Assembly: GCA_947626355.1 (NCBI GenBank)
Contig: CANQRV010000021.1
Coordinates: forward strand, 1 to 40,208
DNA: 40,208 nt
Source: an uncultured Muribaculaceae bacterium
GTDB lineage: Bacteria > Bacteroidota > Bacteroidia > Bacteroidales > Muribaculaceae
Reading direction: 5' to 3'
Shown here: positions 1 through 40,208 of the stretch, in pieces
How positions within the stretch are numbered: the stretch's first letter is position 1
Layout: the number at the start of each line of letters is the position of its first letter
Notes under the pieces: model-generated
What the model was told of the DNA's origin: nothing
The model's database searches: none
The model's input: only the letters and a program-made list of their open reading frames with translations
Program-made: the position numbers and the translations under genes

Positions 1-122
1 TCAGTTTTGAGGCATATATCGGAATCTCGCCCCTTTTCGCAGCCATACTCTGACGCCATTAACTGAATATCCCTAAAGTAAGCTATATCCTCATAGCAGA
101 CAACCTTCATGATCCGGAATGG

Positions 123-620
123 ATGCAGGCCAATTACTATAACGGCAATACATTCGACGACCTTAAAGGCCCCTATTCCGACATCTTCAATTTCGGCCCG
201 GAGTATATCTCCGACCTGCGGTATGACCACGTGGCCATAGCCTTCTCCGACGGAGAAGAAGGAAGCTCCATGCTGCCTGCGGAAATAAGCGTCGACGATG
301 TGTATGAGACAAGCTGCATGTTTGACGTGTCGGAAGTCATCAACCTCTCGGGAGAGAACTTCTTCAATCCGGAGACAGTGTTACGGGTGGTGGCCGTGCT
401 TCATGACGAAAACGGACAGATACTCACAAGCGTACAGTCGGATGCCATCGGCGTTGCCGGAAGCGGCATTCCGGAGGCGGAAACATACGAAAAGAAACTG
501 GTGAAAAGAAGTATATATACGCCTGGAGGCATGAAATGCGGCAATCCGGGCCACGGCATCTATCTCATCCGTACGGAATATTCCGACGGGACAAGTAAAA
601 TCGAGAAAGTCGTCAGATAG
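123..620 (+). CDS. C-terminal part of an Omp28-related secreted protein (5' end missing or broken)
   Basis: The reading frame is open from base 63, upstream of the first ATG at 123, and the translation before that ATG (VSYILIADNLHDPEW) already looks like the Omp28 family pattern in which a 'YVLxxDxL' strand precedes a 'QxNYY' motif. The real gene therefore began further upstream, but stop codons TGA at 51-53 and TAA at 60-62 interrupt this frame, so it is either frameshifted near base 60 or a decayed copy. The C-terminus (NPGHGIYLIRTEYSDGTSKI, then EKVVR) resembles the short sorting-type tails of Bacteroidales secreted proteins. It ends tail to tail with the regulator on the other strand, overlapping it by 8 bases. 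Family assignment is from pattern memory; the function of Omp28-like proteins is poorly defined. Confidence 0.6.
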   Translation: MQANYYNGNTFDDLKGPYSDIFNFGPEYISDLRYDHVAIAFSDGEEGSSMLPAEISVDDVYETSCMFDVSEVINLSGENFFNPETVLRVVAVLHDENGQILTSVQSDAIGVAGSGIPEAETYEKKLVKRSIYTPGGMKCGNPGHGIYLIRTEYSDGTSKIEKVVR

Positions 621-2610
621 ATCCGGATTCCTCGGCCATATCTCTGACCAGCACATCCAACGACTGGTCGGAGGTAAGGCCGAGTTTCTTACGCAGACGC
701 CATCTTGCCATATTCACGCTTTTCGGCGCCACACACATGAGATTGCTGATCTGCTCGGTGTCGCATCCCAGCACAATCAGCATACATAACAATTGCTCCC
801 GCTTGCCTATGTCTGGCGCCTGCCTTTTCAGGTTCGAGATGAATGACGGATAGAGGATGTTGAATCTCACGAGGAAATCGCCCAATCCATCGGAAGTCTT
901 TACCTTGGATATCGCATCCGCACCTATTTTACGGCGCTCGACACTGCTGCCGACAATCATGTCAAGCCTGCTCTGTATTTCCGAATTCCTCTTCTGCTCC
1001 TTCTCAAGTCTCGTCATAATGATGGAATTGGATGAAAGAAGGGAATTCAATCTCTGCTCCAGAAGAAGCTGCCGTGCTTTCGCCAGCCGGCTCCTGTAAA
1101 GCATGCTTATTATCACCAATACAGCCACCAGAACGGAGCCTCCGAGGATTATGCCGATCAAAATGATCCGGTCTCTCATCTTCTCCTTCTCGAGGGCGAC
1201 CTCGATATCCTTCTCGCTGAGATAATGGCGCGCCACTATTTCAGTCAGCTGCCTCGTATTCATCGGATCAGTGTTGTCTTCATACTCCTCGAGCAACGCT
1301 TTTGAAAACAATCTTGTCTTGACGTCGTCTCCGTTTTCAAGGGCTATTGCAAGCCCTAAGGCATTTCCGCCGGGCATAAATGTCTTTTTACGGGCAGACT
1401 GTCTCGCCACAAGCATAGAGTCGGCATACATGACCGCAGCAGACTCATCGCCCTCCTCACGCGAGATACGCGCAAGAAGGTAATACGCTTTGGCAGCGAC
1501 ATCCTCTGAGGCGTTGGCCACTACCCGGCGAAGTCTTCCTTTAGCCTCCGGAAATCCATCATGCGTCTCCAGATAATACTCGCTTACAAGCAGATCCAAC
1601 TCATCCATGCCGAAAGTATAGGGCAATTTTCCGGATATCTCCTCCGCTTTGTGCCAGAAATACATCGCGGAGTCAGCTTTCTGGAGAGATTTCACCTTTC
1701 CCCGGTAGGCGTATGTAATGGCAGCCACGAGAGGATCCTCTATCAGGCCTGTGTAGCTGTCAAGCAACAACATCGCTTTGCGGGAATAGTCATTGGCCTG
1801 GGTATTGATTCCCCAATACAGCATCATCTCCGTCAATGCATTATATCCGTTGATCTGCGCCAATGTGTCGTCTTGCGCCACGGCATTCTCAATGCCTTCC
1901 CTTATAAGAGCCGACCCCTCTTTCAGTCTTCCGCTCCTTTTATACAGATTGCCGAGAATGGAGATCACATAACTTTTGCCGTTGGATTTATCAGGGTCTT
2001 TATCTGACTCGCATTGCCTCGCATATTCGAGAGCCTTCTCCGCATACTTGATAGACCTGTCGGTTTTCCCCAGGTCTGCGTATATAATGGCGGAGGCGTA
2101 TGCATAGTCGCGATAATACTTCCATGCGGTGTAATCATGTGCGGGAAGACGCAATGCCTTTTCAATAATCGCCTCGGCTATCGAATCCCGACCGTCTCTC
2201 GACAGACTCATGGCAGTAAAGACATTCAGATCCCTCTGGCAGTTTTCAGCAATGAAAGGCGGCGTATGCCTGTATAAACTATCAAACCAGACTGCTCCCT
2301 CGTGCCATCTCCCTGCCGATTGGAACGTATTGTAAAGCTGCAGCATCGCCTGCGACACCAGCGCCGCCGAGCTTGGACCTGCTTCTTTCTCCGGCATTCC
2401 GATACACTTACCGAGCATCCGGATCGCAGCGTCCCCGTCTCCGGCACTTCTTTCCGAGATGGCATTATCGATAAGGGACTTCATCTCCCTGTCGATTTTC
2501 TCCATTTCGTCATTGCCCGTCTTTTGCCTGTCATGACTACATGAGGAGACTGCCGAAAGGATCAGCCCAATCAGTGTCAACAAGCTATATTTTAGAAACA
2601 TATTCATCAT
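613..2610 (-). CDS. TPR-type membrane-anchored regulator with C-terminal helix-turn-helix
   Basis: This is a 665-residue protein. It has an N-terminal hydrophobic signal and a lipobox-like VSSC (Cys24), followed by about 430 residues of helical repeats with TPR character (repeated A/Y/L spacing such as 'AIIYADLGKTDRSIKYAEKA'). One transmembrane helix lies at about 482-505 (ILIGIILGGSVLVAVLVIIS), then a basic coiled coil at about 506-555, and a C-terminal LuxR-like helix-turn-helix at about 604-645 (LGCDTEQISNLMCVAPKSVN then RWRLRKKLGL). The order periplasmic TPR, membrane helix, coiled coil, cytoplasmic HTH is common in Bacteroidetes regulators of the DUF6377 type, so it probably senses something outside the cytoplasm and acts on DNA or on a partner. 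The target cannot be read from sequence. It is divergent from msrAB across an AT-rich gap of about 165 bases. Confidence 0.75.
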   Translation of the reverse strand: MMNMFLKYSLLTLIGLILSAVSSCSHDRQKTGNDEMEKIDREMKSLIDNAISERSAGDGDAAIRMLGKCIGMPEKEAGPSSAALVSQAMLQLYNTFQSAGRWHEGAVWFDSLYRHTPPFIAENCQRDLNVFTAMSLSRDGRDSIAEAIIEKALRLPAHDYTAWKYYRDYAYASAIIYADLGKTDRSIKYAEKALEYARQCESDKDPDKSNGKSYVISILGNLYKRSGRLKEGSALIREGIENAVAQDDTLAQINGYNALTEMMLYWGINTQANDYSRKAMLLLDSYTGLIEDPLVAAITYAYRGKVKSLQKADSAMYFWHKAEEISGKLPYTFGMDELDLLVSEYYLETHDGFPEAKGRLRRVVANASEDVAAKAYYLLARISREEGDESAAVMYADSMLVARQSARKKTFMPGGNALGLAIALENGDDVKTRLFSKALLEEYEDNTDPMNTRQLTEIVARHYLSEKDIEVALEKEKMRDRIILIGIILGGSVLVAVLVIISMLYRSRLAKARQLLLEQRLNSLLSSNSIIMTRLEKEQKRNSEIQSRLDMIVGSSVERRKIGADAISKVKTSDGLGDFLVRFNILYPSFISNLKRQAPDIGKREQLLCMLIVLGCDTEQISNLMCVAPKSVNMARWRLRKKLGLTSDQSLDVLVRDMAEESGSI

Positions 2611-2776
2611 ATTGGCGATTCCGGGATGTTTTGTCGATTAATCCTCCCTTGCGGTATGAGGTTGTAAAGTTAATAAATATTTTTGGATTTAATCATGCCA
2701 TGAGAAAAATGACCGCCGGGGCATGGCAATCATGCGCGAGACGATGTCGAGGCCATGGCCACTACACTAAAAGCTG

Positions 2777-3907
2777 ATGAACCACCGTATGGATGGGAAC
2801 GTTGTAACGATGATGCGTATGATTCTGATAATAACGATGTGTGTGCTGCTCTGCGGATGTTCCGGGAATGCCTCGGAGCGAGATTCCGGCGGCATCCACA
2901 AAACCATAGACAAGGATATGAAGGAAATCTATTTCGCCGGGGGATGCTTCTGGGGCACGGAGCATTTCTTCTCGCTTGTGCCCGGAGTGGAAGCTACGGA
3001 AGCCGGATATGCCAACAGCAAGATTCCCTCTCCCTCATACAGGGAGGTATGCACCGGCGCCACTGATGCCGCCGAGACCGTGCGGGTGGCATATGACCCG
3101 GATTCAGTGTCGCTGCGCTATCTCATAGAATTGTATTTCAAGACGATCGACCCTACTATATTGAATCGTCAGGGCAACGATGTTGGCACCCAGTACCGCA
3201 CCGGCATATTCTACGTCGATCCTGCCGACAAGCTGGTGATAGATAAGACCGTAGACCGGGAAAGGAGCATTTATGCGAGGCCTATTGTGGTGGAGGTGAA
3301 GCCGCTCGAGAACTTCTATCCGGCGGAAGACTACCATCAGCGCTATCTGGAGAAGAATCCCGGGGGATACTGCCATATCAATCCGGGACTCATGAAGGTG
3401 GCTGCGGCAGCCAGGGATCCCTATCTGCATCAAGACGGCAATGCACGCATAAATGACGAGCGTTACCGCAGGCCTTCGGATGAGGAGCTGCGCAAGCGGC
3501 TGACGGCTGGGCAGTATGCCGTGACCCAGCAGGGCGCCACCGAGCGACCCTTCTCCAATGAGTATGACCATGAATTCCGACCGGGGATATACGTGGACAT
3601 CACCACCGGTCAGCCGTTGTTTGTGTCGACTGACAAGTTCGACTCCGGGTGTGGCTGGCCGGCCTTCAGCCGCCCGATATCGCCCGACGTGCTGACAGAG
3701 CACATCGACAACTCACACGGCATGAGGCGCGTGGAGGTGCGCAGCGCAGCCGGAGACGCCCATCTGGGGCACGTCTTTCCAGATGGCCCGCGTTCTACCG
3801 GCGGATTGCGATACTGCATCAACAGCGCCGCCCTCCGTTTCATCCCCAAGTCGGATATGGAGAAGGAAGGCTACGGCGATTATCTTCCGCTGGTAGAGAG
3901 CCACTGA
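2777..3907 (+). CDS. msrAB: Lipoprotein-type fused peptide methionine sulfoxide reductase MsrA/MsrB
   Basis: The protein repairs oxidised methionine: the MsrA half reduces the S form and the MsrB half the R form of methionine sulfoxide. Using the ATG at 2777, the MsrA active site GCFWG lies at residues 56-60 (Cys57), and the MsrA pattern continues with 'EAGYANS', 'TQYRTGIFY' and 'EDYHQRYL'. The MsrB half, about residue 225 onward, has GCGWPAF (Cys292, resolving-type), '[10 protein letters not shown]' and [11 protein letters not shown] (Cys347, catalytic-type). The N-terminus is hydrophobic and ends in LLCGC (Cys28), so it is probably a lipoprotein facing the periplasm. The more natural signal-peptide start is the ATG at 2810 or 2813; the first 11 residues from 2777 are polar. 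It converges on the carbonic anhydrase gene. Confidence 0.93.
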
Positions 3908-3928
3908 GGGCTATGCGTCAGCAGTGGT

Positions 3929-4468
3929 TCAAAGAGGATGCAACTCACCCGTGACGGAGTCGATGACGTAGCCCGCCACACGGATATCAGACGTCATAAG
4001 GGGATGGTTGCGTATAAGGTCTACCGTCTCGCTGACAGATTGCTCCACCTCATCGAAGCCGTGAAGCCAGCTGTCGAGGTCGATGCCGCAATGACGCATG
4101 AGCGTGATGTTGCTCTCCGGAACTCCACGCTCTTTCATCAGCCGGAGCATCTCGCCGGCGTTCATGCCCTGCACCCCGCAACCCGTGTGGCCGATCACCA
4201 TTATCTCCTCCACCCCAAGCTCGTAGACCGCTATAAGGAGCGACCGCATCGTGGAGTCGAAGGGGTTGGTGATCACTCCGCCGGCGTTCTTGATGATCTT
4301 CACGTCGCCGTTACGGAGTCCGAGAGCAGCCGGGAGCAGCTCCACGAGACGTGTGTCCATACAGGTGACGATGGCAATCTTCTTGTCGGGGTATTTCGAT
4401 GTGAGGAATCTCTCGTATTCCTTATCACCTACAAATTTCCTGTTGTGTCGTAAAATCTCGTCAATCAT
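3929..4468 (-). CDS. Beta-class carbonic anhydrase
   Basis: This 179-residue enzyme interconverts CO2 and bicarbonate with a zinc ion. The zinc ligands of the beta class are visible as C-x-D-x-R (Cys36, Asp38, Arg40 in VTCMDTR) and H-x-x-C (His94, Cys97 in GHTGCG). 'KNAGG' at about 60-64 and the short overall length are typical of the small prokaryotic beta enzymes. The enzyme is probably cytoplasmic since no signal peptide is present. In anaerobic Bacteroidales it could supply bicarbonate for the carboxylation step of succinate formation, which is inference. It lies 56 bases downstream of the RhuM gene on the same strand and ends 21 bases from the end of msrAB. Confidence 0.93.
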   Translation of the reverse strand: MIDEILRHNRKFVGDKEYERFLTSKYPDKKIAIVTCMDTRLVELLPAALGLRNGDVKIIKNAGGVITNPFDSTMRSLLIAVYELGVEEIMVIGHTGCGVQGMNAGEMLRLMKERGVPESNITLMRHCGIDLDSWLHGFDEVEQSVSETVDLIRNHPLMTSDIRVAGYVIDSVTGELHPL

Positions 4469-4524
4469 GATATATTGAGTTTTTGTGAGCTCCTCCGCGA
4501 GGCGCTGGTTGCATGGTTAGTTTA

Positions 4525-5520
4525 TCAATGTTGTTTCGCTTTGGCATTGAGCGACTTTATTGTGTCGAGATAGGCACGTTCCACCGGAGAGAGCTCGCGG
4601 ACCTGGAATTTACGATATTCTTCCCGCGCTTTGTCCATTGCCTGCTGATGGCTGACCGAGCCGGGACCATTCAGTAAAGCCTCTCCGGTAGACGATAGAA
4701 TGGTATCGAGCTGGCTGACATAGTCGCTCATATACATAGGGCGCCGCTTGATCGCCTGAATCTCGGCGAAGTCGAAATATCCGGACACAAGATTGTTGAG
4801 TATATTCAGTTCCTGCTCACTCAGATAATTCTTGGCGATCTGCGCATCTCGGAGGGTGGGATGATCTCCTTTGAAAGAGGTCAGGCCCATCATCGGTACG
4901 TCGGCATCAGCCCGCTTGAAAATCACCTCGGCAGCGGTATTGCCATGAGCTGCGTAATGAAGCTTGTTCTGTACGATCTTGAAGAACTCAACTGATATTT
5001 CAGAACGAGGATCATAGTCTACGGCCGTAGCATAGAGGTCAAGCACCTGACGATACATCACCTTCTCTGATGAACGTATGTCACGGATACGGTCGAGCAA
5101 TTCACGCCAATAGGCACCTCCTCCATTACCTTTCAAGCGCTCGTCGTCCATCGTGAAACCCTTGATGATGTATTCCTTCAGTCGTTCCGTAGCCCATCTG
5201 CGGAAGCGGGTTGCGATTACCGACCGGATCCGATATCCCAGGGATATGATCATGTCGAGATTGTAGAACGGAATCTCGCGGGCCACTTGACGATTGCCTT
5301 CCTGACGAACCTGTCGGAATTTCCGACAGGTTGATTCTTCATCAAGCTCACCATCATCGTAAATGTGTTGTATATGCTCAATCACATTACTTCTTGACGA
5401 CTGATATAGTTCAGCCATCTGCTGCTGCGAGAGCCATACAGTCTCGCCGGTAAACTTCACGTCGATACGGGTATTTCCGTCTTCGCTCTGATAAATGATT
5501 ATGCTGTTGTCTTCAGGCAT
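4525..5520 (-). CDS. rhuM: RhuM-family protein (virulence RhuM / KilA-N-like N-terminus)
   Basis: The family pattern is clear: an N-terminal 'IIIYQSEDGNTRIDVKFTGE' followed by 'TVWLSQQQMAELYQSSRSNV' and 'EHIQHIYDDGEL', then 'FYNLDMIISLGYRIRS' and 'FRRWATERLKEYIIKGF'. Proteins of this family occur scattered through bacterial genomes, often on mobile or defence-associated islands; RhuM was named from a Salmonella pathogenicity island and its molecular function is not established. The start was set at the ATG at 5520 (MPEDNS), because the 14 extra residues available from 5562 do not match the family. The central segment resembles an HTH-bearing antirepressor, which is inference. No obvious toxin or restriction partner lies next to it, so it looks like a lone cargo gene. 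Confidence 0.85.
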   Translation of the reverse strand: MPEDNSIIIYQSEDGNTRIDVKFTGETVWLSQQQMAELYQSSRSNVIEHIQHIYDDGELDEESTCRKFRQVRQEGNRQVAREIPFYNLDMIISLGYRIRSVIATRFRRWATERLKEYIIKGFTMDDERLKGNGGGAYWRELLDRIRDIRSSEKVMYRQVLDLYATAVDYDPRSEISVEFFKIVQNKLHYAAHGNTAAEVIFKRADADVPMMGLTSFKGDHPTLRDAQIAKNYLSEQELNILNNLVSGYFDFAEIQAIKRRPMYMSDYVSQLDTILSSTGEALLNGPGSVSHQQAMDKAREEYRKFQVRELSPVERAYLDTIKSLNAKAKQH

Positions 5521-5601
5521 TGTCTGGAGGTTTCGAGAGTGGATATGCCGCGAAGTTACCAAATAATATCCAGCCGGGCAAATCTCTCATGAAAACATTT
5601 C

Positions 5602-5628
5602 AGGTCGGAACCGACGTGGCTCCGACCT
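5602..5628 (-). terminator. Hairpin, possible terminator of the small ORF upstream
   Basis: An exact 8-base inverted repeat (AGGTCGGA at 5602-5609, TCCGACCT at 5621-5628) encloses an 11-base loop. On the minus strand it lies about 55 bases after the stop of the 113-residue ORF and is followed by a moderately T-rich run. It could terminate that transcript before the RhuM gene. The T tract is imperfect, so the call is tentative. Confidence 0.4.
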
Positions 5629-5681
5629 CAACGTCATAGTGATATTATGGGCAATATGTCCTGATGGGCGGTGACGCTGGA

Positions 5682-6023
5682 TCAAAGATCATATAGCCTG
5701 TCGATTTCGTGGTTGAACGAGTCCTGCGCCATGGCTATGGTGTCGAGGATGCTCTTTTGCTGTGCGAGGACCGCCGGATCGGCAGATGACGCCGACATCG
5801 AGATGATGGCGCGGCGCATATCCGAGAGGTCCTCAAGCTGACGGTCGAGCCGTCGTTCGGCCCCCTGCAGCAGCCTGCCGTATTTCCCGGAATCGTGGGC
5901 ATACTTGAGCTTCAATTGGGCCAGATAGGTGCTGCTCTGTATCGAGTTAGTTAAAGGGCTAACAACGTGAGCCGCATGTTGTCGGGCAAAAGTAGTGATA
6001 ATGGCAATATCCCACAGCAACAA
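5682..6023 (-). CDS. Small helical protein of unknown function, possibly 5'-truncated
   Basis: I do not recognise this 113-residue ORF. From about residue 25 onward it is rich in charged and helix-forming residues (TYLAQLKLKYAHD, RRLDRQLEDLSDMRRAI), which reads like a genuine helical or coiled-coil protein. The first 24 residues (MLLWDIAIITTFARQHAAHV) look less natural and may be read through from unrelated sequence, so the original 5' end could be lost. On the other strand, bases 6002-6109 hold a short open stretch ending in TAA that also reads like a protein tail (TIAEYFDFVAKYINKARAGG), which suggests that the 5.6-6.1 kb interval is a junction between gene fragments. No function is proposed. 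Confidence 0.4.
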   Translation of the reverse strand: MLLWDIAIITTFARQHAAHVVSPLTNSIQSSTYLAQLKLKYAHDSGKYGRLLQGAERRLDRQLEDLSDMRRAIISMSASSADPAVLAQQKSILDTIAMAQDSFNHEIDRLYDL

Positions 6024-6116
6024 CCATTGCCGAATACTTCGACTTCGTGGCTAAGTATATAAATAAGGCAAGAGCAGGAGGTTATGGTCACATACCGATA
6101 TGCACTTAAGAATCTC

Positions 6117-7673
6117 TCATCCGAATTTCCAGGCGGTGATGTTGCGGGTCTTGGTGGAGAAGGTGACGCCTAATTCCACCACCGGGCGAGGGTCGCCCAT
6201 GAACTGGCGGGAGTAGTCCTTCTCCCGGATCTGCTCCAGGGCCTCCTCGGGAGTGCCGTCTCGCTTCAGCTCGATGACGTAGATGTAGTTGCGCATCCTA
6301 AGCAGCAGGTCGATGCGCCCCTGCGAGGTGTGCCATTTCGGACGGGCGTCGACGCCCACCAGCACGAAGATGATGAAGAGGTTGTTCTCGTAGTGGAGCT
6401 CCACGGCGTTCTCGGCGAACTCATACGGTATGCCGGCCATGAACGTGCGCAGCCGCTCCATCGCCTCGTCGACCCTCCGCTCCTCAAGAAGCTTCCGCAC
6501 ATCATAGACGTAATTGTAGATGGCCTCGTAGTCCTTCTCGAAATAGATGCTCGCGAGGTCCTCGAACAGTCCCTTGCGTACCTCCAGGTTGGGGATGCCG
6601 AGACGGTAGCGCTCCGGCTCCTCATATCCCTTGATGGTGAGGTAGCCGGTCTGATAAAGCAGAGCCGTCGGTTTGGCCTTGAAGAGGTCGTTCGACGACA
6701 GCGTCCTTTCCTCCACCGTCTCGTCGAACATGTCGGGAAGGAAGTTGTTGCCGGCCCGGATATGGCGCACGAGGAACTCCGGAGTGCCGCTCTGGAACCA
6801 GTAGGCGCCTATCCTGCCTTCGCTAAATGCGCACAGCACGCTGAAAGGATTGTAGATGTCGGGACATTCTGCCGTGAAGTGGTAGCCGTCGTAGTTGGTT
6901 TTCAGCAGCGCCACGGCCCCTTCAGGGTCCGTCCTCCTCATTCGGGCGAGTTCTTCTATCCCTTGCCTGAAGTTATCCCTCAGTTCACTCTCTGTGATTC
7001 CACATATTGGGGCATACCTGTAGTTGAGCGAGATGTCCTGGAGATTGTTGAGGCCACTGAAGATGGTCATCTTGCTGAACCGGTTCACGCCTGTCAGCAT
7101 AGTGAAGCGGATATAACGGTCGAGGTCCTTGATGTTGACGTATACGGACTTAAGCAGCAGGCGGTGGGCCTCGAGCCTCTCCTCATCATGCATCGTCTCG
7201 ATCAGCGGGTGGTCATACTCGTCGACGAGTATCACGACAGGTTGGCCGGTTCTCTCGTAGGCCGCCATGATGATCTTGCGGAAGCGCATCGAGAGGTCCG
7301 CGGTTTCCGGTCTGACATCATAGAGCTTTTCCCACTCGCTGAACTGGACATCGAGTATATCCTCGAGGTTGCCTCTGTTGTCGGCGCGATAGGTGGCGAG
7401 GCTGAGCATCAGCACCGGGTGCACCGGCCATTCCGTCTCAAGCCTCTCCATGGCGAGGCCCCTGAAGAGTTCACGCTTTCCCTCGAAATAGGCCTGGATT
7501 GTGGACAGCAGCAGGCTCTTGCCGAAGCGACGCGGCCTCGACAGGAAAACACAGTTGCTGCTGTGCACAAGATTGTAGATCAGCTCCGTCTTGTCGACGT
7601 AGAGGTATGAAAGCTCGCGGAGCTTCTCGAAGCTCTGTATGCCTATGGGATAGCGAACGGGGATCTTTTCCAT
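6117..7673 (-). CDS. AAA-ATPase-like / PD-(D/E)XK nuclease family protein, copy 1
   Basis: This 518-residue protein combines an N-terminal AAA-ATPase-like domain (PF09820 type) with a C-terminal PD-(D/E)XK nuclease-like domain (PF08011 type), a pairing very common and often multicopy in Bacteroidetes. A degenerate Walker A is seen at 45-53 (SRPRRFGKS) and a Walker B at about 146-152 (VVILVDE). The nuclease signature is Asp455 followed by Glu468-Leu-Lys470 (YVIELKRDG). The start at 7673 is favoured because the MEKIPVRYPIG segment begins the conserved domain and a promoter match lies just upstream at 7694-7725; residues read from an ATG at 7844 would be untranslated leader. A close paralogue lies at 18760-20319. 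The biological role of this family is unproven; selfish-element or defence roles are possible. Confidence 0.85.
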   Translation of the reverse strand: MEKIPVRYPIGIQSFEKLRELSYLYVDKTELIYNLVHSSNCVFLSRPRRFGKSLLLSTIQAYFEGKRELFRGLAMERLETEWPVHPVLMLSLATYRADNRGNLEDILDVQFSEWEKLYDVRPETADLSMRFRKIIMAAYERTGQPVVILVDEYDHPLIETMHDEERLEAHRLLLKSVYVNIKDLDRYIRFTMLTGVNRFSKMTIFSGLNNLQDISLNYRYAPICGITESELRDNFRQGIEELARMRRTDPEGAVALLKTNYDGYHFTAECPDIYNPFSVLCAFSEGRIGAYWFQSGTPEFLVRHIRAGNNFLPDMFDETVEERTLSSNDLFKAKPTALLYQTGYLTIKGYEEPERYRLGIPNLEVRKGLFEDLASIYFEKDYEAIYNYVYDVRKLLEERRVDEAMERLRTFMAGIPYEFAENAVELHYENNLFIIFVLVGVDARPKWHTSQGRIDLLLRMRNYIYVIELKRDGTPEEALEQIREKDYSRQFMGDPRPVVELGVTFSTKTRNITAWKFG

Positions 7674-7693
7674 ATCAAATCCGGTATTTCCCA

Positions 7694-7725
7694 CAAAGTT
7701 AATGTTTTTATCCCTCAATTGCAAA
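7694..7725 (-). promoter_or_regulatory. Bacteroidetes-type promoter of AAA/PD-(D/E)XK copy 1
   Basis: Read on the minus strand, TTTG (complement of 7722-7725) is followed after 20 bases by TAACTTTG (complement of 7694-7701), matching the Bacteroidetes -33/-7 pattern TTTG and TAnnTTTG. The start codon is about 20 bases further on. The same arrangement, with nearly the same spacer, precedes the paralogue at 18760-20319, which supports it being functional. Confidence 0.65.
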
Positions 7726-7860
7726 CTGGCGGCACCATTTACACATACCTGAACGGCAATAAAGAAACGCAATACCTGAAAAAGGGGATTTTTCGCAGAC
7801 ATCCGATGGGAGCTGCCTGGGGGAAGGTAGGAGAAGATGAACAATCATCTATTTATGGTA

Positions 7861-7891
7861 TTGACCGGAGAAGGAAACGGATGTAATTTTG
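7861..7891 (+). promoter_or_regulatory. Promoter of the hmu haem-iron operon
   Basis: TTG at 7861-7863 is followed after 20 bases by TAATTTTG at 7884-7891, a full match to the Bacteroidetes -7 consensus TAnnTTTG. The start codon of the first operon gene is at 7917, leaving a short leader of about 20 bases. It lies about 140 bases from the divergent promoter of the AAA/PD-(D/E)XK gene. No clear Fur-type palindrome was recognised around it. Confidence 0.65.
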
Positions 7892-7916
7892 CATCCGAAA
7901 ATCATAACCCTGCGAC

Positions 7917-9434
7917 ATGAAGACGACACCCCACAGACCAATCAGCAAAGCCATACATAAATGGGCCGGACTCCTGATATCGATACTGATGCTGGTGTTC
8001 TGTATCTCGGGTGTGATTCTCAACCACAGGTCGCTCTTCACGACATGCTCTGTAAGCAGAAGCCTCCTCCCCTCCGAATACCACATAGAAAACTACAACA
8101 ACGGCATCATAAAAGGCACTCTACGCACCGCCAACGGCAAGTTGCTTGCCTTCGGCAACAGCGGCGTCTGGCTCACCGACTCCCTTTTTTCTTCCTTTGC
8201 CGACTACAATGCCGGGCTTCCCGAAGGCATCGACAGCAGAAACATCCGCAACATCACCGCCACCAATGACGGCACGCTATGGTGTGCCACCCAGTTCGGA
8301 GTCTACCGCCACAACGGAAAGGAATGGCACGAGATGAAGCTGCCGGGATGCCGGGAACGCGTAGCCGACATCACCCTTACGGGCGACAGCACATCGGTCG
8401 TGGTCTTGACCCGCTCAGCTGTCTATCCTCTCGCCCACAACGGTTTCAAGCGACTGGAGCTGCAGGCACCCGCCGGATATGAAAAGAACGTGAGCATGTA
8501 TAAGACCCTATGGATGCTGCACAGCGGCGAGCTCTTCGGATTGCCGGGCAGGCTTATCGTGGACTGCATCGCGGTGATCCTTGCCTTCCTGAGCATCACG
8601 GGCATAGCGCTCTTCATACTCCCCTACTCCCTGCGCACTACTATCAGGACAAACCTGAAAGCCACACTCGGCAGGACATTCAAGTGGAATTTCAGATGGC
8701 ACGACCGCATTGGCTACGCCACGATCATCCTGACCGTCATCGTGGCTTTCACCGGCATGTGTCTGCGTCCGCCGCTCATGATTCCATTCGTGATGCTGAA
8801 GACCACTCCCCTTGCCGCCACTACACTCGACTCCGACAACGCATGGCACGACAAGCTGCGGGCCATCAGATGGGACAGCGCCAACGCCCGCTGGCTGCTC
8901 TCCACCTCCGAAGGATTCTTCATCTCAGACAGGACATTCGAGGGCACACCCATGAAAGTGAAGCAAAAAAACGTGCCGCCCGTAAGCCCGATGGGAGTCA
9001 CGGTGTTCGAGCCCCGCACAGAGGGCAGTTGGCTAATCGGTTCGTTCAGCGGAATGTTCATATGGAATCCGGCCGACGACACACTGAAAGACTACTTCAC
9101 CGGCAAAGACCACGAGGCTCCGAAATCGATGCGCCCGATATCCGACCACTTAGTGGCGGGATACTCGAAAGACATCGCGGGACACGAAGTGACATTCGAC
9201 TACTCGAAAGGCGCCAGCATGAAGCTCCCGGCCTCGGATGAAATCGAGAGGCAGCCGATGTCGCTCTGGAACTTCGCACTCGAACTCCACGTAGGGCGCT
9301 GCTACACCCCGGTGCTCGGTCCGTTCTCCTCACTCTTCGTATTTCTTGCCGGAGCCATCACCATAACCGTGCTGCTGACTGGGCTGACACTGCACCGACG
9401 ACACCGGCCACATAACCAGAAACCAACACAATAA
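7917..9434 (+). CDS. PepSY-associated transmembrane protein, candidate haem/iron reductase-like component
   Basis: This 505-residue membrane protein heads the hmu operon. It has a first helix with a conserved 'HKWAGLLISILMLVFCISGV' start, a second region with LHSGEL followed by a long hydrophobic segment (DCIAVILAFLSITGIALFIL), then RWHDRIGYATIILTVIVAF, and a last helix after ELHVGRCY. This helix-histidine arrangement matches PepSY-TM proteins, several of which act as inner-membrane reductases for ferric siderophores using haem bound by those histidines (FoxB/FpvG-like, family knowledge). Between helices 1 and 2 and again between helices 3 and 4 lie beta-rich, propeller-like periplasmic segments ('DGTLWCATQFGVYRHNGKEW'; 'GSWLIGSFSGMFIWNPADD'). 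It is 4 bases upstream of the next gene. A reductase role on haem iron is inference. Confidence 0.8.
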   Translation: MKTTPHRPISKAIHKWAGLLISILMLVFCISGVILNHRSLFTTCSVSRSLLPSEYHIENYNNGIIKGTLRTANGKLLAFGNSGVWLTDSLFSSFADYNAGLPEGIDSRNIRNITATNDGTLWCATQFGVYRHNGKEWHEMKLPGCRERVADITLTGDSTSVVVLTRSAVYPLAHNGFKRLELQAPAGYEKNVSMYKTLWMLHSGELFGLPGRLIVDCIAVILAFLSITGIALFILPYSLRTTIRTNLKATLGRTFKWNFRWHDRIGYATIILTVIVAFTGMCLRPPLMIPFVMLKTTPLAATTLDSDNAWHDKLRAIRWDSANARWLLSTSEGFFISDRTFEGTPMKVKQKNVPPVSPMGVTVFEPRTEGSWLIGSFSGMFIWNPADDTLKDYFTGKDHEAPKSMRPISDHLVAGYSKDIAGHEVTFDYSKGASMKLPASDEIERQPMSLWNFALELHVGRCYTPVLGPFSSLFVFLAGAITITVLLTGLTLHRRHRPHNQKPTQ

Positions 9435-9438
9435 CATA

Positions 9439-9915
9439 ATGAAAAAAACAGCTACAATTCTCGCCATGCTGGCAATAAGCCTCGGCATGGCAGCCCCCCT
9501 CACGTCTTGTTCCGACAACGACGACAAGCCCGCCGCCCCCGCCGCCAAAAGCGTGGAAGGCACCTATAGCGGCGACATGAGCTGCACCGTAATGGGCAGT
9601 GAGTCAACCTTCGAGGGTATGACATTCACTGTCACGGCCACCGACGACGCCACCGTGAACGTCGCGATTCCCAGCTTCGGCAACCCGCCGATGCAGGTGC
9701 CGCAGGTGACGGTCGCCGGAGTAAAGGTGTCGGGCGAAGAGGGCTCCTACACACTGGCCTCAACGGAGTTTAACGGCACCACCGACGGAGGCAAGACCTA
9801 TTCGGGCACCCTTCAGGGATCGGCCGCCGACAAAGCCATAACCATAGAGTTCAGCCTCCAGTATGGCGCGATGCCCATGCCGATGATCTGCAAATTCACT
9901 TCCTCCACGAAATAA
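9439..9915 (+). CDS. Calycin-like lipoprotein in the HmuY position
   Basis: This is a 158-residue lipoprotein with a clear signal peptide (MKKTATILAMLAISLGMAA) and lipobox LTSC (Cys24), then an acidic linker (SDNDDKPAAPAA) and an all-beta domain of about 120 residues starting 'VEGTYSGDMSC'. This looks like the calycin-like lipocalin-type fold (PF13944 type) of Bacteroidetes. In other Bacteroidales hmu operons the gene before hmuR encodes the haemophore HmuY, which has a different family signature that I do not see here. Methionines are frequent (PPMQVP, GAMPMPMIC), which could suit haem or metal binding. The stop is 5 bases before hmuR. A haem-capturing role at the cell surface is inference from position. 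Confidence 0.72.
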   Translation: MKKTATILAMLAISLGMAAPLTSCSDNDDKPAAPAAKSVEGTYSGDMSCTVMGSESTFEGMTFTVTATDDATVNVAIPSFGNPPMQVPQVTVAGVKVSGEEGSYTLASTEFNGTTDGGKTYSGTLQGSAADKAITIEFSLQYGAMPMPMICKFTSSTK

Positions 9916-9920
9916 GCGCC

Positions 9921-11924
9921 ATGCGTGGAAATCTGAGACATTATCCCGCCGTCATCCTCTGGCTTCTGTCTCCGCTCACAGCCCTTGCCGGCAATGATGC
10001 CGGCAGGGGCCTCGACGGGACGGGGAGTCCCGCTGCCGGCGCCACAGACAGCATCGGCTACTATCTCGCGATGATGACGCCCGACGAGACGGAGCTGGGC
10101 GAGGTGGTGGTCACGGCCACACGCACCCCCAAGGCCCTCAAGGACGTGCCGGTAGTGACACGGATGATCACCTCGGATGAGATAGCGAAGGCCGACGCCA
10201 CCAATATCCAGGACCTCCTGACCGAGGAGCTGCCAGGCCTGGAGTTCGGATACGCCATGAACCAGGAGACCTCGCTCAACATGAGCGGCTTCGGAGGCAA
10301 CGCCGTCCTCTTCCTCGTAGACGGCGAGAGGCTGGCCGGCGAGACCATGGACAACGTGGACTACAACCGGCTCAACCTCGGCGACGTAGAACAGGTGGAG
10401 ATCGTGAAGGGGGCCTCGTCGGCGCTTTACGGAGCCAACGCCGTAGGGGGTGTGGTGAACCTCATCACCCGGGAACGCACCGAGCCCTGGCACGTGAACC
10501 TCAACACCCGCTACCGGAGTTTCGGCAACGAATGGCGCAGCGGCGGCGACATCAGCTTCAACAGCCACCAGTGGAATTCCAACACGTCGCTGCAATACAC
10601 CACATCACAGACGGTGAGACTCACCGACGCCTTCGACACCGAGTCGAAAATCCACAGCATATACGGCGGCAACACACTTAACATCAAGGAACGCCTCGTG
10701 TTCAGAGCCAGCGACAGGCTCCGGCTCATAGCCAGAGGAGGGTATTTCTCGAGGGTGAGCCACCGCGCCAACTACGACGACCACTACCACGACTACACCG
10801 GGGGCTTACGTGGGGTATGGAATATAGACGACAGCCAGAACCTCGAGATGTCGTACAGCTACGACCGTTATGACAAGAGCCGGTATGTAGGCGACGTGCG
10901 CACCCACGACCACGACTACAGCAACCGGCAACACATAGTCCACGCCCTGTACTCTAAGTTCTGGGGCAGCAACGGACTGACCGCGGGAGCCGACTACCTC
11001 CACGACTACCTCACCACATATCAGTTTACCGACAACGGCCATCACGCCCAGACATCGCTCGACGCCTTCGTGCAGTTTGACTACAACCCGCTGTCATGGC
11101 TCAACGTCATCGCCTCCGTGCGCGACGACTATTTCTCCGAGTCGGACCGCAACGCCGTCACCGCACGGCTGGCCACGATGTTCAAGCTCAGGCCCCTGTC
11201 GATCCGGGCATCTTATTCCGGAGGCTTCAGGGCACCGACCCTCAAGGAGATGTATATGAGTTTCGACATGGCGGGCATCCAGATGATCTACGGCAACCCC
11301 GACCTCAAGCCCGAGCGGAGCCATAACTTCAACGTGGCGCTGGAGCGTAACCGACAGGTGAGGGGATCGCGGATGGCCGGCTCCTACAGCGTGACGGCCT
11401 CCGGCTACTACAACTACTACGACAGCCGGATCACCACCACCGATTTCCCGGCCACCGGCGACCTCGAGGAAGGAGCCATCTACACCAATGAAGACGGCGT
11501 GAAGGTGATGGGGCTGGACATCACGGTCCGCTACCGCACGCTTTTCGGACTGGGAGCATCGGCGAGCTACAACTACCTCCATACGGCAGGGCACACCGTC
11601 GACTCGCAGTTCACACAGCCGCGGCCCCACTCCGCCACCTGGCGCATAGACTACACGCGGCAGATATGCCGTTCTTGGCAGCTATATGCCGCCATCTCCG
11701 GCCGATACCTCTCCAAGCCGGAAAGCCGTTACGAGACCGACGGCGCATACTCGCTGTGGAAGCTCACGCTCCAGCAGAAGCTATGGAAAGGGATAAACGT
11801 AAGCCTCATAATCGACAACCTCCTGAACTACAAGCCGAAAATATATTACTGGAACTCGGCTCCCACCAACGGGACGACATGGTCGGTGGGCGTCAGCCTC
11901 GACATCGATGAAATTTTCAACTAA
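9921..11924 (+). CDS. hmuR: TonB-dependent haem receptor HmuR
   Basis: This 667-residue outer-membrane receptor imports haem with energy from TonB. It has a signal peptide (to about residue 23), a TonB box and plug start (LGEVVVTATRT, 59-69), the plug 'VLFLVDGERLAGE' and 'IVKGASSALYGANAVGGVVN', and a 22-strand-type barrel ending in aromatic 'SLDIDEIFN'. The haem-receptor boxes FRAP (436-439) and NPDL (459-462) are present. Between them the segment reads LKEMYMSFDMAGIQMIYG, with four methionines and no histidine, whereas P. gingivalis HmuR has an important histidine in this stretch. Exposed loops are His-rich (YDDHYHDY, about 285-292; THDHDY, about 328-333). Its position directly before hmuS fixes the annotation. 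Confidence 0.9.
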   Translation: MRGNLRHYPAVILWLLSPLTALAGNDAGRGLDGTGSPAAGATDSIGYYLAMMTPDETELGEVVVTATRTPKALKDVPVVTRMITSDEIAKADATNIQDLLTEELPGLEFGYAMNQETSLNMSGFGGNAVLFLVDGERLAGETMDNVDYNRLNLGDVEQVEIVKGASSALYGANAVGGVVNLITRERTEPWHVNLNTRYRSFGNEWRSGGDISFNSHQWNSNTSLQYTTSQTVRLTDAFDTESKIHSIYGGNTLNIKERLVFRASDRLRLIARGGYFSRVSHRANYDDHYHDYTGGLRGVWNIDDSQNLEMSYSYDRYDKSRYVGDVRTHDHDYSNRQHIVHALYSKFWGSNGLTAGADYLHDYLTTYQFTDNGHHAQTSLDAFVQFDYNPLSWLNVIASVRDDYFSESDRNAVTARLATMFKLRPLSIRASYSGGFRAPTLKEMYMSFDMAGIQMIYGNPDLKPERSHNFNVALERNRQVRGSRMAGSYSVTASGYYNYYDSRITTTDFPATGDLEEGAIYTNEDGVKVMGLDITVRYRTLFGLGASASYNYLHTAGHTVDSQFTQPRPHSATWRIDYTRQICRSWQLYAAISGRYLSKPESRYETDGAYSLWKLTLQQKLWKGINVSLIIDNLLNYKPKIYYWNSAPTNGTTWSVGVSLDIDEIFN

Positions 11925-11928
11925 ACGG

Positions 11929-14900
11929 ATGAGAAAGAAGAAGAAAATAATACTTGACATAATAGCCGGCGCCGTCACCATCGGGGCCGGCGCTCTCCTG
12001 TGGAACAGGTGGGCCTCGACCACCGACATAGCGTTTGTCAACTATCAGGCCATCACTCTCGGACAGATCTCCAGAGCCAACGACAACTCCTTCATCAAGA
12101 TACACGAGCTGAGTGTCGACGACATCGACAAGGCCGGAAAATACGATATGGTGATGGTCAACGGCATGGGCTTGCGCATCACCGACGAGCAGCGCGAGCA
12201 GCTGACCTCCGCCGCCGAAAGCGGCACGCCGGTGATCACCACAGCCGCCACCAATCCTCAAAACCAGATCACCTCGGTGGATTCGATCGATGACGCGTTT
12301 CTGAGACAGTATCTCACAGGCGGACGCGCCAACTACCGCAACATGCTCGAATACGTCAGGAAATTCATCGACGGCAAAAAGCTCTGGTCACACCTTCCCG
12401 GCGACCCGACACTCAGCGCCACCTCTCTTCTCTACTACCCTTCCGACACCGAGGAGCTCGGCTTCCAGTCGGTGAGGGAATACGAAGGATGGCTGAAGAG
12501 AAACGGCAAATGGAAAGAGGGCGCACCGCGGATCATCCTCACCGGGCAGATGGGTGTAGCCGACAGTCTTGTAGCCAAGCTCGAGAAGAGCGGCAACATG
12601 GTGTATCCCGTCAGCGTGATCCAGCCGTTCATAGCCTACGGCCACGCCGACTCGATAAAATGCAGGGCACTGATCAATATGGCCCACGGACGCATGGGCG
12701 ACGAGGTGACGGCATGGCTGGAGACCCATGACATTCCCCTCTTCGCGCCCGTCAACGCCAACCGCGACTACAACGAGTGGATGGACGACAAGATGGGGAT
12801 GAGCGGAGGCTTCATGTCGCAAAGCATAGTGACCCCTGAGATCGACGGCGCCATACGCCCCTTCACGCTCTTCGCACATTTCAAGGGCTCCGACGGGCTG
12901 CCCCATGTGGAGGCCATACCGGGACGCGTGGATGAATTCGTGGCTACCGTCGACAACTACATCTCGCTGGGACATAAAGCCAATAAAGACAAGAAGCTGG
13001 CCATCTTCTACTTCAAGGGGCCCGGACAGAGCGCACTGGTGGCCGAGGGAATGGAAGTGGCGCCGTCGCTCTACAACCTGCTGAAACGCCTGAAAGAGGA
13101 GGGCTACACTGTGGAGGGCCTCCCTGCCGACGCGGCTGCCTTCGAGCGTCTGATATCCGAGAACGGACGGATCTTCAACGACTACGCAGCGGGGACACAG
13201 GCCGACTTCGTGGCCCACAACCATCCACAGACCGTAAGCAAAAAGGAATATGACGACTGGTGCGGAAAGTCTTTCTCAGATGAGATGCGCGGAGAGATCG
13301 ACGCGCTCGACGGTCCATTCCCCGGACACGGACTGAACGACGGGAAAGGAAACGCGGCCGTGGCCCGCATAAGGCTCGGCAATGTGGTGCTGATACCTCA
13401 GCCGGCAGCGGGTCTCGGCGACGACGACTTCAAGATAGTGCACGGCACAGACGCCGCGCCACCGCATAATTATGTAGCGGCCTATCTGTGGGCGCGCCAC
13501 GGATTCGGAGCCGACGCGCTGCTGCATTTCGGCGCCCACGGCTCGCTGGAGTTCACACCGCGCAAGCAGGCGGCTCTCGGAAGCCGTGACTGGCCCGACC
13601 GTCTCGTAGGGCCCCTCCCCCACTTCTATGTCTACTCCACATCCAATGTGGGAGAGGCGATGATCGCCAAGCGACGCAGCTATGCCGGAATCGTCAACTA
13701 CCTCACGCCACCGTTTATGGAAAGCAACGTAAGGGGAATTTATAAGAACCTCTCCGACGCCGTGGCCGACTACAACAGGGCGAAGACAGGCGCCGACTCG
13801 CTGAAGGCAGGCCGCCTCGTGAGGAAATACACCCTTGAGCTCGGCATACACCGCGAGCTGAGGATCGACAGCACACGGCAGTTCTCACCCGACGACATAG
13901 CCCGTATCGAGGGCTTCGCCGAGGAGCTCGCCAACGAGAAGATCACCGGCGCGCTCTACGTGATGGGAGTGCCCTATTCAGACGCACATATCCGCCAGAC
14001 AGTGGAGGCTATGGCCGTGGATCCACTGGCCTACAACCTGCAGAAACTACGTGGCGGCGACATACGCTTCTGGCGCGAGAAGGCACGGGAGTTCGTGAGG
14101 AATCCGCGCCCGGTGGACGACGCCTATATCCTCTCGGTGGCGGGCCTCACGCAGGCGCAGCTCGACAGCGCCCGCAAGACGGCGAAAGCCATCGAAGGCT
14201 CGCGCGGCATGCTCTCACGCATGATGGTGATGGGGTCGATGATGCCGGCGAAAAGCGAGAAGCCGTTGAAAATCTCGGAGCGTAAGCAGCCTAAGACCCG
14301 TCACGCCATGATTCCGGGAATGTCGCCGGAGAAGGCCATCGAAATGGCGAGAAAGATGGGGGCCGACGATGCCGCCATCGAGAAGATGAAGGCCGCCATG
14401 GTGCGCAAGAGCGTCACACCCAAGGGGCCTAAGGCCGCAGGCCATCCCGGCATGAAGAAAAGGGATCTGTCGAAAGAGGAGATTGAATTCTCGATGGCCG
14501 TGATGGAAGTGGAGCGTGCGCTGAGAAACATCGGCGCCTACCGCAATGCGCTTCTGGAAAGCCCCGGCAGAGAGCTGACCTCGATAGTCAACGCCCTCAA
14601 CGGAGGGTTCATTGCCCCGACCTCCGGCGGCGACCCGGTGCTGAACCCCGACATACTGCCCACAGGCCGCAACATGTTTGCTGTAAACGCTGAGGAGACC
14701 CCATCGGCCGTGGCATGGGAGAAAGGGAAAGACCTCGCCGAGGCCACCATCAGGATGTATCGCAAGGCCCACGGCGACTCGATACCGAGAAAGGTAAGCT
14801 ACACGCTCTGGAGCAGCGAGTTCATAGAGACGGAGGGGGCCACGATAGCTCAGGTGCTCTATATGCTCGGCATGGAGCCTGTGAGGGATCCGTTCGGGCG

Positions 14901-16158
14901 CGTCACCGACCTGCGTCTCATACCCTCAGAAGAGCTTGGAAGGCCGCGCATCGACGTGGTGGTGCAGACCTCCGGGCAGCTCCGCGACCTTGCCGCCTCG
15001 CGCCTCTTCCTCATCGGCCGGGCGGTGAAGATGGCAGCGGAGGCCAGGGATGACGTCTACCCCAACTTCGTGTCGCAGGGCGTGACGGAATCGGAGAAGC
15101 ATCTGGTCGACAAAGGGGTGTCGCCCAAAGAAGCCCGCGAGCTCTCCACCTCCAGAGTGTTCGGAGGAGTCAACGGCAACTACGGCAGCGGCATACAGAG
15201 CATGGTGGAGGCAGGCGACCGCTGGGAAGACTCCGGGGAAATCGCCTCGACATATATCGCCAACATGGGAGCGAGCTACGACAGCGAGGAGCAGTGGGAG
15301 CAGATGCGCGAATACGCCTTCGAGGCTGCGCTGACTCAGACCGACGTGGTGGTGCAGCCCCGGCAGAGCAATACGTGGGGAGCGCTGAGCCTCGACCATG
15401 TGTATGAGTTCATGGGAGGGATGAACCTCGCCGTCAGGGAAGTGACCGGCAAGGAGCCCGACGCATATCTCAGCGACTACCGCAACCGCAACAACGTGAG
15501 GATGCAGGAGGTGAAGGAGGCGATCGGCGTGGAGAGCCGCACCACCATACTCAATCCCGAATACATAAAGGAGAAGATGAAGGGAGGAGCCGGCGACGCC
15601 GCCGTTATCGCGGAAACCATCACCAATACCTACGGATGGAATGTGATGAAGCCCGACGCCATCGACAACGAGCTCTGGAACGACATCTACGACACCTATA
15701 TCGCCGACAGGCACAACCTTGGCGTGAAGGAGCACTTCGAGAAAGCAAATCCTGCGGCAATCGAGGAGATGACGGCCGTGATGCTGGAATCAGCCCGCAA
15801 AGGTCTCTGGAAAGCCACACCCGGGCAGGTGGCCGCGCTGGCACGGATGCACACGGAAGTCGTGGAGCGACATGGAGCGGCCTGCACAGGCTTCGTATGC
15901 GACAACGCCAAGCTCCGCGACTACATCGCCTCGAAGGCACCTGCCGCCTCGGCAGCGGGTTATAAGGCCGCAGTGGCCGAGGCGAGAGCCGAGAACGTGG
16001 CGCAGGGCGACGGAAAAGTGATGAAGAAGGAGTCGCTGAATCAGACTGAATCGGTCACCAACCGGGTCAACGGCGTCATCGTGGCCGCGATCGCCGCGGT
16101 TGCCGTGGCAGGGCTGGTGGTGCTGATACGCCGTCGCCGTAAAAACAGGGAAGAGTGA
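11929..16158 (+). CDS. hmuS: CobN-like membrane-anchored haem dechelatase HmuS
   Basis: This is a very large (about 1,409 residues) CobN/magnesium-chelatase-H-like protein. The core signature is 'HFGAHGSLEFTPRKQAALG' at about 533-551, with 'GVNGNYGSGIQSMVEAG' and 'WGALSLDHVYEFMGGMN' later. Unlike cytoplasmic CobN it has an N-terminal membrane helix right after MRKKKKI and a C-terminal one (VIVAAIAAVAVAGLVVLIRR), so its body should lie outside the cytoplasm. HmuS of Bacteroides has been reported to remove iron from haem without oxygen, giving free porphyrin. The region coded by 14205-14505 is a Met/Lys/Pro-rich insert. The start at 11929 falls just after the hmuR stop; an alternative ATG at 11908 would overlap hmuR by 17 bases. 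No CobS/CobT or ChlI/ChlD partners are nearby, arguing against B12 synthesis. Confidence 0.9.
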   Translation: MRKKKKIILDIIAGAVTIGAGALLWNRWASTTDIAFVNYQAITLGQISRANDNSFIKIHELSVDDIDKAGKYDMVMVNGMGLRITDEQREQLTSAAESGTPVITTAATNPQNQITSVDSIDDAFLRQYLTGGRANYRNMLEYVRKFIDGKKLWSHLPGDPTLSATSLLYYPSDTEELGFQSVREYEGWLKRNGKWKEGAPRIILTGQMGVADSLVAKLEKSGNMVYPVSVIQPFIAYGHADSIKCRALINMAHGRMGDEVTAWLETHDIPLFAPVNANRDYNEWMDDKMGMSGGFMSQSIVTPEIDGAIRPFTLFAHFKGSDGLPHVEAIPGRVDEFVATVDNYISLGHKANKDKKLAIFYFKGPGQSALVAEGMEVAPSLYNLLKRLKEEGYTVEGLPADAAAFERLISENGRIFNDYAAGTQADFVAHNHPQTVSKKEYDDWCGKSFSDEMRGEIDALDGPFPGHGLNDGKGNAAVARIRLGNVVLIPQPAAGLGDDDFKIVHGTDAAPPHNYVAAYLWARHGFGADALLHFGAHGSLEFTPRKQAALGSRDWPDRLVGPLPHFYVYSTSNVGEAMIAKRRSYAGIVNYLTPPFMESNVRGIYKNLSDAVADYNRAKTGADSLKAGRLVRKYTLELGIHRELRIDSTRQFSPDDIARIEGFAEELANEKITGALYVMGVPYSDAHIRQTVEAMAVDPLAYNLQKLRGGDIRFWREKAREFVRNPRPVDDAYILSVAGLTQAQLDSARKTAKAIEGSRGMLSRMMVMGSMMPAKSEKPLKISERKQPKTRHAMIPGMSPEKAIEMARKMGADDAAIEKMKAAMVRKSVTPKGPKAAGHPGMKKRDLSKEEIEFSMAVMEVERALRNIGAYRNALLESPGRELTSIVNALNGGFIAPTSGGDPVLNPDILPTGRNMFAVNAEETPSAVAWEKGKDLAEATIRMYRKAHGDSIPRKVSYTLWSSEFIETEGATIAQVLYMLGMEPVRDPFGRVTDLRLIPSEELGRPRIDVVVQTSGQLRDLAASRLFLIGRAVKMAAEARDDVYPNFVSQGVTESEKHLVDKGVSPKEARELSTSRVFGGVNGNYGSGIQSMVEAGDRWEDSGEIASTYIANMGASYDSEEQWEQMREYAFEAALTQTDVVVQPRQSNTWGALSLDHVYEFMGGMNLAVREVTGKEPDAYLSDYRNRNNVRMQEVKEAIGVESRTTILNPEYIKEKMKGGAGDAAVIAETITNTYGWNVMKPDAIDNELWNDIYDTYIADRHNLGVKEHFEKANPAAIEEMTAVMLESARKGLWKATPGQVAALARMHTEVVERHGAACTGFVCDNAKLRDYIASKAPAASAAGYKAAVAEARAENVAQGDGKVMKKESLNQTESVTNRVNGVIVAAIAAVAVAGLVVLIRRRRKNREE

Positions 16159-16853
16159 TGGAGATAGTGGTAATCGTGATAATGATGATGGTGGGCGTGA
16201 GCTTCATGCTGAAGCTGAGTTGCCATGGATGGGCGGGGCGCCTCGTCCTCGCCCTTCTGGCAGCGGCCTTCATCATCCTGACCTACGACGCGGCCGCGTC
16301 GCAGTCGAAGACGCAGATCAAGGAATGGCTCGGAGAGCCGGAGCTGATGCTCGACATGTCGGTGCTGCTCACGATAGACGTGGCATTTCAGATATGCTAC
16401 TGTGTGCTGGGCGCCCGCGCGCTCCACGACACACTCCCGAAGACACAGGCCATGCTGCTGCAGGTCACCCTCTGGGTGCCCGGGCTGCTGGTCTTCCCCA
16501 CCCTCTTCGCGATGCTCACCATGCTGATCTTCACCTTCACGGGCACCGATTTCGCCGCGATCGCATGGGGGCTGGCCGGAATCACACTTGTCGGGATGCC
16601 ACTGGGAGCGGCGCTGACGAAATTGCTGATTCCGGAGCCGGAGATCCGTCTTGAGATGATCTTCATGGTCAACCTCCTCATCGCGGCGCTCGGCATCGTG
16701 GCCACCGTGAACGGACGTACGGCGGCGGCCGGCACCTCCGAGGTGGAATGGGGTGCACTCGCTGGCATCGTGATTATCCTGCTGGCCGGACTCGGCGCCG
16801 GCCTGGTTCTCAACCGATATCTGACACAAAAGAAAATAACAAAACTGAAATGA
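16158..16853 (+). CDS. hmuT: Hmu integral membrane protein HmuT (DUF2162-like)
   Basis: This is a polytopic membrane protein of 231 residues, almost entirely hydrophobic segments with short loops: IVVIVIMMMVGVSFML at the start, LVLALLAAAFIILTY, 'MLLQVTLWVPGLLVFPTLFA', 'AIAWGLAGITLVGMPLGAAL', 'MIFMVNLLIAALGIVATVNG' and 'GIVIILLAGLGAGLVLNRYL'. Its length, topology and position between the CobN-like gene and a MotA/TolQ/ExbB-like gene match the DUF2162 putative transporter of hmu and related clusters. The ATG at 16158 shares its A with the hmuS stop (TGATG), so translation is coupled; an alternative GTG lies one codon earlier. It probably forms an inner-membrane complex with HmuU and HmuV around HmuS. 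Substrate (iron, porphyrin or haem) is not known. Confidence 0.8.
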   Translation: MEIVVIVIMMMVGVSFMLKLSCHGWAGRLVLALLAAAFIILTYDAAASQSKTQIKEWLGEPELMLDMSVLLTIDVAFQICYCVLGARALHDTLPKTQAMLLQVTLWVPGLLVFPTLFAMLTMLIFTFTGTDFAAIAWGLAGITLVGMPLGAALTKLLIPEPEIRLEMIFMVNLLIAALGIVATVNGRTAAAGTSEVEWGALAGIVIILLAGLGAGLVLNRYLTQKKITKLK

Positions 16854-17455
16854 ACGTAATTTCCAACATCCTCTACTGGATATCGACCGGCCTGCTCGTG
16901 CCGGTGATAGTGTTGCTTATCTTTTTCTTCATCCGGGCCATCATCCTGATCGGCACGTTTTTCGGGCAGTATCTCAACGAGAAGAAGACCGTCGCTCCGC
17001 TCTACGACAAGGTGGAGAAGCTTACGCCCGACGGAGTCGAAGACTTCTATGAGTCGCTGCCTGCAAAGAGCCGGTCAGTGGCCGGAAGCTACGTGAGGAA
17101 GCTCATCGAGGAGCGCGACAATGCCCCGAAGGTCGAGCTCCTGCTGGCTGAATACGAGCTGGAAGCCGACAAAAACATCGCCACCTCGAAAGTGCTGACG
17201 AAGATGGGTCCGATCCTGGGACTGATGGGCACTCTGATACCGATGGGACCGGCGCTCGTAGGTCTCGCCTCCGGCGACATAGCGTCGATGGCCTACAACA
17301 TGCAGGTGGCGTTTGCCACCACGGTGGTGGGGCTGGTGGTCAGCGCCATCGGCTTCCTGACGCAGCAGGTGAAGGAGCGATGGAGCGTCAAGGGGCTGAC
17401 GGCCCTTGAATATCTGGCGGATGTAGTGAAACAATCGAACACAACCAACGCATGA
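16850..17455 (+). CDS. hmuU: Hmu MotA/TolQ/ExbB-type proton channel protein HmuU
   Basis: This 201-residue protein has the three-helix ExbB/TolQ layout: an N-terminal helix (LLVPVIVLLIFFFIRAIILI), a cytoplasmic stretch with 'YESLPAKSRSVAGSYVRKLI', then the paired conserved helices 'KMGPILGLMGTLIPMGPALV' and 'MQVAFATTVVGLVVSAIGF'. The 'GPxLGLxGTLxPxGPAL' pattern is the family signature. Such proteins conduct protons to energise an envelope partner. Its ATG overlaps the hmuT stop (ATGA), and its own stop overlaps hmuV in the same way, indicating a tightly coupled complex. By analogy it may power HmuS or the receptor; a dedicated ExbD is absent, and HmuV may take that place, which is inference. 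Confidence 0.85.
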   Translation: MNVISNILYWISTGLLVPVIVLLIFFFIRAIILIGTFFGQYLNEKKTVAPLYDKVEKLTPDGVEDFYESLPAKSRSVAGSYVRKLIEERDNAPKVELLLAEYELEADKNIATSKVLTKMGPILGLMGTLIPMGPALVGLASGDIASMAYNMQVAFATTVVGLVVSAIGFLTQQVKERWSVKGLTALEYLADVVKQSNTTNA

Positions 17456-17781
17456 GACGCCGGCACAGACTATTGAGAAAGGGAGAGGACAGCGACCCGA
17501 TGAGCGTGGTGAGCAACCTTTTCGACGTGGCTATGGTGTTTGCCGTGGCGCTGATGGTGGCGCTGGTGAGCCGCTACAACATGACGGAGATGCTGAGCAC
17601 GGAAGACTTCACGATGGTGAAGAATCCCGGCAAGGAGAATATGGAGATCATCACCAAGGAGGGTGAGGAGATCAGCCGCTACACACCGTCGGAGGATTCC
17701 GACCCGTCGCAGAACAAGGGAAAGCGCGTGGGCATCGCCTACGAACTGGAGAACGGCGACATCATCTACGTCCCGGAATAG
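17452..17781 (+). CDS. hmuV: Hmu DUF2149 protein HmuV (ExbD-like partner)
   Basis: This 109-residue protein has a basic N-terminus (MRRRHRLLRKGEDSDPMSVV), one membrane helix (DVAMVFAVALMVALVS) and a small soluble tail ending 'GIAYELENGDIIYVPE'. That is the DUF2149 pattern, found with MotA/TolQ/ExbB-like and CobN-like genes. The single-helix topology with a periplasmic tail resembles ExbD/TolR/MotB, so it probably pairs with HmuU. It starts inside the hmuU stop (ATGA) and is the last gene of the operon; the next sequence, 4 bases on, belongs to a truncated relic on the other strand, so no intact terminator was identified. Confidence 0.82.
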   Translation: MRRRHRLLRKGEDSDPMSVVSNLFDVAMVFAVALMVALVSRYNMTEMLSTEDFTMVKNPGKENMEIITKEGEEISRYTPSEDSDPSQNKGKRVGIAYELENGDIIYVPE

Positions 17782-17785
17782 CAGA

Positions 17786-18292
17786 CTATTCGGACCAGTC
17801 GTCGGTGCGGAAAGGCACGAGGGGCATGCCATACATGTTCTTCACCTTTCCTATGGCGAAATTGGGAATCATGGCCATCCTGATGCCGGGATATCTGCCG
17901 GAATATGCGATGGCCTGGGCCGCTCCCTCCACGGGCTGTGTCCAGAATCCTCTCAGGGGCATCTCCATGTTCGACTGTCCGGAGGCGAGCCACACCTCGC
18001 CGCTGAGCAGGTTGCGGATGGTCTTCGACTCTCCGTCGGAGTCGGAGAATGTGATCTCGAGCGGGGTGTAGGAGGCTTTCGGTGTGCGGAGCGTAAGCTT
18101 CCATCTGCCGTCGGAGTCGGCGGTGGCTGAAGCAGGGCCGGATTGCCACGACGGAGTCGCGGTAACGGTGGAGCCTGGAGTGTCCCATCCCCAGAGGGTG
18201 ATGTCGGTGTCCTGCTGAAGCACGGCGTTGTCGCCGATGATGGCTGGGAGGCGGAGTGTGGAAGCACTGGATACAGCCGCACAAGCGGCCAG
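17786..18292 (-). pseudogene. Truncated sialate O-acetylesterase (SGNH hydrolase) relic
   Basis: The minus-strand translation reads from a signal-peptide-like remnant (LAACAAVSSASTLRLPAIIG) into 'DNAVLQQDTDITLWGWDTPG' and 'GEVWLASGQSNMEMPL', the opening domain and catalytic-serine block (GQSNM) of sialate O-acetylesterases. Intact family members run to roughly 450-700 residues; this one stops after about 169 with WSE, where the family normally continues. At the 5' end the frame is broken: a TGA lies at 18293-18295 and the expected ATG is in another frame. Both ends are lost, so this is a relic. The hmuV stop lies 4 bases beyond its end, so the breakpoint sits directly against the operon. Confidence 0.75.
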
Positions 18293-18300
18293 TCATAGCA

Positions 18301-18378
18301 TCAGTCATCGATATGATCAAGAAAGTCAACGGCGTGACGCCATCGCAATATCGGGAACCGGCATACCGGCCATAAAGG
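18301..18378 (+). pseudogene. Possible AraC-type regulator C-terminal fragment
   Basis: The plus-strand frame reads SVIDMIKKVNGVTPSQYREP and ends shortly after at a TAA. 'IKKVNGVTPSQYRE' is very like the last helix of AraC/XylS DNA-binding domains ('FKKxxGxTPSQYR'). No matching upstream domain is present, so it can only be a fragment, perhaps of a regulator that once stood beside the esterase relic. A run of nine G follows at 18377-18385. The stretch is short, hence modest confidence. Confidence 0.38.
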
Positions 18379-18403
18379 GGGGGGGATTTCTATGCTGTCG
18401 CAG

Positions 18404-18763
18404 TCAGTAACTGGAGATGAAGACGGAGACGTCGCAGGTGGCGTAGCTGAGGCCGAAGACACCGGCATCGAAGTTCGGGGAGTCGGGATAGGAGATAGTA
18501 ACGGTGCGGCCGCGTGAGGAGACGGTGACACCGCGACCGTCGGGTGTGATCTCGGCCCATATCGGGCCTATATATTCATAGTAGTGAGACGGGAGGAGAG
18601 CGGCGATGTTGATACGCGGAGAGATCCTGAACTCCGATGTATCGACGTAAGCGCCGGTGCCGCTTGAATACTGCCCCGCCTGTGTGGAGCATGAGATACG
18701 GAGCCTCACTCCCCCCTCAAGCAGATTCACTGCAGTGCGTCTTGCTGAAATATCCATCGTCAT
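18404..18763 (-). CDS. Small protein of unknown function, translationally coupled to AAA/PD-(D/E)XK copy 2
   Basis: This 119-residue ORF starts at an ATG whose last bases form the TGA stop of the upstream AAA/PD-(D/E)XK gene (ATGA at 18763-18760). The product is beta-rich with many Ser, Tyr and Gly (SCSTQAGQYSSGTGAYVD, HYYEYIGPIWAEITPDG, TVSSRGRTVTISYPDS) and a possible internal second ATG at 18757. I do not recognise a family. It has no signal peptide or membrane helix. The overlap implies co-translation with the nuclease-like protein, and copy 1 of that gene has no comparable partner. Whether it is an authentic partner or chance coding sequence cannot be settled here. Confidence 0.5.
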   Translation of the reverse strand: MTMDISARRTAVNLLEGGVRLRISCSTQAGQYSSGTGAYVDTSEFRISPRINIAALLPSHYYEYIGPIWAEITPDGRGVTVSSRGRTVTISYPDSPNFDAGVFGLSYATCDVSVFISSY

Positions 18764-20319
18764 TCGGCGGTTTTCCAGGCGGTGATGTTGCGGGTCTCGG
18801 TGGAGAAGGTGATGCCTAATTCCACCACCGGGCGCGGGGCGCCCATGAACTGGCGCGTGTAGTCCTTCTCCCGGATCTGCTCCAACGCCTCCTCGGGAGT
18901 GCCGTCGCGCCTCAGCTCGATCACATAGATGTAGTTGTGCATCCGCAGCAGAAGGTCGATGCGCCCCTGCGAGGTGTGCCACTCCGGACGGGCATCTACC
19001 CCCACCAGCACGAAGATGATGAAGAGGTTGTTCTCGTAGTGCAGCTCCGTGGCCTTGTCGGCGAACTCATAGGGTATGCCGGCCATGAACGTCCGCAGCT
19101 GCTCCATCGCCTCGTCGATCCTCCGCTCCTCCAGCAGCTTCCTGACCTCCCTGACATGGTTGTATATGTAGTTGTTGTCCTTTTCGAGATACCGGACGGC
19201 AAGGTTCTCGAAAAGCCCTTTCCTCACCTCAAGGTTGGGAATGCCGAGGCGATACCGGTCGGGCCTCTCATAGGACTTGATGGTGAGGTAGCCGGTCTGG
19301 TAAAGGAGCGCCGTCGGGTTGTCGTTCAGGATGTCGCTTGCCGACAGCGTCGTCCCCTCTACGGTCTCGTCAAACATCTCCGGAAGGAAACTGCCGCCGT
19401 TCCGGATCCGGCGCATCAGGAACTCCGGTGTGCCGCTCTGAAACCAGTATGCTCCGATCTCCCTCACCTTGAATGCCCACAGCAGGCTGAAGGGATTGTA
19501 GATGTCCGGACTTGTCTTTGCGAAATGGTAGCCGTCGTAATTGGCTTTCAGCAACCCAACGGCTCCGTCACGGTCCATACTGTATTCCTCGGCAAGACTC
19601 AGGATTCCCTCCTTGAAATATCCGGTGAGTTCCTTGTCGGTGATGCCGCATATCGCGGCGTAGTCCCTGTTCAGGGATATATCCTCGAGGTTGTTGAGCC
19701 CGCTGAAGATGGTCATCTTGCTGAAGCGGCTCACGCCTGTAAGCATGGTGAAGCGGATATACTCGTCGAGGTCCTTGATGTTGACGTAGATCGACTTCAG
19801 CAGCATGCGGTGGGCCTCGAGCCTATCTTCATCGTGCATCGTCTCGATCAGCGGGTGGTCATACTCGTCGACAAGGATCACTACCGTCTGACCGGTCGAG
19901 TCATGGGCTGCCATGATGATGTCTGCAAATCGGGAGGACAGATCCCCGGTCTTGGCCTCGATGCCATATCGTCTTTCCAAAAAGCGAAACTGGAGGTCGA
20001 GGACTTCCTCCAGGTTGCCGCCGTTGAGCGGACTGTATCTGGCGAGGCTGAGCTTCAGGACAGGATGCACCGGCCATTCCGTCTCCAGCCTCTCCATGGC
20101 AAGACCCTTGAAAAGCTCCTTCTTTCCCTCGAAATAGGCCTGGATCGTGGAGAGAAGCAGGCTCTTGCCGAAGCGCCGCGGCCTCGACAGGAAGACACAG
20201 TTGCTGCTGTGCACGAGACTGTAGATGAGCTCCGTCTTGTCGACGTAGAGGTATGAGAGCTCACGGAGCTTCTCGAAGCTCTGTATTCCTATCGGGTAGC
20301 GAACGGGGGTCTTTTCCAT
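18760..20319 (-). CDS. AAA-ATPase-like / PD-(D/E)XK nuclease family protein, copy 2 (catalytic Lys to Arg)
   Basis: This 519-residue paralogue of the gene at 6117-7673 has the same strand, domain order and near-identical ends. The Walker A-like SRPRRFGKS is at about 45-53 and Walker B VVILVDEYDHPLI at about 146-158. In the nuclease domain the block reads YVIELRRDG: Glu468 is kept but residue 470 is arginine where copy 1 and the usual E-x-K motif have lysine. Such a change often cripples metal-dependent cleavage, so this copy may bind rather than cut (inference). The start at 20319 was chosen because the conserved domain begins there and a promoter match lies at 20340-20371. It is preceded on the same strand by the ZIP transporter gene and overlaps the following 119-residue ORF. 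Confidence 0.85.
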   Translation of the reverse strand: MEKTPVRYPIGIQSFEKLRELSYLYVDKTELIYSLVHSSNCVFLSRPRRFGKSLLLSTIQAYFEGKKELFKGLAMERLETEWPVHPVLKLSLARYSPLNGGNLEEVLDLQFRFLERRYGIEAKTGDLSSRFADIIMAAHDSTGQTVVILVDEYDHPLIETMHDEDRLEAHRMLLKSIYVNIKDLDEYIRFTMLTGVSRFSKMTIFSGLNNLEDISLNRDYAAICGITDKELTGYFKEGILSLAEEYSMDRDGAVGLLKANYDGYHFAKTSPDIYNPFSLLWAFKVREIGAYWFQSGTPEFLMRRIRNGGSFLPEMFDETVEGTTLSASDILNDNPTALLYQTGYLTIKSYERPDRYRLGIPNLEVRKGLFENLAVRYLEKDNNYIYNHVREVRKLLEERRIDEAMEQLRTFMAGIPYEFADKATELHYENNLFIIFVLVGVDARPEWHTSQGRIDLLLRMHNYIYVIELRRDGTPEEALEQIREKDYTRQFMGAPRPVVELGITFSTETRNITAWKTAE

Positions 20320-20339
20320 GTCAAATACGGTATTTTCCA

Positions 20340-20371
20340 CAAAATTAACTCTTTTATCCCTCAATTGCAAA
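20340..20371 (-). promoter_or_regulatory. Bacteroidetes-type promoter of AAA/PD-(D/E)XK copy 2
   Basis: On the minus strand TTTG (complement of 20368-20371) is followed after 20 bases by TAATTTTG (complement of 20340-20347). The spacer begins CAATTGAGGGATAAAA, the same as in front of copy 1, so promoter and gene were duplicated together. The start codon is about 20 bases downstream. Confidence 0.65.
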
Positions 20372-20404
20372 TAATAACAGACGTGGTGTAAAGCCACACA
20401 TGCG

Positions 20405-21169
20405 TCAGACGAGACTCTCGATGAAGAGCATCAGGAGCACTCCGGCCACCAGGGCATAGGTGGCCGGCTTCTGATAGCCGTGGGAATGCGTTTCGGGTAT
20501 CATCTCGTCGCTGATGACGTAGAGCATGGCGCCTCCCGCTGCGGAGAGCATGAAAGGGAGAAGGGCGGCGGAGATATCTCCGAGCAGGAAACCGGCGAGC
20601 ACGCCTGTCATTTCGAGAAGGGCCACCGCGAGAGCGATCAGGGCGGTGTTGAGGAAGCGCACCCCGGCCATCAGCAGCGGAGTGACCACCACCATCCCCT
20701 CGGGTATGTTCTGAAGGGCTATGGTGAGTGATATGGCGAAGGCGTTGCCGGCGTCGCCGTTGAAGGAGACGCCTGTGGCGAGGCCTTCGGGGAGCTTGTG
20801 GAGCGCTATGGCCATGACGAAGAGCAGCGTGCGGTTGAGCGACTCGGCGCCTGCATGCCTCTCGGCATCGCCGATGCCGGAAAGATGATGCAGATGGGGA
20901 GTGAATCGGTCGAGCGTCCCGATGAGGGCCACTCCGGCAGCGACACCCGCCGCCACCTGCCACCATCCGGCAGGCCCGGTAAGGCCTACGGCGGGCATCA
21001 CGAGGCATACGATGGAGGCCGTGAGCATCATGCCGGCGCAGAGACCGAGGAATATGTCGTTCCATTTATGCGGTATTCGCCTCACTGCAAGCCCGATGAC
21101 GCTTCCCGCCACAGACGAGAGGCCGAGGCCGAGACAGCAGTATATGATCTCGTCGAGAGTTGCTTCCAT
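20405..21169 (-). CDS. ZIP-family divalent metal transporter (ZupT/GufA-like)
   Basis: This 254-residue polytopic inner-membrane protein probably imports zinc or other divalent metals. Two ZIP signature helices are visible: 'MAIALHKLPEGLATGVSFNG' (H-K-L-P-E-G) and 'ISLTIALQNIPEGMVVVTPL' (Q-N-I-P-E-G), which carry the binuclear metal site in this family. A histidine-bearing loop (FTPHLHHLSGIGD) lies between helices 3 and 4, typical of a cytoplasmic metal-sensing loop. The length and eight-helix pattern fit GufA/ZupT-type members. It is divergent from glpA, has its own promoter match at 21186-21217, and may read on into the AAA/PD-(D/E)XK copy 2 gene. Metal specificity cannot be told from sequence. 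Confidence 0.88.
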   Translation of the reverse strand: MEATLDEIIYCCLGLGLSSVAGSVIGLAVRRIPHKWNDIFLGLCAGMMLTASIVCLVMPAVGLTGPAGWWQVAAGVAAGVALIGTLDRFTPHLHHLSGIGDAERHAGAESLNRTLLFVMAIALHKLPEGLATGVSFNGDAGNAFAISLTIALQNIPEGMVVVTPLLMAGVRFLNTALIALAVALLEMTGVLAGFLLGDISAALLPFMLSAAGGAMLYVISDEMIPETHSHGYQKPATYALVAGVLLMLFIESLV

Positions 21170-21185
21170 ATCTTTGATTTTTCTG

Positions 21186-21217
21186 CAAATATAGCATTTT
21201 TACAGCCGACGTGCAAA
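21186..21217 (-). promoter_or_regulatory. Promoter of the ZIP transporter gene
   Basis: On the minus strand TTTG (complement of 21214-21217) is followed after 20 bases by TATATTTG (complement of 21186-21193), a full match to the Bacteroidetes consensus. The start codon is about 17 bases downstream at 21169. Confidence 0.62.
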
Positions 21218-21240
21218 ATATCCGCACGTTTAGCCACGCT

Positions 21241-21259
21241 TTTGCATCCGGAATGCAAA
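21241..21259. promoter_or_regulatory. Perfect 7-base inverted repeat between zip and glpA, possible operator
   Basis: TTTGCAT at 21241-21247 and ATGCAAA at 21253-21259 form an exact inverted repeat around CCGGA. It sits in the intergenic region about 88 bases before glpA and about 24 bases outside the ZIP -33 element. A symmetric site of this size suits a dimeric regulator such as a Crp/Fnr-type protein, but no regulator is identified. Confidence 0.4.
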
Positions 21260-21346
21260 CCATTGCAGAGTGAGAGGCGTTAGAATTAAAGGACGGGCCG
21301 TCGGCCTCGGGGTCCTTATAAAGCAACAAAGCAAGATACCGGAGAT

Positions 21347-22993
21347 ATGAAAAACGTCAATGCCAGGAAAGAATATGATGTGATAGTGATAGGAGGGGGC
21401 GCCACAGGCGCCGGCACTGCCCGCGACTGCGCCATGCGCGGCCTGAGCACCATCCTCATCGAGCGCCTCGACTTCACGGCGGGAGCCTCGGGACGCAACC
21501 ACGGGCTGCTCCACAGCGGAGCCCGCTACGCGCACACCGACCCCGAGTCGGCGGCCGAGTGCATCAGGGAGAACATAATATTGAAGCGCGTGGCGCGCCA
21601 CTGCGTGGAGGAGACCAGAGGCCTCTTCGTGACGCTGCCGGAAGACGGCCTCGACTACCAGAACGCCTTCGTCGACGACTGCCGGCGCGCGGGCATCGAC
21701 GCCGAGCTGCTGGAGCCGGCGGAGGCCATCCGCCTGGAGCCGGCCGTCAACCCCGACATCATCGGGGCGGTGAAAGTGCCCGACGGCTCCATCGACCCCT
21801 TCCGGCTGGTGACGGCCAACGTGCTGGCGGCGCAGCTCAACGGCGCCGACGTGCTGACCTACCACGAGGTGACGGGCTTCGTGAAAGACGGCACCCGCAT
21901 CTGCGGCGTGGAGCTTAAGAGCCGACGCAACGGCGAGAGGTCGACAGTCTACGGCAAGGTGGTGATCAACGCCTGCGGCATCTGGGGCCATCACGTGGCC
22001 GAGCTTGCCGGCGTTAAGATCGCCATGTATCCGGCCAAGGGGTCGCTGCTGATCTTCGGCCACAGGGTCAACCACATGGTGCTCAACCGCTGCCGCAAGC
22101 CGGGCGACGCCGACATCCTCGTGCCGGGCGACACCATCTCGGTGATCGGCACGACCTCGACGCGCATCCCCTTCGACGAGATCGACCGCATGGAGGTCAC
22201 CACCGGGGAAGTCGACCTGCTGCTGCGCGAGGGGGTGAAGCTCTCGCCGATGCTGGCGTGGACGCGTGTGCTCCGCGCCTACGCCGGGGTGAGGCCGCTG
22301 GTGGCCTCCGACCACGACCCCAGCGGGCGCAGCATCAGCCGCGGCATCGTATGTCTCGACCACGAGACGCGCGACGGGCTCTCCGGCTTCATCACCATCA
22401 CGGGAGGCAAGCTGATGACCTACAGGCTTATGGCCCAGGACGCCACCGACATGGCCTGCCGCAAGCTGGGCGTCGACCGTCCCTGCCGCACGGCCGAGGT
22501 GCCGCTGCCGGGCTCGGAGCCCGACGCCCGCGACGAGGAGCGCAAGGCCCACATCATAGAGCTGAGCACGGAGATGAAGGCAGCCGAGGGTCGCCACGGC
22601 AGCTGGACGGGAAAGATAGCCGCCGGCAACGACGCCGACGACGCCCTTGTGTGTGAGTGTGAGCAGGTGAGCGTGGCCGAATGCAACTACGCCATCGAGG
22701 AGCTCCACGTCAACAACCTCATCAACCTGCGGCGCCGCACGCGCCTCGGCATGGGCACATGCCAGGGTGAGCTCTGCGCCTGCCGCGGCGCCGGCATCCT
22801 CGAGCGCCACCACAAATGCACGAAGCGCGCCCTCGACGACCTCGCCAGCTTCATGGCCGAGCGATGGCACGGCATGTATCCCGTGTGCTGGGGGGAAACG
22901 CTGGTGGAGGCGCAGTTCACCTCCTGGCTCTACCAGGGAGTATGCGGCCTCGAGAAGGAGCCCCCGCGCCACGAGGAGGAGATGAACAGCTGA
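21347..22993 (+). CDS. glpA: Anaerobic glycerol-3-phosphate dehydrogenase, subunit A
   Basis: The enzyme oxidises sn-glycerol-3-phosphate to dihydroxyacetone phosphate and passes electrons through GlpB/GlpC to the quinone pool. The FAD-binding start is clear (YDVIVIGGGATGAGTARDCA), followed by 'FTAGASGRNHGLLHSGARYA', a typical GlpA/GlpD substrate-domain block. 'AYAGVRPLVASDHDP' and 'SGFITITGGKLMTYRLMA' follow, and the C-terminal extension carries a BFD-type [2Fe-2S] cysteine set (VCECEQV and GTCQGELCACR). The 548-residue length fits GlpA rather than aerobic GlpD. It opens the order glpA-glpB-glpC-glpK-glpF, with 32 bases before glpB. A possible operator lies about 88 bases upstream. Confidence 0.95.
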   Translation: MKNVNARKEYDVIVIGGGATGAGTARDCAMRGLSTILIERLDFTAGASGRNHGLLHSGARYAHTDPESAAECIRENIILKRVARHCVEETRGLFVTLPEDGLDYQNAFVDDCRRAGIDAELLEPAEAIRLEPAVNPDIIGAVKVPDGSIDPFRLVTANVLAAQLNGADVLTYHEVTGFVKDGTRICGVELKSRRNGERSTVYGKVVINACGIWGHHVAELAGVKIAMYPAKGSLLIFGHRVNHMVLNRCRKPGDADILVPGDTISVIGTTSTRIPFDEIDRMEVTTGEVDLLLREGVKLSPMLAWTRVLRAYAGVRPLVASDHDPSGRSISRGIVCLDHETRDGLSGFITITGGKLMTYRLMAQDATDMACRKLGVDRPCRTAEVPLPGSEPDARDEERKAHIIELSTEMKAAEGRHGSWTGKIAAGNDADDALVCECEQVSVAECNYAIEELHVNNLINLRRRTRLGMGTCQGELCACRGAGILERHHKCTKRALDDLASFMAERWHGMYPVCWGETLVEAQFTSWLYQGVCGLEKEPPRHEEEMNS

Positions 22994-23025
22994 CCACACC
23001 TTTTACCGAATAAAAAGACACCGAC

Positions 23026-24273
23026 ATGAAATACGACACAATCATCATAGGAGGAGGACTCAGCGGCCTCGTGAGCGGCATCTGCTGCCAGAAGAGCGGA
23101 CGCAAGACCGCCATCATCTCGGCCGGACAGAGCGCCCTGCATTTCTGGTCGGGCTCCTTCGAGCTCCTCTGCAGGAAAGGAGACCGGGAGGTCATCGACC
23201 GTCCGCTCTCCCTCGTCGACTCCCTGAGCGGGCAACACCCCTACCGGAAACTGGGAGCGGAGCGCACGGCCGCGCTGCTCTCGCGCGTGGCGCCGCTGCT
23301 CGCCGAAGCAGGCATCAATGTGGCGGGAAGCCTGGAGCGCAACCACTACCGGCTCACGCCGCTCGGCTTCCTCAAGCCGGCGTGGCTCACGCTCGACGAC
23401 TACTTCATGCTCTCCGACCCCGAAGAGCTGAAAGGAAAGAGATACGCCATAGTCAACATACTCTCCTACCTCGACTTCTACCCGCGCTTTCAGGCCTACG
23501 GGCTCGGGGAGCACGGCGCCAGGACGGTGACGGCCGACGTCAACATCCCGGAGCTCGACATCCTGCGCAAGAGCACGACCGAGATGCGGGCCACCAACAT
23601 ATCGCGCTTCCTCACCGACGCAGCGGTCGACCGTCTGGCCAAAGCCGTCAACGACGCCTCGAAGGGGACCGACGCCGTGATCATGCCCGCCGTGCTGGGG
23701 ATGTTCAGCGACGGGCCGGTGAGGCGTCTGCGCTCGCAGGTGGAGCGTCCGGTCTATTTCGTGGCCACGACCCCGGCCTCCGTGCCGGGCGTGAGGTGCC
23801 AGCTCGCTCTGCGCGACTATTTCATCCGTCTGGGAGGCACCTTCATGCCGGGCGACACCGTGGTGAAGGGTGAGCGTGAGCGCCACCGCCTGCGCCGCGT
23901 CTTCACCACCAACTTCGGCGACATGCCGCTGGAGGCCGACAGCTTCGTGATCTCCACGGGGAGCTTCTTCGGCCACGGCCTGGTGGCCACTCTGGAGAGC
24001 ATCCACGAGCCGGCCTTAGGCCTCGACCTCTACGCTCCGGAGGGGAGGGAGAAATGGTATGACAAGGACTTCTACGCCGCGCAGCCCTACATGGGCTACG
24101 GCGTGACCACCGACGCCGGCTTCCGGCCGGCCATCAAAGGAGAGACCATCGAGAACCTATATGCCACAGGAGCGCTCCTCGCGGGCTTCAACGCCCTGAA
24201 GGAGGGCTCGGGAGCCGGCATCACCCTGGCCACGGCGCTCCACGCGGCCGACAAAATCACCAGCGCCTTATGA
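23026..24273 (+). CDS. glpB: Anaerobic glycerol-3-phosphate dehydrogenase, subunit B
   Basis: This 415-residue flavoprotein subunit begins with a dinucleotide-binding fold (YDTIIIGGGLSGLVSGICCQ) and the GlpB-typical 'SAGQSALHFWSGSFELL'. Near the end it has 'GYGVTTDAGFRPAIKGETIE' and 'NLYATGALLAGFNALKEGSG', the second half of the flavin-binding site. It is needed with GlpA and GlpC for the membrane-bound anaerobic enzyme. Its stop overlaps the glpC ATG by 4 bases (ATGA), so the two are co-translated. Confidence 0.93.
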   Translation: MKYDTIIIGGGLSGLVSGICCQKSGRKTAIISAGQSALHFWSGSFELLCRKGDREVIDRPLSLVDSLSGQHPYRKLGAERTAALLSRVAPLLAEAGINVAGSLERNHYRLTPLGFLKPAWLTLDDYFMLSDPEELKGKRYAIVNILSYLDFYPRFQAYGLGEHGARTVTADVNIPELDILRKSTTEMRATNISRFLTDAAVDRLAKAVNDASKGTDAVIMPAVLGMFSDGPVRRLRSQVERPVYFVATTPASVPGVRCQLALRDYFIRLGGTFMPGDTVVKGERERHRLRRVFTTNFGDMPLEADSFVISTGSFFGHGLVATLESIHEPALGLDLYAPEGREKWYDKDFYAAQPYMGYGVTTDAGFRPAIKGETIENLYATGALLAGFNALKEGSGAGITLATALHAADKITSAL

Positions 24274-25541
24274 TGACACTCCAGCAACAGAACATAAGCG
24301 ACAACAACTTCGAGTCGTGTATCAAATGCACCATATGCACGGTCTACTGCCCGGTGACGGCCGTCAATCCCGACTACCCCGGGCCCAAGCAGGCCGGCCC
24401 CGACGGAGAGCGCTACCGCCTCAAGAAGCCGGTCTTCTACGACGAGGCGCTCAAATACTGCCTCAACTGCAAGCGCTGCGAGGTGGCCTGCCCCAACAAC
24501 GTGAAGATCGGCGACATCATCCAGTCGGCGCGCATCAAATACGCCAAGGGGAAGCCGTCGCTGCGCGACACGATGCTCGCCAACACCGACTTCATGGGCA
24601 ACATGGCCACGCGCATGGCGCCGCTGGTCAACTTCACACTCGGCCTCAGGCCTGTGAAGTATCTGCTCGACAGGACGATGAAGATCGACGACCGGCGCAC
24701 CTTCCCGCGCTACGCCTCGCAGCGCTTCGAGAGCTGGTTTGGGCGCCACGCGGCCGCCAGCCAGGACAGCTATCCCCACACCGTGTCATACTTCCACGGC
24801 TGCTACGTCAACTACAACTATCCCCAGCTGGGGAAAGACCTGGTGAAGGTGCTCAACGCCCTGGGCGTGGGAGTGCATCTGCTTGACGGAGAGAAATGCT
24901 GCGGAGTGGCGAAGATCGCCAACCGCTGCGTCGACGAGGCCACGCGCGACGCCCACACCAACATGAAGGCCATCCGGGAGGCGACGGCGCGGGGCGACGA
25001 GACGGTGGCCACAAGCTCCACATGCTGCTTCACCCTGCGCGACGAGTATCCCCACGTGCTCCGCGTCGACAACCACGACGTGCGCGACCACATCATGCTG
25101 GCCACGCGCCTCATCTACCGCCTGATCGACGAGGGGAAGGCGAAGGTGGCGTTCCGTCCCGACTACCGGAAGAGGGTGGCCTACCACGTGCCCTGCCACA
25201 TGGAGAAGCTCGGATGGACCATCTACTCCACGTCGCTTCTGAAGATGATTCCGGGGCTCGAGTTCATCCCCCTCGACTCCCACTGCTGCGGCATCGCCGG
25301 CACCTACGGCTTCAAGAAGGAGTATTACGACTACTCGCAGGCCATCGGCGAGCCCCTCTTCCGCCAGATCAGGGAGAGCGGATGCGACTTCGTGGCCTGC
25401 GACTGCGAGACCTGCAAGTGGCAGATCGAGATGTCGACCGGCGTGCCGGTCGAGAATCCGGTCTCCGTGCTCGCCGCGGCGCTCGACATCGCGAAGACAC
25501 GCGAGCTCAACGGAGTGGCCGCAATCCCGGCCGTGGAGTGA
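24270..25541 (+). CDS. glpC: Anaerobic glycerol-3-phosphate dehydrogenase, subunit C (Fe-S membrane anchor)
   Basis: This 423-residue iron-sulfur subunit has two [4Fe-4S] motifs near the N-terminus (CIKCTICTVYCP and CLNCKRCEVACP) and two CCG-type cysteine modules further on (GEKCCGVAK, about residue 207-215, and SHCCGIAGTYGF, about 342-353). This is the layout of GlpC and of heterodisulfide-reductase-B-like electron carriers. It should take electrons from GlpAB to menaquinone at the inner membrane. The ATG at 24270 overlaps the glpB stop; a second ATG follows immediately. It is followed by glpK after 37 bases (from the ATG at 25579). Confidence 0.93.
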   Translation: MMTLQQQNISDNNFESCIKCTICTVYCPVTAVNPDYPGPKQAGPDGERYRLKKPVFYDEALKYCLNCKRCEVACPNNVKIGDIIQSARIKYAKGKPSLRDTMLANTDFMGNMATRMAPLVNFTLGLRPVKYLLDRTMKIDDRRTFPRYASQRFESWFGRHAAASQDSYPHTVSYFHGCYVNYNYPQLGKDLVKVLNALGVGVHLLDGEKCCGVAKIANRCVDEATRDAHTNMKAIREATARGDETVATSSTCCFTLRDEYPHVLRVDNHDVRDHIMLATRLIYRLIDEGKAKVAFRPDYRKRVAYHVPCHMEKLGWTIYSTSLLKMIPGLEFIPLDSHCCGIAGTYGFKKEYYDYSQAIGEPLFRQIRESGCDFVACDCETCKWQIEMSTGVPVENPVSVLAAALDIAKTRELNGVAAIPAVE

Positions 25542-25578
25542 GACTACAAAATGAAAAACAATGAAAGACTCAACGAAT

Positions 25579-27072
<1,494 letters not shown>

Positions 27073-27092
27073 CACCTTAACCCGCAGATATT

Positions 27093-27854
27093 ATGGAAGA
27101 GCTTGAGATTCCCGTATTCCTCCAGTGTTTCTTTGAATTCCTCGGCACCTACGTCATGATCCTGCTGGGATGCGGCGTAGTGGCCTGCACCACGCTGAGG
27201 AAGTCGAAAGGAGAAGGCGGAGGCTGGGTGGTGGTCACCCTCGCGTGGGGCCTCGCCGTGATGTGCGGCGTGTTCATAGCCGGCCCCTACACGGGCGCCC
27301 ACCTCAATCCGGCGGTGACTGTCGGACTTGCCCTGGCCGGAAAATTCAGCTGGGCCATGGTGGTGCCCTACATCCTGTCGCAGTTTGTCGGCGCGTTCCT
27401 GGGGGGCGCCACGGTCTACTGGTTCTACAAGGACCATTTCGACATCACCGACGACACCACGACCAAGCTCGGCGTCTTCGCCACGGTGCCGGCCATCAGG
27501 AACTATAAACGCAACTTCCTGTCGGAGACCATCGGCACCTTCGTGCTGATCCTCGTGATTCTGTTTCTGTCGGAGAAGCCCAACGCGGCGCAATACGGTC
27601 TGGGCTCCATCGGGGCTCTCCCGGTGGCGCTGCTGGTGGTGGTGATCGGCATGGCGCTGGGGGGCACCACAGGCTACGCCATCAATCCTGCCAGGGACCT
27701 CGGGCCGCGCCTCGCCCACCATCTGCTCCCGATCAAGGGGAAAGGGAGCAGCCAGTGGAAATACTGCTGGGTGCCGGTGGCCGGGCCGCTGCTGGGCACT
27801 GTGTTCGCGGTGCTGGTGTATTACGTCTACGTGGCCACCTGTCCCCCGCTCTAA
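27093..27854 (+). CDS. glpF: Aquaglyceroporin (glycerol uptake facilitator)
   Basis: This 253-residue inner-membrane channel of the MIP family carries both NPA half-helix motifs: [16 protein letters not shown] in the first half and '[20 protein letters not shown]' in the second. The aspartate after the second NPA-R is the mark of glycerol-conducting members as against water-only aquaporins. Six helices are evident. It lets glycerol diffuse in to be trapped by GlpK. Its stop overlaps the end of the convergent acetyltransferase gene by 4 bases, leaving no room for a separate terminator. Confidence 0.95.
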
Positions 27855-28414
27855 ATGTGCCGGATGACCTTGGCGGGGACGCCGCCCACCACGGTGTCGG
27901 GCGGGACGTCGCGGGTCACCACCGCTCCGGCCGCCACCACGGCGTTGTCGCCGATGGTGACGCCCTGAAGGATGGTGGCGTTGGAGCCGATCCATACGCC
28001 GCGCCCTATCGTGATGGGCGCGGCGTGGGTGAAGCGGCGCCGCTCGGGCTCGAGGAAATGGTTGAGGGTGGCGAAGACCACGTTGTGGCCTATCTGCGAG
28101 CAGTCGCCGATGGTGACGCCGCCGTGGTCCTGAAACTGGCAGCAGGCGTTGATGAAGACTCCGCGCCCTATGCGCAGGTTCTTGCCGAAATCGGAATAGA
28201 GGGGAGGAAAGACCTTCACGGAGGGATGCACCTCGGAGCCGGTGAGCTCCGAGAGCATGGCGATTACCTCCTCCTGGGAGTGATAGGCGGAATTGAGGCG
28301 GAAAGTGATGCGGCGCGCCTCCTCGCTCATGGCGTCCATGAAGCGGTAGATGCCGGGGGTGTCGAGGGCGCGTCCGCCGGCGATGTATTCGTTGAATTGC
28401 TGAAGCGTGATCAT
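27851..28414 (-). CDS. Hexapeptide-repeat O-acetyltransferase (maltose/galactoside acetyltransferase-like)
   Basis: This 187-residue enzyme belongs to the left-handed beta-helix acetyltransferases, which move acetyl groups from acetyl-CoA to sugars. Hexapeptide repeats are clear in '[20 protein letters not shown]', '[20 protein letters not shown]', '[20 protein letters not shown]' and '[20 protein letters not shown]', ending in the usual '[10 protein letters not shown]'. '[10 protein letters not shown]' holds the segment where Maa/LacA enzymes place the catalytic histidine. The start at 28414 (MITLQQF) is preferred over the far upstream ATG at 28519, whose extra residues have no family match and cross the likely promoter. 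The sugar substrate is unknown. Confidence 0.87.
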
Positions 28415-28438
28415 AACGTGGAAAACGATAAGGGAATG

Positions 28439-28446
28439 CAAAGTTA
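28439..28446 (-). promoter_or_regulatory. Candidate -7 element of the acetyltransferase gene
   Basis: On the minus strand TAACTTTG matches the Bacteroidetes -7 consensus TAnnTTTG 25 bases before the chosen start at 28414. No convincing TTTG is seen at the -33 distance, so this is a half match. It supports the downstream start. Confidence 0.4.
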
Positions 28447-28505
28447 GGCAATAAAAACGAAGTCCGGGCGCCCGGATATAAAAAAGCGGGCTACGGGGCA
28501 TGATT

Positions 28506-28537
28506 TTTGGCAGATTCATGTTATTTTGTTAATTTTG
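28506..28537 (+). promoter_or_regulatory. Promoter of pheT
   Basis: TTTG at 28506-28509 is followed after 20 bases by TAATTTTG at 28530-28537, a full Bacteroidetes promoter match. The pheT ATG lies at 28616, leaving a leader of roughly 70 bases. The leader holds a GC-rich stretch with CGGGCAGACAGGCC and GCCTGTCGGCC-like complementary pieces, but I see no convincing T-box or attenuator. Confidence 0.6.
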
Positions 28538-28615
28538 CACCCATTACGGGCAGACAGGCCGTGAGAGACCGCCCGCGGCCTCCCACAGCCTGTCGGCCAT
28601 GACATATATCCTCTT

Positions 28616-31102
28616 ATGAATATTTCCTATAAGTGGCTCAAACGCTACATCGATACGAGCCTGACGCCCCGCGGGCTGACGGCGGCCCTGACCTCGATGG
28701 GACTTGAATGCGACCAGATCGAGGAGGTGGAGAGCATACGCGGCGGCCTTCGCGGCGTGGTGATCGGGAAAGTGCTCACCTGCGAGCCCCATCCCAACTC
28801 CGACCATCTTCATATCACCACCGTCGACCTCGGCTCCGGGGAGCCGGCGACCATCGTCTGCGGCGCTCCCAACGTGGCGGCCGGCCAGACAGTGGTGGTG
28901 GCCACTCTCGGCACCACCCTCTACGACGGCGACCAGGCCGTGCGCATCAAGAAATCGAAGATCCGCGGCGTGGAGTCGTCGGGCATGATATGCGCGGAAG
29001 ACGAGCTCGGACTGGGCGCGTCGCACGACGGCATCATGGTGCTTCCCGACGGTATAGCGCCGGGCACCCCGGCCGCCGAGTATTTCAACGTGGAGAGCGA
29101 CTACCGCCTGGAGGTGGAGCTGACTCCCAACAGGGTCGACGCCGCGAGCCACTACGGCGTGGCGCGCGACCTCAAGGCGCGTGCCGCCTGCATGGCGACG
29201 CAGGGCATGGAGCCCGACTGCGGCGGCGGGATCTCGCTGCCCGACGCCTCCGCCTTCCGTGTCGACCGCGCCGACGGCGGCGCCCGCGTGAGGGTGGAAG
29301 ACCGCCAGGGTTGCCCGCGCTACAGCGGCGTCACCGTCAGGGGCGTGGAGGTGAAGGAGTCGCCCGAATGGCTCCGCAACCTGCTGCTGGCCGTCGGCCA
29401 GCGTCCCATCAACAACATAGTGGACATCACCAACTACATACTGCTCGGCCTCGGGCAGCCCCTCCACTGCTTCGACCTCGGCAAGGTGGCCGGGGAGGAG
29501 ATCGTGGTGCGCACCTGCCCGGCAGGCACCCGCTTCACTACCCTCGACGGCGTGGAGCGCACGCTCCACGAGAGCGACCTGATGATCTGCGACGCCGATA
29601 AGCCGATGTGTATCGCCGGCGTCTTCGGCGGCCTCGACTCGGGAGTGACGGAGGCCACGAAGGCCGTCTTCATCGAGAGCGCCTGCTTCAACCCCACCCG
29701 CGTGCGCCGCACGGCGCGCCGCCACGGGCTGAGCACCGACGCCTCCTTCCGCTACGAGCGCGGCACCGACCCCGAGATCACCGTCTACGCCGCGAAGCTG
29801 GCCGCCTGCCTGATCCGGGAGCTCGCCGGCGGTGAGGTATGTGGCGATGTCGTCGACATCTATCCCGAGCCGGTGGCCCACGCCGGCTTCCCGTTCTCCT
29901 TCCGCGACTGCGACTCGCTCATCGGCAAGGAGCTGCCCCGCGAGCTCATCACGGCGATACTGCGCGCCCTCGACATCGAGGTGAAGGCCACGGCCGACCC
30001 CGATGTGGTGGAGCTCACGGTGCCCCCCTACCGCGTCGACGTGACACGTCCCTGCGACGTGGTGGAGGAGATACTCCGCGTCTACGGCTACAACAACGTG
30101 GAATTCGGCACGGAGATGCACGCCAACCTCTCGACGCGCGGCCTCACCGACCTCGACTACGAGCTGCAGCAGGAAATCAGCAACCGCCTCACGGGCGAGG
30201 GATTCATGGAGATACTCAACAACTCCCTGTCGGCCCTCTCATATTATGAAGACAACGCCGAGATGCCGCTGGAGAGCTGCGTGCAGCTCCTCAACCCGCT
30301 GAGCAACGACCTCTCCGTGATGCGGCGCACCCTCCTCTACGGAGGCCTCGAGTCGATAGCCCACAACATCAACCGCAAGGCCGGCTCGCTGCGCTTCTAT
30401 GAGTTCGGCAACGTCTACTGGCGCGACCCCTCCAAGGAGTCGACCGCCGGGCATCCGCTGGCCCCCTACCACGAGACCATGGAGCTGGGCATCTGGCTCA
30501 CCGGCGACTTCACGCTCCCCTCCTGGAACAGCCGCAGCGCCGAGGCCACCGTCTTCGACCTCAAGGGCGTGGTCTACGGCATACTCCGCCGCTTAGGCAT
30601 CGAGCCCAGGGAGCTCACCGAAGAGCAGGACAATGACGGCATCTACTCGGCGCGCCTCATCCTTCGCCACCGCAACGGCAGGGAACTCTGCCGCCTGGGC
30701 ATACTGCGCGGCCAGCTCCTGAAGCGCTTCGGCATCGGGCAGCCGGTGGTCTACGCCTCGCTGGCGTGGAAGGCCCTCGTGGGGATGGCCGCCGGCCGCA
30801 GCGTGACCCACGCGCCGCTGCCCAAGACGCAGCCCGTGCGCCGCGACCTGGCGCTTCTCATCGACCGCAACGTCAGCTTCGCGAGCATCGTGGAGACGGT
30901 GAGGAAGGCGGAGCGCAAGCTTCTCAAGGACGTCAGCCTCTTCGACGTCTACGAGGGCGACCGCCTGCCGGCCGGCAAAAAGAGCTACGCCATCGCCATC
31001 ACCCTGCAGGACGACGAGAAGACCCTGACCGACCGCCAGATCGACGCAGTGATGGAGAAGATCACCAAATCACTGACAGCGGCGGGCGCCACCCTGAGGT
31101 GA
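28616..31102 (+). CDS. pheT: Phenylalanine--tRNA ligase beta subunit
   Basis: This is an 828-residue subunit of the alpha2beta2 enzyme that charges tRNA-Phe. Domain order is as expected: N-terminal 'MNISYKWLKRYIDTSLTP', the tRNA-binding OB fold ('GKVLTCEPHPNSDHLHITTV'), B3/B4 editing region ('QRPINNIVDITNYILLGLGQ' and 'RRTARRHGLSTDASFRYERG'), B5 domain ('PPYRVDVTRPCDVVEEILRV'), the catalytic-like core ('LNPLSNDLSVMRRTLLYGGL') and the C-terminal anticodon-binding FDX-ACB domain ('PVRRDLALLIDRNVSFASIV'). It is the first gene after a promoter match; pheS is not in the window, so the two subunits are unlinked here, as is common in Bacteroidetes. Confidence 0.97.
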   Translation: MNISYKWLKRYIDTSLTPRGLTAALTSMGLECDQIEEVESIRGGLRGVVIGKVLTCEPHPNSDHLHITTVDLGSGEPATIVCGAPNVAAGQTVVVATLGTTLYDGDQAVRIKKSKIRGVESSGMICAEDELGLGASHDGIMVLPDGIAPGTPAAEYFNVESDYRLEVELTPNRVDAASHYGVARDLKARAACMATQGMEPDCGGGISLPDASAFRVDRADGGARVRVEDRQGCPRYSGVTVRGVEVKESPEWLRNLLLAVGQRPINNIVDITNYILLGLGQPLHCFDLGKVAGEEIVVRTCPAGTRFTTLDGVERTLHESDLMICDADKPMCIAGVFGGLDSGVTEATKAVFIESACFNPTRVRRTARRHGLSTDASFRYERGTDPEITVYAAKLAACLIRELAGGEVCGDVVDIYPEPVAHAGFPFSFRDCDSLIGKELPRELITAILRALDIEVKATADPDVVELTVPPYRVDVTRPCDVVEEILRVYGYNNVEFGTEMHANLSTRGLTDLDYELQQEISNRLTGEGFMEILNNSLSALSYYEDNAEMPLESCVQLLNPLSNDLSVMRRTLLYGGLESIAHNINRKAGSLRFYEFGNVYWRDPSKESTAGHPLAPYHETMELGIWLTGDFTLPSWNSRSAEATVFDLKGVVYGILRRLGIEPRELTEEQDNDGIYSARLILRHRNGRELCRLGILRGQLLKRFGIGQPVVYASLAWKALVGMAAGRSVTHAPLPKTQPVRRDLALLIDRNVSFASIVETVRKAERKLLKDVSLFDVYEGDRLPAGKKSYAIAITLQDDEKTLTDRQIDAVMEKITKSLTAAGATLR

Positions 31103-31164
31103 GCCCCGCCGCAGAGAGACATCAGCATAACCAACCAACACAACAATAACAACAACAACCCCCC

Positions 31165-31884
31165 ATGGGAAGAGCATTTGAATATCGCAAAGCGCGAAAG
31201 CTGAAGCGCTGGGGCAACATGAGCCGCACCTTCACACGCATAGGAAAAGAGATCACCATCGCCGCCAAGGCAGGCGGTCCGGATCCCGACATGAATCCGC
31301 GTCTCCGTGTGCTCATGCAGAACGCCAAGGCCGCCAACATGCCTAAGGACACAGTGGAAAGGGCCATCAAGAAGGCCACCGACAAGGATGCCGGCGACTA
31401 CAAGGAGATCGTCTACGAGGGCTACGGCCCCCACGGCATCGCCATCGTGGTGGAGACAGCCACCGACAACAACCAGCGCACAGTGGCCAACGTGCGCTCC
31501 TACTTCAACAAGCACGGCGGCTCGCTGGGCACCCAGGGCTCCCTCTCCTTCCTCTTCGACCACAAGAGCGTCTTCCACGTGAAGCCCTCCGAGGCCATGC
31601 CCGCCGAAGACTTCGAGCTGGCGCTGATGGACTTCGAGGCGGAGCTGGAGGCCGAGGAGGAGGAATGGCTCATCTACGGCGCCTTCGACCAGTTTGCCAA
31701 CATCCAGAAATTCCTCGAGGAGAACGGCGTGGAGATCCTCTCGGCCGAGTTCGAGCGCATCCCCACCGACTACAAGGAGGTGACGGCCGAGCAGCGCGAG
31801 GCCATCGAGAAGCTCCTGGAGAAATTCGAGGATGACGAAGACGTGCAGAACGTGTTCCACAACATGAAGGAACCTGAGGAGTAA
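31165..31884 (+). CDS. YebC/PmpR-family DNA-binding regulator or translation factor
   Basis: This 239-residue cytoplasmic protein matches the YebC family: start 'MGRAFEYRKARKLKRWGNMS', 'FTRIGKEITIAAKAGGPDPD', 'NPRLRVLMQNAKAANMPKDT' and 'YEGYGPHGIAIVVETATDNN', then 'RSYFNKHGGSLGTQGSLSFL'. Family members have been described as transcription regulators and, more recently, as ribosome-associated factors that help with difficult proline sequences. It lies 62 bases after pheT behind an unusual leader of AAC/CAA repeats (31121-31158) and only 3 bases before the UDP-glucose dehydrogenase gene. Confidence 0.93.
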   Translation: MGRAFEYRKARKLKRWGNMSRTFTRIGKEITIAAKAGGPDPDMNPRLRVLMQNAKAANMPKDTVERAIKKATDKDAGDYKEIVYEGYGPHGIAIVVETATDNNQRTVANVRSYFNKHGGSLGTQGSLSFLFDHKSVFHVKPSEAMPAEDFELALMDFEAELEAEEEEWLIYGAFDQFANIQKFLEENGVEILSAEFERIPTDYKEVTAEQREAIEKLLEKFEDDEDVQNVFHNMKEPEE

Positions 31885-31887
31885 TTA

Positions 31888-33198
31888 ATGAAGATAGCAA
31901 TAGTAGGCACAGGCTACGTCGGTCTCGTCTCGGGAGCGTGTTTCGCCGAGATGGGGATCGACGTGACGTGTGTGGATATCGACGCCGGGAAGATCGGGCG
32001 GCTGCGCGCCGGCGACATCCCGATCTACGAGCCCGGGCTCGACGAGATCGTGAGGCGCAACGTTGAGGCGCGGCGCCTCCATTTCACCACCGACCTGGCG
32101 GAGGTGCTCCCCGGAGTGGGGATAGTGTTCTCCGCGGTGGGGACGCCGCCCGACGAGGACGGCTCGGCCGACCTCCACTACGTGCTCGACGTGGCGCGCA
32201 CCTTCGGACGCCACATCAACCATTACGCCGTGCTGGTGACCAAGTCGACGGTGCCCGTGGGCACTGCGGGGAAGGTGGCCGAGGTGGTGCGCGAGGAGCT
32301 GAAGGCCCGCGGGGCCGACGTGCCCTTCGACGTGGCGAGCAATCCCGAATTCCTCAAGGAGGGGGCCGCCATCAAGGACTTCATGGCTCCCGACCGCGTG
32401 GTGGTGGGCACCGACAGCGAGCGGGCGCGCCAGATCATGCGTCGCCTCTACAAGCCATTCATGCTCAGCGGCGAGCGGATGATCTTCACCGACATCCCGT
32501 CGGCCGAGATGATCAAATACGCGGCCAACTCGATGCTGGCCACCCGCATATCGTTCATGAACGACATCGCCAACCTCTGCGAGATCGTGGGGGCCGACGT
32601 CAACATGGTGCGCAAGGGGATCGGGGCCGACCTCCGAATCGGCAAGAAATTCCTCTATGCCGGCTGCGGCTACGGGGGCTCCTGTTTCCCCAAGGACGTG
32701 AAGGCGCTGATCCGCACGGCGGAGAAGCACGGCTACGCGATGCGTGTGCTGAAGGCGGTGGAGGAGGTCAACGAAGACCAGAAGCGCGTGCTCTTCCATA
32801 AGCTGAGCCGCCACTACGGGGGCGACCTGAAAGGGAAGAAGGTGGCGGTGTGGGGCCTGGCCTTCAAGCCGGAGACCGACGACATGCGCGAGGCTCCGGC
32901 GCTGGTGCTCATCGACATGCTGCTGGAGGCGGGCGCCACGGTGAGGGTCTTCGACCCGATCGCCATGGACGAGTGCCGCCGGCGCATCGGCGACCGGGTG
33001 AGCTATGCCGGCGACATGTATGACGCGGCGGTCGACGCCGACGCGCTGATGCTCGTGACGGAGTGGAACCAGTTTCGCATGCCCTCCCTGCCGGTGCTCG
33101 CCCGCACCATGGCGCGGAAAGTGATCATCGACGGGCGCAACGTCTACGACCCTGAATACATGGCCGAGCACGGCTTCACCTATTATAAGATCGGATGA
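31888..33198 (+). CDS. ugd: UDP-glucose 6-dehydrogenase
   Basis: The enzyme oxidises UDP-glucose to UDP-glucuronate with two NAD+, supplying acid sugars for capsule or O-antigen. The NAD-binding start is MKIAIVGTGYVGLVSGACFA; the catalytic cysteine is Cys266 in GYGGSCFPKD; 'AEMIKYAANSMLATRISFMN' and 'GLAFKPETDDMREAPALVLI' are further family blocks. At 436 residues it matches the bacterial class. It follows the yebC-like gene at 3 bases and precedes the DegT aminotransferase, making a small surface-polysaccharide pair. Confidence 0.94.
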   Translation: MKIAIVGTGYVGLVSGACFAEMGIDVTCVDIDAGKIGRLRAGDIPIYEPGLDEIVRRNVEARRLHFTTDLAEVLPGVGIVFSAVGTPPDEDGSADLHYVLDVARTFGRHINHYAVLVTKSTVPVGTAGKVAEVVREELKARGADVPFDVASNPEFLKEGAAIKDFMAPDRVVVGTDSERARQIMRRLYKPFMLSGERMIFTDIPSAEMIKYAANSMLATRISFMNDIANLCEIVGADVNMVRKGIGADLRIGKKFLYAGCGYGGSCFPKDVKALIRTAEKHGYAMRVLKAVEEVNEDQKRVLFHKLSRHYGGDLKGKKVAVWGLAFKPETDDMREAPALVLIDMLLEAGATVRVFDPIAMDECRRRIGDRVSYAGDMYDAAVDADALMLVTEWNQFRMPSLPVLARTMARKVIIDGRNVYDPEYMAEHGFTYYKIG

Positions 33199-33223
33199 TG
33201 GCCGGCGGCCTAACGGCAAGTAT

Positions 33224-34420
33224 ATGACTCGACAACGGATATTGCTCTGCATGCCCCATCTCAGCGGGCGGGAGCTGGAATACATAGAGAAGGCGATGGA
33301 GGGGAGCTGGGTCGTACCGCTGGGCCCCGACGTCGACGCCTTCGAGCGTGAGCTCGCCGGCTTTCTCGGAGTGGATGGCGACAGGGTCGTGGCACTCTCG
33401 TCGGGCACGGCGGCCATCCACCTCGGCCTCGAGGGCTGCGGCGTGAAGGCCGGCGACGAGGTGGTCGTGCAGTCGATGACCTTCAGTGCCTCGGCCAACC
33501 CGGTGCGCTATCTGGGCGCCACGCCCGTGTTTGTCGACTCGGAGGAGGAGACGTGGAACATGGACCCCGCGCTTCTGGAGCGCGCCATCCTCGACCGCGA
33601 GGCGAAGACGGGGCGCAGGCCGAAGGCGATAGTTCCCGTGAGCCTCTACGGGATGCCGCCGCGCATGGCGGAGATCCTGGAGGTGGCGGAGCGCCACGGC
33701 ATTCCGGTGATGGAAGACGCCGCCGAGGGTCTCGGCAGCAGCTACGGCGGCCGCCGGCTCGGCACTCTGGGAAGATACGGCGCGCTGTCGTTCAACGGCA
33801 ACAAGATGATCACCACCTCCGGCGGCGGGGCGCTCATATGCCCCGACGCGGAGAGCCGCAGGAGGGCCCTCTTCCTGGCCACGCAGGCCCGCGAGGACTG
33901 GCCCTTCTACCAGCATGAGGAGATCGGCTACAACTACCGTCTGAGCAACATCTCGGCGGCGATAGGGCGCGGCCAGCTCACGGCCGTCGAAGAGCACATC
34001 GCCCACCACCGCCACGTGCAGGCGCTCTACCGGGAGCTTCTCGCCGGCGTGGAGGGAATCACCCTCCATGAGAATCCGGGCCCGGCCTTCGACAGCAACT
34101 TCTGGCTCTGCACCATCCTTCTCGACACGCGGCTGCGCGTGAAGGGAGAGGGAGAGGTGGAGTGGCCGGCGGGGAATGTGGCGACGCCCGGCGCCAACGT
34201 TGAGGCGATGCGCCGGCGGCTCGCCGCCGAGGGCATCGAGTCGCGGCCGCTGTGGAAGCCGATGCATCTGCAGCCGGTGTTCGCGGGGTGTCCGTCCTAC
34301 GTCAACGGCGTGTCGGAATCGCTCTTCTCGCGCGGCCTGTGTCTTCCGGCAGGCCCGTGGGTGGGAGACGCCGAAGTGGAGCGGGTGGCGGCCGCCATCG
34401 CCGGCTCGCTGGAAAAATAA
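33224..34420 (+). CDS. DegT/DnrJ/EryC1/StrS-family sugar aminotransferase
   Basis: This 398-residue PLP enzyme transfers an amino group to a nucleotide-linked keto sugar. 'MPHLSGRELEYIEKAMEGSW' begins the family pattern; 'ALSSGTAAIHLGLEGCGVKA' and 'VMEDAAEGLGSSYGGRRLG' bind PLP, and the Schiff-base lysine is in SFNGNKMITTSGGG. 'EEIGYNYRLSNISAAIGRGQ' is the conserved C-terminal block. Such enzymes serve in making aminosugars for O-antigen, capsule or glycoprotein glycans. It lies 25 bases after ugd, so the two probably share a transcript. The exact sugar cannot be read from the sequence. Confidence 0.92.
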   Translation: MTRQRILLCMPHLSGRELEYIEKAMEGSWVVPLGPDVDAFERELAGFLGVDGDRVVALSSGTAAIHLGLEGCGVKAGDEVVVQSMTFSASANPVRYLGATPVFVDSEEETWNMDPALLERAILDREAKTGRRPKAIVPVSLYGMPPRMAEILEVAERHGIPVMEDAAEGLGSSYGGRRLGTLGRYGALSFNGNKMITTSGGGALICPDAESRRRALFLATQAREDWPFYQHEEIGYNYRLSNISAAIGRGQLTAVEEHIAHHRHVQALYRELLAGVEGITLHENPGPAFDSNFWLCTILLDTRLRVKGEGEVEWPAGNVATPGANVEAMRRRLAAEGIESRPLWKPMHLQPVFAGCPSYVNGVSESLFSRGLCLPAGPWVGDAEVERVAAAIAGSLEK

Positions 34421-34449
34421 GGAATATTTTCTTTATTTTGGGATTATAT

Positions 34450-34480
34450 TTTGCTTTATCGGCAAATTATGATAATTTTG
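34450..34480 (+). promoter_or_regulatory. Promoter of the sdh/frd operon
   Basis: TTTG at 34450-34453 is followed after 19 bases by TAATTTTG at 34473-34480 within a markedly AT-rich stretch of about 100 bases. The first gene starts at 34525. The match and the AT-rich context make this one of the better promoter calls in the window. Confidence 0.68.
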
Positions 34481-34524
34481 CAATTAATAAAAACTCTAAA
34501 AAATATATCTAATACAGAACTGCT

Positions 34525-35505
34525 ATGTGGTTATCAAGCTCATCCGTAGGACGTAAGTTCGTCATGGCCCTGACGGGCGCATGCCTCGTCCTATTCGTAA
34601 CCTTTCACTGTTTGATGAACGCAGTAGCCATCTGCTGGCCGGCGGCCTACAACTCGGTTTGCGAGTTCTTAGGGGCCAACTGGTATGCTCTCGGAGCGTC
34701 GGCGATCCTGGCTATCCTGTTTATCATCCACATCATCTATGCGGTGATGCTGACCCTTCAGAACCGCAGGGCCCGCGGCAACGACCGCTACCTTGTGTCG
34801 AAGCGTCCGAAGACCGTAGAATGGTCGAGCCAGAACATGTTCGTGCTCGGCGTAGTGATCCTCGCCTTCCTGGTGGTGCACCTGATCCAGTTCTGGGCCA
34901 AAATGCAGCTTCAGGAGATCCGCGGCGTCCATGACGTGATACCGCCGGCCGCCGGCACGCTCTTCCTTCAGGAGGCGTTCTCCCTGGTGTGGACCCCGAT
35001 AGTCTACATCATCGGCTTCATCGCCCTCTGGTTTCACTTCAACCACGGCTTCTGGTCGATGTTCCAGTCGATCGGCTGGGACAACACCCGCTGGATTCCC
35101 CGCCTGCGCACGATCGGCTGCTGGTGGGCCTCGGTAGTGGTGGTGCTCTTCATCGCCCAGGCCATCGTCTTCACGGTGAGGGCCCATGAGGACTACTACA
35201 AGACGGATCCCGTGCTTCGCCTCCAGTATAAGGAGATGCTCGCCCCGATGTTTGAGAAGGACTTCGGCCCCGACGCCGCCCAGGCCATCGGCATGGCGCC
35301 CTACGACCAGGCCGAGCAGATGGTGCGCGGCACCTACAGCCAGCTGAAGAATCCCGAGGCCGCCACCTATTTCGCCAACGATCCCGAATATCCCGCACGC
35401 GTGGCCACACTGGAGCGCGCGGTGGCCCTGTTCGATTATCTCGAAGTGGCAGCTCCGGAGCCTCTGGAGATGGAGCCCGCCAATGTTGCAAACCCCACTA
35501 AATAA
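34525..35505 (+). CDS. sdhC: Succinate dehydrogenase/fumarate reductase cytochrome b subunit with long C-terminal extension
   Basis: This is the membrane anchor of a quinol:fumarate reductase or succinate dehydrogenase. Five helices are seen at roughly 13-36, 56-78, 104-124, 153-175 and 199-218. Histidines suited to bind two haems b lie at 28, 69, 119 and 171/174, as in the dihaem anchors of the Wolinella type. Related single-subunit anchors are usually about 220-260 residues; this one is 326 because a soluble tail of about 105 residues follows the last helix (from [10 protein letters not shown]). That tail is acidic and helical with Pro/Glu repeats at the end and has no motif I recognise. 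It is followed by sdhA after 8 bases. Confidence 0.92.
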
Positions 35506-35513
35506 CCCGCGAT

Positions 35514-37535
<2,022 letters not shown>

Positions 37536-37552
37536 TTCTGAAGATATCTATC

Positions 37553-38311
37553 ATGGAAGATAATATAATGAAAGTCAATCTCAAGGTGTGGCGTCAGGCC
37601 GGACCGAGAGAAAAAGGAGGGTTTGTCACCTACACCGATGTGGAGACCACTCCCGACACCTCATTTCTCGAGACCCTCGACATCCTCAACGAGACCCTGA
37701 TCGAGAAGGGCGAGGAGCCGATCGTGTTTGACCACGACTGCCGCGAGGGCATCTGCGGCATGTGCTCGCTCTACATCAACGGCCACCCCCACGGGCCGGC
37801 CACGGGAGCCACCACCTGCCAGCTCTACATGCGCCGCTTCCAGCCCGGCTCCACCATCACGGTAGAGCCCTGGCGCTCGGCCGCCTTCCCGGTGATCAAA
37901 GACCTGATGGTAGACCGCAACGCCTTCGACAAGATCCAGCAGGCCGGTGGCTACGTGAGCTTCAACTGCGGGGGCGCCCAGGACGCCAACGCCATACCCA
38001 TCTCGAAGGTCAACGCCGACGAGGCCATGGACTCCGCCAGCTGCATAGGCTGCGGCGCCTGCGTGGCAGCCTGCAAGAACGGCTCCGCCATGCTCTTCGT
38101 CTCCGCGAAGGTGAGCCAGCTGGCGCTGCTCCCCCAGGGAGAGGTGGAGAAAGACCGCCGCGTGCGCGCCATGGTGGCCAAGATGGACGAGCTCGGCTTC
38201 GGCAACTGCACCAACACCGGTGCCTGCGCCGCCGAATGCCCCAAGAACATCAAGCTCTACAACATCGGCCGCATGAACCGCCATTTCATCGCCGCCAAGT
38301 GCAAGATGTGA
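37553..38311 (+). CDS. sdhB: Succinate dehydrogenase/fumarate reductase iron-sulfur subunit
   Basis: This 252-residue subunit links the flavin to the haems with three clusters. The [2Fe-2S] ligands are in '[18 protein letters not shown]' and a later '[10 protein letters not shown]'; the [4Fe-4S] set is [13 protein letters not shown]; the [3Fe-4S] set is [19 protein letters not shown] with partner cysteines from the preceding motif. An internal ATG at 37568 (MKVNLKVW) is an equally plausible start, since the five extra residues are not conserved. It is the last gene of the operon and is followed by a 15-base-pair hairpin. Confidence 0.96.
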
Positions 38312-38334
38312 CGATGCCGACAACCACACCATGA

Positions 38335-38372
38335 GAGTGGCCTTGCGCACCTTGCCGTGCGCAAGGCCACTC
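38335..38372 (+). terminator. Strong hairpin closing the sdh/frd operon
   Basis: A perfect 15-base stem (38335-38349 with 38358-38372; arms begin GAGTGGCCTTGCGCA) encloses an 8-base loop, 24 bases after the sdhB stop. There is no long T run after it, so termination may be weak or the hairpin may protect the 3' end of the message. Its presence argues that the next gene starts after it. Confidence 0.7.
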
Positions 38373-38390
38373 CGCTTAAATGGATCAGCT

Positions 38391-39269
38391 ATGGGAATCA
38401 TGAAGACACTGGGTGAGGCCGCGGCCTCCTTAGCCTCTCTCGGCAAGGTGGCGTTGCTGTCGCGGCGCCCGTCGCCCCGCGGCAAAGCCTCGGGCGAGCT
38501 CATCATCATGGGCAACGGCCCGTCGCTGCGCGACACCATCGACCGGCAGGGCGACTGGCTGCGCGCCCACCCGCTGATGGCGGTGAATTTCGCTGCCAAC
38601 ACTCCGGAATACGTCCGGCTGCGCCCGGCCTACCATATCCTGGCCGACGGCCACTTCTTCGACCATGCGGGGAGCGACCCCAATGTGGAGCGCCTCTGGC
38701 GCAATCTGGCGGGCGTGGAGTGGCCTCTGACACTCTTCGTGCCGGCGTCGCGGCGCCGCGACGCCGCGACGCTGCTGGGCGCGGCGCCGCAGGTGACGCT
38801 CCGCTTCTTCAACCTGACGCCGGTGGAGGGACTGCCGGCGGTGAGCCACCGCCTCTTCGACCTGGGGCTCGGGATGCCGAGGCCGCGCAACGTGATGATT
38901 CCGGCAATCATGACGGCTGTCCGCGAGGGGTTCACGAGGATATATCTGGCGGGGGCCGACCACACGTGGAGCCGCACCTTGGGCGTAGACGAGGAGAACA
39001 GGGTGGTGAGCATACAGCCGCATTTCTACAAGGACGACAGCCGGGAGCACGCGCGCGTGGCCACGGAGTATGCGGGCTACCATCTCCACGACATCCTCAA
39101 CAGCCTGACGATAGCCTTCCGGAGCTACCACCATATCAGGGCGTGGGCGTCGGGGCGCGGGGTGGAGATCGTCAACGCGACGCCGGGGTCGATGATCGAC
39201 GCGTTTCCGAGGGCGGCGGAGCCGCCAAGAGTGAAGAGTCAAGAGTCAAGAGTCAAGAGTGAGGAGTGA
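38391..39269 (+). CDS. MptE/DUF115-like glycosyltransferase-fold protein
   Basis: This 292-residue cytoplasmic protein has 'ELIIMGNGPSLRDTID' near the N-terminus and 'GFTRIYLAGADHTWSRTL' in the C-terminal half. The 'GxGPSL' and 'IYLxGxD' pair is shared by DUF115/MptE-like proteins and by GT42 sialyltransferase-type enzymes, so a role in surface-glycan building is possible, but I cannot choose between them. The start at 38391 (MGIMKTL) was chosen because an ATG at 38331 would make the operon-closing hairpin part of the coding sequence. The last 17 residues (AEPPRVKSQESRVKSEE) are encoded by a 49-base sequence unit that is duplicated directly downstream, so the natural C-terminus may have been altered. 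Confidence 0.68.
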   Translation: MGIMKTLGEAAASLASLGKVALLSRRPSPRGKASGELIIMGNGPSLRDTIDRQGDWLRAHPLMAVNFAANTPEYVRLRPAYHILADGHFFDHAGSDPNVERLWRNLAGVEWPLTLFVPASRRRDAATLLGAAPQVTLRFFNLTPVEGLPAVSHRLFDLGLGMPRPRNVMIPAIMTAVREGFTRIYLAGADHTWSRTLGVDEENRVVSIQPHFYKDDSREHARVATEYAGYHLHDILNSLTIAFRSYHHIRAWASGRGVEIVNATPGSMIDAFPRAAEPPRVKSQESRVKSEE

Positions 39270-39318
39270 GCCGCCAAGAGTGAAGAGTGAAGAGTCAAGA
39301 GTCAAGAGTGAGGAGTGA
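39221..39318 (+). repeat. Tandem duplication of a 49-base unit built from AAGAGT(C/G) heptamers
   Basis: Units 39221-39269 and 39270-39318 both start GCCGCCAAGAGTGAAGAGT and end GAGGAGTGA; by eye they differ at a single base (C or G at position 20). Each unit is itself made of 7-base AAGAGTC/AAGAGTG repeats. The stop codon of the MptE-like gene is the last three bases of the first unit. Confidence 0.85.
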
Positions 39319-39331
39319 CGTGTGGATAGAA

Positions 39332-39440
39332 TGTAGGGACATGCCTCCGGCATGTTTCGATGGCCGGCGTGTCAGCAGCATTACTATCGGGTAGGGATGG
39401 CGGGGATGGCGGGGAAACGTGCCGGAGGCACGTCCCTACA
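39332..39440. repeat. Nested palindromic element (REP-like)
   Basis: Two 27-base arms (39332-39358 and 39414-39440) are inverted copies of each other with only two differences, separated by 55 bases. Each arm also contains its own small hairpin: CATGCC/GGCATG around TCC in the left arm (39340-39354) and CGTGCC/GGCACG around GGA in the right arm (39418-39432). Both differences fall at one pair in those hairpins, A-T on the left and G-C on the right, so the local pairing is kept in both. It lies between convergent genes. Confidence 0.7.
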
Positions 39441-39476
39441 AGCCGGGTAGACGCATCGCGTCAGGAGGTGGGGGAA

Positions 39477-40208
39477 TCAGGGGGTGTGGAAGGGGTTGGC
39501 TTTGATGAGCGTGTCAAGGATGTCGTAGAGGCCGGAGTCCTCCTCCCTGACGTCCTTCCTGAGGCGGCTCAACTTGTTGTAGTAGTTGTCGACCTTTATG
39601 TTGCAAAACAGGGATACGATGCGCGGAGAGAAGCCTAACAGAATATACGTCAGCATCTTCATGACCGGCTCCTTGGGAGGCTTGGAGAGACGGCACAGCG
39701 AAGAGAAGATATGTCGGTTGCGCGGGTCGAGCCATGACTGGATCCGGGCGATGTATTCCGGATTGCGCATCTTCTCGATCTCCCTGTTGAAACTCTCGAC
39801 AATCCTATTGAATTTTGAATCACCGACTTTCCCGTCCAGGCCGGTCACATAGATAAACTCCTTATAGAGGTTGTCAAGCGACTGGAGGGTCGTCCTTATA
39901 TCGGTGTCATCCATTTCGGCAAGCGTCTTCTCCAGCTGAGCCGACTCTTTCCTTACCGACTGCAGTTCATTTCTCAGCGCCTCGAGTTCCTCCCTCGTGC
40001 GGGCTTCCATGGCCTGGAGCTCCTTATTCCGCTGCCGGGTCTCGGCCTCCTTCTGCCGGAGCTCCTCGTTCCGCTGCCGGGTCTCGGCCTCCTTCTGCCG
40101 GAGCTCCTCGTTCCGCTGCCGGGTCTCGGCTTCCTTCTGCCGGAGCTCCTCGTTCCGCTGCCGGGTCTCGGCTTCCTTCTGCCGGAGCTCCTCGTTCCGC
40201 TGCCGGGT
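39477..40208 (-). CDS. Coiled-coil protein with C-terminal helix-turn-helix-like domain (5' end outside the window)
   Basis: The minus-strand frame is open from the window edge to the TGA at 39477. The visible part (about 243 residues) starts with four full copies and a bit of a fifth of a 14-residue repeat, RNEELRQKEAETRQ, a charged heptad-like coiled coil, then a non-repeated coiled-coil region (MEARTREELEALRNELQSV). The end reads 'MLTYILLGFSPRIVSLFCNI' and 'KVDNYYNKLSRLRKDVRE', which resembles a LuxR-like helix-turn-helix. The architecture recalls the TPR/membrane/coiled-coil/HTH regulator at 613-2610, so a similar envelope-sensing regulator is likely, but its N-terminal part is not visible. 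An internal ATG at 40010 is not the true start because the repeats upstream are in frame. Confidence 0.7.
   Translation of the reverse strand, partial: TRQRNEELRQKEAETRQRNEELRQKEAETRQRNEELRQKEAETRQRNEELRQKEAETRQRNKELQAMEARTREELEALRNELQSVRKESAQLEKTLAEMDDTDIRTTLQSLDNLYKEFIYVTGLDGKVGDSKFNRIVESFNREIEKMRNPEYIARIQSWLDPRNRHIFSSLCRLSKPPKEPVMKMLTYILLGFSPRIVSLFCNIKVDNYYNKLSRLRKDVREEDSGLYDILDTLIKANPFHTP
40032..40208 (-). repeat. 42-base coding tandem repeat (14-residue units), cut by the window edge
   Basis: Units at 40032-40073, 40074-40115, 40116-40157 and 40158-40199, plus 9 bases of a fifth, are nearly identical; the one consistent difference is GGCCTCC in the first two and GGCTTCC in the next two. 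The length is a multiple of three, so copy-number change would lengthen or shorten the coiled coil without shifting the frame. Confidence 0.9.

Follow-up and report, generated by a model that had tools for sequence, protein, structure and literature searches.

The closest described relatives of the locus analysed here are the hmuYRSTUV operons of Bacteroides thetaiotaomicron and Porphyromonas gingivalis, with which it shares the R-S-T-U-V gene order and an HmuS carrying both the catalytic histidine and a methionine-rich stretch. HmuS turnover depends on NADH and the protein resides mostly in the membrane fraction, while the route by which haem is reduced for it is stated to be not yet known (PMC12583661). 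In B. thetaiotaomicron hmuY is adjoined by BT_0498, which is iron-regulated (264-fold; PMC10434189), and 385 species have been listed that encode hmuRSTUV but lack HmuY (PMC10100974). The locus described below differs from hmuYRSTUV in that hmuY is absent, a gene for a calycin-like lipoprotein stands in its place, and a PepSY_TM gene has been added behind the promoter.

These two additional genes are not new to hmu clusters: in a figure published in 2025 (Figure 1 of PMC12106395), the legend labels genes 'pepSY' and 'cal', which are the same two gene kinds. The excerpted text of that paper contains no role or fold assignment, no survey and no connection of pepSY with HmuS, and the carrier species are named in the figure only. 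In a limited literature search we found neither a propeller-type PepSY_TM protein nor a PepSY-to-HmuS electron link in print. A comparable set of parts is found in XusABC, which combines a TonB receptor, a surface lipoprotein and a PepSY inner-membrane protein, XusC, proposed to be a reductase (PMC13142918). We liken the two systems by description rather than by XusC sequence, and XusABC differs in having a DUF4374 lipoprotein, a siderophore substrate and no HmuS.

Gene content and promoter of the operon

We analysed a 40,208-nucleotide stretch of DNA (hereafter the window) from an uncultured Muribaculaceae bacterium. Seven open reading frames, all on the + strand, fill positions 7917-17781, with the following features:

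7859..7891, + strand: Bacteroidetes-type promoter by pattern match (TATTG, 20-base spacer, TAATTTTG)
7878..7897, no strand: perfect inverted repeat, 6-base arms around the -7 box (repeat scan)
7917..9434, + strand: PepSY_TM-family membrane protein gene (PF03929; predicted fold; five conserved histidines)
9439..9915, + strand: calycin-like lipoprotein gene (PF13944; predicted eight-stranded barrel; conserved Cys24)
9921..11924, + strand: hmuR, TonB-dependent receptor (Pfam TonB plug and barrel)
11908..16158, + strand: hmuS, CobN-like haem de-chelatase (PF02514; 9d26 match; His544, Met-rich stretch)
16155..16853, + strand: hmuT, membrane protein (position after hmuS; no Pfam match above cut-off)
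16850..17455, + strand: hmuU, ExbB-type proton channel protein (Pfam MotA_ExbB)
17452..17781, + strand: hmuV, DUF2149 protein (Pfam DUF2149)

The seven-gene order, strand and spacing are as the initial annotation had described them: the first gene and the lipoprotein gene are 4 bases apart, the latter and hmuR are separated by 5 bases, and the last four genes (hmuS, hmuT, hmuU and hmuV) overlap by 4 bases each. Rather than at 11908, hmuS probably begins at residue 8 of its frame (position 11929), the point from which it aligns to B. thetaiotaomicron HmuS. The assignment of HmuR-S-T-U-V is likewise supported, with an HmuS of the de-chelatase type. HmuS scores 959 bits against Pfam CobN (PF02514), and its closest solved chain is 9d26, 'HmuS heme dechelatase', with 1685 bits over residues 8-1414; the essential His538 of 9d26 corresponds to His544, and the Met-rich stretch holds 13 methionines in 97 residues (766-862). 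The best NCBIfam model for HmuR is a haem/haemoglobin receptor, at 148.8 against a cut-off of 316.85, and the second-best is of the same kind, also below its cut-off. By Pfam, the host genome encodes one FeoB and has no match for ferrochelatase.

The pattern TATTG-N(18-22)-TAnnTTTG, which we take to be of the Bacteroidetes promoter consensus type, has a single match in the window with both strands scanned, 25 bases ahead of the first ATG. Of 72 other hmuS loci, 20 have it between -350 and +150 of the first annotated gene and 52 do not, compared to a background rate over all positions of 44 in 2,454,130; among the 12 nearer hmuS loci, our window included, it is present in 10. We rejected a sigma-70 promoter ahead of this gene: a scan of 7600-18200 found no such site before 7917, and its four sites are no excess over the shuffle mean of 3.3. 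The placement of the first gene behind the sole match to the Bacteroidetes-type pattern holds. The inverted repeat around the -7 box is a possible operator; near matches to it within the window are no more numerous than in shuffles.

The membrane protein and its pairing with hmuS

The product of the first gene belongs to PF03929 (PepSY_TM; 61.7 bits, cut-off 28.8) and gives no match to the PepSY domain PF03413 up to an E-value of 0.1, unlike a PepSY_TM protein of locus L189, which does have one. Its predicted model consists of four long helices and two extracytoplasmic loops that would together build one split beta-propeller. The propeller is probably six-bladed, on the basis of six strand groups in the model; six- and seven-bladed chains lie within about 1 Z of each other in the structural comparison, which does not fix the number. 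A PepSY-type membrane protein with helix-associated histidines, as originally proposed, is therefore borne out by PF03929 and by the histidines, while a classical PepSY architecture is rejected for lack of PF03413, with the predicted split propeller in its stead.

Five histidines, H14, H37, H202, H262 and H458, are conserved in 86, 86, 87, 86 and 86 rows, respectively, of an 87-row alignment; the odd row in all four incomplete columns is L105_2503, a long-branch row, and all five are kept in the 86 others. Against FoxB of Pseudomonas aeruginosa (7abw), the family profile reaches a whole-sequence E-value of 1.2e-4, and FoxB histidines lie opposite H14 (3.9 bits), H202 (18.6 bits) and H262 (1.3 bits), of which only the H202 stretch is of any strength and the other two are near noise. 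This supports a FoxB-like four-helix core with a reductase-type pattern of histidines at the helix ends, as read from sequence. FoxB itself carries two PepSY domains outside the membrane (PMC13038864), whereas a split propeller is predicted here. Propellers fill the structural matches listed for this protein, FoxB not being among them, and Foldseek places those of Bacteroides sensor proteins at the top; the family profile also matches these sensor propellers, with a whole-sequence E-value of about 3e-7 and weak single stretches.

Of the 80 best loci, 13 place a relative of the first gene beside hmuS; so do 9 of the 52 hmuSTUV regions that we surveyed, one of which (L174) is the same genome as L054, itself among the 13. 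The loci were selected as top matches of the first gene or as hmuS hits and are not a random sample; 60 hmuS-hit regions were taken, leaving out genus genomes (G121, G091, G093, G116, G077, G066, G097, G106, G023 and G112) and weak order hits (G403, G285 and G151). Within hmu regions the relative may be the first gene, the last gene, or lie between hmuV and the calycin gene, between hmuR and hmuS, or between hmuY and hmuS. On the tree, linkage to hmuS takes 5 changes, where shuffling gives 18.9 on average, and a single clade of hmuS-linked rows is rejected with p-AU values of 3.7e-26 (21 rows) and 4.1e-5 (17 rows), in a test that assumes a group named beforehand and on trees of the quick kind with four distant rows on a long branch. 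The tree leaves out L174, identical sequences and frames below 380 residues or 100 bits; L105_2503 was present in the first tree (87 rows) and removed for the p-AU tests. Since the tree rejects a single clade, and with it one origin of the link, the pairing of the first gene with hmuS has, by its sequence phylogeny, arisen more than once.

At 67 of the 80 loci no hmuS was seen, in some cases because the contig ends; many loci end at contig edges, where a neighbour may be missed, so the linkage counts are lower bounds. hmuY is linked in 15 of the 87 tree rows. We also surveyed the immediate same-strand neighbours at the 67 hmuS-less loci (42 upstream and 32 downstream): upstream, HmuY is narrowly the commonest (6/42, followed by sulfatase with 5/42), and downstream cupin leads (5/32, with HmuY at 2/32). 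The initial annotation had held that its reading would fail if the first two genes occurred mostly away from hmuR-S, and what we find goes half of that way: most first-gene loci show no hmuS, though some of these stand beside hmuY. Conversely, 43 of the 52 hmuSTUV regions contain no relative of the first gene, and PF03929 has no match in 16 of 43 near-complete genomes with hmuS, a gap that PF16357 does not fill, as its 14 genomes all have PF03929. HmuS thus does not need a PepSY_TM protein everywhere.

The calycin lipoprotein and HmuY

The only Pfam family above cut-off in the lipoprotein is PF13944 (Calycin_like; 74.6 bits, cut-off 30), and it is not a member of PF14064 (HmuY) at the Pfam cut-off. 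The predicted fold is an eight-stranded barrel. Cys24 is conserved and followed by an acidic run. Methionines 52, 85, 145, 147 and 149 are conserved as well. The protein contains no histidine, so a His-ligated haemophore is rejected and ligation of haem would need other residues. BF2706 of Bacteroides fragilis (3rwx), an entry whose title gives no function, matches in two stretches.

A G-x-M-P motif holding Met145 is present in all 21 calycins without HmuY in the locus and in 7 of 13 with it, as well as in 3rwx; its occurrence in HmuY-locus calycins and 3rwx makes it, at least in part, a wider feature of the calycin family. This distribution speaks against ligation of haem by the calycin methionines.

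HmuY is missing from the operon, as had been claimed, and PF14064 has no match anywhere in this genome, whereas 32 of the 52 genomes searched have one. Calycin occurs without HmuY in 9 of the 52 hmuSTUV regions and together with it in another 9. HmuY is lacking throughout all nine genomes whose operon has calycin alone, whereas 32 of the 43 others encode it (Fisher p 4.6e-5); the nine are not independent, as eight belong to one genus. First-gene homologues in hmuSTUV regions accompany HmuY in 6 of 9 cases and calycin alone in 3. The region HMMs were built from hits of this analysis and miss one HmuY (L150) that PF14064 finds, so the HmuY counts of the survey are slightly low; the calycin threshold of >35 bits excludes a fragment in L145. 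The idea that the lipoprotein substitutes for HmuY gains from the nine calycin-only genomes, but the nine regions in which both coexist show that substitution is not its whole role, and a strict exchange of HmuY for calycin plus PepSY is rejected.

A possible haem reductase for HmuS

We give an even chance to the reading that the operon harvests haem iron anaerobically and supplies a FoxB-like dihaem reductase of its own, which would keep haem ferrous for HmuS. Haem would enter the periplasm via HmuR, powered by the HmuU/HmuV pair; ferrous haem would lose its iron to HmuS, held in the inner membrane, and Fe(II) would be taken up through FeoB (roles of HmuR, U, V, S and FeoB as in PMC12583661 and PMC10100974). 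The first protein may hold two haems, one towards the cytoplasm, ligated by H14 and H262, and one towards the periplasm, ligated by two of H37, H202 and H458, a pairing suggested by helix order only. Quinol, or a donor in the cytoplasm, would supply electrons that cross the membrane through these haems, and the propeller may dock either ferric haem alone or HmuS loaded with it, so that HmuS receives its haem already in ferrous form. The calycin lipoprotein would act in surface haem capture or as a partner of the receptor, possibly via its loop methionines. Of the initially proposed sequence of capture, import, de-chelation and iron reduction in one transcript, the last step would be moved: reduction is more likely before de-chelation than after, because HmuS works on ferrous haem (PMC12583661). 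A fuller version, in which the propeller dihaem protein takes up ferric haem and hands it on to HmuS in reduced form as a complete periplasmic reductase and de-chelatase unit and a Met-ligating calycin forms a haemophore class apart from HmuY, is tentative and on balance unlikely.

The reductase reading is favoured by the de-chelatase type of HmuS, the single FeoB in a genome without ferrochelatase or HmuY matches, the PF03929 match, the conserved histidines, the recurrent linkage to hmuS and the NADH dependence of HmuS turnover. Recombinant B. thetaiotaomicron HmuS performs 1-2 turnovers with NADH and without a PepSY protein, and flavodoxin has been suggested as its electron donor (PMC12583661). 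Both points count against the reductase reading, as do the hmuSTUV regions and hmuS genomes without such a gene, the 67 loci of relatives at which no hmuS was seen, and the two FoxB stretches near noise.

It is also possible, if unlikely, that the first protein is an ordinary reductase of ferric siderophores or ferric iron, of the kind reported for FoxB and proposed for XusC, that shares the operon through common iron-starvation control and has no contact with haem or HmuS. Known PepSY_TM members reduce ferrisiderophores (PMC13038864), the XusC model is of this kind (PMC13142918), and most first-gene relatives have no visible hmuS; yet the operon has no second TonB receptor gene, HmuY recurs beside hmuS-less relatives and among the tree rows, and the gene has joined hmuS more than once. 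We hold it distinctly improbable that the protein feeds electrons to another use of haem, such as maturation or export, or itself moves haem across the inner membrane. FoxB-like cores do bind haem, and HmuT, which lacks a Pfam match above cut-off, has no known role (PMC12583661), but the four long helices with a propeller match a reductase family in their membrane part rather than a transporter family.

That the propeller senses external haem or iron, in the manner of hybrid two-component propeller sensors and with no redox role, would agree with the profile and Foldseek matches to sensor propellers; we regard this as very improbable, as Pfam finds no kinase or DNA-binding family and the five conserved helix-end histidines would need another reason. 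Least credible of all, and rejected here, is a cobalamin or other corrinoid operon, a non-haem role suggested for some HmuY-less clusters (PMC10100974): 5 of 7 hmuS loci picked for comparison do carry a cobalamin riboswitch and a vitamin B12 receptor ranks third among the NCBIfam models matching HmuR (122.5, far below its cut-off of 599.7), but the whole window has no Rfam match at gathering score and so no cobalamin riboswitch, HmuS belongs to the haem de-chelatase type, and similarly arranged operons from this genus include HmuY (L179, L183 and L184).

The 385 species with hmuRSTUV and without HmuY could be explained by an HmuY that has diverged or by a function unrelated to haem; a calycin lipoprotein at the position of HmuY adds a third possibility. 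A membrane reductase joined to hmuS repeatedly, at varied operon positions, is a concrete and testable candidate for the electron source of anaerobic haem breakdown; if the fuller version, with the complete reductase and de-chelatase unit, is true, this repeated joining would reveal which protein donates the electrons for de-chelating haem without oxygen.

Layout of the operon and its promoter

The seven-gene hmu layout proposed in the initial annotation was borne out, with all genes placed as claimed (plus strand, 7917..17781): g1, encoding a PepSY_TM membrane protein, cal, encoding a calycin lipoprotein, and hmuR, hmuS, hmuT, hmuU and hmuV. All but hmuT have Pfam matches (PepSY_TM, Calycin_like, TonB plug and barrel, CobN, ExbB and DUF2149); hmuT was identified via its position and its resemblance to its counterparts in relatives. 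The window is an entire contig of a 3,085,921-base genome that is 99.89% complete. The features surrounding the operon are:

4525-5562, minus strand: RhuM-family gene (PF13310, 357 bits)
6117-7844 and 18760-20397, both minus strand: AAA-ATPase_like/PDDEXK_9 gene pair, direct repeats flanking the operon
7859-7891, 25 bases upstream of the first ATG: Bacteroidetes-type promoter match, TATTG-20-TAATTTTG, the sole match on both strands of the window
7878-7897: perfect inverted repeat enclosing the -7 box of that promoter
20405-21169, minus strand: ZIP-family metal transporter gene, downstream of the operon

The proteins of the AAA-ATPase_like/PDDEXK_9 pair are 79% identical (DNA, 81.7% over 1610 bp), and recombination between these repeats could delete the intervening block. 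The inverted repeat is a possible operator; the -7 box recurs among relatives.

The promoter pattern has an overall rate of 44 in 2,454,130 positions. Of 72 other hmuS loci, 20 have it close to their first annotated gene, as do 10 of the 12 nearer loci, window included. In the nearer loci the match precedes the PepSY gene if that gene is first and the calycin gene if the PepSY gene is absent. This supports transcription of the operon as one unit and suggests insertion of the PepSY gene between a pre-existing promoter and the calycin gene.

Probable haem type of the operon

The closest solved chain to the HmuS of the window is the HmuS haem de-chelatase 9d26 (1685 bits, residues 8-1414). His538, which PMC12583661 gives as required for HmuS turnover, has its counterpart in His544, and the family's hallmark Met-rich insertion is there too, with 13 Met among 97 residues. 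The genome encodes one FeoB; neither HmuY nor ferrochelatase (PF00762) was found in it, the latter search being positive in 8 of 14 control genomes, including a Bacteroides. No Rfam family, and hence no cobalamin riboswitch, was detected in the window. Because of this de-chelatase-type HmuS, the FeoB, ferrochelatase and HmuY content and the lack of a cobalamin riboswitch, a haem-type operon is the most likely assignment.

Another class of hmuS locus combines a TonB receptor with a cobalamin riboswitch (103-117 bits; L177, L186, L189, L191 and L192). A protein scan covering ten of its proteins placed CbiK in L177 and L191 and PepSY_TM genes in L177, L186 and L189. L177, which also has FecCD and a periplasmic binding protein, thus brings a reductase-type protein together with two of chelatase type within a single B12-linked locus.

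The calycin lipoprotein

The calycin lipoprotein has no His and ten Met. Among 13 relatives from operons of the same kind, C24, V51, M85, M145 and P146 are invariant, and M52, M147 and M149 are kept in at least 90%. The predicted model is an eight-stranded barrel (mean pLDDT 83.8) with the conserved Met in, or edging, the loops that follow strands 1, 3 and 7. In an up-and-down barrel these loops all open at one end, and the conserved Met loops would accordingly lie at a common end of the modelled barrel. The haem site of B. theta HmuY likewise contains two paired methionines (PMC10100974), which makes a putative Met-lined haem site in the calycin reasonable but unproven. The Met145 motif is also present in 7 of 13 calycins from HmuY-containing loci and in 3rwx, so that a structural constraint may explain its conservation.

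Of the 52 hmuSTUV regions defined below, 9 have the calycin gene alongside HmuY, often in a longer, two-domain form, and another 9 have it without HmuY. Genome-wide, HmuY is found in none of the nine calycin-only-operon genomes, eight of which belong to one genus, versus 32 of the 43 other searched genomes (Fisher p 4.6e-5). Calycin is a frequent hmu partner, on its own where HmuY is missing.

Linkage of g1 to hmuS and its possible role

The gene content and order of the operon are real and not rare. Thirteen of the best 80 g1 relatives in named genomes occur with hmuS, the gene order being g1-cal-R-S-T-U-V, cal-R-S-T-U-V-g1 (where the contig end truncates one copy, L067, on its upstream side) or S-T-U-V-g1-cal-R. 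In the reverse survey we annotated 60 regions around hmuS matches plus the window, and counted those that hold hmuS plus two or all three of T, U and V (n=52, window included). A g1 relative is present in nine (three with calycin without HmuY, five with HmuY without calycin, one with both) and missing from 43. It lies between R and S in L144 and L152, and between Y and S in L162, L163, L165 and L166, the last with further genes separating Y and g1.

On the g1 tree the hmuS-linked rows take 5 changes, where shuffling gives 18.9 on average. A single clade of these rows was rejected, both for all 21 (p-AU 3.7e-26) and for 17 with four distant ones omitted (p-AU 4.1e-5). The hmuY-linked rows number 15 of 87; in loci without hmuS, the leading same-strand upstream neighbour family is HmuY, by a narrow margin (6/42 versus 5/42 for sulfatase). 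A smaller haem locus, comprising an hmuR-like receptor, hmuY and a propeller-type PepSY_TM gene with no hmuS within the retrieved stretch, was seen nine times (L069, L071, L072, L073, L076, L082, L088, L109 and L120), including in Bacteroides fragilis (L072) and Tannerella forsythia (L109).

A PF03929 match is found nowhere in 16 of 43 near-complete hmuS genomes, while all 14 PF16357 genomes also have PF03929. Across 101 genomes of the window's genus, g1 relatives occur in 8 and hmuS matches in 28; g1 is known beside hmuS in three of the 8 (the window, G018 and G123). g1 is an accessory of the hmu operon, not part of its core.

'pepSY' and 'cal' genes are already marked in hmu clusters in the Figure 1 legend of PMC12106395. 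In the portions of the literature covered by our search we found neither a propeller in place of PepSY domains nor a recurrent g1-HmuS link as candidate electron donor. The XusABC model of PMC13142918 combines a receptor and a lipoprotein with a PepSY reductase; the main rival explanation, which we regard as unlikely, is that the g1 product is likewise an ordinary ferric-iron or siderophore reductase sharing a regulon with the operon. The most likely reading, to which we give about even chances, is that the g1 protein, with its predicted split propeller, would carry electrons across the inner membrane for the supply of ferrous haem to HmuS.
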